Shown piece by piece: positions 1 to 64,000 of a stretch of DNA of 64,000 nucleotides (the stretch's first letter is position 1; each line of letters opens with the position of its first letter). Both the position numbers and the translations under genes were made by a program. Source of the stretch: Sipunculus nudus (lineage: Eukaryota > Annelida > Sipuncula > Golfingiida > Sipunculidae). Where the stretch lies: NCBI GenBank assembly GCA_026874595.1, contig CM049317.1, forward strand, positions 20,667,882 to 20,731,881, given 5' to 3'. Under the pieces are notes generated by a model, which had not been told where the DNA came from, did not search any database, and saw only the letters and a list, made by a program, of their open reading frames with translations.

Positions 1-1078
1 ATGCTATACACTTCAGATTGGTATTATTAGAGTCAATTCGCAATGTGTCGCTGCAATGTGAAATAACAATATTGCGTCATTAGCTTCTTCAGGGCACTCG
101 AAATTGAAATCGCTCATGGGGGAGTGTTACATAAATAACTTAAGACATTTTAAGTGGCGGTAAGGAGCGGTCCCTCTGTGTTCTTTTTTTGTTGAGTTAG
201 GTTATTGATCATTCTGGTCTCAATATATACTCTCATGGATTAAAGTCTGTAAGTTCGTGTGCATGCACTACGATACGTGATATTTAGTGGTAACGTGTCC
301 TGTCAGACATATTCATAATTTATATACTTAAAATTGTTCATTTTATCTCTCTCAAACACGCACTCGCATATAAATATATAAATATATATAAACTGGGTTG
401 CTTTTCTCTTTGCAAGAGTTTCAAATTCTTGATATTTCTCGATATTCGTGAAAGAGGAATTATCGCGAAAAAAAACCTTCGTGAATCAGAAGCCAGTCGA
501 AAATTAGAACATTGATATTTAATATAATATTGCTATTTAAATGAGTAATATCGATCGATGATACCTTGTGTCCCTGTACAATTATTAAGATTTGCGCACA
601 TATTATTTGATGTAATGTAATTTAAAAAAAATCGGTAGCTTTTTTTTTGCTTTTAATATACTGACATCGCAAAAATAAAACCTTCGCGAATCATTGAAGA
701 AATTGAAAAATCGCGAAATTTAAACCCGCGAATACGAAGTCAACCAATGTATACCCTGGTACATGATAAGCTGGAGAATATATTAATTGGTATCTCACTG
801 AAGGCTATGGCATTATATGTAAGTCAAGCCAACTGGTTCCTCGAAGATGTGAAGAGTGTTCAACAAAAGTAGGAGCATGATAATCAATGTAACACATGGA
901 CACATTCAGTACATCACAGTGAAAGTGGATATGGATTAATGGAACATAAATACATAGAAATATCAGTTCATTCTGAAAGGGAATCTATACCCTCACCTTC
1001 AGATTTCAGGGAGAATGCCCCACCACAACTACACCATAGCTGACGAATCGATTCGGACTATTCTGTGCATTTATGTCT

Positions 1079-1144
<66 letters not shown>

Positions 1145-1961
1145 GTCTCTCTCCCTGTCTCCCTCTTTCAGTAGTGTAAGGGATTTTAGGTCATTTTATA
1201 ATTAGTAACATCGAGGTAAAGCATTCCACGGTCCCTGTGTCAAATACATACCATGCATATATATATTACCAGTTTGTTATCTTTTGGGCAGCATTGTCAT
1301 GTAACAGGTGCCTGGGCGCAATATAACGGGTACATAAGTCCCGAAATACACAGGGAGCAAACCTGCATCATAATAAATATATAACACCTACCGGTTCGTC
1401 TATTGGTGCAGAATGAACAAAATCACAAGCTCTCTCGCATCTTGCACCACTGAAGCGTAAATCCTTTTTTTTGTGGAATTCAACCTCAGGGATTATATAT
1501 AAAGGCTAGGAGTAGGGGGTTAGTTATAACGATAGCGGCACATGAGCCCGTGTATAAATGTGTGCACGCGGCACACGGCTGTTCTGTCCTACCTTGCCCC
1601 CGAGGTGGACTCTTATCTTAATGTGGGTTTACTATAATGGTCGCGCGCTTGCTGTGATGTGATGAGATTGTGACAAAGATATTTCCGTACAGCTGTGTTA
1701 TGAGGTCACCTGAAGCTGACAGACTATTATCACAACGCACATATTTGTCAGGTAACAATGCCACTCAATCAGTTATAAATATTTAAGTTGCATCCGCACA
1801 CATCTTTTCATCCTTTTCAGCTCGTACTTCTTCCGTCGTTAACCTACTTGTATTGACAGGCAAACCTGTATGGTTGTCATAATAATTATAACTTACTATA
1901 CTAGGTTATCTGCATCTCGAAAGACATAATACATATATGAATATATAAACATATATACATA
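1..1961. other. Gene-free, repeat-bearing stretch
   Basis: I see no supportable exon. The stretch is AT-rich, with short runs related to the 'TTCGTGAA/TTCGCGAA' repeat family around 420-760 and a (CT)n tract at 1083-1140. No open reading frame of useful length occurs on either strand. Confidence 0.6.
1083..1140. repeat. (CT)n microsatellite
   Basis: A nearly perfect run of CT dinucleotides of about 58 bases, followed by degenerate CT-rich sequence to about 1165. Confidence 0.95.
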
Positions 1962-2158
1962 CAGTAGAACCTCTATATTGTGGGCACCCATAGGACTGGG
2001 CCAAACTGACCACTTTATAGAGGTGCCCACTATATGGAGGTAATAGCTGCCTGATTCAGTGCTGCCACCTACTTTGAAGTATTACTAGATTTGCTCCTGG
2101 TTTAATAGTACTGCTTTAATTTAATGCATGTACTTTCACCCTGTTTTTAATTATGTGT

Positions 2159-2206
<48 letters not shown>

Positions 2207-2423
2207 GTGTGTGTGTGTGTTATAATATATATCGATGGACATAAGCTACAAGCATTGATACCTGCCATATAAATCTTTCTATTTAAAAAGTGCCCACTTT
2301 ACAGAATATAGAGCTGCCCAATTTAGCTAATAATAAAGAGAAGAAAAAATGGGACTGCCCAAAAGTGCCCACTTTATAGAGGTGACCACTTTATGGAGGT
2401 GCCTACTAAGTGAGGTTCGACTG
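1962..2423. mobile_element. pogo/Tigger-like MITE
   Basis: The ends are inverted repeats: CAGTAGAACCTC at the left, and GAGGTTCGACTG at the right, which reads CAGTCGAACCTC on the other strand (11 of 12 match). A TA dinucleotide flanks each end (1960-1961 and 2424-2425), as expected for Tc1/mariner-superfamily insertion. Inside are several copies of a motif like 'CACTTTATAGAGGTGCCCACT' in both orientations and a (TA)n tract at about 2161-2200. There is no coding capacity, so it is non-autonomous. The pogo/Tigger assignment rests on TIR and TSD only. Confidence 0.75.
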
Positions 2424-2700
2424 TATTTATATGTTAGTGGGTGTGTTTATATGTATAATTTTCATGTTTAACCTGGTTAGTTTACGGTTCTGTTCACTTG
2501 AGGAATTTAATGAAAAATGATGTCTTTCTGTAGACCATTATCCTTCGTCAGGTTATACCCTTATTGTGTTATGGGGAAGCTTGGGTATTAAGTACGTTAG
2601 TCTACAGAGAGGCTTCAATTCATATTCTCAACAATATACGTACGATTTAAGACAAACTTTCCGTTATCATGCAAAAAAAGCTTTTGCCTAGTGTTTAAAA

Positions 2701-3072
2701 GGACATAATCAGGAGCAATATCATGTGAGGTTTTTTCCCACCATCAGTTCAGTTTTGCTTTATACAAACGTTTCCCAGCAAAAAAAAATCTCAGCACAAA
2801 GTCTCAGTACCTCGCATACGGCTGTTCAAAACCTTGTTTTGGCTCTGCATGTTGTTAGCCAACGGGAACATGTATTACATTTTTTGGGCCAAGTCAGTCA
2901 GGCATCTCGTAATTGACGCGTGTTGTTTCTCCGCAATGCACAGGGCCCCACGGGCTGTGTTTATGTTTACACCTGTGATCGTGCTCGGTCCACTGTTTTT
3001 AACACTTGTTTACATGAGTAAGCAAACGTTTTCAAGGCAATATGTTGGCAGGTACAGATTTATTTGAAAGGG
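2701..3072 (+). repeat. Dispersed repeat R1, copy 1
   Basis: This stretch matches 47632-48078 in the same orientation: both start with GGACATAATCAGGAG and share blocks such as 'ACACCTGTGATCG' and 'CACTGTTTTTAACACT'. The short open frames here are not conserved between copies, so they are not genes. The repeat class is unknown. Confidence 0.7.
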
Positions 3073-3999
3073 AAGAGGTTATTGTTATGTTAATTCAACA
3101 TGCGTTATAGGTGATTGTGCCCCTTTAATTATACTTGCTTTACAAAAAAAAACAAAAAAACGTGCAGACCAGTATAAGTAACCCTTTATAACGAGTCCAA
3201 ATATATAGTACATATATTAATTCTACGAACAATGTCACGTCGGGCATGCACGACACTGCTAATACAATTGTACCATTTCGACATGTACTGTGCTAATAAT
3301 TATGGCCTTGTCGCACTTCAGTGTAAATCAGGTCCTTATGATTTTCTTTTAGAATATGTTTCAATACACAACCGTCCGCTCAAAATTTCGAAAATTTTCG
3401 GTTTCTTTGGCTTATGTGCTACGCACATCTAACTTATAAGTAACGAATTTAGCGCAGCCATTACGTACTGTGGATTCAGAAAATATCATGGGTTTAAAAT
3501 TTCGTAGTTTTGACCTGAAACACTATTCGCTGGGTTTAAACTTTCGTGGATTAATCGTTCCTAGTCAGGCATCAAAATTAATATGTGAACAGACCTGAAA
3601 AAAAGCCTGAGTCAAAGATTAGTGTTTTCCTTTTGTTAAAAGTACACGCAGTCCCGGTACTAGCGATAGGCTCAGTGACACAAATGACAAATATATCGGC
3701 TGACGTATCTGAAATTTTTTTGGTTAAGAAAAGGAGTGTCTACTCTGACATTAAAGACAGTCCTAAAAGCTGTCCCCAGAATTTAATTGCCCGGTCGTAT
3801 TGCCCGGCGGTGATCGGCTATTGTACTCCCCTTCCTCGCTGAACTAGACATCTCATTAAGCACCGCAGGGCAAATTACCCAATCCGATGTGGTCTGAGCT
3901 CGTGAGAACAAATCCTCGGATGAAACGACATACTACTTGTGATTTTATGAATTATTAGAACCAACGGAAGTCAATGTTTATATTCTGCGTATTCAATAA
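3073..3999. other. Gene-free stretch with bivalve-type repeat piece
   Basis: At about 3470-3570 lies a diverged fragment of the family that begins CTGTGGATTCAGAAA and carries 'TTTCGTGGATTAAT'. The other open frames (3232-3432, 3585-3842) have no recognisable motif and no support, so I do not call genes. Confidence 0.5.
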
Positions 4000-4858
4000 C
4001 TAGCTGATAAACCCGGTATACTGGGCTTTTTACCGGGGTTTGGGAGATATATTAACTGAGTTTTAGAATGTTGGCTCATTTTTCGTTCTAAAAGTTAAAA
4101 TAAAATATAAGTTTTCAGTCGGATACTGTCTCAATAAGATATGTACAAATATTTTTGTTACATTTATTTTCATACACCGGTATATTTACCTTGAAGACCT
4201 GGTCAATGATGATGTTTACAATGTGAACCGGAATGAGACGCGGGACATTCAGGTTTTCTATGATATTTGGACTGGTTTCTATAGTTGGACGTATAAAGAA
4301 TAGGTTGACGGGAGGAACACATGAAAGATTAATTAAATGTACCCTGCAAGGAAACTGTTCCTGAAGAAAGAAATATGCATACCTGTTCCTGAATTTGGGA
4401 CCTTGAATTAGGTTTTGTCATTAATCCTCCTGGGTTGAACCCTCAATTTCATAAAGAGAGAAATATGTGTTTTTCATTTTACTGACCACGCAAGTGGGTG
4501 AGAGCCTGGGTCAAATGTAAGGCCAGACATGCTCAAAACTCTCACTGAAAGCATGCGTTATTCATATAAAACAATAAGCCCTTAGTGTTTTAGGTTGAGT
4601 GACCATGATGCACGCATTTTGGTCATTGCCGAAGGCAGTTCGGTTGTGCTCGGTCTAACCTCCGCGCAAGTCAGTGAAAACGGAAAAATCACTATAAATT
4701 ATGTGTATATTAAAAGATATTTATTCTCATATCGCCTATGTCACTGCGGGGATAATAACCTTTACAATGAGGTATGGCACATTGTCAAACGCAATGTGGT
4801 TTCAGAGAACACTGAGGACAAAGGTGGAGCGAATTCATTTTATAAGCATTATATTAAA
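4000..4858 (+). repeat. Dispersed repeat R2, copy 1
   Basis: About 860 bases that match the reverse complement of 52688-53585. Shared landmarks are the left end CTAGCTGATAAACCCGGTAT, the block ACCTTGAATTAGGTTTTGTC, and the block ATCGCCTATGTCACTGCGGG. The open frames inside (4595-4891 and 4701-4904) lie in the repeat and are not preserved in the other copy, so they are not genes. The element class is not clear. Confidence 0.8.
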
Positions 4859-5256
4859 AGAATTAAAACTTCTTGGTATGTCGTTCGTTAAGATGGAGCC
4901 CTAAGTTGACTGACATGCCCGGGAACGAGGCCACAGTTAGAAAGGGCTCCAGCTCATACAATTGTGCTTAGCTGACCGTGACTCATCACCAAGCCGGGGG
5001 ATAACTAGATGAACTCTGCCGCACGGTTGTTTATTTTATTTGAACATGATATTTTTTTCAAACGTACAATCAAATAAGATCAGCTGGGCAAAATGACCAT
5101 TACCTACGACTTTTAGCGAGATATTATGAGAGAGAGAGCAAGTGCACATATACTAGTGTAGGTGCCGATGCACTTTTAAACAGTCACTTGTAAGTCCGAC
5201 ACTGATGAAACCTTGGTTTGTTTGCTCCCCCAGATGGAACTGATTATCTTTCCTAG

Positions 5257-5330
<74 letters not shown>

Positions 5331-6829
5331 TTCATTTATGGGCTAAATATCGTTTTTCTTTGCATTTTATTAATCAGAAGCATATGATAGCATGGATGGT
5401 GAAAGCGGGCCAACACGATAACTCAATGCGCAGGGTGGATGGACTTTCAAAATACAAACATTCTATGATATACCTTATGATCGTTGAGATTTTATTTTCG
5501 TGGATAAAGGTTACCCGCGAATTTCACGAAAATAAGAACCCAACGAACAATTCTGAATCCACAGTATAAATGAGGTCCGAGTTAGGTGCATATGCAGTGC
5601 GCATTCTGAGCGTATTCCGGATGCGCCGACTTATGCCCAGCGCATGCCTGACGCACATCCGACGAATGCCGAGCGTATTCCATGCGTATCGACGTATCCC
5701 CGCCGGATTTCTGTCGCTCGCCTCGCCGATGTATTGAAAAGACGGAGCTGCAGATATGATGTCATGCTGGTGTTTGAGGGCAGCAATCATGTGGCCTTAC
5801 CGGTTACGACCTCGATCAGTCATCTTCTTCTGGTTTGTTCATCCTTGTATTTAGAGGTGTCTAGAGGATGAACCGCTTATCCCCCACGAACACATAGCGA
5901 ACTCGTACCGCGCTCGATCGATGCGTTCTAGTATTTAACATGACCTGCGAAACAGCGAAGCAGCGTAGTTTTGTGTGAGCCCAAAACTTACCGGCGTACT
6001 TGGCCGTAATATGCGCATTCGTACATAAAACTTCCACACAACGATTGAGATGCATATTAAACAGATGTCAATGCGCAACTCATAAGGAATTAGAATACGC
6101 AGAAGTGTGTGGCAGAGCCTTAAAGTCTGATTTAATAAATTCAAAGGAATGTTTCCTCGACATATGGTAATTGTTTGGCTGGATGGCAATCTAAGTGTAT
6201 TGTCCTAAATTAAGGAAAAATTATAAAGCTCTGGTGTCATAATATAGAGCACTGTAGCAGTTGTTTATAGTAGAATAATATATATAACACAGTATCCTTC
6301 ATAACACAGTAATCAAGATTCTCTGGATCCATCACATGGGCTCGTTGATCTGGTTGCATTACTCTAGTTCTGACACAGGGCCAAGAATCAGACCAACGAG
6401 AGCGGGTGCGTATATTTAAAATATTTGGATGCACAATCAAGCTCTCATTAGTCTGGTTACAAGTCTTTACCAGCCCTGGTTGTTGTACCCAGCTGGTCAT
6501 GATGTAAAATCATCGGTTAAAACAAAGGAGATGCATGAGGGACGTATTCTACAGACTGCTGCAGGTGGGTAGGCAAGTAAGCCAACACTTCTGCACCTAA
6601 AATGACTACTGTGCCTCTCTCCTGTCCCAAGCAATCCTAACATGTAACAACCCCACCAATATATCAGTAGAGATACCACATCAACCAACATCATTGGCGA
6701 AACGAATTACAAACAGCAGTACCAGTACCACACCTCCATAATTTTCATAAGAAGAAAAAAACTACATATTTAGAATGCAAACAGCCTAACTGATTGAACA
6801 AAATGTATTTGAGTTAATCGAGACTGTGA
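4859..6829. other. Gene-free stretch with microsatellite and repeat fragments
   Basis: Holds a long (TA)n tract at 5259-5327 and, at about 5485-5570, the right end of the family ending 'CTGAATCCACAGTAT'. A more GC- and CpG-rich patch lies at 5575-5720. The open frames that cross the (TA)n tract encode only Ile-Tyr runs. No exon is supportable. Confidence 0.6.
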
Positions 6830-7059
6830 ATACCGTGATAGATCGCAGGGCTAAAGGCAGGGGGATCGTGAGTTCGAATCTCAGCAGAGGCCTTGAAATT
6901 TTCGCAACCCCCCCCCCCCCCCCAATCAGAGCTCTGGAGGCTTCATGGGGAGACCGTTCCCTCAGTCGCATTTTACTCACAAACGATTGAGCCTTTCGGG
7001 GGTTCCTCTGTGTTATGACCCAGCAATGGGGTTGACTTACACCCAGGACCGACACTCTA
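6830..7059 (+). mobile_element. tRNA-derived SINE fragment with poly-C core
   Basis: A B-box-like GAGTTCGAATCTC at about 6871-6883 is followed by a poly-C tract, a block with 'GCCTTTCGGGGGTTCCTC' and the phrase TGTTATGACCCAGCAAT. The same order occurs at about 42640-43105. The fragment ends exactly where the EnSpm-like element begins. The SINE tail is not found beyond the element's right end, so whether the element truncated it is unclear. Confidence 0.65.
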
Positions 7060-7072
7060 CACTCTAAGAAAT
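7060..7072 (+). repeat. Left terminal inverted repeat of the EnSpm-like element
   Basis: CACTCTAAGAAAT, preceded by TA at 7058-7059. It is identical to the reverse complement of 17442-17454. Confidence 0.85.
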
Positions 7073-7494
7073 CCCCGTAAAATTTACAGTATGTCTACTG
7101 TAAAGCTTCGCGGGGCTACCGTAAAACTCAGCGAATGCAGTTAATTACCGCGATCGTGGACTTTCACGGGTTATTCACTGTAATCTGTTCCGTGGCACAG
7201 CGACCCGCAGGGGGCTGACTGACCACGCGGCTATTTTTAGAACACAGTGCTGGTATGGGCTGCACATACGGGCATCTACAGAAAGCGCGTGGTTTGAATC
7301 ATTCTTGGTCGCCATCTTGACTGGTGCAGAACAAAGACCTGGCAGATACAGCTCCGAGCGTTTTCAAGTTTGAACCATTCCTTTGTCAGATACTGTGGTA
7401 TTTATATATTTTTTGTTTTATATACTGTGGTGGCACGCATTATAAAAGCTAATCAGAAAGATTTTGAAATGTATATTTGAGAGAACATAGTGAT

Positions 7495-7935
7495 CCAATG
7501 TTTACTGATATACAGTACAATACTTGCACTGTTTGATTAAGCAGTAGTGTCTTGAGTTTATAAATATATCGAAACATTCTTTGGCCCTTGTTATATAAAA
7601 TGGTAAGTTGCTAGAAATATTACTTTTTGGGTGGTTTTCATTAAAGCCCGATTTTGATGTATCTGTAATTAATAAATTATATGTTTTGCTACCTAGTTGT
7701 GACATTCAATAATATGATGGTACAATGTGTACTGATATACAGTATTATCCTGGCACTGTTTGATAAAGTAGTGGTGTACGTAGAAATACTTTAACACAGT
7801 CTTTGGCCCTTGTTATATAAAATGTTAAGTTTTGAGAAACATAACTTGTTGGATGGTTTTCATTCAAGCATGGTTTAGAAGTATCTCTAATTAATAAATT
7901 ATTTACATGTTCCTTCCCACTTGTGAGATTCAATC
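7495..7935. repeat. Direct tandem duplication, ~235-bp unit, two copies
   Basis: Two adjacent diverged copies share 'TGTACTGATATACAGTA', 'CTTTGGCCCTTGTTATATAA', 'TGGTTTTCATT' and 'TAATTAATAAATTAT' in the same order, the second starting near 7730. It lies in the 5' non-coding part of the transposon, upstream of the transposase. The minus-strand open frames here come from the repeat. Confidence 0.75.
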
Positions 7936-8216
7936 ATATGATATACTGATGTACATACACTGTGTATTTTATTAATGTGTAAATATATTAACTCATTTTC
8001 TTGAGTGAAAATTAAATAACATTTCTCATTTAAACCTCGGGATATCCATGTTGCCCAAAAATTAAAAAAAAAAGGATAATTGTCTTTGTCGAAAAAACGG
8101 GTGTAACAGACTTAAAATGTAAAATGTTTAAATAATGCACTCTTGCATTCGTTAATTCGTTTAGATCAGCGATAACTGCTAAAAAGACTTGCGATTCTAA
8201 CATTATATAAGAAAAT

Positions 8217-10919
8217 ATGTACCAGTGCAGACAGTGCGCGTTTTCATCGCCGACATTACGCAAGTATGTCCAACATTACAGATATCACAGAAATACGCCA
8301 AATTATCAATTTCCCTGTGGTATAGATCATTGCCGACGGAGTTTTCTGTCTTATTCAGGCTACAGAGCCCATGTGTATAGGGACCACGGTGGAAACAGGC
8401 AAAGGCACGGACGTTATGGTCATGTATATAACAAAGAAGTGTCAATCCAATGCCATCTTGCTTTGTGTAAACAAAAGCTGAATAATCTGAGGTCACTTGT
8501 AGCGCATCTGAAAACGCATCTCGTGGATGGCTTTAAGATCCAATGCCCTTTCACGGGTTGTTGTTTATCATTTAACAAAGTGAACTCCATTTACTCTCAT
8601 CTGAGCAGGAAGCATAGATGTTGGACGCATGAGCGCTTAAGAAAGGATTGTTTGAATAGTATATCAACACCGGAGCTTGATGGGGCACTTTCAGATGTGA
8701 TTAGTTACGATGATAGTGATCATGAAACAAGTTCTTCAGTATTACATGAACCCAAAAACGAGCTCCCAGATGAGCAGGAGGAAAGTTTATTTGTGAAAGA
8801 ATTAGCTTTGTTTTATTTGAAACTGCAAGCAAAATTCCTCATTCCTGCCAGTACTGTCCAAGATATAGTAAGTGAAATACAACATATAAATCAAATTGAG
8901 GAGGTACATTTGAGAGCAAAGCTTGCTAACAGTCTACACGAAGCTGGGTTGGAAGAGCATAAAATCCAGCATATTGTCCATGAGGTTGCAAGCACCAGCA
9001 TTTTCAAGAACAGCATGGCAGGGGCACTAAGGTCAGAGCAAACGCGGAAATCCTATTACAAAAATAACTTTTCTTTTGTCAAACCGGAAGGTATATTCTT
9101 GGGTAACAAAAAAGGACAGCCTAGATATGCACAATATATTTCAATAAATGAAAGTATTAAGCTCTTGTGCGAAAGTGATCCTAGTTATGTAAGGTTGCAC
9201 CACCATGGTGATACAGGCACCTGTCAAGGCATTCCTCTAATTTTGACAGACGTGCATGATGGTACATGCTTTAGATCAAATGACCTGTTCAAAAATGAGT
9301 CAATTCAAATTATTCTTTATCAAGATGCATTTGAGGTTGTAAATCCACTTAGCTCCGCCAGGAAAAAACATAAAGTACTAGGTGTCTACTTTATCCTGGC
9401 GAACTTGGAACCGCACCTTAGAATCTGCAGTTGATCACATGCAACTAGTATTACTTTGCACAGAATCTGATTTGAAATTTGGTCAAGACAAAGTGTTCTC
9501 AAAGTTGTTATCAGATTTGAAAACACTAGAAACCACTGGTATCAAAATCAGTGGGGAAAAAACCTTAAAGGGCACTTTGTGTGCTATAGTCGGAGACAAT
9601 CTGGGCCAACATGGGTTAGGTGGGTTCACTGAAGGGTTTCGTCATAAATACTTTTGTAGATTTTGTTCTATTGATCTGGAATCATTTAAAAATTGCCCTT
9701 ATGACGTTGGGCCTAAAAGAACCAAAGAAAATTATAATCAGGATGCTGAATACGTAGAGGAAACCCAAGGAATAGATATACATAAGGGTATAAAATTCAA
9801 CTCAGTCTTTAATACTTTAACTCATTACCATGTTGCAAGACCGGGACTGCCCCCATGCATTGGCCACGATTTATTTGAAGGAATTGTAAGCTATGATATA
9901 CCTCTTATTATATCTGGTTTGGTGCACAAAAAGTGGTTCACGTATTCTGAACTAAATAAAAACATTGCAAGTTTAGATTATTCTGGCACTGATGCACTTG
10001 AGAAACCTTGTGAAGTGACTGAGCGGGCAGAAAGGCTTACAGGCCATGCTGTACAAAATTGGGTATTTCTGAGATTTTTTCCACTATATGTTAGATTTTC
10101 AGTGAAAGATCCATATGATGACATATGGCAGTTATATCTTAAACTGAAACTCATTACAGAACTTGTATGTGCCCCAGCAATATCACAGGGACAAATAGCT
10201 TATCTGGATACATTAACTGAAGACTACTTGGAAAGCAGAGTCAAAATGTTTCCCCAGGATCAGTTACTACCTAAGCATCACTATTTGCGCCATTATCCTG
10301 AGCTTATTTTACATTTTGGTCCCCTGATAAGGTTATGGACAATGCGCTTTGAAAGTAAACATTCTTACTTTAAAAAGTGTGCCAGAGGTTTGAACAATTT
10401 CAGGAATTTGACCCAGTCCTTAGCAGAGAGGCATCAATTACTGCAAGCTTTCTACAGCGCAGGCTCACTTTTCCCACCAGCACTCAAAATTGACCAATCC
10501 ATAGAATTTAGCCCAAGCATGCTTGATGCTGCATTGATCACAGCTATAAGGCGTGGAGTTTCAATGAACGGAACACAATAATGACCACCTCTATTGTATA
10601 TAAGGGCACCAAATATAAGAAAAATATGGCCCTACTACTTGAAAGCAATGATGAAGGGTACACTGTTGGGAAAATAATTTTGCTATTTGTTAAAAATTTC
10701 ACAGAAATTTATTTCTCAGTCAAACCTTTACAGTTCAATTCCTATCCAACATATGGACTCCTCCTGACAAAGAAGGAATCAGATATCACTGATACCCAAG
10801 GGGGTTTGACCTACACTTGTGTCAGAATTGATAAGATCCTAAGTTACACACCGCTTAGTATTTACAATCATGGAAGTCATATGGCTATCTCCCTAAAATA
10901 CAGCACTATAGTAACTTAG
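8217..10919 (+). pseudogene. EnSpm/CACTA-like transposase with C2H2 zinc fingers, frame-broken
   Basis: The N-terminus (frame from ATG 8217, stop 9434) has four C2H2-type fingers, with Cys pairs near residues 4/7, 34/39, 81/86 and 110/115. A ~130-residue spacer follows, then the conserved core that starts 'ILYQDAFEVVNP' and continues past the stop in the +1 frame from about 9421. The core holds 'GDNLG', paired Cys in 'CRFC', 'HDLFEG' and 'FESKH', which I take as likely acidic catalytic positions (inference). The second segment stops at 10581 and the C-terminal module (10581-10919, 'GTKYKKNMALLL') is back in the first frame. An extra A near 9422-9423 explains the first break; the second lies within about 10555-10585. 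The whole matches the pattern of uncharacterised metazoan proteins I associate with EnSpm elements. With both breaks it should be non-functional, unless these are assembly errors. Confidence 0.8.
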
Positions 10920-11293
10920 ATCCGTACTAGGAGTGTTTTAATCTGGTTTTATTCTTTTAAATTATTAAATTATCAAAATCCAGGAGGGAACTTTTGGTTC
11001 ATTGTTATCACATATGCAAAATGTGCTCCACAATAAATGTGCATATGATAAAAAAAGCCACAGTAATAAGTGTTCACTTTCCTATAACCCTTATTTTAAA
11101 TAATGAGGTTTAATCAAAAGGTTTTGAATTAGGGAAATTGTGTGAATATGTCATTTTAAATAATGTTTAAAATTTCCATGGATTTCTTCATTTTAGTTTT
11201 GTGCCACCTAAAATGTAACTTTTAATTTTATTTAAAGTGAGTAAGTACCACAGTTATATGACACAGAGTGTTTCTGACTTGTTAATGCAGATA

Positions 11294-13959
11294 ATGGCAA
11301 ATGTTGCTGAACATGTACAGGCTACTGTTAAAGTGCTGAAACTTGAAGAAAAGTTCAACGAGGTCATGGAGTGCCTCAGTGAGGCAGGGGTTGAGGAGAT
11401 GGAAGACCTCAAGTTTGTGACAGAAGCCGACCTACAACCTGCCCTGAAACCTGTGAAAGCAAGAGCTCTGATCGCTGCTCTGTTGCCAAGTGGTATGTAA
11501 CCTCTCACCTGTATACTAAAATTTGCTTGAATTTTTTTAAAAATAACTTCAAGAAGTGCTTAAACTTATAAATTTTATTTACAGATTTATAAGTAAGCAA
11601 TGATGCATTTGTGACAGTGAAAATTTTACTAGTGGTAGAGATTTTCTGTATAGATATGCGTTAGCATTTATGTCAAATGTTATACAATCAATTAAAGGAC
11701 TCCTATGTAGTATTTTAAAATGCATGGTAACAACTCATTTTATGCAAAACAAACATTAGAATGTAATAAATGCTTTGTGCAGGGTTGGCAAGGTTTCTCA
11801 CAAATGATATATTCACCTTTATTTATGCTTATTAACGACATGTAAAGAACACAACTTTGTGTAAAAGAACTGTAAAAAAGCCAATGCATGATCTGATGTG
11901 AACGATTCCAGCCAAATAATAGTATGTAGTAAAGATCAATTAGGTATCCTAATCCTACATTTATCACACGTGTGAATGGACAATGGGCTTGATAGTCTGA
12001 TAAATGTCATAAATTATGTTCCCAAATATACCCCATTGCCAATATTATATGGATTATGACATACACTATTATTTTTTTCAGGAGACCATGTCAACCTAGC
12101 CCATGACAGCACCCTTGCCAATACTTCAAGTATTAGCTTGACACCACAGACCCCAAAAACAAAACATCTTGACAGGTGTCACACCCCACAGCCATCTCCA
12201 AGTCTTTCCTCCCCTCTCACAGCATCCTGGCCTTCTACGGTCACTCTCACGTTTCATGATATGGAGGACCAGCCAAAAGGGGTCAGAAAGGCTGTATTAG
12301 GTAAATTGAAAAATGGTGGCAAGCTGACCCCCAGTGAAAGGCGATCTGTTGTCAGGCAGACTATCACAAATGTTTTGAGGGTCCACCCTAGGCCCTACAG
12401 GTCACATTTGGAGGTTGTGGCCCAAAAGTGCCTTAAGCTTTTTCCGTGTCTGTCTGACACAGTTGGAGGCACAACAATTGGAAAGGGCTATGAGTCTCTC
12501 CTCAATCAGCTGGTCAACAGAGCTGAGAGTCTTAGGAGAGGCTCCTTTAGGGTTTCAAAACGTTTGGAGCCTGATTCAGACATGGAAGTAGAAAACGAAG
12601 ATGAGCAGACATCTGAAACATCTGATAAAAACAGAGGCATATATGGGTATGTGAACCCTCTGCCTGAAGAGCCTGAGGAAACTGCTGGGCCAGAATTTGA
12701 TTATTACCAGCAAAGGCTCGCTATAATGAAGGGGGCCTCTGTCCTTGAACTTAAAGACAAATGGCCTTCACTGTTCACAATTCCTGAATTTGAAGAGCAT
12801 TTTCTTAAATTAATGGGGATCAGCTGTGGAGACACAATTGTGGAGGGGTTTCATAAAAAAGGTGGAATGATAAGATCCTGCCTGGAATCCACATGCAGCA
12901 CAGGTAAATCGAAAAACCTGAAAAAGATGAGGTCCAGGATTAGGATCGCAAGAGAGGCAAGCGAGGAAGTGGGGAATCAGCTGCCCTACCAGCCGCTGAC
13001 GATCACCTTGCTCTTAGGGTATTTTGAGGAGGAAAAGGAAATGCTCTTCCGCCTTGTTGAGGTATGTATCCCTGGACTCATTCAAGTCACAAATAAGTTG
13101 AAATAACAGAGCAAAATTTATGAACAGGATTGTTGTGTAATGTACCAACAGGGCATGTTTCCAGGTTTTTGTACTTTTTTAAAAACATTTATAAAAAGTG
13201 TAGGCAAATAAATGTTGAAACACTGAATAGTATATTTAAGATGTCACCATCAGCAAAGTGTATGTCTGTAGTAACAATGAAAATACTTAGGTTTCAATAT
13301 ATCTAACACAGATTTAATGAAAGCTAAACTCCTTCATATTACAAAAAGCACAGCTGTGAAATATGGAAATCATTGTGTTTTCAGTCTGAATGACTGTATG
13401 TGTGGGCAAATCTAACCATTCATATTTTGAATATTGCAGGATCCAACAGATGCAACTGATCTGCCATCTACACCATGCCTTGTTATAGTTGGTAAGTATT
13501 CCTTTAATATATAAATATATAGAATAAGTACATTCTCTGTGCACATTCTATCAAATATCAACAAAATGTATACATTCTATGGTCCATATAATGGAATGAG
13601 TAGTCTACGACCAGGGAATTTGTAGAATTTCACTGAAGGTACTCTAAAACCAATACTCTTGCTCATCAAAATGTAGTCACAGAATTGTTAAGCAATATCC
13701 TTGACTGCATATCACATTTCCAGTTAGTGAGCACAGTGTACAATATACCCTGATATCAATACATGTGATGAAAAAAAATATTGATCTAAACTTGGTTAAT
13801 TAAATATGTTTATTAACTTACCTTATTAACATTTAATATATACTGCTGCCCATAGCATGTACATGTTCCATTGTTCAGCAATAAAATTTATACATTCTAG
13901 TATAGTTAGCTAAAATCTATAACACACATATACACATATACATACACACATGTATATAT

Positions 13960-14006
<47 letters not shown>

Positions 14007-14826
14007 TTTATCTTCTTAGGGGATTCCCTGTACAAAGCAGAGAAGTTTTGTGTGGCAGCAGATGGGGCCATCATCATGGAAAGCATATCTAGTTTCCTGC
14101 AGGCTTTTGGGTTACTGTTTGGTATGTTTTATGTGCTGAACATCCAATATCCTGCAGAGGCTGGATATACACTGGAGTTTGTGCAGAGGTACATATATAT
14201 ATTTACTTGTATTTTTTTTTATTTAAATGAAACTTCTATGGTTTTATTACCTAGTTTTTTATGAGAATATAAAATGATATATGTATATTCAGATAAGACA
14301 ATACTATAATAAACCATTTACTTATTGAATCAGCCATCTAAATTTTATCATTTTTTCATAATCATTTATTCTTATTTCCTATGTCCATCTTATCAAAATC
14401 TGATTAAATTTTTTTAATAAGTGTTCTGTCATTTATCCTAGTTTTTGTAAGAATTCATACTGATTTGTATTTTTGAAAAATGAGACTTAAGTTCTCTGGT
14501 CATTTATTGAGTATTTTGACTTTTTAATCCAATATCATATCAACAGATATCATGTTTTATTTTTACACAAGTTCATCTGGGATATGCCAATCAAGATGAT
14601 TTCAGCTTACCACTTAACTTCTTGAATTACTGTTTAAGTATTTCATGATAAATATATACATTTTGTGTTTTATATTGTCTTCAACAGATTTCTCATGCAG
14701 ATAGACCCAGACAAAGGATCAAAAATATTCAGGAAAGGCAAAAAAAGGAAAATAGGAAATATCAGCCCCAGGGTCTTGTCCGTGTTGAACCTGCTGAAAG
14801 AGGCAGTCAGTGATACTGATGAGTGA
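11294..14826 (+). CDS. SAM-domain protein carried by the transposon (5 exons)
   Basis: Exons: 11294-11492, 12082-13061, 13440-13491, 14020-14188, 14688-14826. All introns are GT/AG and the joined frame is open for 512 residues to a TGA. Residues ~1-66 form a SAM-like helical module ('MECLSEAGVEEMEDLKFV', 'LKPVKARALIAAL'). A Ser/Pro/Thr-rich linker follows, then a block with 'KGVRKAVLGKLKNGGKLT' and 'FPCLSDTVGG', an acidic patch, and a C-terminal region with 'DYYQQRLAIMKG' and 'FGLLFGMFYVLNIQYP'. The C-terminal part resembles uncharacterised animal proteins often labelled as SAM-domain proteins; I know no biochemical role. It lies 375 bases after the transposase end, on the same strand, where CACTA elements often carry a second DNA-binding accessory gene. 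The start is the second ATG of the open frame; ATG 11285 or 11237 is possible. A (TA)n tract lies about 17 bases before the exon 4 acceptor. Confidence 0.8.
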
Positions 14827-15178
14827 CTAGGACAATGATTATGAGGACTCAGTTGCGCTTGTGTGTCCCCTAAGACATTGGCCATCCCCCCGCCGCCGCC
14901 CCCCCCCCCCGAAACTCCAGCTACCTGGGTGATAATGGGAGTATTTATCCCAAAGGTACTTCTCTTCGTGAATGAAAAAGGCATACTCATGCATTACATT
15001 ATTTTTCGACAATTTATTTTCGTTATGCTGAAGATACAGGTTGTAAAAACAATATATTTACCTCAATATATGAAAAAATTAACTTTCGAAAAATATCATC
15101 GGAGTAATGACAACACTTCTGCTTGTGACTCTTGGTTGGTTTTCAGGACCATTTTTTTGTATAGGGTACCAGTCTGAG

Positions 15179-15184
15179 AATAAA
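15179..15184 (+). promoter_or_regulatory. Candidate polyadenylation signal of the SAM gene
   Basis: AATAAA followed by A-rich sequence, about 350 bases after the SAM gene stop. The position is plausible but unproven. Confidence 0.35.
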
Positions 15185-15415
15185 AAAAAACGGCGAAATA
15201 GTTCTGAAGCCGGCAGGAAATTAAAAAGAAAACTTTCGAGTTCGGATAGGTCCAAGCCATGTTAATGGGAGTGAAATGGACAGGGATTCTTTCACGTAAC
15301 ATAAACGTTTCCAGGTAAACTCGCATACTACAAAGCGTTTTAATCCTCTTGATCGAGGAACGCCAACGCTTCATAGGGCCATATCACTCGGGTAGGCTTA
15401 GAAGTCTCTACCTCT

Positions 15416-16835
15416 GTTATCACCCATGCAGTGCATTTTACATCCATAGGCATAAACATGGTACCAGTGTGAGCGTTAATACTGTCAGGCTGTAAAAAGT
15501 AGCCTTAATACATGAATGCCTCTGCATAATATTGTGTAATCAGAACCGGCATGCATGTCTATATCAATGCAGAGAAGCGATGATGTATGCACGATACCTA
15601 TATCATATGTACTTGTAGTTTGTATACTTGCTTGCAAAAGTTAGTTTGGCCAGATGATAACTAGCTTACTATTTGATTTGGATTTTTTCTTGTTTCAACA
15701 TACTTTATTTTTTTGCGTTTTAACATTATTGATTATCAAGGATATAGCAGATGTAAGATTTTAATATTGACATGTTTAAGTGAAACGCTACAGCGGATAA
15801 TTGTGCATTTATATCATATACATATAGTACATAAAAACGGTTAAACCTGTGTTTTATGAAACATTTTTGACATTAACAATACCGCTGTCATTTACAACTA
15901 ACCAAATCTACTGACAGAGTGTATATTTGCAAATATTGGTCATAAATACCTGAAAAGGCCTTAATCTGATTTAAGCCCTGACAAAGTATGTTGTGTATCC
16001 TTAATACTGAGTTGTAACACTTCTCAAATACATTATAAACCGTATGTCAACATATCAGCAACAGATCAAACATATATCTATTATCACCCATGCAGTGCAT
16101 TTTACGTCAATAGGCATAACTTTTGGCATAAGTATTGAATGTTAATACTGTCAGGCTGTAAAAAGTAGCCTTTATACATGAATGCCTCTGCATGATATTA
16201 TGTCATCAGTACCAGCATGCCTGTCTATTTATTAATGTAGAGTACCTGTAATGTATGCACAATACCTTGTTCGTGTAGTTTGTACATGCTTGCAAAAGTT
16301 TGATCAGCCAGGATTATTTTTTTATATTGTTTACATAAAGACTTTGTATAAATCATATCACAAATATCTGCTGACTAACTTTGTACACCAAATGTTTTTG
16401 TCATTTGGGTGGTGCATTTTAACAGAACTGAATAGCAAGAATATAACAGATGTAAGATAACTAGCTTACTATTAGATTTAGATTGTTTCTTGTTTCTGCA
16501 TACTTTATTTCATGCATTTTAACATCACTGGTTATCAAGGATACAGCAGATGTAAGATTTTAATTTGGACATGTTTAAGTGAAACGCTACAGTGGATAAT
16601 TATGCATTATAATTATCATTTGCATATAGTACATAAAACCTGTATATTAAGACACATTTTCAACATTAACAATACCACTGTCATTTACAATTACACAGAT
16701 CTACTAAAAGAGTGTTTATTTGCAAATATTGGTCATAAATGCTTGGTTGGGCTTAATCTGATTTAAGTCGTGATGTATCCTTATTATTGAGTTGTAACCC
16801 TTTCCACATATGTTTGTACAATGTATCAGCATGTT
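15416..16835. repeat. Direct duplication in the 3' half of the transposon
   Basis: Two diverged copies, about 15416-16060 and 16080-16835, share in order 'CACCCATGCAGTGCATTTTAC', 'ACTGTCAGGCTGTAAAAAGTAG', 'GATAACTAGCTTACTAT', 'AGTGAAACGCTACAG' and 'GCAAATATTGGTCATAAAT'. The second copy has about 135 extra bases before the 'GATAACTAGC' block. There is no coding content; the short open frames at 16251-16766 are part of the repeat. Confidence 0.8.
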
Positions 16836-17099
16836 AGTCTCAAGATTGTCAGTTTAATGCAATTTAATATCTTTGTGTATTTAATTATGGAATACATGTA
16901 CATCTGGGGCCTCTGAAATATATGTCCCTGTTATGGTTACACCTTATATAATACAGACCAGGCAGAAATAGGTAGTCATCATGATTTTAACATTTCATGT
17001 TCACTGGTGTAGCTGTTCTTCAGTCATAAATTTCAAATAAATTTTGAAATTTTGAATTTAATATTTTGTTTTATTCTCACTGTGTGCTGTGTGAAGTGT

Positions 17100-17440
17100 G
17101 CAAGAATACAGAACAAACCATTGGTTCACTATAAATTTTACAGTCACTATTATTTACTCCGTAAAATTTTACAGTCACTGTAAAAAAATTACAGTGAACA
17201 CCGGAATATTTTAATGTCCCACTGTAAAAATAACAGTGAACACTGGAATATTTTACAGTCCAACCGTAAAAAATTACAGTAAACACCGGAATATTTTACG
17301 GTCCCACCGAAAAAAATAACGGTGAAAACACCAGAATATTTTACGGTCCCACCCTAAAAAATAACGGTGAACACCGTAAAATTTTTCGGTTAAATGTTGG
17401 CAGCATTTGCTGCCAGTAATTAACCGTAAAATTTTGCAGT
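17100..17440. repeat. Subterminal repeats of the EnSpm-like element
   Basis: A dense series of short direct and inverted motifs: TTTTACAGTC, CACTGTAAAAA, AACACCGGAATATTTTA, ACGGTCCCACC and CGTAAAAAAT. In CACTA elements such clusters near the ends bind the element-encoded protein; that role is inferred here. Confidence 0.7.
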
Positions 17441-17441
17441 A

Positions 17442-17454
17442 ATTTCTTAGAGTG
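17442..17454 (-). repeat. Right terminal inverted repeat of the EnSpm-like element
   Basis: ATTTCTTAGAGTG, followed by TA at 17455-17456. It is the exact reverse complement of the left end. Confidence 0.85.
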
Positions 17455-19900
17455 TAAGAAAAAAGGGTTCTTAAGTGTTCTTTTAAGAAACCACATGGTT
17501 CTATTTAGAAGTGCACTGATTGACGCCCCGAGTCAGCACCTGCCCAGTTATGGAATTCTGCGGATGAACACTGACCTTATTTAAGCAAGCATGACAAAAA
17601 TTGGAGGCGGGTATATTATAATCTCCAACACAATGTTTGTTTTAAAAGGGATGAATGTGATTTGTTTACACACCTCAGCAAGGTATGTATTATTCATGAA
17701 CACGCATTTATCACGTATGTTATAGAATATTAACCCCTAGAGATGTGGATCAGTAAAACACTATGGTATGATTTTAACCCAATTGCTCTAGCTACAGCTA
17801 CAATATAATGATTCGAATTAGAAGTTTTCCACAATATTCCGATATCCATAATATTTATTTTTATTTATTTTATTAAGTTTTCATTCATGTATATTCCCGA
17901 TGCGTTTGAATTGGTCACACTGAATCAATAATTATAAGGCAGTATATGGCAAAAAACAAACCAGTGGCAACTGGTTGTTAGCTCAAGAGCTAGGCTTGGT
18001 ATTTCGTCAGCAGTGATAAACGTCCAAATAAACAAACCAAAACGCATTTCATTATCCTGTGTTTTATTAATGCCCGCGGGATAGCCTAAATTCCAACAGA
18101 TTTGATTATATCTGAAATTGTCCGTTATGTGCATTTACCGGAATGTGTGAATAGACAAAAACACGGAAATATCCAACAATACTTATTGAGAGTCCGCGGG
18201 GAATTGCAAGGTCCCCGAGGGGTGCATGCCAATCCCTTTATAGTAGTTTTGAATGAAACTTCTGCTTAATTTTAGAACATTACAGTAATACTAAATGAAT
18301 TCATTAATCGGTATGCCAATTCGAAAACAGTAGGAAACGCACATTAATGACAATAATCCACCCAATAAACGCCCCAGGTCAATTAAGCGTCTCATCGTTA
18401 GTTTTGTATGACTGACACCTTATAAATTGTTACTAATTTATCAGGGCCGGATTAAGGGGGGCACCTACCTAACCAAATAAATCTGGGTAAAAACCCAAAG
18501 TACATTGTACATAATGAAAATAAAAGACCAAGTGTATAGAACAATTACAATATATATCTTGCGTTATAATGCATTTAAGCTAGCCCAGATTGCATGATTA
18601 CAACTTTTTCGCGGCCTCGCAATGTGAGTCCCCCCACCAAACACACCAATTCTAAATTAGTCATAACTTATCACGTGTGTGTGTGTGTGTGTGTGTAAAA
18701 AATGCCAAGCATACAACCAGTCAAGATTCCAAGTTTTATTCGTTGGGTGACAGATCATACCCGACATAGCTAACTGGGATGGTTCATCAACTAATTTAGC
18801 GACTTGCTAAAGTCGGGCAAATGTGATTTAATGGAGGGAGGGGGTCCGGTGGAAATACAACCATCAAATACGCAAAGGTTAAGCGCCCTGTGCGCTAAAT
18901 ATATCAAATATAGGGTATATGTTTATATGAAGGAAACCTTTAATTCTCGTTTACATTTTATCTACGGAAAGGTCCGATGGGTGCCGATTGTCTGCATAAA
19001 AGTTTATGCAGCTCTCAAATAACATTACACGTACACTCTGGATATACATACATTCATTGACGTATGGAATGACTGGGTTCCGGGTCACTGATCTCACATA
19101 TCACACTCTTCTAGCGCCTCCTTTTGGCAAGCGGAACAAACACACAGACAAATAAAAAGGTAAGAAAGTCTGACCATGTGCATTTTACAGAATTTTATTA
19201 AAACACCGATATTTCGTTGATAAACACTACTTGATTTGACCATATAAGCAAAACAAACACAACCTATAAAGCGATCTGCCCATTTATTGGTTAGTAATGT
19301 ATTTTCTGCGATTACTGATAATGTTATTATAACTTCTACGTTATGAATAAACATCTAGCGCTCAGCTGGGACTACAAAAGCCTTAGCATTTAATGCACAT
19401 AGATTAAAAATTGAGTCACTGAATTAAATTGGATACCCATACTACATCTTGAATAATTATTTTATTTCACCTAATCATAAGAATTACAATATTCTAAAAG
19501 ACTGACTACCAATGAAGCATTACATGTATACATTATTTCCTTGAAATTGATTTACACAATATTAATAGATTATGGAATACTGATGTACAGTATTGTAAAA
19601 CATATACTCAGTACAGCTCCTTATTATTTCAAAGTATTTAACACATCCCTGAATACTTAACCTAAAGGTGAACATTTTGGTATATGCAAAAATTACATTA
19701 TACGCATTTTATATAACACATATAAAAGAATAAGCGTTTTATTTCGGCTGAAGCCGACATGATTTATACATCGGACTTCAATACCTCAATACTACCCCCC
19801 CCCCCCCCACGGTGATGGAGTGTATAAACAAATACTCAATTAACATTAACCAGAATCATATGTTTAATAGCAAAGACAATTAAAATAAATTACGGAATGA
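17455..19900. other. Gene-free stretch between transposon and gene A
   Basis: AT-rich sequence with a short (GT)n tract at about 18676-18694. Around 18443 'CAGGGCCGGATTAAGGGG' looks like one end of a hAT-type MITE, but no partner end is seen. A poly-C tract lies at about 19795-19810. No exon found. Confidence 0.5.
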
Positions 19901-20579
19901 AATGTTTGAAAGGGTGTCACATCTATGCGGCTCGTTGCATATGTGTTTCGTGTTTTGATGCAAGTCACCCCTTCAATTTGTACCTTGCTATAAAAGTAAG
20001 TGGACTGAATAACCTATAGAAAAAAATGGTCATCCCTGAATTTAAATAACTAAAATCAAGAACGAATAGTTCGTACTCTATAATCGGAATGTGCCGTTCT
20101 GATACGTCAGGCAGAATAAAAGCAGTATAAACTCCTTTTAAAAGTTGTCTTTCTTCCTACAATCAGAATATGGCTTCATCTATAAGGTTAACCGGAATTT
20201 TTTTTGAATGGTATTCAATTAAAACCTAAAAAATGTTATTATTCTGTTGACTGCCATATCATCGACTGTTATCACTAAATCCCAAATTCACAAGAATTGC
20301 ATGTCATTCTTAATATATAGTTTTATGCATCCTTAGTAATATAAGGTGCCTATTTATCACTGCACAGTGGGAAGCTTGACAAACCATTTATTGTTTACAT
20401 TATTTCCAGTGTGTACTGAATGTTCTAAAGACCTTTATTAAACTGCCAATCATACTTATCAATTCATCCGATTTAACACTTAATTGTCCCCCTTTCCTTG
20501 GGAATATTCTGTGGCTTTGCATGCAAGAAAAATCAGTTTATAAGAATACCTAGCGTACGTATTACCAACTAACTCGTTT
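19900..20579 (-). other. 3' UTR and downstream flank of gene A
   Basis: This flank is similar to the region after the gene B stop (48600-49099): shared pieces include 'AAGGGTGTCACAT', 'TCAGTTTATAAGAATAC' and 'CTTCCTACAATCAGAA' against 'CCTCCCTGCAATCAGAA'. The tandem duplication therefore included several hundred bases beyond the stop codon. A candidate AATAAA (minus strand) lies at 20434-20439. Confidence 0.6.
20434..20439 (-). promoter_or_regulatory. Candidate polyadenylation signal of gene A
   Basis: TTTATT on the plus strand, AATAAA on the coding strand, about 140 bases after the gene A stop codon. Confidence 0.5.
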
Positions 20580-21067
20580 TCATTTCTCCTGTTGAACGTC
20601 ACCGGGTTGAGCTGTACCTGGTTCTTGTCCCCCCTGTTGGTGAAAAATAGTAATATTAGTTTTGTATGGAGGAGAACAAGAAAACCCAGGAATCCTTAGA
20701 TGTAAAAGTTTAGTCGGCATACTGAGACTTTTTTTTCTAAAGCCAACTAGTAGACAGTCATTCTGCTCTAGTTCATGTCATATTTACGAATTTACAAATT
20801 ATAATAAAATACAGTCTTTATTGTTTATCTAACCTGATCTCTACATAAGTGTTATATGCTTTATTACCTGTAAGCCGATTTAATAGACCCATGTATATTT
20901 ATTTAAATTCATCTTATTTCAAATAAGCCGCATCAAATATGATAATATATGACATGCACCGTATATGATAATTTTCTTATTACCGCTAGAAGACCAGTTG
21001 TGTCAGCTTCTTTCTGTATTTCTTTATGCTCTTTAGTCGAGTTCGTCCGAGACGTCATTTTGCCTTT
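20580..21067 (-). CDS. Gene A exons 19-20: C-terminal tail
   Basis: Exon 19 (20984-21067, 28 codons) is polar and ends 'KEADTTGLLA'; exon 20 (20580-20633) encodes 17 residues ending 'GDVQQEK' and TGA. Gene B keeps 'KEADTSGLLA' and 'GTAPPGDVQQ' in the same places, which supports the stop and both borders. No known motif. Confidence 0.85.
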
Positions 21068-24000
21068 CTGTGAGAGAAACCCATGTGGTCAAAACGAAAT
21101 GCAGAATAATTAAGGGTGGACGGTGATTTGGATTATATGAATAAAATTATTTGATATGTTTTATTCTCTTCTTTGTATACAGGCAATATATTGAATTTGA
21201 AGTAGGAGATAAATCTATATTTACTGATGACTTCTTCTTTTCCTTTTTCTCCATTGCAGCCCTTTCTTTTTCCTCTTTCTTCTTTCTCTCAAGCTGCAGT
21301 TTTTGTTCTTTCTCTTCATTCTTTCTCCTCTCCTGTTCCTCTTTCTTCTCTCTCTTAAGCTGCAGTTTTTGTTCTTTCCCTTCCTTCTTTCTCCTCTCCT
21401 GTTCCTCTTTCTTCTCTCTCTCACGCTGCAGCTTTTGTTCTTTCTCTTCACTTTTTCTTCTTTCCTCTTCCTTCTTCTTCTCAGCTTTAATCTCTTTTGC
21501 TGTCTTGGATTTTGCCTGAACTGGTTGCTGTTCGGCCATTTGCTCAGCTTGACTCAGCGGTTTGGTTGGCTCATTACTTCCCGAACCAATCTTTATCAAT
21601 GAAGTATCATTTGTATGTTATAACATAATAATACCCATATAATCAACATTGATAATACAATTTAATGGATAAGGGAAAGCCATGGTCGTTTATCAAAGAT
21701 ATATAGCATTTTGTTTAATTTTCATGAATGCGTTCATTGCAAATTATAAAACGTTATTAAGATTGTCTTATCAATGCAATAAACCTCTTCGGGTATTGTG
21801 GGTTTCACTTCTGCGTCGGGCAGTTTGGCTGATGTTGTCGGGGCAACCTCCTCAAAGTTGACCTATTGCATGGTAATTATATATATCCTTTTTAACAAAA
21901 ATTAAGGAAGTTATCTAAGTCTTTTGACAATGCAAGTTTTATTTAAAATGACCTGAATAGAATGTGGTATTCTGAAGATATTATTATACAGACATTGAGT
22001 GTAAATCTCGATTGTAAAACTGAATTCATTAATACTGACAACATTGTACATACCCTTTTTGGTGGTATAATAGTAGGAGGGTGTTCATCTTTGGCTAACT
22101 CACTCAGTTTTCCTTCTGGGCTAAGACGTTTTACTACCTTTATGGAAAAGGGTCAATAAAACTTACGAAGATACAATAATAATATTGTATTTTATGTCGA
22201 ACATGCTTCGTCCTCGCCTAATAAAATGTGAGCAGCTAAAAATAACATCACTACTCATGAACCAAAAGATTAATCAACATGATGGACTGATAAGAAATTA
22301 AAAATCTAAGAGGGAAATTACAATAAAGGTTGCAAAATGTCATTAGTTTATTATGAATATATCATTCCCCTTTGATAGTTCATTTTAGTAGGGGCTGAAA
22401 AAATGAACTTATTAAGTTTTTAAAGCATATAAGCTGTGTAGATATTTCAAAATTATATACCTTTTTATTGACTTAATAAAGATTCTAATACATGAACACT
22501 CTTAGGCTCTGGTAAGAGAATATAATGAAATGTCATACTGTGTCATGATCATGATCTATCTTCACTTCCTGTCTAGTGTTTGATTGCTTCTCTTTCACTG
22601 CAGATTCTGGTGCTTTGGTTATGATAGGAGATACCTCCTGTTTAAACAGACACCATCATAATATACATCTTCAAGGAATTATCTTGGCCTACTTGGAGAA
22701 AAATCTTCAGAAAATTCCATTTGCAAATTGTTAGCTGTAATTTTTACATGCATTGAGTGTTTTGTGATTAAAGTTATTGAGAAATACAGATATAAAACAA
22801 TATGTAAATGCATCCTAAACTTCATGTTATTACAAATGTATGTTCGTTGACAACAACAAATGTGTCTAATTCACAGTCCTTTCACATGTGCAGATCACGC
22901 TATAAGCTTTGAGTACCCCTTTGAAGAAACATCTTTCCATGTCCAATTATTGAATTAATATCCAAAAATGTGTCCGACATATACTGTAGATTCAGAAATA
23001 TTAGTTGGGATTTTATTTTCGTGGTTTTCGTGGAACAAGATAATCCACGAATTCATGATTCCAACGATCAAAGAATCACACGGTCAGAGGATATATGGTA
23101 TCTTAACGGCAGCTGGTGAACGACTTTATATATATAATTTTTACCGCTGGCTGAATTTTCAATAAAGATGCAAACATTGTTTATACTATTTTATTATTTT
23201 TTTTATACATTTATTAAATGCAATGAATAACTAAAACACGCCCCCCCCCCCTCCCCGATACCTTTACAATAAAGCAATACCAAAGTATAATTTAAACTGA
23301 AAACGTATCCCCACATTTCCTCTTATCAACATTTCGGGTGAAAAATTCAAGAACAATACCACATTTCTGTCGCGCAAAGCGGTAGTTCTGACACGCCAAG
23401 AACGGTACACAAGTTCCAATGTTCGTCACCACAGCTACCGAGGCACGGCTTTTTCGGAACCGACCTTTTCAACCTTCTTTCAATAGAGATTAAACGAGAC
23501 TTACGCTATCTATTGGCCTAAAAGACCAGGGCCGTGTAAACTCATTTGCATAACCGCGATTACCGCGGGACGCGAAAGAGCACTTATTCCGAATATTGCG
23601 ACAACAGTTGCGTGCATAACAGTGAGCCATTAATTATACATACAGGCGGTACTTCTTCCGAATATTGCCGATAGTTGTACATATATGTTAGCGTAAGTAA
23701 GAGCCACAGAATACTATTAGGCAAATTATTTCTTTATAATCTACAAATACAGCTGACATGATTAATGACGAACGAACCGTGTCTCGTCTCACCGCCCCGT
23801 GAGAGATTTACAGGTGCAACATGTGACTACAGCCTATAGATAAAAAAAAGGTAAAAACCTTCATGTGGACGGCCGGTCCCGTTTCATTTTTCCTCCGGTC
23901 AAGTGATGGTTGACGTTTTCTGTGAACGTGGTGTGATCGGGTGTTATAACTGATAGCCGATGTATCGGCTGTTACAACTAACAGCCGATGTATCGCCCGG

Positions 24001-24279
24001 CACGTGTCGGTCACGGCTGATTAATTCTTTGTTAGGCTCAGGTCGGGCGGAGCATGTTTGTTCAAAACTGACCCGATTAACCGCGGTACAGGCGCACCGT
24101 GTGATAAGCATCAAAGCCGAACCACCTGTGTACATCGGGCTCGTCTTCCTTGCGCACATGGAGGTATTAATATACATAATTTCCTAAAGTTTTCTTTGTC
24201 TTTCCACGAATTAAAATACCCCACGATATGCGTTTTGTACAAAAACCACAAAATTTTAAGCCCACGATATTATCTGAAT

Positions 24280-24340
<61 letters not shown>

Positions 24341-27300
24341 ACTATTTGCCAAATATTAAAAGCTTGTCCACACCTTTCTGCTACTCTGAGGTTGATCTAA
24401 CGTCGTCCCAGTTCCCACATCGTGAGCTGTAATCTTGTCCATCATTGCAGGGTCAATCTGTTACACAGAAGTGCTTTTTTGTAACAAAAAGTCCTACTTA
24501 TCAAAGAAATGGCTGGTTTGAGACAAGTTAAACATAGATGATATAATTTGATTCTCGATGAACCAGACAGATATTTGTTATTTAAAATTAGAGTCCCTCA
24601 CGGTATCATATGGGTTTTCCTCTTCTTTCTTTAGGATGTCAGCTGCTGAAGTATCTTTTGTTGTTTGTTTCTTTAAGGGAAAGAATAAATATATATAAAA
24701 AAGAAAAAAAAATAGACATGAAAAATATTTTCATTATATTGCAGAGGAGACCTCACAGTGGGTGCATTATTTAAAGTAAGTTTTTAGGTCGAACAGTCAA
24801 CATTTATGCCCTAACATTTAAGACTTTCTGAAAGCTCGAAATCATGCTTGCAGAGTAGAACTCACAGGGACAATATACTAGGTTTCCGAGGATATTTTAG
24901 AATGACTTCCCTTTAAGTAAGAAATGACATTTCTTAAAAGATTTGCTTGGTCTTAAAACCAGTTTTTGGTATGCATGTAACTTACTTTTAATTCGTGAGC
25001 AGCCTTTCCCTGTAACTCCTTTTTGTGAATGGGGCTCAGAACTTCTGCCTCTAATTTTGATACTCCCTGTCAAATCAAACTATAATTCGTAATTTAATTT
25101 GTGTATGTTAAGTGGTCAGTTTCTGTGCTAATCAAAGTAATTATATACAATAGCTTTACCACTTAAATCTATTTCTAGTAGAATAAGATAAGGGGAAATG
25201 CATGGTTTTATATATGTTATTATTTCTTTTATATCCAAACCCAAACGACTGAAGAATCTAAATATGTTTTATTGATTAGACAGGATTTACAATGCATCTT
25301 TCATGATTTGTAGCAAATCCTATAATTCTTCATATCTCGCGGTTTATTTACCAAGTGATTTCGGTGCTCATGTAGATTGTTTACCGTTCATGTGAAGAGC
25401 TTACCTGTGTGACTGGAATCTTTATACTTGACTTTGTGGTTGTAACTGTGTAGTCATTAAACCCTTTGTAACCTTTTGGCTTGTGCAGAGCAAACGCAAA
25501 TTCGAGATTAAAGTCACCTGGTTCCTTGGGTCTGCTTTCATCTGGTTCCTGTTGGCTACTTTTATGTCTTGCTATAAAAGTGCTAGTCGCTTGTGTCCAA
25601 GGAAATTTCCCTGTCAACAGTTTCTCTAGTCTAAGACTCTACGGATATAAATAGAAGTATATAACATGCAAGTTAAATAAACTGACTGATGAAAAAATAC
25701 ATAATATTTATAAGGTTTGCTCAGCTACTCACCGTGGCTTTGGTTCCGATAAGATTCCACTCTTCCTTGATGTCAAATACTGCAATCTCGAGCTCGTCAT
25801 GGGCCTCTAACAGCTGAGATGGCGTTTTCAAGGGTAGGTCAGCCGCGTGAATAACAATTTGCTACAAATGAAATGCACTGTTGTATCTTCGAAAAAAAAC
25901 TTGGCTTTTTTCAAATGTTACGTTCACGCTTTATATTATCGCTCTGTACACTCTTTTAACCTATCCACTGAATCCTGGGTCCTTAATTTATGGAAGCATT
26001 TTAACTCTCATTATTTACAAGGGACAGCAGTAAAGCAGATTAAAGATCGGCTTTCGCATGAAAAGAAAGATATATGTTGTTGATTTTTTCTTAATTTTTG
26101 TTAATAAATTGTAAATATTCTTTCGCTAAACATACCAACCAAAGGATAAATGAAAAACAGTTAAAACTGGTATGACTTCAGACCTTTGATTCTTTTCTTG
26201 AATGCGTTTTTTCTTCATTTTGTCCTGTATGACTGGAGCTTTCAAGCTCAACAATCTTCTGTTTTAGGTGTTCCTTTAAAGATATTCATAATGTGACCAA
26301 ATATTTATTGTACGTACCATATATAATCTACTGAACTACAGGTTTGTCATAAATGTATTATCGCTTCGTTCTGGTATAAATAATGGCAAAAATGATTATT
26401 ATTTTATAAATCGAAGTAAAACTTCACCTTAATAATACTAGAAACAGAATAAAATGAGTGAAAGATGGTTGTAAGAATTTCAACTTCCAATGGTTCGTTG
26501 GAATCGGTTTTCGCGTCTTTTAACAGTCCAAACACTGATGCTTTGAGGTTCAGACGAGCGGGACCCTCTATTTTACACGTGATTAAAAACTCAGCAATTT
26601 GCTCAGTCTGCTGCAGTGAAATTTCAAGTTTGTCATCAAGCACTTTACAATGCGTGTTCCTTTCGCCCTGCTTTTCCTGGGGTACCTCGGACCAGTCCCC
26701 ATGTTTTTCCCTCGTATCCCCGAGTCTCTGGTAAACATTGACTGATCTTTTCATCTCAAATGCAACGAAGTGTTTTACAGTGGCGGTGATGTATTTATGC
26801 AAGAGACCGGTTGATTTGATCTTAATAATAGGCGCTATTATCATATGCCCTTCCGGGGTGTTCTGATCAAATTCATGAACATCCATTTTCGGCTCCACTG
26901 TGATCTCCGCCTCAACTTCAAGAGCTCCTTGAGGTACATCTAGGGTGACATCGTAATTCGGGCACTTGTAGCTCCCTCCAGAGATGTCGAACCTTTCCGT
27001 AAATCGGGGTAGGGGAGGTTTGTTGTCCATCAACAGGGTTTCCTCATCTCCTTCAGCCTTTTCTTTCCGGGCCTTTAAAAGGCATAGGAAGCAAATACTT
27101 ATTGGAAAATGCTCATAAAATCGACATATAGTTCTCACTTCTTATTTTCATCTTTACACACGATCAGATCAGAGTAAGCATGGGAAAATTTTCTTTTTGC
27201 ATGACTTTGAAATAAAACACAGTTCTAAAATGTGATAATTACGTATAAATTTGCGTATTCTATTAAAGTTAATTTTCTTTTGCTGCTGCATATCTTCGTG

Positions 27301-30300
27301 TAATCAGTATGTGAATGAGCAATCTGACATTTTATTACAAGGGACACGGGTGCCGTTCAAATAGGTATGTGGTACATATATTGAATATTTACGTGGTATA
27401 CAATTTGTCTATTATGGGGGTGGAAGAAAATATAAAGGAAACGAAAACGTAATCAAATACGTTTAATACAAGATACATTATTACGAGCGGCATTATTCTT
27501 GTTTAATGTACGGAATAAATATAAAAAACATATATACATTTCTGATTTCGTCTATTTTCGTCATGATCCATTTCCTCTGGTAAACTGCTATGCCCGCAAC
27601 AATAAGGATAAGGAAGAGAAAGATCAGCCCAACAGCGAGGCCTGCTTTGTTTTCACTCCTTGCTGATCTCATGAAAATACACGAAAGTCAAATATCGTTG
27701 TAACAATTTAAGTAATAGTTCACAAAAGACATTTCATAAAATAATAAATTAAAGCCAGATAGAACAAATATTGATTATTGTGGTGAACGTATATCCTAAT
27801 ATGTATATTGAATATTCCTGCTATAATTCATCTATACACGGGATGATCGCTTTGAATGCGATTCTACTTTATAAAATGATAGTATAGTTGCTAGATAGGA
27901 CAATTGATAAACGTTTTACTCGTTCAGCGATAATACAACTATATTCCATATAATATGGAATATTTAGTGAGAGTCTCATCCCATCTCTTGTTATCATATG
28001 CTCAAAACTTTAGAGTGTGAAAAGCACCTGTTGGAGGAGCACCAGTGGTCATCGCGGGATCTGCTTCCTGAGGTGGTTTTGGTGTAACAAACTCATATTC
28101 TGGAAAGAAATTGCATGATTTTATAGAAAAAAAAATATTTTGGTAACGCCTATCCCACCGTGTACAGGCGTTTTGTTTCTTTTATATCCACGTTTTATGT
28201 GGGCCTGCCAAAACTATCCAAAAATAACCCCTGGTGGCATTGTGGAAGGACCAGAGGTTTGAAAAGGGCATTGTCAAGTTGTGAACGTTCACATATGCAA
28301 CCATCCATTTTAGATTACTTAGATTCCTGAGTGACAACAAAGCCGCATATACTGTCCATGCTAACAGTCTGTTGATAAAACAGCCTCATTAATTAGTCAC
28401 AGAGGCGTTCTAAGACAGCTCTAAACCTGAAAAAATTTGCAGTTCATTAATGCATATGTGGATTAAACCAGAAATCATATGTACATGTATTCTACAGAAA
28501 TGGTAGGTGAATAGCTGGCTTACAATGAAATATTCAAATTCATGAAAAATTCTATCATTACAACTGCATTCGCGGGAAGGTAAGATTTTAAATATATGGG
28601 ATATGGTACCATAAGCTGAAATACATTATAAAAGATATGCCATTGACCATTTTTCTATTTGTCTTACTTCATAGAACATTAGTGACAATATATAACTTTA
28701 AATTCTGTTTACATTTTTGTTTTCAGCCATACTCATGATACCTTGATTCTGAAGACAGAGGGCAGGCCGTTCTACATTACAACCTGATGATCTCCAGAAA
28801 TAACGCCTCTGCTCAGCGTCCTTTGCTATTACTGCGCAGTCGTGGGTCTTGTTCGGGAAACCGGGAGCCCAGTACGGTTTAAAGCTCTTATCCTCTATGT
28901 GTGATAAAATATAGTGTTTATGAGATAATTCTCATTCTGAATGAAGCCTCCAATAAAAAGGATACAATATATATCTATGGAGATTTAAATGAATAAGTCA
29001 GTACCCTCTTAACCATATGGCTCCATTTATCAATAACAATTGCTGAATAATAAAACGATCCTTTCAGCTAAATGTTATAAGATTGCTATTCTGATAAACA
29101 TATGATATGCACAACCTTTTGAAACACCAATAGTCATTTATTGTAAAATTATGAATTTATATTTCATTTATTTTCCTGTTTAAGAAAAACTGAAAAATGT
29201 TACTTAATTAAGGTAAACGAAGGTTTGCAACATACCCGTTACCCCAGTAGCATTATACACCCAGTATTCGCGGACGAGACCAATCCAAAACAAGTAGCAT
29301 GGCTTCCGGTTGGACACATACCACTGGTCGTGGATGATCTGCTTTGTCTTTTGGTCTCTAATGATAGCCAAGTCCATTCCTTTTCTTTTACATTGAAAAC
29401 GGGCATCATACCAGTTTTCAACGGAACATCCATATATCAAGGCCCGTCCCTGATGGTCAATACAGGTACTCTGTGATTCCCGACTGGCTGTGCACGTACC
29501 TAAATTTATGAAACTAGAATATACCCATATCAGTACGTGCATCCACACTTTTCTTAAATTATGAATAAGCACTGACATGGCGTGCGCGTTTGAAATGCAC
29601 TGACACAAATGTGGCGACAGAATATACCCATATCAGTACCTTGATCCACACTTTTCTGAAATTATGAGTAAGCACTGACATGGCGAGCGCGTTCGAAATG
29701 CACTGACACAAATGTGGCGAGGGGTGAGATGTTCCGCGTCCAAAATCGTCCAAACGATTAACCCGCAACATGATTCACTTGTGCCAAAATTGCCGATATG
29801 GGCAGTGGTGAGATGTTCCCGGTCTAAATTCGCCCCCGAGGTTAACCCACAACAACTCGTCCCAACGATTTATCCGCAACATGATTCACTTGTGCCCAAA
29901 TTGCCAATATGGGCAGTGGTGAGATGTTCCCGGTCTAAATTCGTCCCCGCGGTCAACCCACAACAACATTCATTTGTGTTGACCTAGCGGACTGCTTAGA
30001 AAAGGCCGACGCCTAGTGAATGTTTGGCAGACTATGTCAGGTTTGATTTGATTGGTTAGCGAGAGGAGATTGAGGACGACGTGGGCGCACTATGTGAGAA
30101 TGGCCATGGCACAGCGCAGGTATTAAACCCATAATATTTTTATCGATTTTGAGGCCATTTCTTTACCAAACGCCTAAAAAATATAAACTCGTTCTTCCCC
30201 GGACCAAGATGCACCCTCCCACGAAGTTTGACGACCGTGCGATCCCTAGCCTGCGAATGAATCCGCACAGACAAACAGATTCCCGTGAATTATAGTATGA

Positions 30301-33300
30301 TGAAGGCACAACTGGTAATCAGCAAAATCCGTAATATTGCCAGGATCTTGAAATAAGTGAGTGTATGCAATGATGATTGACTGAAGGTATTAAAAGCTTA
30401 TTAAGTGCTCCGGTTGGAAGGGTCTGGGACCCATTCCCTAGGGGCTCCCTTGGCGTAATATTGAATTGAATTCGAAGCCAAAGATGTCATTCAGCCCAGC
30501 CAAGATACAAGTGCAGCCAGCAAGCCCGAGGGGGCAAGTAGAGATTCAAAAAGCCCAGAGCGGAAACGCGTACGTCTTTCAATGGGCGCTTGAGCTCGAA
30601 CAGCGCCCCATAATTCATCGCTAGGACACTTCGTATACGTAAAACATTTATCGTCTTAAAAAATATGCTATATATATGCAGGAAATATAGAAATCACGAT
30701 GAAAGGATTGTTTGTCACGGTTGAACAACAGACCTGTCCAACCACATACGCGACACCTGTCGGTGACGACTGACAGCGAATGTGACACGAGAAAGATCAT
30801 ACTTTGTTTTATCTCATTATGTAAAATACATATGTATAACTTTCTAAAAAATGTTATAAATCCTTTATATATCTAAGAAACCAAGACAACCAAATATTAT
30901 ATAATACATAACTGTAATATTAAACTCAGAACCTAATATGTATTTGTTAAACATAATATTATAAAGTGTATAAGGTAAAATCATGTTTACACCTCATGTT
31001 TTAACTAAATTTATTGTTTTCCGAGTTTTTCTTATTAAAAAGGCAATGCATTCTCACGTTGACAGACAGACATGTATTGTGTGCACCTACATTTCTGACT
31101 GGCAGATATACCAGTATATATTTATATTATCCGGAGAGGGTGTTTAAGTACTTTGGACGTATTTAGGTCAAGCTCCAAACGCTGAACAATCTAACTTAAT
31201 TTGATAATATGAATTGATATAATTAATGTGTAAATGTCGGACCTTTCTTGTAAGTGCGAGATGCATGGTGTATCTGATACTCTAGAATGGTAATTCTTTT
31301 TTGATGAGTTTTGAATTTTCAAAATGAGTTTTGATTCAGCGGTATGAAATAAAGTGTTTATAGACCCTTCTTGAACGTTTTAAAAGCTAAGATCGACTTG
31401 AGATGTAGAAGCGGCGCGTATGTTAATGTGCAACTCTTTTGCCGAATCGAAATACTCCTCGTAGGGTATTCCATTAATACGAATCCACGAACAGAAATAA
31501 ATTGAAAAAATTACAATATAACCTTATTGGCGTAGATGAACAGCGACAGACAAACAAAAGCACAGTGCTCAGTGATCCTGTCAACAAGAAAAACTACAAA
31601 CACGGATTAAAACATAACCTCCTTGGCTTAGTGGAACAGCAGCTAACAAACGAAAGCACAGTGCTCGGTGATCCTGCCAACAAGAAAACATACAAACTCG
31701 GATAAAAACATAACCTCCCTGCAGAGGCGCTCTTTCTGCCTTGCCCGTTGTAATTGTCACATCGCTATGTTTTCCTGTTGCGATTTTGTCAGTTCTTACC
31801 GTTGAATTCACAGATGTATCCCAAGTGATCCAAAGTACAGTTGTCTACCTCCACGGCCTTGTCTCTATTGTGGAATAGTCCGCAGTCCATGTAGTCCCTC
31901 CAAGGCTGCTTGGCGAAGATATGGCCTAAAAAAACAGGGTCAATCACGCTCTGCTTTATGTAATATTCATGGAATACATACAGAGAATACGACCACCACT
32001 TAAAATTGGGTTATATTGTTTAAATCAAATTGAAGGACATCCAATAATTTACTTTAATGTAGGCTCACATTTATGATGTTATTATGAGTCAATAGACACG
32101 TATAATATCCTGACGATATCCAAAATTTAACGATTCTTTTAGAAATAGGACAAAAATCTAATTTGATGCCGGGATTATTTGATTATCACTGTGGCAAAAT
32201 TCTTCCTCCTATTCCCTTGAAAAGTAAATGGGATGAAATGCTGTTTGTCCTACCCCCTCCCTAAAGATTTAAGGAGTTATGAAGCGGACCGGTTGGGTCC
32301 AAAATTCTGGTCTGGACAGGACCGGACTGCTTAAACAAAATACCAGACCTATGATCCTTGGACAAGACCAGTCTTGCTCAATCAATTTACTTGCTTGTGC
32401 TATAGAGCAATTTGTTTCACACGTTAAGTTCCAACTGATAACCTTACCAGACGTCCTCTAGACAAAGTAGGATGCTTAAAATTAAAAATAAATGTAGTGG
32501 ATATAGTTCTTAATAAGAGGTGACACAGAAGACCTGAGAGCAAAAGGGAGATAATATATGCATGAGGATTTATAGGGTCTTGAACACATTTATTGTTTCA
32601 TTTATTTGGTAAAACTTAATTTTTCATTGACGGTTTTTAATTCATAGTATGCATTTGCGGGTTATTCATGGAAACAAGCAGGGGTTGTAACTAATTAGTT
32701 ATGAATGCTATTTCTCCAGATTCTCTCATACTATAAATGTATTAAATACATGGACAAGAGCGTTTGGACCGGGCCGCCCTTAGTATTGGACTGCCCATAG
32801 ATGGAAAGAACCGGACCGTATCTCCATCCCCCAGTCTCTAGATAAAAAGGCTTATGGAAAAGATGATACCCCCGTAAAAAGTTTGAACGTTCTTCCGTTA
32901 ATATATATATGCATAAGTCACAATGAGGAACAGCATGTTTTTGCTTTAATATATTGACATATTAGGCCAATAAAATTGGAAACAACGAATAAACTTTTCT
33001 ACGATATCGATTTAACCAGGCTATTGGGAACTCTTACTTTCTAATTAGTGCATTTGTCTTATTCCTTTGAAAGGATATCATGATCATGTGTCATTGATGC
33101 AGATTAAATTTCCTTTTTCATATGAACAACTATCAGAAGATAAGCAAATTCTTGTTTTTATTTTTTCAAAGAAGAATAATATCACTCGCTCTGTATTTTT
33201 CTGTGTCATTGAATAAGAAAAATATATATCTTTTGTGGTGCGACCTGTAAAGCCAAATCTTCATTCTTTCAACCTACCAACAGGTTTGCCATCCACCCAC

Positions 33301-33845
33301 ATCCATACATCGAACTTTCTCCGTTTCAGAGGTAGCCATGTTTCTGTAATTTGTTGGTCTGACATTGCCTTCTCGATCCTCTTGATGTTCTTGTCTCCCT
33401 GGTACACAGGCAGGCCGTAACCAGCTCCAGGATCTGAACATTCCCGGGAGCTCCTCTCATAAGTGGCGGCGGCGATTTTCGTGAAATCCTTTTCTGGAAC
33501 TTATTTAAGGCACATGAATTGTACTTGGTAAAATATCACTCCTTATTAAAATAGAGGGAGGTGATTTCTTTTCGGGGCATATCAATTGGTCAAAATGAAT
33601 TTAGAATATATATTGTCCAGCATATAGACACGTTCATCATCCGTATATGATTCTGAGTTGCTTACTAAACGTTACTGTATATTTAATCTTTATTTCATCA
33701 TGAAATATTTACGTTATAAATTGAAAATGATAATAATGGCAAAATATAATTTGATAATCGGATACAAAATAAATATGAAATATATAATAACACTAATAGA
33801 AACTAACAAATAAATAAAACTAATTTTCATATAATAAAATGATAC

Positions 33846-33894
<49 letters not shown>

Positions 33895-36800
33895 CATCTC
33901 TGTTTGTGTTTGTGTGTGTGAAATATTTATGAAATAAATGTCAATATCTTTCCATTTAGAACCGAGTGAAACCAGTCACATAGACATAAACTATAACGGT
34001 GTAATATCACGCTTTGCATAAGATATGTATTACCCCTTACACACTCTAAAGCTTTTTGACACCATTTTGCCAAAACGGTTTGAATTCAGCTCAGCAGGTG
34101 GTTTTTACCCCTTTTGAATGCGAATCGTTTTATCCGCTTTGATAGAGTGTCGTGTAACCGTTCAAGTACGGCGTGGATCCAGCTTTCAAGCAGCAACTCA
34201 GTTAAGCGAATGCTTGTGACAAGATGTTGTTGCATTGTTCCACATGTGAAATGAACAACCCTTGCACTGATGCTCTTTCGGAACGTACAACACGGATTTA
34301 AATCAATTTGGCCAAACCGCTTTGCCCAAATCGGTCTGAAAACGTTTTGTGGGTGTTAGGGGCATAACGATTATAAGTATATCAACATTAAAGCTTCGAA
34401 TTGGCACCGTTGGCCTTGTTTATCTATGATATAAGTGACCTTCCGTTACTAATCCCGTACACCTGATATGTGTTGGCATGGCGATACGTCTGATGTATAT
34501 TTACCATGCAATGACATTTTCCTCCATGAACTGAGTTTATTTATTCACGATTATGTTCTAATATGTTTTGTACTGAGCGTTTGCCTTTGCTGGAAAACTA
34601 CTGGTACCACAACACAATAGTGTACTTATTTTTATACAAGGCACACTCAGTGTGAACCATCTGTTCACATACAGCATATGTATGTCAAGCAGGTCAACGT
34701 CCTCACTTCAGATGGTGCATCGTATACATGGGAACTTGACGTCAACATTTAGTACCACAGCTGATAAGAAAGCATTTCACTCCACTCTCTACAAATGCTG
34801 TGCATATGTACATTGCACATATCATTAAGTCTTTGAATGGTGTTGTTGAAGCTAATGTTTTTTTATAAATCACCTGTTGAATCAAACTGTAAAGGGTCGT
34901 TAACCCCTGAAATAATATTTGTATTAACTCAATCCATTAGTTCATTTTGACTGAATACAAAGTTACCTTGTTAACCATTCCCGGGCACTGACTTATTTTA
35001 TCCAGTTCATCTGTTTAAACTTTTATATGGCTCTGTGTGCGAATACACATTGATAGCGTGAGTCGTATGTGCTATAAAAAGAGTGCCTTACCAGAGGACT
35101 CATGTTGAGCATGCTTGACAATTTACAAACAAGGAAACACATAGTAGAAACAAAGAAAATAGTGGAGTTTCATCAATGTTGAGTTGAGAAGTTGCACGGG
35201 AGAACTACCAGATGGCGCACCTGATATATATACATGAAAACTGATTTGAAGTTGTGCTTGATGCCATTACATACCTTAATTTCATTTAATCAATCCCTTG
35301 TTTGGTGATAATAAAAAAAAATTAAACATTATTTGTATATTGATCGTAACAAAAAAAAAAGAGCTTTTTCACGTGCATTTATACATTTTCTGGCTTTTTA
35401 GGTACATTTCCATGATACTTGGGAAAATTTTGCCTCGGAAATATAATGAAATGTTTCTGTGACGTATTTTAAGCACAAGCTGATAGTAGACGCGCCACAA
35501 ATCCTACATGGCCATGTTGACAAACAGAAAAAGAAAACGTGACCAAAAGTGGTTGATTACACATGTGCGAGCGATGAAATGTCAGTGGTTTTTATATCTG
35601 AGATTACGTGAAGTAACACCACATTAAGACAACTACAAATCCGCTTCGTCTTTTTTGGGCGTGTTTGGAATAGGACAAGCAGCTATTTTACCTCCCTTAA
35701 AATAAAACTGGGTATAAACAAAACTGACAGCCTATGTACCGTGGGATCGAAATGGGAAAGGAAATGAAGAACGAAATATTACAAAGACTCATTAATCGTT
35801 ATCTACAAGCAGACATTTTCTTACCATCGCGAAAACCATAAATTATAATGACATATGGATTTGAGTTATGTAACGTAAACTTCTGTTATACATGTATTTA
35901 ATCGATTTTCCAATAAGCATGTGGTAAAGGGTTAACAGTCATCATATTTCTAATCTGACTAAAAGTGGCCGCCGATATGAATGATAGGTTCTTGGTAAGA
36001 AACAAAAAAAAAAGACTAACTACTGCAATAATTTGTTACCCGAAAGTCTGTTTCCAGAGTGTGTTTGATAAATTGAGCACAAGATTATAGATACAACAAT
36101 TATATTTTATTGTGTAATACATTATAATTATTAAGTTGATGTACGGGTGAAATTTACCACACCGAGAAGAGGTATTAAATAATAACTTCCACAGTTTACC
36201 TTTTACAATGAAATCTAGATAATACACTTATGAAAAACAAATAACATCCAGTTGGATAACAAACTGCCCCAGACTGAGGATTGATAACGCCATATTGCTG
36301 ATGTACATTTACCAATGACCCCCTAACCCAGGTGCAAAATGTGAAAAGTCGATTGTCACATACGGATTTTCGTCTTTTTCTTAAAATGGGACCTGGTTGA
36401 AAGGCAAGAGTATTAAATCGAAATTCATCAGTAACGACAAATGACATACATTTCTAATTTCATACCCACAACGTCAAATATGTTTTCTTAGAAGATCTTT
36501 CTTTTAAAAATTGTTATTATAAAATAAGTTGGGCTTTTATTCTCGTGAAAATTAATCCGTATACATGCAAAATTTGCATATTAAACATGAAACGTATGTG
36601 AAAGGTAAGTTAAGAAAAAAATGCCAGGGGATATTCTCATGTATTTTTACACAGACCTACTGAAAATTTGCTACGACTGCTACGAGAATTATTGAGAATT
36701 ATTCGTTTTGTACATGAAATTAAAATTTCATATAAGTTTTAAGAAAGCAAATAACTTTGATGAGATACGAGGATTACTTTTATTTCATCCAACAGACAAT

Positions 36801-37561
36801 TTCATAAGTCTGCGGGATATACATTTGTCATGCATTATTTAAATCCCGAAAGATCAAGGTATATTTAGCTACTGCCATGCGGCTTATTAAGTGTCATTTT
36901 ATATTGATCAGAACATTTGCCTTCACTTTAGCACTACAGGCTCAAGGTCACATGACACAATGGTGTACCTATATATAGCGCGCTTTCACTGTGAGCAGTC
37001 TGTTAGACCATACAACCATATGTATGTCAAGCAGGTCAATGTCCTTGCTTCAGCTTAAACCTCTGTTAAACCATCCTGTTTACACGGGCCTTGACGGTAA
37101 TAAGTAGAACACAAGCCGTTAAACAAATGATTTATTCTATCGGGAACAAAGTCTTATAAAAGTATATATTTGTACATGACTACCGAAAAAGTAAGCAATA
37201 GTGAATCTTAATGTTATGTTATGTACGGCCTGTAGAAAAAATTGTTATAACACGGTGTGCTTTTAAGGGTTGGCTCTCAGCTGAATATTACACATTACTG
37301 ATTTTTTATATTTTGGTAGCACAAAAGTTCGATAGAACAACTCTTTTGGCTGTGTTTTTTTTGTGTAAGCATCAGTTCTCATTCCTAATTTTTCAAACTA
37401 TAAGAATCACTGTTTACGAATCGAACCTTAAAGTCTAAATGGAAATAAATGAAATACGGCATAATATTTTCTTCACAGAGAGAATATAATTGTAAAGTTA
37501 ATTCTGAAGTTTGCCAAAAGGACTCAGAAGTTTATGAAATAAACATACATATTAATTTGAG

Positions 37562-37604
<43 letters not shown>

Positions 37605-37992
37605 TTAATCATTAACAACTACTAGACAATTCTTGCCATCGCGCTAAACATATATTTTCAATTGACGTATATAGAACTGAATGTTGTTATGTAGAGCAAG
37701 CTTCCTTTATGTAAGGGTTTTATCGAATTTTAAATATACAATTGTGATAGGTTCATAGTTAAACTCAAACAAAGAGACTAACGTCTACATTAATATGTAA
37801 CGCAATTGAGATAGTGATATACTGTCTGTTTCAATACACCAATATATCGAGATATATCAATAAGTTGATATGGTAACAGGTACGCGCTATCGTTGGATCG
37901 AGGAAGCACAAAAACAAAATATTTTGGCCTTTAAAGACTTTTAAAAAGTATAAAAATGTCGAATGTTCGGCTTGGTGAAGAATATATGTATG

Positions 37993-38040
<48 letters not shown>

Positions 38041-38866
38041 ACATGCGCCGTATTTTCCTTTGTTCTACCTTTACGTTCAAATCTGCTTGCATCACAGGGT
38101 CATGAAAAGTGACCAAGCAAGTGACCTTGCATGGCGACTTTCCAAATATGGCAAAGACCTGGTGCGTAGCCAAAAAAAGTGAGACGCGTGATCTTCGAAC
38201 AAGGAGGCGGGGCATGTGGGACAAATCAGTTATAGCCCAATGAAATGTAATGCAAGCCATGAGATTTGCTTGGCTTGTGTCAAGCATGGCAGGCGAGCCT
38301 AAACGGCCTGCCAAGTGACACAAGCCTCGCAAACCTCACGGCTTGCATAACATTTCATTGAGCTATAACCAATACATATATACATTTTTCGGTGCTTCAT
38401 AAAGAGACGGAGCCGTGACAAACCCGACTCCGTATAGACAATAAATTGGGCTGGTAAACCTGCTTGAAAGCCAGTAATCTGGCCTTAATGTCAGATGGCC
38501 GCTATGGTGCTAGACGAGACGAAACGTTTTATCCATGGTAGAGAAATATACGTATTATCAATGGTCCGAAAAATGCCTTTGGGATATTGCTATGTAGTTT
38601 TTAGTCCACTAAAAGGAGCCTTACTTTTACCGTGTGAGCATGTTAATATATATACATATATACCCTGGTTTCTTAGTATCATAATAACACGTTTACAGTG
38701 AAATCATTAAAAGTGTGTATGCATTGGGGCCTGAGTTCCGGGCAAATTACCAGATATGATAAAATCTGCTTCAAATGCTGTCGATCAGTATGGTAAATAT
38801 TGTCATTAAGGATATTCTCAGCAAACTTTTATCCTGATCGCTCTTAGACTGAATGTGTGTTGTATA

Positions 38867-38910
<44 letters not shown>

Positions 38911-39983
38911 TAGATATATATACCAACTACAACCTCGAAATTATAGCCACCAGCGGTTTGAAGTGGTCGTCTAAGTGAGAATTGACAATCAGTGGTCTGA
39001 AAACAGCTCGAATGCATTGTTGATTATTTATGAGTGGTCTGTGGCCTCCATATTTCTTATAATTTTTCATCCTACATCTAAGGGATGACACATGATTTTT
39101 TTAAATGTTTTTTTATCATATTTAGAAATAAATTAAATTCAAATAAAAAAGACGTTCATTACAATGCACATCCAGAACCTCAAGTTATAATTTATATTAA
39201 AATATATCATAATATGACAATGATTGCCTGTACGATATAAACATTTGACAGACTTTTAACCGTAACCATTATCCAGTCAAATGAATACAAATTTTGTTTT
39301 AACCGGATTAGATAGTAACGACCTGTGATCATGAATGTGATAATTATTGACTGGACTCCATTCTGGACCAAACTCGTTTGAAGGGAATATCCATGCTGAA
39401 AATGTCACAGATGGATTCACAATATGATGGAGTTATTTATTTTTGTCTCATCACAGACACCTCTGAACAAATAGGAGAGAAGGGCAAAATAATGTAAATA
39501 ATAAATAAATGGACCTATGCTAATTGTCTCTTTATTTTTAATTAAATTGTAATGTCGGTTTCAATAGGAGAATGTGACGTCATCAGATTTGTTCGAGGAT
39601 ATGACTATAGCAGGTTTACTCGTTTTGTCTTACAATGTCTTTATACGGCAAGCTAATAGTCTCGACACCAGTTATCATGGATCACCAAATGAGGAATGAT
39701 GGCCTATGGAATAGCACAATGGTTCCTGACAATTTCCACTGAAATCGATTTGAACGCCTGGTGACTTGATATTTTTTTTTCAGGGAAAATATGCTCAAGG
39801 AAGATATTATACACAAAGTGTGTACCACCAACAAAGACAATAAATATACCTGTGACCGCTTATATATGTGCACTAGACGTGGTAGATAACAGATATGTCA
39901 AAGTGTCAAGGTAAACACTTACCTGGCGTACCCGAAATCCCCACTAAAACACTCACAATCAGGATGAGTGTTTTACAGTTCAT
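20580..39983 (-). CDS. Gene A: lectin-like transmembrane receptor with ZU5 tail (20 exons, 1039 aa)
   Basis: Exons in transcript order: 39923-39983, 33278-33499, 31800-31925, 29236-29499, 28742-28894, 28028-28099, 27538-27662, 26428-27072, 26184-26273, 25733-25861, 25405-25638, 24986-25066, 24602-24670, 24374-24457, 22539-22637, 22054-22137, 21785-21862, 21225-21590, 20984-21067, 20580-20633. Every intron is GT/AG and the frame is open from ATG to TGA. Predicted order: signal peptide 1-18, CTLD1 21-136, CTLD2 137-275, stalk 276-299, membrane helix ~306-327, ZU5 ~365-470 with an uncharacterised extension to 556, C2-like module ~587-707, disordered linker 708-872, Lys/Glu-rich helix 873-994, short tail. 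Known of the families: CTLDs bind glycans or proteins outside the cell; ZU5 occurs in ankyrin, UNC5 and PIDD cytoplasmic parts. No death or TIR domain is seen. A cell-surface recognition receptor is the best inference. Exons 5-20 are matched one for one in gene B. Confidence 0.9.
21225..21590 (-). CDS. Gene A exon 18: Lys/Glu/Arg-rich helix with three 22-residue repeats
   Basis: 122 codons. After a Gln/Glu-rich start comes 'KTAKEIKAEKK' and then three near-identical 22-residue units of the type 'RRKxEEKEQKLQxERxKKEE'. The alternating acidic and basic residues predict a coiled coil or a stable single alpha-helix. Gene B has one unit only (97 codons), so the 66-base unit has expanded here or contracted there. 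The plus-strand open frames over this stretch are its antisense shadow. Confidence 0.85.
21785..24670 (-). CDS. Gene A exons 13-17: low-complexity cytoplasmic linker
   Basis: Five short phase-0 exons (24602-24670, 24374-24457, 22539-22637, 22054-22137, 21785-21862), rich in Glu, Lys, Pro and Thr and probably disordered. Exon 13 ends 'EEENPYDT' and exon 14 starts 'IDPAMMDKI', giving a Tyr-Asp-Thr-Ile motif; gene B has 'EEEDPYDT' plus 'IDPAMMDQI'. Exon 16 ends in a Pro-rich 'PPTIIPPKR'. YxxI motifs can be SH2-binding or endocytic signals; that use is inferred. Confidence 0.8.
22983..24291. mobile_element. Possible ~1.3-kb element with ACTGTAGATTCAGA ends, in gene A intron 14
   Basis: The left end reads ACTGTAGATTCAGAAATATT and the right end ATATTATCTGAATCTACAGTA, facing each other and flanked by TA-rich sequence. 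'TTTTCGTGG' and 'CCACGAA' motifs follow inward from each side. The interior (23200-24150) is unlike the rest of the intron, GC-richer and CpG-containing, with 'CAGCCGATGTATCG' repeated near 23955-23995. It could be one element or two solitary MITEs flanking unrelated sequence. Confidence 0.45.
24286..24339. repeat. (TA)n microsatellite in gene A intron 14
   Basis: A pure TA run beginning at the right end of the preceding repeat and ending about 35 bases from the exon 14 donor. Open frames through it encode Ile-Tyr runs and are not genes. Confidence 0.95.
24986..25066 (-). CDS. Gene A exon 12: charged helical segment
   Basis: 27 codons, phase 0-0, with 'KLEAEVLSPIHKKELQGK'. It corresponds to the exon that is duplicated in gene B (54300-54383 and the broken copy at 52460-52542). 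It links the C2-like module to the disordered region. Confidence 0.85.
25405..25861 (-). CDS. Gene A exons 10-11: C2-like module
   Basis: Exon 10 (25733-25861) encodes 'IVIHAADLPLKT...DELEIAVFDIKEEWNLIGTKAT' in pieces, exon 11 (25405-25638) continues with 'LRLEKLLTGKFPW' and beta-rich 'FNLEFAFAL'. The spacing of 'AADLP', 'LEIAVFD', 'IG' and 'L-LEKLL' resembles a C2 beta-sandwich, which in other proteins binds membranes or partners. Gene B keeps 'AADLPL', 'EIAVFDNKEAW' and 'TGRFPW'. The fold call is moderate; few acidic calcium ligands are evident. Confidence 0.6.
26184..26273 (-). CDS. Gene A exon 9: charged connector after the ZU5 exon
   Basis: 30 codons, phase 0-0, starting 'EHLKQKIVELESS', hydrophilic and probably helical. 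The gene B counterpart (57715-57804, also 30 codons) starts 'DNLEAKIVES'. It was too short to stand alone, but is supported by GT/AG borders and paralogue conservation. Confidence 0.8.
26428..27072 (-). CDS. Gene A exon 8: ZU5 domain
   Basis: 215 codons in one exon. 'NKPPLPRFTERF' leads into 'GGSYKCPNYDVTLDVPQGAL', the typical ZU5 opening (Gly-Gly, then a beta strand and 'VPxGAL'). Then come 'AEITVEPKMD', 'GHMIIAPIIKIKS', 'KYITATVKHF' and 'WSEVPQE', as in ZU5 domains of ankyrins, UNC5 and PIDD. The last ~100 residues ('EQIAEFLITCKIEGPARLNLKA') may be a diverged continuation or UPA-like segment; I cannot decide. The exon directly follows the transmembrane exon, so the domain is cytoplasmic. 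The plus-strand frame 26465-26734 is its shadow. Confidence 0.9.
27538..27662 (-). CDS. Gene A exon 7: transmembrane segment
   Basis: 42 codons counting the split one. 'AGLAVGLIFLFLILIVAGIA' is an uninterrupted hydrophobic helix, followed by 'YQRKW', a basic stop-transfer flank that places the C-terminal side in the cytoplasm. Phase is 1 at the start and 0 at the end, the only asymmetric internal exon. Gene B exon 59652-59776 has the same length and nearly the same helix. Confidence 0.92.
28028..28099 (-). CDS. Gene A exon 6: Pro/Thr-rich stalk
   Basis: 24 codons, 'YEFVTPKPPQ' then 'MTTGAPPT', rich in Pro and Thr and likely an O-glycosylated spacer between CTLD2 and the membrane. Phase 1-1. 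The gene B exon 60627-60698 has the same length and the same 'EFVTPKP' and 'TTGAPP'. Confidence 0.85.
28742..29499 (-). CDS. Gene A exons 4-5: CTLD2
   Basis: Exon 4 (29236-29499, 88 codons) gives the N-terminal half of a CTLD: 'YGCSVENWYDARFQCKRKG', 'LAIIRD', then 'FWIGLVREYWVY'. Exon 5 (28742-28894, 51 codons) gives the C-terminal half: 'YWAPGFPNKTHDCAVI', 'RSSGCNVERPALC'. The Cys pattern fits a long-form CTLD. Neither EPN or QPD nor the WND calcium triad is present, so classical calcium-dependent sugar binding is unlikely. N-glycosylation sequons occur at 'NAT' and 'NKT'. Phases are 1-1 for both exons. Confidence 0.88.
29515..29723. repeat. Tandem repeat, ~104-bp unit, two copies (gene A intron 3)
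   Basis: Both copies run from 'AGAATATACCCATATCAGTAC' to 'CACTGACACAAATGTGGCGA' with a few differences. The minus-strand open frames 29204-29771 read into this repeat past exon 4. Confidence 0.85.
29723..29970. repeat. Second tandem repeat in gene A intron 3
   Basis: 'GGTGAGATGTTCC' recurs at about 29723, 29807 and 29918 with 'CAACATGATTCACTTGTGCC' and 'ATATGGGCAGTGGTGAGATG'. Units are about 84-111 bases. It directly abuts the 104-bp repeat. Confidence 0.8.
29971..31513. other. Remainder of gene A intron 3
   Basis: No exon, TIR pair or recognisable element seen. Mixed composition, AT-rich from 30600 onward. Confidence 0.5.
31514..31725. repeat. Tandem repeat, ~96-bp unit, about 2.2 copies (gene A intron 3)
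   Basis: The unit starts AACATAACCT, includes 'AAAGCACAGTGCTC' and 'GATCCTG-CAACAAGAAAA', and repeats at about 31514, 31610 and, partly, 31705. The open frame 31502-31705 is this repeat and not a gene. Confidence 0.8.
31800..33499 (-). CDS. Gene A exons 2-3: CTLD1
   Basis: Exon 2 (33278-33499, 74 codons) and exon 3 (31800-31925, 42 codons), both phase 1-1. Exon 2 has 'SSRECSDPGAGYGLPVY' and the CTLD core 'TWLPLKRRKFDVWMWVDGK'; exon 3 has 'PWRDYMDCGLF', 'DNCTLDHLGYICEFNG', the usual C-terminal 'C...YICE' end. The domain lacks the EPN/QPD and WND calcium motifs, and its N-terminal part is short (no 'YxWxxA' helix with Cys). One sequon, 'NCT'. I infer a CTLD fold with protein or non-classical ligand binding. 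Confidence 0.82.
33500..39922. other. Gene A intron 1 (6.4 kb), repeat-filled
   Basis: Contains (TA)n tracts at about 33851-33890, 37566-37600, 37998-38037 and 38871-38906; a diverged direct repeat pair (about 34575-34712 and 36912-37052, sharing 'CATATGTATGTCAAGCAGGTCAA'); and a foldback palindrome at 38231-38367. No exon that would keep the phase-1 junction is seen. Confidence 0.6.
38231..38367. mobile_element. Foldback palindrome, likely MITE (gene A intron 1)
   Basis: The left arm 38231-38282 and right arm 38316-38367 are reverse complements at 46 of 52 positions, beginning TATAGCCCAATGAAATG and ending CATTTCATTGAGCTATA. An inner stem, GGCAGGC with GCCTGCC, sits in the 33-base loop. Transcribed RNA could form a long hairpin. 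The class is not determined. Confidence 0.75.
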
Positions 39984-40340
39984 CGTCAAATACGACAAAC
40001 ACACCAGATTCTGTCACAATAACAAACTCTTTGATTGCACGAACGGATCAGTTTTCTAAATACTGTGATTCCAACACATTGAGTGTAATCATTCCGTTTT
40101 GAGATATCATTCAGGTATTTCCGTCCGTGGTTATAGCATGGGTACGATTGGCGCTGTGTATATACACATGTAAGATTATTTTTTGTCAGGCATATCTAAC
40201 GTCACCTTTTGAATGTTCTTTGCGCGTTGTAAAGGTTGTGGATAGTGTATATTCATTCCGTTAGTTATCTTCCTCGTAAATTTGTAACTTGTAATCAGGC
40301 ACGGTTCAATCATTGTTCTCATATATAAGCGGGTCATCTA
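39560..40340 (-). promoter_or_regulatory. Gene A 5' region, duplicated at 45440-46110
   Basis: This block spans exon 1, 5' UTR and upstream DNA, and is similar to 45440-46110 through pieces such as 'GGTAGATAACAGATATG', 'GATATCAT-CAGGTATTT' and 'GATAGTGTATATT'. The promoter probably lies in about 40000-40200. A TATATAC-like stretch is near 40157-40164, but I would not call it a proven TATA box. Confidence 0.45.
39923..39983 (-). CDS. Gene A exon 1: start codon and signal peptide
   Basis: 61 coding bases: Met, a short polar start with Lys, a hydrophobic core 'TLILIVSVLVGIS', then 'GTP', ending in the first base of a Gly/Val codon (phase 1) at GTAAGTG. This is a typical secretory signal, with cleavage likely after the 'GISG' stretch. 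It is joined to exon 2 by phase and by being the only upstream signal exon. The paralogous relic at 45.7 kb keeps the ATG. Confidence 0.8.
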
Positions 40341-42620
40341 TTTGAATATTGCTGGCAAAGTTATAGTTAACTTCTGGGAATATATTTCTAATTTAACATA
40401 ACCATCCTGTCTAAAACAGGATGAAAATAAAGTAAAAATAGGACCCACACACCTGATTAAATGTCCGACTTTTTTTTTGGGGGGGGGGGATATTTGAAAC
40501 CTCAGAAGTCTATATTTCATGTATTTTCAAAAAAACTGAGTGCTGCAACCATAATGGTAAATATGAATGAAATAAAATATATTTAACTGGTAAAGCACCT
40601 GATTGTTATTAAGTCTGCTTTTACGATATTAAAGCGATTATCAGATGTTTTATTAATAGGGTTCCTTTGAACATGATTATTGTTATTTACAGTAACTCCC
40701 GCACTTGCTTCTCAGCGCTATCTAGTATCAAAATGTCGAACGATTTAAAAGTTTGAGATGTCTTTAATTTTGATTGAAGGTTAGCTTTAATCATACTTCA
40801 GCCCAACGTAGTTAAACGTTTTGTACTCTCGTTGACAAAACACTCAAATGTTTAAGAATATACAAAAGGAATTATCCCGTTTTAATGTCTTACTCAAACG
40901 TTGTGTTTCACTAAATTAACGCTAGATGGCGCTGAGAAGTCTGTGCCTTTGTTACCGTAAATTACAATGCTCTTGTTCAAAGGTACCCAATTGCAAGGAC
41001 TTGACTGTTGACCTTTGCTTAGAGTCGGCCGTCTTAAGCACCGGTCTTTATAGTGCCTTTATAACACCGAAGTGAAGTGTTAGCCAGTCTTAAAGGGTGA
41101 CATTCATGGAACTGTTGAGGTATATAGTTTAAGCGAAATTCATTTTATTATTGTAAATGTAGGAAAACTGTGAATTCGAGTAGCTGTGTACTGTTGTAAA
41201 CAAGTAATGCAGCATTTTGCACAAATCTCTCAAAATCTAAACAAATTTAGGATTTACTTACATGCCTCATATTATTGGGTCCTGGGTATTGGACTTAGTT
41301 CAGTTTTCCTTGGATACAGTAAATTATCATTAACTAACAATCCTAACCTCCCCCCCCCCCCAAGTGTAAATTAAAATAAAACTGTTCCAACGGCAGCACA
41401 GATAAATATATTTGGAATGATCACTAGATAAAAAGACAATAATTGGCTTAGATTCTTAATTTACCATTTATATGTTTACGAAGGGACCCGTTAGATGGCG
41501 CCCATACCATTTCTCAAATCCGGATCACCGCGTGAATATGAATGCTTATGAATACTATATGTCTGAGCAGTCAGGTCTGTCATTATATGTGATAGACTTG
41601 ATAGTTTGCCTGTCACATAGTCGTGTTACCGTTCACTCTCCTTCCCAATGTCCTTTCAAACAATGTTAATTATTTGTTTATATTCCAGACCTTCGTGGCC
41701 ATGTATCCCTGACAGCAGACAATACCGCACTGGACAATTCAGCATATGACAGAAGTATAAAATAATTGAAAGCAAATTTATTAGAAGCGTCATCTACAAA
41801 CTAGACTAAAGAACAAGATAAACATGTGTCAGTAGTCGATTGTGACATAATAAGTTACCCTTTCCCCTCAGCCGCCGCAGGGGATCAGAGGATCAAACCG
41901 AAATTTTACGGTTTTGACCCTCCTTTATCGTTTTTCGTTTATTCTCATTAGTCAATATTGGCTTGAAATCCCATATTTCCCAAATCATGGATCCGGCCCA
42001 TCACCTGCTGGATTTTTTAGGATATGGTCTTTTACACTGAATAGAATTCGTCAATTATCAAAATGTGTTTTATGTTTGTACTTAAATGATGATGAGTGAT
42101 CACACTGGTAGAAATTCAAAATATGAATGATTGGTGTAACGAGTATATTTCATTATAATATGTAATGAAAACAACTTAAAATGTTTCAGTTGATTTTGTG
42201 CTCCAAATATGTCTAATGTGAAAAACAACGAATATCAAAGCTTCGTATATCATGAAATAAAATTCGGTTTTGCTGTGATATACTGATAAAGTGCGCAAGG
42301 AACAGCGTTAGACGAACTGTGTCCAGGGCTGAGACTTAATTAGGTATTAAGTGGAGAGCAGGAATTTTTACACTTATGAGGACCAGGTGAAATCCCGGAC
42401 GGGGATGGCGGCTTCTGCTCGGCGACTTGATGAAAGCTTTACTCAAAAAAATACCTTGACGATTGATCGTACAATTTATGTTGAAGTCAGATATTAGTCT
42501 GTTTATCAATAAAAGTTATTTTCAATTATTCACAAATTGTACTGCCTCGTTTGGTTTGCACCAAACTCTGTACGGAATTCCCCAGGTTCATCCTCAACTC
42601 CTTTATAAAAGGGGACTCTT
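40341..42620. other. Gene-free spacer upstream of gene A
   Basis: No exon seen. Holds a T-run followed by a G-run at 40471-40489, a poly-C tract near 41349-41361, and AT-rich filler. The open frames at 41186-41374, 41472-41669 and 41914-42099 have no motif and no homology to the paralogous spacer. Confidence 0.5.
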
Positions 42621-42639
42621 ATGTTAAGATCATCAGCAG

Positions 42640-43105
42640 GACTTAGTTTCCTGAGAACCGGCTTCTGTGGTTCAGGGGTTGAGTGTAGGACTCAAAGCCG
42701 GGAGATCGTGGGTTTGAATCTCAGCCGAGGCGGTGAGGTTTTTCACGGTCGCCCCCCCCCCCCCCCCACCCAGGGTGAGCGCTCTGTGGGCTTAATGGGA
42801 AGGCTGTACCCCCAGCCGTGTATCACTCACATACAAGTGTGCCTTTCGGGGGCTCCTCGCTGTTATGACCCAGCAATTGGGATGATTACACACCCAGGAC
42901 CCGCAGGTGCGGTAGACAACGGGCCTTGGTGACACCAGGAACAAAAAAATGAGAGGAAGCTAGTGCTACCGCCCTGTCAATTGGTCCCAAAACGAAACGG
43001 AAACTCTGCAGATGTACATACTTAGGTTAAGAATTAGCTAAGTCAGCATTAAAAGATGGAGGCGGTTACCTCCGCAAAAAAAAAAATAAAAAAAAAAGTT
43101 TCTTA
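42640..43105 (+). mobile_element. tRNA-derived SINE with poly-C core and A tail
   Basis: The 5' part is tRNA-like, 'GGTTCAGGGGTTGAGTG' followed by a B box in 'GTGGGTTTGAATCTCAGC' near 42709-42726. After the poly-C tract at about 42751-42767 come 'GTGCCTTTCGGGGGCTCC' and 'TGTTATGACCCAGCAATTGG', shared with 6830-7059. The 3' end is a small hairpin, 'GGAGGCGGTTACCTCCGC', followed by an A-rich tail to 43098. The open frame 42621-42932 lies inside and is not a gene. Confidence 0.75.
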
Positions 43106-43669
43106 AGGTCTAGCACAATATAGCGCCTTTGTTCGTTGTCTTTTTATTTAATATTGTATTGCTGTCAATATATTCGTTGAGAGTTGGTAATTATCTATCT
43201 GTTAACGACAAACTTTTTGTGCCTAGTATCGTTAGTTTGTATACCTCAGCACTACTGTATAAGAGAAGATGCTCTGATCTCCTTACAGAGAACTAGGTTA
43301 TTCTCAGTTTGTGACAGGTTTATGTATTGCACCAATGATGACCTGCATATTTATATTTCTGTGGCGAGGTACACCCACATTCGTGACCACGGGTAAAACA
43401 TCAGTTGTAATATTGAGTATAGAATGTTAAAGACGCCTGTCTTAGGATAAAATGGTTGATTTTTGTAAAGCACTTGCATATAAATAATGACATAATAATG
43501 CTCTGTGAGACATTTTTCAAGCCTGGATTCGAGACTGATTTTTTTCCAAAAGTTAATTTACAAGAGTACCTTCCTCATCTTAGACGTGATCGGCAAACTA
43601 CTATCGGAGGTGGATCTCGGTAGAATTTCATTTTTCCATTAACCGGCACAGCAACCTTAAGAATCAAGA
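43106..43669. other. Spacer without recognisable content
   Basis: No exon, TIR or tandem unit seen between the SINE tail and the tandem array. Confidence 0.5.
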
Positions 43670-44985
43670 TCTGTTACTTTGATCACTCCATGATCAATTT
43701 GCTTACAAAGAAACATGAAAATCAATGCATGAGTTATTCAGATACTTGAGCTTTAGTATTTTTGTTAATAAATCTTCGGGGTCTTTACAAGCCCCATAGC
43801 TAAGAGGATATGGGTAACAGAGACCTTATTTCAAGAGATTATCCCCAAGAGATATTTTCATGGACCTCCCTGGATGTAGAGTAAGACGTTTCTATGTTCA
43901 ATGGTCAAATTACAAGATTCTTAGTCTAATAGTATGATTTGTAAACAAACGACCTCATCATTGAAGGTCTTATAAACAGAGAATTAAATGTGTAAAAACA
44001 ATTTAACCAAGTGGCACCACCTGTCTACAGGAACTGATGAAATACTGTATGATCCATATGCATGCAAAAATGCATGGCCATCAGTGCATTAATTATCCAG
44101 AAAATGGAGTTTTGTTATCAAATTCTTAATTATCATAGGGGGTTCATGGTAGCCAAAAGGTCAGAGGATATGGGTAACAGAGATCTAATTTCTTTTTCTT
44201 TGAAAACTTCCCATGGACCTCTTTGAATAATAAGTTAAATTATTCTACGTCAAGCAGTGATGGTTAGTGCCCTCTTAACAGATGGGGATTTATTTAAAGG
44301 TCTCAAAAACAGAGGAATAAATGCGTAAAAAAATTAAAAGAAAAAATAGCTGGTGGTGCTACCAGTCTGCAGAAACTGATGAAACACTCCATGATCAAAA
44401 TATATGCAATAATCAAGGGCCATCAGTACATTAGTTATTCAGATAATTGAGTTGTTTGTATCATTTTTTTTTTGGTCATCTTGGGGGAGGGGTCACTTAC
44501 CAGCCCATTAGCTCAAAGATATTGGTAACAGAGACCTAATTGCAGGTTTCCATAAAGACTTTCTATGGACCTCTTTGAATAATAAGTTAAAATATTCTAC
44601 TTCAAACAGTGATGATTTGTGCCCTGTTAACATTTGTAGCTTGATTTAAAATTCTAAAAAATAAAGAGAAAAAAAAAACTCCGTAGACATCGAACAAAAA
44701 TGTGGCGCCACCACGCTACAAGAACTGATAAACACTCTATGATCAATATCAATGCAAAAATTATGGTCATCAGTGCATTAGCTACTCAGGTATTTGAATT
44801 TTTTTATCATTTTTTTTTTTTTGTTTAATGTTCTAATTTTTTCGTGGTAGTAACGAACCTCAGAGCTCGGAGGATATGGTTAACAGAGACCTAATTTCAG
44901 GTTTTCGAGAAGATTTTTTTATGTACCTCCCTATATGTAGAGTTAGTTTCTATGTTTTTTGGTCACGATATGTCCCTGTAAACGG
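43670..44985. repeat. Tandem array, ~355-bp unit, nearly four copies
   Basis: 'GGATATGGGTAACAGAGACC' or close variants occur at about 43806, 44163, 44516 and 44871, and 'ATCAGTGCATTA' with 'AACTGATGAAACACTC' recur in step. Copies are diverged with small indels. Spacing is 353-357 bases. No coding frame is conserved. It resembles a small satellite block. Confidence 0.85.
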
Positions 44986-45134
44986 AAGGAAGTCCATCGG
45001 GACGACGGCCGGCTTGAAGACGGACAACAGAGATCGCTATAGCTCAGCATGAATAAAAGTCAGCTGAGTTTAAAATTGACGGACGGGACTAGCGGATCTC
45101 GATCGCCAATAATCCCTTTGGATTCTCGCAAGAA

Positions 45135-45135
<1 letters not shown>

Positions 45136-45199
<64 letters not shown>
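45136..45199. repeat. (TA)n microsatellite
   Basis: A pure TA run of about 64 bases. The Ile-Tyr open frames on both strands come from it. Confidence 0.95.
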
Positions 45200-45203
<4 letters not shown>

Positions 45204-45439
45204 GTTTATCGGATATCCATGGTACAAAAGTGTTGAAAGGATAAACAATAAACAGTTGAACCTTGAAGTAACTGATAAGGCAAAACAATACTTTTCCTAT
45301 TCATAGACACTATTGATCCAGGCCCATTGAGCGAGAGAGAGAAAGGGAGAGAGAGAGAGCGTCTTTAAAAGTCAGTATATTATGACACATTATGTAGGAG
45401 AATGCACTGAGGATTACTGAAGGGGAATATTATTGCTTT

Positions 45440-46110
45440 GATATTGTGTTATGCTGAGAATATCTAGAAGGTGAACGCCAGTAATATAGAGAATAGATAT
45501 CATAGATCCTCAAATGAGAAACATGCCCTTTAGAATAGCACAATGATACATTTATCCAATTTCTCATTAATTGATTTAAATGGGTTTTTTTCGCAGTTTA
45601 TAATATGTACAAAATAGAATTGATAATTCAGTGACCTGCTTGCGTATGTAAATACGAAACATGGTAGATAACAGATATGCCAAGGTGTCAAGTTAAACAC
45701 TATAAAGCCGAAAAAACAAGAATGTTGTGTAACAGAACATTTTCAAATATAACAGACACACAAAGCCAATTTCACATAAAAGACAGCTCTATGATATCTA
45801 TTTTTATAACCGATGATTCCAACTCTTTGAGACGTGTTCTGTTGTGATATCATGCAGGTATTTTCGGGGTACGCCTGATGCTGGCGACACCTTATGCATA
45901 AAATGAAAGAAGCTTTTATTTGATCATGCATGGTGTTTGATTAATTGTAATCTTTTTGTATTATACTTAGCGGTGGTTTATAGGTTATCGTACATTAAAA
46001 GAGGTGGCGGATAGTGTATATTTAATCAGTTAGCTGTCTTACTCATTTTCGTAACTGTTTATCAGGTATGGTTCAATATTTGTCTAAAATATGAGTCAGG
46101 CATTTAATTG
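45440..46110 (-). pseudogene. Decayed copy of the gene A promoter and exon 1
   Basis: Collinear with 39560-40340: 'AATAGCACAATG', 'GGTAGATAACAGATATGCCAAGGTGTCAAG', read as two short matches, 'GATTCCAAC', 'GATATCATGCAGGTATTT', 'GGATAGTGTATATT' and 'GGTTCAAT' appear in the same order. At the position of the signal-peptide exon the ATG is kept (near 45742-45744), but the exon has lost bases and the GTAAGTG donor has become TATAGTG. No lectin exon follows between here and gene A. It is best read as the remnant of a third tandem member, or of a partial duplication. Confidence 0.7.
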
Positions 46111-47631
46111 ACTTTTGATTACCCAAAGGCAAATTATGCATGACTTCCCGCCTTTCAACATACATGCTATATGTATATCCAAGTAAATTTTTAACTCTCC
46201 TGTCTATATATGTAAATAACAAACATGCAAAAAAGAAACGCAGAACTGATGAGATTGTCAAACTGTTCTTGTCAGAAAAACCCCAAGGTTAAAAATTCAT
46301 ACGAGTATCAAAGAGCGCATCACTATTTATGATCAAGTATATATAAGTAAATATTCTTCTGGGTTTGGGTTTCAGTATACAACTAAAGACGGTCTTGAGC
46401 GCAAGTCAGATTATTATATTCATGACTGTTCTGAGGACGGTATTGAAAAATATTCGACCTCTATGACAACCAAGGAAAAGTCCTGGGCATTCTTGACAGG
46501 GACTCAGTAGACAATGCTGTAAAGTGATGCCATATCACCAGTCCTCATCTCTAAATTTGGCACAATAATTACGTGACAGCATTTACTTGCTCTGAGCCGA
46601 ACCTTAAATATTAGCCTGTCCCATTAAAAAGCAGGGTTAATACAAGATCTTAGAGAAAATGCTGATTTAAAATTGACGGCACTATTGTTCAGAAGCCGAT
46701 TTCCAGATTAGTTTCCAAATTTGCCGAAAGATGTCTTTTCCCGTCATTATAATGTGTGCATTTACGGTTCAGATTGACCTGAGGGTATTTTTGTATGACT
46801 TCTGTTTTCGTGTGAGTTAATAAAATGTTCAATTCCTGTAAAATTTTGTTCTTTTACTTTACGTGTCATGCCTATTTTCCAATAACGGGTAGCAATTATT
46901 CCCGACTCTCCGATTATCAATCCTAACAAACGTGGTCCAAATTGTTTTTCAACGGGGATAAAGTTTCCTCTCAGACAAGCGCTATCATCACTGTCACGTC
47001 AAATCGCGCCCCATGCTTTGTTTTAAAAAATTATTTGTTTGTCCCAATGTTAACAAAACCACGCTTAAACGGTTGTAAATAGTATTTCCTTCTTGTCGAC
47101 AACCAATAGATTCGTTGGACTATTTCCAGCAGTGAATGTCACATACCAGTATACAGTAGGTCAAACACGCTTGAATATGCTAGCTGTGTCAAGATGAATA
47201 AGATAAAGATTGGGAGGATATTGTTATGAAAAATAATTGTGTAGTGCCATTATACGCACCCCCCCCCCCCCCCCCAAGCATTCTGGGGAACCAATTTTAC
47301 TAGTAGCACCAATAAAACAATGTTACCCAATGCACGCGGTGCACAATGAAGTGAAGTGTCACATGAAAGGTCGCGGTACCTGTTTTCGAGTACCATTGCG
47401 GACAGATTCCCTCGGTGTGATTTCCCGTAAATTGTAATTATGATACGTGATAGCGGAGATATTGCATGTGTGTTATATGCCTCTTATTCGACATCCTAGG
47501 ATATTTGATAAAATAAATCCCTTTACCGGGGATTTTTTCAATGACGATCCCAAATAGTTACCAGTTAGTTTATCGTTTCGACATGTTTATTTGTGCTGTT
47601 AACTCTCGGGTCTGATCATGTATTTTCAAAG
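46111..47631. other. Gene-free spacer
   Basis: No exon or element boundary found. A poly-C tract lies at 47261-47275. Open frames here are short and unsupported. Confidence 0.5.
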
Positions 47632-48078
47632 GGACATAATCAGGAGAAATATTGTATTAATTCGTTCACACTATAAGTTTTTGTTCATTTAAACAAAAGT
47701 TTCAAGGCAAAAAGGTTCAGCACATGGTCTCAGTACCTGTCTCTGAGCTTTTTAACTCCTTATTGTGGTTTTGCGTGTTTGTAAGCACAATCCCAGTGTT
47801 TTTTTTTTAATAACAAGGCCGTGTGGCCTAGGGTCCGTTTTTCGCATGCGCGCCAGATAAAATGGGCTGTTTGAGCCAGCGGGAATATGTATTACAGTTT
47901 GGGGCCAGGGCAGTCAGGGCATCTTCTGATTGACCTATGTGTTGGCCAAGCCGGTGGATGAAGTCCCATGCGCGGTGTTTGTGTTAACACCTGTGATCGC
48001 GCCCGGTACACTGTTTTTAACACTAGTATACAAAACATAAGCCAATTTTTCATGGGTACAATTTATTTCAAAAAGGAA
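47632..48078 (+). repeat. Dispersed repeat R1, copy 2
   Basis: Matches 2701-3072 in the same orientation, with an extra stretch near 47790-47870 that includes GC-rich 'CATGCGCGCCAGATAAAATG'. Lies between the relic exon and gene B. Confidence 0.7.
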
Positions 48079-48599
48079 TGTTAATCCAACATGATTTATA
48101 TGTGATGAGCCCCCTTTCCTAAACTCCGACCTTAAATAGGAACCTGCTGCCGACGGGTAACAGCAGGGTCTGACAAAATATCGTATATTTATATTTTAAA
48201 ATTTGTTATTATACATCAGACTATCAGACGCTACTGAATAAAGCGAATTTTCATAATTTTATCATATAGCGGCGTGGCTGATTTCCAGCCTACTTCAAGC
48301 TTTATAGATGTCTTGGTCGAATCGAATTAAAGTGTCCGCGTAATATGCATTGCACTAACTCTTTATTCAAATACATCATGATTCAGTCACAGCCTGTACA
48401 AAATGACATAAACTACTAATCATTATTAGATTTCACAACACAAACTCTCCAAATGAATCTCCGTGAAATAGTGTAGAATGTTAGGATACGGGTTGACGCG
48501 GGCTATGGTACGGATGCTTTTTTTCACATATCACTTTCTCAAAGTTGTAAATTTAAGTATAGTATAAGTTGAAATATATAACTAAGTACTTGACTTATA

Positions 48600-49099
48600 C
48601 TCTTCTATAGAATGAAGGGTGTCACATGTATGCCGCCTGACCTATAGGTGTCTTGCAGCCAGCTGACAATAGAGCCTTTTCTTGTTACAAAACGTTTCCT
48701 GGACTTTAAAACGGGTAACCAACAAATGTACGAATTTAAATCCAAGGCGAATAACTGTCATCCAGTACCATCCTAGTACCAGGATGTGCCAAGGTGTTAC
48801 GTCATGAAATCTGTCGTCCTCCCTGCAATCAGAAGATGGCGAAATTTTCAAGATCTACGCCGAGTCTCGCTTCGTATTAACTTAAATATGATTTCATTAT
48901 TCAGCGAGTCCGAGGAAGCCTACTTGTTAAGGACTATGTGTGTAAATAATGGGGATTCGATCGCTGCCAGTGTTTTCATGGCACAATAATGAAATCTTTG
49001 TGTGAATTTAGATTTTTACTCTAATGAATTAACTGAATGAAAGCACTGAAAAGTCAGTTTATAAGAATACTTGACGTACCTGTAACAGCTTTTCGCTAT
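48600..49099 (-). other. 3' UTR and downstream flank of gene B
   Basis: Similar to the flank after the gene A stop (19900-20579), including 'TCAGTTTATAAGAATAC' directly after the stop codon. No AATAAA as close as in gene A; a TTTATT (AATAAA on the minus strand) is at 48362-48367. Confidence 0.5.
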
Positions 49100-49681
49100 T
49101 CAGTTAATTCTCTGCTGAACATCACCGGGTGGAGCTGTGCCTGCTTCATGATCCTCCTGTTGATGAGCATAGTATTATTTAGTTATCATCCAAAATGACA
49201 GGGATAGCCCAGAAATAATTAACCAATTCTTTAGATGAAAAAGTCCAGCACACGAACTGAGAATTTGTGAGAAAAAGAAAAGATTGACAGTAACTTATAG
49301 TTAAACATGAATCCAATTGTATTAAAATATGTAAATTAGGCATTGTTAATTAAAACGTAAAAAGCAATCTTTCATATAAAATATCCTCGACACACATATA
49401 TTTTACAATTGTGTTTTTGGACGGACTCGACAGAGGCAGGTAATGTATTTATATTTTCACCGTGTACATTAATGTACACTAAAATTCCATTTCTCAAATT
49501 GTATTCTGAATGTTTGCACGACAATTACCGCTAGAAGACCAGATGTATCAGCTTCTTTTTCCATTCCTTCAAGTTCATCTTTTAAGCCTGTTACGGGGGT
49601 CATGTTGGCTTTCTGTGACAGAGAGGACCCATTTGGGAACCATGGAATATTTTTTATGACTAATAAACGTTGGACATTATT

Positions 49682-49731
<50 letters not shown>

Positions 49732-50177
49732 GCATTTGTTCATATTGTTAGCTGTAGGTGAATCTAAATACTTAAATAATGCAAATATTAATTCGGATGA
49801 ATTAAACATGAACGAAACAAGGGGATTTGAAACAGGATAACTCGCATTATATGGCTTTCAGAAGCAAGAGAAAAATCTCCATTCACCAATCTTTGTTTCT
49901 TCTCTTTTTTCTCTCTGGCCATCCTTTCTTTTTCCTCTTTCTTCTCTCTCTCACGCTGCAGTTTTTGTTCTTTCTCTTCCTTCTTTCTCCTCTCCTGTTC
50001 CATTTTCTTCTCAGCTTTAATCTCCTTTGCAGTCTTAGGCTTGACCTGTTCTGGTTGTCCTTCGGTCACCTGCTCAACTTGATTGTTCTCTTTGGTAACT
50101 GCTTGTTCACTTTCTACAGATGACGTTACTTTGGTTTCTTCGCTGGTTTTATTGTTTCCATTACCTCCCGAACCAAG
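49100..50177 (-). CDS. Gene B exons 18-20: Lys/Glu-rich helix and tail
   Basis: Exon 18 (49887-50177, 97 codons) has a longer Ser/Thr/Glu/Gln-rich start than gene A, then 'KTAKEIKAEKKMEQE' and one 22-residue 'RRKKEEKEQKLQREREKKEE' unit where gene A has three. Exon 19 (49529-49612) and exon 20 (49100-49156, 18 residues and TGA) keep 'KEADTSGLLA' and 'PPGDVQQ'. Confidence 0.85.
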
Positions 50178-51855
50178 CTTAATTAATAAAATATCATTCA
50201 TTAATAAACATTAATATATTCATGTATAACAAAGTGATGTACACCAAAGGAAATGTTTATCAGCTATACCACGTGGTTTCGTTTAAATTTACACAAATGC
50301 CTTTTTTAAGATGGTCCTTTCAGTGGAGCTAACCTCCTCTGTAATCTTGAGTGTCAGTTCCACGTCGGTCGGTTCGACTGACGTTATCGGTGCCTCATCC
50401 TCAAACTTGACCTATTATATAACATATGTCTTTTTGAAACACAAATCATGGAGCTATCTAAATCATATGACAAAAAATAATTAAAAATGACGTGTTAAAG
50501 TGTGCTATTCAGAAAATATTACTGCATAAATATAGGGTGTAAAAGTCAAATGGGTGCAAAATTGAAATTAATTATTCGGAAATAATGTTCTTCTAGAAGG
50601 TTAAAATTGTCATGGGGTGTATTGTACAAACACGTTTTGGTGGTACGGTAGGAGGAGGGGGCTCTTCTTCCTCTTTGGTTGACTCAACAAGTTTCCCTTC
50701 CGGTCCAGAACTTTTTACCACCTTCATATGAAAAGTTTCACAGAAAATACGAAGTTTTAAAAAATATACAAGTGTCTCGCATCTCTTAAATGCTACGTCT
50801 TCGCCTTATGAAGCACAGACAACACAAAGACATATGTCACGTATAAAAAAAAACAAATTAAGGGGAAATTTGAAAAAGATTGTAATATGCTAAGTGTTAA
50901 TTATGAATACATTATGCTCTTATTAGAGGGCATTTAAGTGCGGGCTGTCTCAAACGTGTCTTTCATATTTTACTTTTTAAATAAATATGATGTGTGTAGA
51001 TAATCCAAAATCATATGACGTTTTATTTTACTACAGGAATAAAAAATTCAAATACATAAAATCTTTGGGCTATGATATAAGAATGCCATAAAATGTCATA
51101 CAGTGGCATAATCATGGTCTATCTTCACTTCCTGCTTATCATCGGGTTGGTTTACATCAACTGAGGCCTCTGCAGTTTTTGTTACCGCAGGAGATAGCGC
51201 CTGTGAAAATAGATATAACAATAATATTTGTCATGCAGAAATCTTCTTTGCCGAACCAATATTATATAAAATATCAACTATTCATATTATAGCCAGAATT
51301 GGCAGTTTAAGTGATTAAAGTATTAAAAAAATAGATATAACACAATTATGTAAATGCATAATAAAGAACATGTAATTACAAACATGTACGTTAAATAAAA
51401 GTAAATGTAGAATCTAATTAACAAACCTTTTCTTCACATATCACGCTTTCAGCTTGTATTTCCCCTTATCGCGTTATCACCAACATGTGTGCAATTCATA
51501 TATTGATTATTCGCCAAATATTCAAACAAAGCCTAACCATACCTGTTGGCTGCTGTGGGGTTGATTAAAGGTTGTTCCAGTCAATACTTCGCCAGTTATG
51601 ATCTGATCCATCATAGCTGGGTCAATCTGTTACACAGATACGGCTTTTTTAGTTAAAATTGGATGTCCAAAACAGATTTAACAAATGACTGATTTCAGAA
51701 AAGTCAAACAAAAATTATGCAATTGTATTAACGATAAAAGCTGTAATTTTTAATAGGGTAAAACTTATCTCACGGTATCATATGGGTCTTCCTCTTCTTT
51801 CTTGAGGACGTCAGCTACTGAAGTGTCTTTGGTTGTTTGTTCCTGTAGAGATGAA

Positions 51856-51921
<66 letters not shown>

Positions 51922-54900
51922 ATATAATTTTGTGAATACTATTAACATATTTTCAACGAGACATTACAAAGACCAATCTTTATTTTAGATCGTTTATTTT
52001 AGATAAGTTCTAGATCGACCTGTTATAAATTTTACCCTCTCTTGGATGTTCAATATCATGTTTTCGCCATTAGGTCGCAGAATATTTGTAACCTATTTAC
52101 GTGTCAAGTGAGCATTTAAAATGACCTCCCTATATTCTAAGTAAGCAGTTTCCAGGTTCGACATGAAAGATATATGCCCTGTCTGGATGTTAACAATCAG
52201 ATTTCCTTATTCCATATTTCCAGCGAAATTGTACCAGGACCAGGAGTGAGATATTTTTAGTTTAACGGTTACGATTTGTGCCCGGCAAATGGATTGACGA
52301 CCAAAGTCATTGCTATGGATCAATTGACTCACAGTCAGCTCAGATATAGCAAAACGTAATTGTCTGATTTCAGTTGCCTTCATCAATGTATCTGCCAGGT
52401 TGTATAGCCCTCCGAGCCACAAAGGTGAAAGTAGATACCATATAATTCCGATAACTTACCTTAATATTCTGAGCAGCCTTCTGTTGTAACTCTCTGTCGA
52501 AAAGGGGATTCGTAACATCTTCTGCCTCTGGTTTTGATATTACTTATGAATTCAAACTATTATTCGTAATGTTACCATGGTCAAATTACTTTGCTTTCAA
52601 TATTGTGCATCTGATATAGGGCCGGAATGTTTACAAACACAGGAAAAGTTTCCTTAAGCAATATATCCAATTGGTTTACCATTTAAACTAATCTAGTACT
52701 TATAAAAGGAATTCAGTTCACGTTTGTTCGCGGTGTTCTCTAAAACCGCGTTGTGTACAATATTGTGCCATACATCATTTTAAAGGTTATTATCCCCGCA
52801 GTGACATAGGCGATATGAAAATAAATAATTTTAATATACACATAATTTTGAGTGATTTTTCCGTTTTTTTACCGAGCACAGCCGAATTGCCTTCGGCAAT
52901 CACCGGAATGCGTGCATCGTGGTCACTTAACCTCTAACACTAAGGACTATTGTTCATATGAATAACGCTTGCTTTCAATGAGGGATTTGACCCACGTGTG
53001 TGGTCAGTAAAAGAGAAAAACACGTTTCTCGCTTTATGAAACCCAGGAGGATTAATGACAAAACCTAATTCAAGGTCCCGAATTCAGGAACAGGGCTGGG
53101 GTGGTGTCGGGGGTCTGAAAATGGGATACGGACCCACTGCATGGAGTCTCGCTGGGTCCGCTTCTGCTACTTACGATGTATGTATATTTCTGTTTTCTTC
53201 TTCAGGAACAGTTTCCATGCAACGTACATTTAATTAATCGAATGTTTTCCTCACATCAACTTATTCTTTATACGTCCAACGATAATACCAGTCAAATATC
53301 AACGAAACACTGTATGCCTCTGCGTCTCATTTTCGGTTCGCAATGTAAACCATCACTGACCAGGTCTTTAAGGTAAACATACCGGGATATGATTTTTGCT
53401 ACGAGCACAGCACCACAAAATAACAGTAAAAATTATTTGTACATATTGTATTCCGAGAGTATCCCACTAAAAATCTATATTTTCTTTTAACTTTTATAAT
53501 AAAAAATGAACCAACCTTCAATATCTCAGTAAATATATCTCCAAAACCGCAGTGAAAACCCCGGTATACCGGGTTTATCAGCTAGTTTCTAATATAACCA
53601 GATTAAGGTTAATACATTATACTAGCAATAACCCGTGCTACGCACGGTTTGGGGGAAACAGTTAGTTCTGATGTCAAATAGTCTTTCATAGTTGTAAGTC
53701 TTTGTTGTACAATTTCTTTGAAGACGACATTTGGTGAAAGTGTTTTCACTTTGAGTTGACCTTGTGTCTGGGTCTGGATGTGTGGATGACTTGGACATAT
53801 ACGTTACCGTACGAATGGTGGAATGTCTTCGGACAATTTCTGAGAATATGTAGCGACCTGTTATAAATGTTACCCTTTCTTGGATGTTCAATATCATGTT
53901 TTCGCCATTAGGTCGCAGAATATTTGTAACTTAATTTACGTGTCAAGTGAGCATTTAAAATGACCTCCCTGTATTCTAAGTAAGCAGTTTCCAGGTTCGA
54001 CATGAAAGATCTATGCCCTCTCTGGAAGTTAACAATTAGATTTCCTTATTCAATATTTCCAGCGAAATTTTACCAGGACCAGGAGTGAGATATTTTTTTA
54101 AACGGTTACGATTTGTGCCCGGCAAATGGATTGACGACCAGAGTCATCGCTACGGATCAATTGACTCACAGTCAGCTCAGATATAGCAAAACGTAATTGT
54201 CTGATTTCTGTTGCCTTCATCAATGTATCTGCCAGGCTGTACAGCCCTCCGAGCCGCCACAGAGGTGGAAGTAGATGCCCAAGAATTCCGATAACTTACC
54301 TTTATATTCTGAGCAGCCTTCTGTTGTAAATCTCTGTCGAAAAGGGGATTCGTAACATCTTCTGCCTCTGGTTTTGGTATTACCTATCAATTCAAACTAT
54401 TATTCGTAATGTTACCATGCTCAAATTACTTTGCTTTTCAATATTGTGCATCTGTTATAGGGCCGGAATGTTTATAAACACAGGAAAAGTTTCCTTAAGC
54501 AATATATCCAATTTACCATTTAAATTTATTTCTAATATAACCAGATTAAGGTCAATACATTATACTAGCAATAACCCGTGCTACGCACGGTTTGGGGAAA
54601 ACAGTTAGTTCTGATGTCAAATGATGTTCTGATGTATCTGGGTCTGGATGTGTGGATGACTTGGTCGAATACGTTACAGTTCGAATGGTGGAATGTCTTC
54701 GGACAAACCCGGAGCATATGTATGTCAAAAATCGGGACAATCGGTACTGTGGTATCAGAGATATGTAAAATCACACGAATCACGTTGAGCAATTGATATA
54801 TTGATCCATCGATGATATGTATAGTGTTATGCATAAAAATCTGACTGGAGCCAAGAAACTTGCCGGTGAATTTTTTGGAGAATTTTTTATGATAAATAAA

Positions 54901-57900
54901 ATCATTTTTATTAGAAAATATATTATGTTGAACATCGCTATTTAAAGTTGCCCTCCGAGCCCGTCAATCCACCCGTAAAGGAACCTGTAATCTAGCACGG
55001 AAGTACAGTAATGCTGAAACGTGTTCTCGATAATTGCATTCCCATTATCACACACAAAAACTGAGCACTTACATGGTCGGGCAATCCCGCTGCGCAAGAG
55101 TTCGGGGTAGCATTATGGTATGTTGTAAAATAACGGCTGTATATTTTTCTTAAATATCACGCACTCCCAAGGACCATTCCTGTATGATTGATAAGCCACC
55201 ACAGCTCGGGTAATTATGATTCTTTTAAAGATTTCCCTTTCGAGTATTCTCCTCATGCGAGATCTCGTCTATGAAGGGATTCGTTGTGCACAATAGACCT
55301 TATCACTGCGCGAAGTTTGCCTTTTGAGAAAAGATCACCAAAGGGGATTGATACGGGCCAGTGTCCGCGAAATGCACGAAAACCCAACACAGAGCCCCCC
55401 CCCCCCCCAGATAGCTTGGTTCCGGCATCACTAACACTATGGCCGTTGTGTTACCAGGCCCGAACGCACAAAGAAAGGGGCGCCCGTGAGGTCAAATATT
55501 TAAATTATTAATTATGCCAGTAACACGCAAATATTGCAAATAAAAATGGGATGAATCTTCTCGAATAAACCCGTGAACAAACGTATATAAAAAATCACGG
55601 CAATCCGTACAGTGGTTTCAGAGGAGATACGGAAAATCACAAATCATGTTACGCTTTTAATATAACGATCCATTATATGTATGGTGTTGTGGATAAAAAC
55701 AACGTTCGGACATTGTTTCGTAACAGCGTACAGTCGCACACGGTCGCCCAAAGCCAGTGCCTAACATGTGGTGGGGGTCTTTGACAAATAATCACCTACA
55801 CATGTGCCATGGGAATACATCTGAGAAAAGAATGTAAAATACCAGTTTTATTTGTGAAAATAGTAAAAATGATGGCCATGCCTTAAACGCAATAAGCATA
55901 TTTAGTTAATGAAAGAATAAAAAGCCTTTAAAAACTAAAAATTTTGCATAAACATTATTAAAAAAGAGATGGCACATGCACGTAATAGAAACTAATATTA
56001 GTACAAACGCATTAAATTTACATTTTTACATGAATTTTACATTTGTAACTAACTGCAGTGAAAGAAAAAAATCTCAATTTGCAAAATATTTTAAGTCAAT
56101 GATATGTGTTTACAACTTTGGTGGTCCCACTACACACGTTTACACACACGTAACCAACCACGACCTGAATCTGGTTAAGACTTTCTTTACATCTGTTACA
56201 TAGTGGCCCTACATGTGTTGGTTACTATTTGTCAAGGAACTCAATCGCATGCAAAGCCCTACACTCCGTGGAACGGTGTGCGATTGTATAACCATCACGG
56301 ATTCCTGCGACCCGGTAGATGTGTACTCAAGCATGTCAGGTCTTGTGAGGGGGGTTGCGGAAAGGAGCCCTCTTCGTGGGACACCCCCCACCCCCCGTCA
56401 TAGGAAGGCCTGCAAAACAATTCTTTTTCAAAGATCTCCTTTTGAGAATGGATCGCAGAAGGGAATTATTTCGGGTTGGTGACCGCGAAATGTGCTAAAA
56501 CCCTAGATAGGGTCCCGGAGTAAAACTCTGTCCAGCCATCAAACACTCTGTGGCCTTTGTGTTACTAGGCCCGAAGAAACAAAGAAAGAGGCGCAAGCAG
56601 GACAGCAAATATTATAATTATTAATTATGCACGTAATACGCACATATTGCAAATAAAAGTGGGTGTAATCTCTTCGGACAAACCCGGAATATATGTTTGT
56701 CGAAATTCACGGCAACCCATACGGTGGTATCAGGGGAGATACGGAAATTTACAAGAATTGCCTTACGCTATTAATATATAAATTATATTTCGTGTTATGA
56801 TTTCTTTATCTTTTAGATCCAAAATTAACCATCCCGGACTTATAATACACCTTTCTTATGATATATGTAGCAAATCGTGGTTTAACGGCCAGCTGAATTG
56901 GATTCTCAGTGTAGATTATTAAACGTTAATGTAAACAACTTACTTTTGTGACTGGAATCTTTATACTTGACTTTGTGGTTGTCACTGGGTAGTTAAAATT
57001 CCCTTTGTAACCTGTTGGCTTGTGTAGAGCAAACACAAATTCAAGATTAAAGTCACTTGGTTCCAGGTGAATGCTTGTATGTCTTGCAGTAAACGTGCCA
57101 GCCGCTTGTATCCAAGGAAATCGTCCTGTCAATAGTTTATCCAGTGTCAGCGTCTAAGAATATAAAGGAAATGTGTAAGCTATTCCTTAGAACTTGAATG
57201 AATTGATATAACCATGCGTGCTGGTCAATACACTCACCGTGGCCTTGTCTCCAATAACTTCCCAGGCTTCCTTGTTGTCAAATACTGCTATCTCCATCTC
57301 GTCAGTGGCCTCTAAGTCTTGATATGGTGTGGTCAGGGGCAGGTCGGCCGCTTGAAAAACCATTTGCTACAAATGGAATGTTCGATCTCTTTGAAAGCTT
57401 ATTAAAAAATGTACCATTAGCTGATGTCTGTGCTCTGTATACGTTTTGACCGATCCAATGAACCTTTGCCTTATGTTAATCTATGTGGGAAAAATTCCTC
57501 TTAATAATGTTTTTCCTTACCTTTAAGGACAGCGGTTAGAAGAATAATTTATCTATTAAATCTTCACGGCAGATGGTTGGAACATAGATCTAGTGACATT
57601 AAATATTTAAATGTTTCTGCTCTAAATCGTTTGAATAATGTCTTTTGCACAACAGCTAAAAACGTTCAAGAGAAGGGCGACTGAGAGACAAATGAAATAT
57701 GTGAGGCATCAAACCTTGGATTCTTCTCTTGAAGCCGTTTTTTGTTCATTCAATTCTGTTGAACCAGTTTTGTGAGACTCAACTATCTTGGCCTCTAAGT
57801 TATCCTACAAATATTTTGCAACATTTTTTAAAAATAAAATGTACTGAATGGTATGCAAAGTAGTGTCTACCAAATCGCAGATTTATATCTAAGCTTGATA

Positions 57901-60900
57901 TTGATATTATTTATGTTCCGAGAGGATTTTGTTTGGTAAACAAGTGATTTTATTACACAAAGCAGTCAAGCTGTACCTTTATGATACTTGAAACAGAATA
58001 AAACGAGTGAAATATCGTTGTATGGATTTCAACTTCCAAAGGCTTGTTAGAATCGGCTGGTGGCCCTTTTATAACCGCAAAGATTGCTGCCTTTAGGTTC
58101 AGACGAGCGGGCCCATTCATCATACATGTGCATAGAATTTCGACAGCTTGGTCGGTTTCGTGCAGGGAAATTTCAAGTTTGTCAGGAAACACTTCACAAA
58201 ACGTGTTCTTGTCCACTTGCTGTTCCTGGGGAACCTCTGACCAGTCACGATGTTTTTCGTTGTCATCCCAGAACCTCTGATAAACCTTCACAGCTTTTTT
58301 CATCTCAGGTGCAACGGAATGCTTCACAGTAGCAGTGATGTATTTATGCAAAGGCTCGGTTGATTTGACCTTAATGATAGGCGTTATTATCACATGTCCT
58401 TGTGGGATGTTATGAACAAATTCCGGAATATCCATTTTTGGTTCCACTGTGATCTCCCCTTCATCCGTAAGAGCTCCGGGAGGTACATCTAGAGTTACGT
58501 CATAATTGGGGCACCTGTAGCTCCCTCCAGCGTGGTCAAATCTTTCAGTAAATGGGGGTAGAGGAGGTTTATTATTTATCAACGGGGCTTGATCTTCTTC
58601 AAATTTTTCCTTTGGGTCCTTTAAAAGGTATAAGAAGCAAATTCTTATTGGATAGGATTAGCTTATAAATTGGCGTATAATTCCTAATTTATACAAAAAC
58701 CCTTTCGTCTTTATATACGATCAGATCAGAGTAACCATCTTTATGGCTGGCAATAAACAAAATGCCCATTTGTTAAACCTCGCGATGTCGTATTCTATTC
58801 AAATTATTTTTTTCCATTGCAGCTGAATATCCTCGTCTATTCATGGTGGTAACTATGTATGGCCATGCGCAATCCTACATTTTTAGTAAAAAAAAGACAG
58901 GTGTACTGTTAAACCATATATATGACAGATACATTGAGTATTTAAGCTCTATATTATTTGCCTTTTATTAGAAAAACAGAAAATATTAAGGGAGGCAAAA
59001 CTCTACTTATAAAAAGATTTACAGCGGAAGCCCGCCTTGCGACCACCTCACATTTGGGACCACCCCACAATTACGCTAATTTTTGTGGTCCCAAATATTA
59101 ATTTGATTTCAATGATAATTGCGACCTACCCTGAATTCAGAATTACGAACTGGTTTTCTGCTCCCAAAATAAATGTAACCCCCGAAAAACGAAAACTTAG
59201 TACTGTAATACTATTTTCCCAAAGTCACTAGCCTTACAGAGTGTAGCTGCCGGGCTAATAATAGCTTCATGAAGGGCAACACATAACTAATTAATTAGCC
59301 ATTCCGCACGTACCGTCCTGGATGGAACATGTAGTACTGGCCTATTATAATGACCCATCGATATTTATGGCTCAACGGTAAGCGTCTGTGTAATGACTGA
59401 CTCATGTGCTAGGGGTTTGTGCTCAGTATTCATTCTATGTAATGTTTGGACATTTTAACACATGCACCACTGCTTCAGGCCTTGAAATATGATTCAAGTT
59501 ACAAAGAATTTCATAAATACGACCATCCCCTAATTATTACCATTTTGTTAAGGTCCCAGGCTGGTCGTAATAATGGGACTCGACTGTTATTACAAGCCAA
59601 ATAGGGGAATTATTCTTGTATAATGCAAATGTATAACAATGAAATATATACGTTTCTGAATTCGTCTACTTTCTCCATTATCCATCCCCTCTTGTAGAAT
59701 GCTATACCCGCAACAATCAGGATCAGGAAGAGGAAGATCAGTCCAACGGCGAGGCCTGCCTTGTTTCCACTATTCCCTAATATCATAAAAATACACGATG
59801 AGTATCAATGACAAAGGCAACTCAAATGTAGTAATACAGTATTCACAGGCAATAAAGTTTACTTTATAAGGTTACACTTCTGGTAATATACAACAGATAT
59901 TGTTTTTCTGTGGACGTACTTTTACCTAAACTATTTTAAATACTCATACATGAATTCCTTTATTCAAAGGATGACTGTGATGAATTATGTAATTCAACTT
60001 TATATTGATACGAAGACAAATTGCTAAGGGGAAAACATTGGGCCGATCCCGGTTTCTAACCCATGTTGGTGGCGCACATGTCCGGAATCCCAACCGCTTC
60101 GCTAGAGAAGCATGCTACACAACGAAACAGTTCGGTCCGCTTTATGTCACCCCTCAACACACCCCCTCTTAAGAGCGTTCTGGTATCAGAACAAGAATAA
60201 TTATCCCAGGAGTTTATCGTCAGGTTGGACGAGCCCCCATTTGTTACGAAGAAAAATTGTTAAAGGAAAAACATTGGGCCGATCCCGGTTTCGAACCGAT
60301 GTGGTGGCGCACATATCCGGCGTTTCAGCCGCTTCGCGAGAGAAGCAAGCTTCATTAGAGAGACAGTTCGGTCCGCTTTTATGCCACCCCGTAACAATAT
60401 AAAAATATAATTTTTGTTAGATTGGTGGAAATGATACACAGTTAACTCAATCAGTAAAATATGAAAATAAAAATCTTTAATAACGGAATAATGGATATAT
60501 CCTGTATTTTTCTTATCGGCCAGGTTTGTGTGAAGAAAGCACTATGTGTACATACCATAATCATAATTTCATTCTACTTATTATATGTTCTTAATGTGTA
60601 TAGAATAGAGTGTGAAATAAAATCACCTGCAGGGGGCGCACCAGTAGTCACGGCAGAACCTAATGCTTGAAGTGGCTTTGGTGTAACAAATTCAAATTCT
60701 GTAAGGATGTAAATATTAAAAAAAGAATAAGTTACACCTTTAGATAATTTACTAATGGACAAGATGTTGTATGTTGTATATATGTACTGTTAATGCAAAT
60801 GAAATAAGAAAAAAAACTGAAAAGTACTTCAGGTAAAGATAATATGCAATATAGATCTAACTGAGATTCCTTAACATATATTTTAAAACGTTCAGGTTTT

Positions 60901-62493
60901 ATAGAAATAGACCAAGGAAACCGCCGAGCCATCAGTATACACAAAATGTTCGTTTTTTATCACGTGTTTTTAAAATTATGGGGTTCCTCCACAATAATCA
61001 CAATACATCCATCTAGGACACTTGGTATCATTAAAGACGCATTAGAGTTTTGCAAAGTGTGTTTTGCAGGTATTGGAATTTCACTTATGCAACCAACCAC
61101 TTTGGGTTTTCTGGTTCCCACAACGTGTGTTTTCTGATTCTCAACATTATCGCTTATACCGTGTACACTTACAGCTTGTAGAAAAACAAGCTCATACCAG
61201 GGTTGGGGCCAGGTACTTGTACCGGTACCAGTACCTGTACCAAGGTACACATTTCAGAGTGCCAGTCATGAGTAGGAAGTACCTTTTACCTGTACCTGTA
61301 CCTGGAACTAAAGTACCTGTACCTGGTACAAGGTCCTCCAGGTACTTTTTTCATAGTTTCAGTTTATTTAATTTGGTTAACTGTAGTGTAAAATAATCAG
61401 CAAGCCATCAGTTTGATAAACTGCTTATGAATTTAATTGTTATCACACTTCCAGAATGGTCACATGTGTGAAATCAGCTGTAACCACTTATTAAGCAAAT
61501 CATTTGATTATACTATACTTGGTGCACTTAATGAACATTTAGTACACAAATATCCTGTTTGTGAAGTATGGTTTCGGAATAACCCCTGTCTTACTGTACT
61601 TGGTGTACTTAAAGGACTTTCAGTAGACTTGAATTTCATGTTTGTGAATGTATGGTGTCATACACTACTTGGTGCACTTAATGGACTTTTAATACACTTA
61701 CATATCATTTTTGTGAATGTATGGTGCCATACAGTTAATAAGTTCTAAAAAATATACTTTAGCAAATGACTTTGGTAGTGTTTGATAGAAAAAAGGCATG
61801 TTAACTTGCATACGTGAATTTATGCCGTAAAAACGTCTTTGAAGTGATCCACAAATAAATATACCTGTACCTGTATCTAGGTACTTTCTAAAGTACCTGT
61901 ACCTGTACCAAGGTACTCTGTGAAAATCCTGTACCTGTACCTGTACCTGGCCAATTCACAAGTACCTGTACCTGTACCTAGGTACTTTCACTAGTACCTG
62001 GCCCCAACCCTGGCTCATACACCAGTCAGAAGGTCTTTCGGGGAACTGTTCTCAGCAAGAATTTCATACAGTTCATTGATATGTATGCAGTGTAAACCAA
62101 AAATCGTATTACTTTTAATGAACGGATAACTTAAAGAACATTCCAAAACATGATAAATGTTATTATGATATATTATGATGACTGCATTTTCTTTCAGATT
62201 ATTGTTATATATTGTATGAGAAATGTTACTATAAACAAATTTCTTAAATATTGTTCTATACATCTAATTTCATAAAACACTCCAAAGAATAAATCATTTT
62301 TTATTGTTTTATTATTTTCAGTCCAATTAACTGATTTTACCTTGATTCTGTAGACAGAGGGCAGGTCGTTCTATATTACAACCTGACGATCTCCAGAAAT
62401 AACGATTCTGCTTAACGTCCTTTGATATCACAGCACAGTCGTGGGTCTTGTTCGGGAGACCGGAAGCCCAGTATGGTTTAAAGCTCTTATCCT
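49100..62493 (-). CDS. Gene B: paralogous lectin-like receptor with ZU5 tail, 5' part outside the window
   Basis: Sixteen exons are visible: 62341-62493, 60627-60698, 59652-59776, 57977-58618, 57715-57804, 57238-57366, 56944-57153, 54300-54383, 51774-51842, 51543-51626, 51102-51200, 50632-50721, 50334-50411, 49887-50177, 49529-49612, 49100-49156. Together they give 785 residues in one frame to a TGA and match gene A exons 5-20 one for one. Ten exons have exactly the gene A length; the other six differ by multiples of three. The order is CTLD2 C-terminal half, stalk, transmembrane helix, ZU5, C2-like module, linker with Tyr-Asp-Thr-Ile, Lys/Glu-rich helix, tail. Gene A exon 4 has no counterpart between 62494 and 64000, so the gene either continues beyond the window or is 5'-truncated. 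The function is inferred as for gene A. Confidence 0.88.
50334..51842 (-). CDS. Gene B exons 13-17: low-complexity linker
   Basis: Exons 51774-51842, 51543-51626, 51102-51200, 50632-50721 and 50334-50411, phase 0-0. 'EEEDPYDT' joins 'IDPAMMDQI', preserving the Tyr-Asp-Thr-Ile motif of gene A; 'KQEVKIDHDYAT' matches 'RQEVKIDHDHDT'; exon 16 ends 'PPPPTVPPKR'. A (TA)n tract at about 51860-51916 sits about 17 bases before the exon 13 acceptor. Confidence 0.82.
52460..52542 (-). pseudogene. Gene B exon 12 duplicate with shifted acceptor
   Basis: Copy of exon 12 with intact donor (GTAAGTT) and nearly identical coding sequence. At the acceptor, the functional copy reads 'GATAG|GTAATACC'; this one reads 'CATAAGTAATATC', so the only AG lies one base further in and the exon would be 83 bases, out of frame. 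It is probably skipped, or a source of frame-shifted transcripts. Confidence 0.7.
52688..53585 (-). repeat. Dispersed repeat R2, copy 2, inverted
   Basis: Reverse complement of 4000-4858, with about 85 extra bases near 53095-53180. Lies in the gene B intron between the two exon 12 copies. The open frames here are not genes. Confidence 0.8.
53586..53850. repeat. Repeat R3, copy 1 (palindromic start)
   Basis: Contains 'TACTAGCAATAACCCGTGCT' followed by 'ACGCACGG', a short palindrome (CCGTGCTACGCACGG), then a block with 'GTCTGGGTCTGGATGTGTGG'. The same sequence occurs at 54536-54840. Related tail blocks occur at 55270-55690 and 56410-56790. Confidence 0.75.
54300..54383 (-). CDS. Gene B exon 12, functional copy
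   Basis: 28 codons with AG acceptor and GTAAGT donor, phase 0-0, 'KPEAEDVTNPLFDRDLQQK'. Matches gene A exon 12 in position and in the 'EAE' and 'KAA' anchors. Confidence 0.82.
54536..54840. repeat. Repeat R3, copy 2
   Basis: Same start as 53586 ('AACCCGTGCTACGCACGGTT'), continuing to 'CTTCGGACAAACCCGGAGCA' and 'GATATGTATAGTGTTATG'. The Helitron-like look of the palindromic end is only a suggestion. Confidence 0.7.
55270..56790. repeat. Two further copies of the R3-type tail, direct repeat
   Basis: About 55270-55690 and 56410-56790 share in order 'CCGCGAAATG', 'TTGTGTTAC-AGGCCCGAA', 'AACAAAGAAAG', 'ATATTGCAAATAAAA' and 'GGAGATACGGAAA'. Between them is AT-rich filler. All of this lies in the gene B intron before exon 12. 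The open frames here are not conserved between the copies. Confidence 0.7.
56944..57366 (-). CDS. Gene B exons 10-11: C2-like module
   Basis: Exon 10 (57238-57366, 43 codons, same length as gene A) has 'FQAADLPLTTP' and 'MEIAVFDNKEAWEVIGDKAT'. Exon 11 (56944-57153, 70 codons, 8 fewer than gene A) has 'LDKLLTGRFPW', 'FNLEFVFALHKPTGYKG' and 'SSIKIPVTK'. The missing residues fall in the variable polar loop between 'TARH' and 'DFNLEF'. Confidence 0.75.
57715..57804 (-). CDS. Gene B exon 9: charged connector
   Basis: 30 codons with AG and GT borders, starting 'DNLEAKIVES' and ending 'SREESK', against 'SRKESK' in gene A. Confidence 0.8.
57977..58618 (-). CDS. Gene B exon 8: ZU5 domain
   Basis: 214 codons. 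'NKPPLPPFTERFDHAGGSY', 'CPNYDVTLDVPPGAL', 'GHVIITPIIKVKS' and 'HKYITATVKHSV' match gene A exon 8 throughout, including the shared Pro-rich lead. Plus-strand frames 58044-58332 are shadows. Confidence 0.9.
59022..59586. mobile_element. Probable pogo-like MITE (gene B intron)
   Basis: The left end 'CAGCGGAAGCCCGCC' and the right end 'GGGACTCGACTG' (reverse CAGTCGAGTCCC) are imperfect inverted repeats. 'GCGACCACC' and 'GGTCGTAATAATG' continue inward, and several 'GGTCCCAAA'-type motifs occur inside. The ends are diverged and the TA duplication is not exact. Confidence 0.45.
59652..60698 (-). CDS. Gene B exons 6-7: stalk and transmembrane helix
   Basis: Exon 6 (60627-60698) has 'EFVTPKPLQ' and 'TTGAPPA'. 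Exon 7 (59652-59776) has 'AGLAVGLIFLFLILIVAGIA', identical to the gene A helix over these 20 residues, followed by 'FYKRGW'. The phases, 1-1 and 1-0, equal those of gene A. Confidence 0.9.
60007..60165 (-). mobile_element. tRNA-derived SINE, copy 1 (diverged)
   Basis: Reads as tRNA-like on the minus strand. The plus strand shows 'GGGCCGATCCCGGTTTCTAACCC' (damaged B box), 'GTGGCGCACATGTCCGG' and 'AACCGCTTCGCTAGAGAAGC' (A-box region), then 'CAGTTCGGTCCGCTTTATG'. The same layout appears 236 bases to the right. Confidence 0.7.
60243..60396 (-). mobile_element. tRNA-derived SINE, copy 2
   Basis: On the minus strand: A-box-like TCGCGAAGCGG and a perfect B box GGTTCGAAACC, spaced as in a tRNA. The outer ends read TTACG and CGTAA. 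The B box being intact suggests a younger copy. It lies in the gene B intron between exons 6 and 7 and is not a functional tRNA (poor acceptor stem). Confidence 0.7.
61198..62012. mobile_element. hAT-type MITE with 8-bp target duplication
   Basis: Ends CAGGGTTGGGGCCAGGTACT and its exact reverse complement (20 bp). The flanking GCTCATAC at 61190-61197 is repeated at 62013-62020. TIRs starting CAGGG with an 8-bp duplication are the hAT signature. The interior is made of 'ACCTGTACCTGTACC'-type repeats near both ends and about three ~75-bp direct repeats ('GGTGCACTTAATG', 'TTTGTGAATGTATGGTG') at 61505-61735. There is no transposase. The open frames 61064-61396 and 61437-61748 lie inside and are not genes. 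Confidence 0.92.
62341..62493 (-). CDS. Gene B exon 5: C-terminal half of CTLD2
   Basis: 51 codons, phase 1-1, same length as gene A exon 5. Has 'YWASGLPNKTHDCAVI', 'RYFWRSSGCN' and 'ERPALCLQNQ', the Cys pattern of a CTLD end, again without WND. It is the most 5' gene B exon in the window. Confidence 0.88.
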
Positions 62494-64000
62494 CTAAATA
62501 TCATAAGAAATGAAGATGATTGGATTATTTATGAACATAAATATTATAGCTATAATTATGATTAGAGCCAACTCGACAAACGATTACAGCATATCTAAAT
62601 AAGTATTTAAATGAAAATGTTGTTACCCCCAATCTGGTAGCCTCTCTGCAGAAGCGAATTCGGGGAAGGGGAGGGGGCCTTTTCTGAAGCCCCCTCCCCT
62701 TTCTGAAGCCGCAACCTTTATTCAAGGGTTTCCCGACCAAATGTTACGGCTTGGACCCCCCCCCCCTTTCTGTACCTAGAGACCTTTATTTAGGATTTTT
62801 ATGAATCCTCCTGGGATGGAACCCCCCCCCCCCCCCCCCTTTGTAAATCTTGGAACCGGTCCTGCCAGCGGCGTACCTAGCCTCATTTCCGCCCGGGGCG
62901 GTCTTATAATTGCCGCCCCTCTAACAAAACATTACAAACCTGGATAACATATTGAAATATATCGTGTCAAATGTCCTTGTTACAGGCTTGTATTTGACCA
63001 CAACGCAATTATATGGATTCACTGGCAGGGAATTCTTCCGCCACATATTATAAAGAGCAGACATCTCTTTGCTAATGTAAATCAAAAGATCGCTCGAAGC
63101 TCAAACAATTATATTTCATCATGAAGTGAACAGAAAGGAATAAAACGAATAAATTGTAACTATAAACAGATTACACTGCAGGATACACATATAATGTGTG
63201 AAATTAAACTTTAATCATTCATGTAAACATGATTCATGATTACTTTACACTCAGCTTGGGAAAAAACTTTGTTTGGTGAGTGTTATTCCATTCTCAACGT
63301 ATACAAATACCTTGTCATATTTATAATCCTGCCAGTATAACGCAGGGTATTTCAAGTAAACGTTAAGTTGTTGTCCCTGTTTAATTTAAATTATAAAGAA
63401 AAATAAATCATAAATTTTGAAATAATGATTCATAAGTTTTATTCACATAGAAATAACACACACAAATGAAACAAATAGTTGGCGTTGAAGTCATTCTTAC
63501 AGCATTGCTCTTAACACGAAGACGGTCTGATGTCGAACACGTAGTGAGAACAGAATGAACACATCAAATTCTAAGTGTTATTTATATGGTTCCTGCTTGA
63601 TCATTGAAATGTGATTTGTCACAGTTTTACTTTACTCACCTGAATGTATTCGTGTGGTGTCAGTTATGTTTGCCAAACTCCTTTTGGCTCAGTATGTTAA
63701 ATGCTAATCAAACGGCCGTACTCAAGAAACAATATAACGGACCATGGAGTCCAATATCTATTGATGCGTATAGTTTGGCTTACAGGTGGAGCGGCATTAT
63801 AAACACGCCTAACCATGAGCGGGCTATTACCTAAGTCCAAGCTGGACGATGAGCATGTCACCTGAACAAATGGCCGCGGTCGCCACGGGCCAGTGGTCGT
63901 AATACCGCTAATTAATTTGGGTCTAAGTCAAGAGTGTCATCTGCTCAATGGGTCGCGGTCGCCACGGGCCAGTGGTCGTGATACTGGGGCTCATGTGAAG
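62494..64000. other. Right edge: gene B intron or upstream DNA
   Basis: No counterpart of gene A exon 4 is found, although in gene A it lies only 342 bases upstream. Contains poly-C tracts (about 62757 and 62823), a possible MITE end 'CAGCGGCGTACCTAGCC' near 62868, and at the edge a 79-bp direct repeat (63875-63979) with 'CGCGGTCGCCACGGGCCAGT' in two copies, perhaps continuing outside. Confidence 0.5.

What the first reader, a model, noticed from the sequence alone, without database searches (positions are those of the whole stretch)
20580..39983. Lectin-like receptor fused to a cytoplasmic ZU5/C2-like tail
Seen: 20 exons with consistent borders and phases give signal peptide, two CTLDs, stalk, transmembrane helix, ZU5, C2-like module, linker and charged helix. 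Known: ZU5 is found in ankyrins, UNC5 and PIDD, usually with UPA and death domains, and CTLD receptors normally have short tails. Inference: a surface recognition receptor whose signal passes through a ZU5 scaffold without a death domain. I know no described family with this order.
Basis: partly seen in the sequence, partly recalled or inferred. Interest (0 to 1): 0.88.

Follow-up and report, generated by a model that had tools for sequence, protein, structure and literature searches.

The report
Lectin receptor family with ZU5 tails
This is a real animal gene for a cell-surface protein with two lectin-like domains outside the cell and a ZU5 signalling-type domain inside, and it belongs to a gene family spread along one chromosome, a combination that I did not find described.

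Summary
On the minus strand, 20 exons (39983 to 20580) with GT-AG borders and matching phases give one 1037-residue protein: signal peptide, two C-type-lectin-like domains (CTLDs), stalk, transmembrane helix, ZU5, a second cytoplasmic module and a long charged tail. Pfam confirms both CTLDs and ZU5 above cut-off. The decisive evidence is comparative. A tandem paralogue, partly in the same window, has homologues of all 20 exons, with dN/dS 0.34 and both halves constrained. In 264 kb around the gene, 8 of 9 ZU5 exons have CTLD exons upstream on the same strand. On this chromosome 17 of 32 ZU5 places have a same-strand CTLD exon within 12 kb upstream, against 0.15 expected. So this is a dispersed family of fused receptors, not a gene-model accident. 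No death domain was found. Seven searches of the held library showed no published CTLD-TM-ZU5 family. Ligand and output are inferred.

The parts
39923..39983 (-). exon 1, start codon and signal peptide (MNCKTLILIVSVLVGISGTP)
   Evidence: homologue in paralogue B
33278..33493 (-). exon 2, CTLD1 first half
31800..31925 (-). exon 3, CTLD1 second half
29236..29499 (-). exon 4, CTLD2 first half
28742..28894 (-). exon 5, CTLD2 second half
28028..28099 (-). exon 6, Pro/Thr-rich stalk
27538..27662 (-). exon 7, transmembrane helix and juxtamembrane part; phase 1 in, phase 0 out
26428..27072 (-). exon 8, ZU5 domain and first strands of the UPA-like module
26184..26273 (-). exon 9, UPA-like module (inferred)
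25733..25861 (-). exon 10, UPA-like module (inferred)
25405..25638 (-). exon 11, UPA-like module (inferred)
24986..25066 (-). exon 12, tail linker
24602..24670 (-). exon 13, tail; acidic stretch EEENPYDT, giving YDTI with exon 14
24374..24457 (-). exon 14, tail
22539..22637 (-). exon 15, tail
22054..22137 (-). exon 16, tail with a proline cluster
21785..21862 (-). exon 17, tail
21225..21590 (-). exon 18, highly charged Glu/Lys/Arg-rich stretch, probably helical
20984..21067 (-). exon 19, tail
20580..20633 (-). exon 20, last codons and stop
62341..62493 (-). paralogue B, exon 5 homologue (CTLD2 second half); exons 1-4 of B lie past the window's right end
59652..59776 (-). paralogue B, transmembrane exon
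57977..58618 (-). paralogue B, ZU5 exon (69% identical to exon 8)
56944..57366 (-). paralogue B, exon 10 and 11 homologues with the intron between them
49100..51842 (-). paralogue B, tail exon 13-20 homologues with introns

Best explanation
The gene encodes a single-pass cell-surface receptor, one of a multigene family. Two CTLDs outside bind a ligand; one helix crosses the membrane; inside lies a ZU5 plus UPA-like supramodule followed by a long, charged tail. Shown by sequence: the fused architecture, its conservation in paralogues, purifying selection on both halves (one pair compared), the ZU5 fold, and the lack of a recognisable death domain. Inferred: ligand binding clusters the receptors; the ZU5-UPA block, by analogy with NLRP1, acts as a resting-state lock and docking surface; opening or clustering exposes tail motifs (an acidic patch with YDTI, a proline cluster) to adaptors, kinases or the endocytic machinery, in place of a death domain. 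The likely role is recognition (microbes, self/non-self or particles) by immune or epithelial cells.
Confidence: 0.5

Rival explanations
1. Adhesion or phagocytic receptor anchored to the cortex: ZU5 works as in ankyrin, linking the CTLD ectodomain to spectrin/actin rather than signalling.
Against: The sequence profile prefers UNC5B (3.1e-12) to ankyrin-3 (1.1e-4), and Foldseek ranks UNC5b first; there is one ZU5, not the ankyrin tandem; no Pfam ankyrin repeat in the protein.
Confidence: 0.2
2. Scavenger/endocytic receptor: CTLDs capture ligand and the tail (YDTI here, NPF in a candidate tail exon of member A) drives clathrin uptake; ZU5-UPA is a structural spacer.
For: YDTI present in focal and B; NPF in a candidate exon of A.
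Against: Motifs are short and not shown to be shared across members; the ZU5 exon is constrained (dN/dS 0.25), which a mere spacer would need less.
Confidence: 0.2
3. FIIND-like switch: the ZU5 part cleaves itself, as in PIDD, NLRP1 and CARD8, and frees a UPA-tail fragment.
Against: 8 of 12 members, among them the focal protein, B, D and E, have no HF[S/T]; whether T replaces S is unknown.
Confidence: 0.07
4. Gene-model artefact: a lectin gene and an unrelated ZU5 gene lie side by side.
For: No transcript data.
Against: Same arrangement, strand, order and bridging TM exon in paralogues, and association along the chromosome.
Confidence: 0.03

Closest known systems
UNC5 netrin receptors (UNC5B cytoplasmic part, PDB 3g5b)
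   Same: single-pass receptor (recalled for UNC5) with ZU5 inside the membrane, followed by a UPA-like stretch; best sequence and Foldseek match; this genome's own UNC5 UPA introns are phase 0 at places that correspond by eye
   Different: ectodomain is CTLD-CTLD, not Ig/TSP (Ig/TSP recalled); no death domain found; long charged tail
Ankyrin ZU5-ZU5-UPA-DD
   Same: ZU5 fold, best VIA Z
   Different: ankyrin is cytosolic (recalled) with two ZU5 domains and a death domain (PDB titles)
PIDD / NLRP1 / CARD8 (ZU5-UPA, FIIND)
   Same: ZU5 then UPA-like order; fold match to NLRP1
   Different: those are self-cleaving and end in DD or CARD; the focal copy lacks the cleavage motif
Transmembrane C-type lectin receptors (Dectin-1, CLEC-2 type; recalled)
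   Same: CTLD ectodomain; acidic stretch before YxxI recalls a hemITAM (recalled motif)
   Different: type I orientation with N-terminal signal peptide, two CTLDs, and a large folded cytoplasmic module
Cnidarian NLRs with ZU5 (PMC8260672, passages read)
   Same: ZU5 joined to a recognition protein
   Different: NACHT proteins, intracellular; no CTLD or TM named in the passages

Membership tests
C-type-lectin-like domain superfamily | Lectin_C profile above gathering score | tested here: met
   two stretches, 64.8 bits; CTLD1 28.7, CTLD2 43.3 alone
Ca-dependent sugar-binding C-type lectins | EPN/QPD and WND motifs (recalled) | tested here: not met
   none of the three in focal residues 1-300; of the paralogue CTLD exons checked only one (member D) has EPN and none has WND
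ZU5 domain | Pfam ZU5 over cut-off and ZU5 fold | tested here: met
UPA domain | Pfam UPA match or profile match through the whole module | tested here: inconclusive
   no Pfam UPA match in the protein; genome search with Pfam UPA scored 5 candidates and found only 3 places, all on C2 beside UNC5's ZU5; start of UPA matched via UNC5B; hhalign of the whole module reached or exceeded by 95 of 300 shuffles
UNC5 receptors | C-terminal death domain | tested here: not met
   tail and nearest 10 of 41 downstream frames give no Death match; of 31 Death places found (46 candidates scored) the nearest to a C12 ZU5 place is 322 kb away, while one lies beside UNC5 on C2
UNC5 receptors | Ig and TSP ectodomain (recalled) | tested here: not met
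   only Lectin_C is significant in residues 1-339
FIIND/PIDD autoproteolytic ZU5-UPA | F-S cleavage motif at end of ZU5 | tested here: not met
   no HF[S/T] in focal or B; HFT in 4 of 12 members
hemITAM receptors | phosphorylated YxxL/I that recruits Syk (recalled) | not testable with these tools
   YDTI after EEENP in focal, EEEDP in B

The most novel reading that the evidence does not exclude
A large innate recognition family, scattered along one chromosome, in which paired CTLDs signal through a membrane-attached ZU5-UPA switch that has lost its death domain and uses tyrosine and adaptor motifs in a fast-evolving tail instead: an UNC5-type signalling block re-used for lectin receptors.
Probability: 0.3. 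Interest if true: 0.8.

Novelty: new variant of a known kind. Interest (0 to 1): 0.63.

Why it matters
It joins two well-studied modules in an order I did not find in print and shows that the arrangement was multiplied and kept, so it is probably used. If it signals, it would be a route from a lectin receptor into the ZU5-UPA machinery known from netrin receptors and inflammasome proteins, without a death domain, and would give a testable case of how animals without antibodies diversify receptors.

Tried and rejected
Two separate genes: rejected. C2 domain for the second module: no Pfam C2 match in the cytoplasmic part at E up to 10 (HMMER's filters drop most weak matches). UPA by sequence: a single UNC5 sequence gave probability 0.1; a two-sequence UNC5 profile gave score 11.5, reached by 95 of 300 column shuffles, and 92 of 300 for the part after the first intron; so only the start of UPA is supported. 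PDB search with the focal exons 8-12 alone found no relative (three chance-level rows); the 12-member profile was needed. Adding exons 9-11 of three members to the profile did not extend the UNC5B match. Positive selection on the CTLDs: not seen between focal and B (one pair, Nei-Gojobori averages). Member C is probably a broken copy (stop inside its ZU5 exon) and member Z's ZU5 is in pieces. In one search I used 102 of the 150 CTLD places, leaving out 48: 47 copies of a 441-codon repeat (one of them on C12, far from any ZU5 place) and one other on C13. The ZU5 list of 38 is my merge; member A counted as a miss there although one search finds its CTLDs, and Z and G were not in the list. Genome searches score only best candidates, so counts are lower bounds. 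Two more paper searches were for lectin expansion and for ZU5-UPA cleavage.

Full report
What is there. The window is C12:20667882-20731881 of an unnamed 1.43-Gb genome. Translating the minus strand and joining open segments at AG/GT borders gives 20 exons from 39983 to 20580 without an internal stop. Introns 1-6 are phase 1; exon 7, which holds the transmembrane helix, starts in phase 1 and ends in phase 0; all later introns are phase 0. After one correction (exon 8 ends at 26428, the donor shared with the paralogue) the protein has 1037 residues. It has a hydrophobic start, two CTLDs (residues about 22-135 and 136-273), a Pro/Thr-rich stalk, a helix at about 303-325, the Pfam ZU5 span at 365-453, and a long tail; four N-glycosylation sequons lie in the ectodomain.

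Families. Pfam: Lectin_C 1.4e-17 with two stretches, ZU5 7.2e-5 and over the cut-off, nothing significant in the tail (on the model before the exon 8 correction). Each CTLD passes alone. Among 12 ZU5 exons of the family, 9 match Pfam ZU5 at E 0.01 or better.

A second gene with the same plan. A ZU5 exon 69% identical lies at 58618-57977 in the same window. Around it, on the same strand, are homologues of exons 2-19 in order, with the same phases (the script asked for the same phases, so the finding is that such exons exist for all 18), plus exon 1 and exon 20. Over 960 aligned codons dN/dS is 0.34: CTLD1 0.22, CTLD2 0.30, stalk plus TM 0.25, ZU5 exon 0.25, exons 8-11 0.33, tail exons 12-19 0.42; single exons range from 0.12 to 1.0. 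Both halves are constrained in the same gene.

A dispersed family on one chromosome. Of 38 ZU5 places merged are on C12. Of these 32, 17 have a CTLD2-type exon upstream on the same strand within 12 kb; none of the 38 has one downstream on the same strand or upstream on the other strand. Shifting the C12 places around the chromosome 2000 times gave a mean of 0.15 and a maximum of 4. None of the six places on other contigs has one. The other 15 on C12 have none in this list; for one of them, A, one search finds CTLDs. The member at 19.29 Mb also has a candidate TM exon just before its ZU5 exon; in the upstream flanks of L006, L007, L023, L024 and L025 (about 1.5 kb each) the same scan found none.

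No death domain. A Death search scored 46 candidates and found 31 places, one of them beside this genome's UNC5 on C2 (33.69 Mb), a positive control next to its ZU5 and UPA places. The nearest C12 Death place to any of the 32 C12 ZU5 places is 322 kb away. The tail and the nearest 10 of 41 downstream frames gave none.

How it may work. The CTLDs bind something; the classical calcium/sugar motifs (EPN/QPD, WND; recalled) are absent from this copy, so a protein or non-classical glycan ligand is as likely as a sugar. In NLRP1, ZU5 is required for autoinhibition, and in the DPP9 complex UPA-mediated oligomerisation is prevented (PMC8081665, abstract read). By analogy, the ZU5-UPA block may be a lock that opens or clusters on ligand binding. 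The output must be carried by the tail or partners: exon 13 is the best-kept tail exon (83% identity) and ends in an acidic stretch that with exon 14 gives YDTI, in both focal and B. That resembles a hemITAM or an AP-2 signal (both recalled); either is speculation. The PIDD/NLRP1 self-cleavage motif is absent here, though 4 of 12 members carry HFT.

Literature. Seven searches for ZU5 or UNC5 with C-type lectin, bivalve, lectin/transmembrane/domain architecture, mollusc/receptor, oyster and 'C-type lectin-like domain' gave no paper whose listing or opened passages report CTLD-TM-ZU5 (one search listed 20 of 22 papers, seven of eight). I opened passages of PMC8260672, PMC8195603, PMC6641155, PMC3210808 and PMC10869415 and the abstract and section list of PMC8081665; the other listed papers I saw only as listings. 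The library lacks most subscription papers, and no animal proteome database was at hand, so the family may exist unnamed in sequence databases.

Verdict. The arrangement is a new variant built from known kinds.

Noticed in passing
G000, 47 places, on each of C1-C17, e.g. C12:2528145-2528510: A same-length open frame (441 codons in 44 of the 47) matches the CTLD query over the same span at 22-24% identity: probably a transposable element that carries a C-type-lectin-like domain.
   Followed up: no
C12, 61 of the 102 CTLD places used: CTLD2-type exons are concentrated on chromosome C12; several clusters (20.95-21.12 Mb, 69.2-69.5 Mb) have no ZU5 hit and may carry other tails.
   Followed up: partly
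window 54383-54300 and 52540-52460 (minus): Exon 12 seems to be present twice in paralogue B.
   Followed up: no
L008 1306-2253 (C3:30.68 Mb) and C3:30.63 Mb: Another ZU5 type: at L008 a hydrophobic TM-like stretch and ZU5 lie in one long open frame, without CTLD hits nearby.
   Followed up: no
window, e.g. 24290-24340, 33855-33890, 37565-37600, 38000-38040, 38870-38905: Long AT dinucleotide tracts in introns.
   Followed up: no
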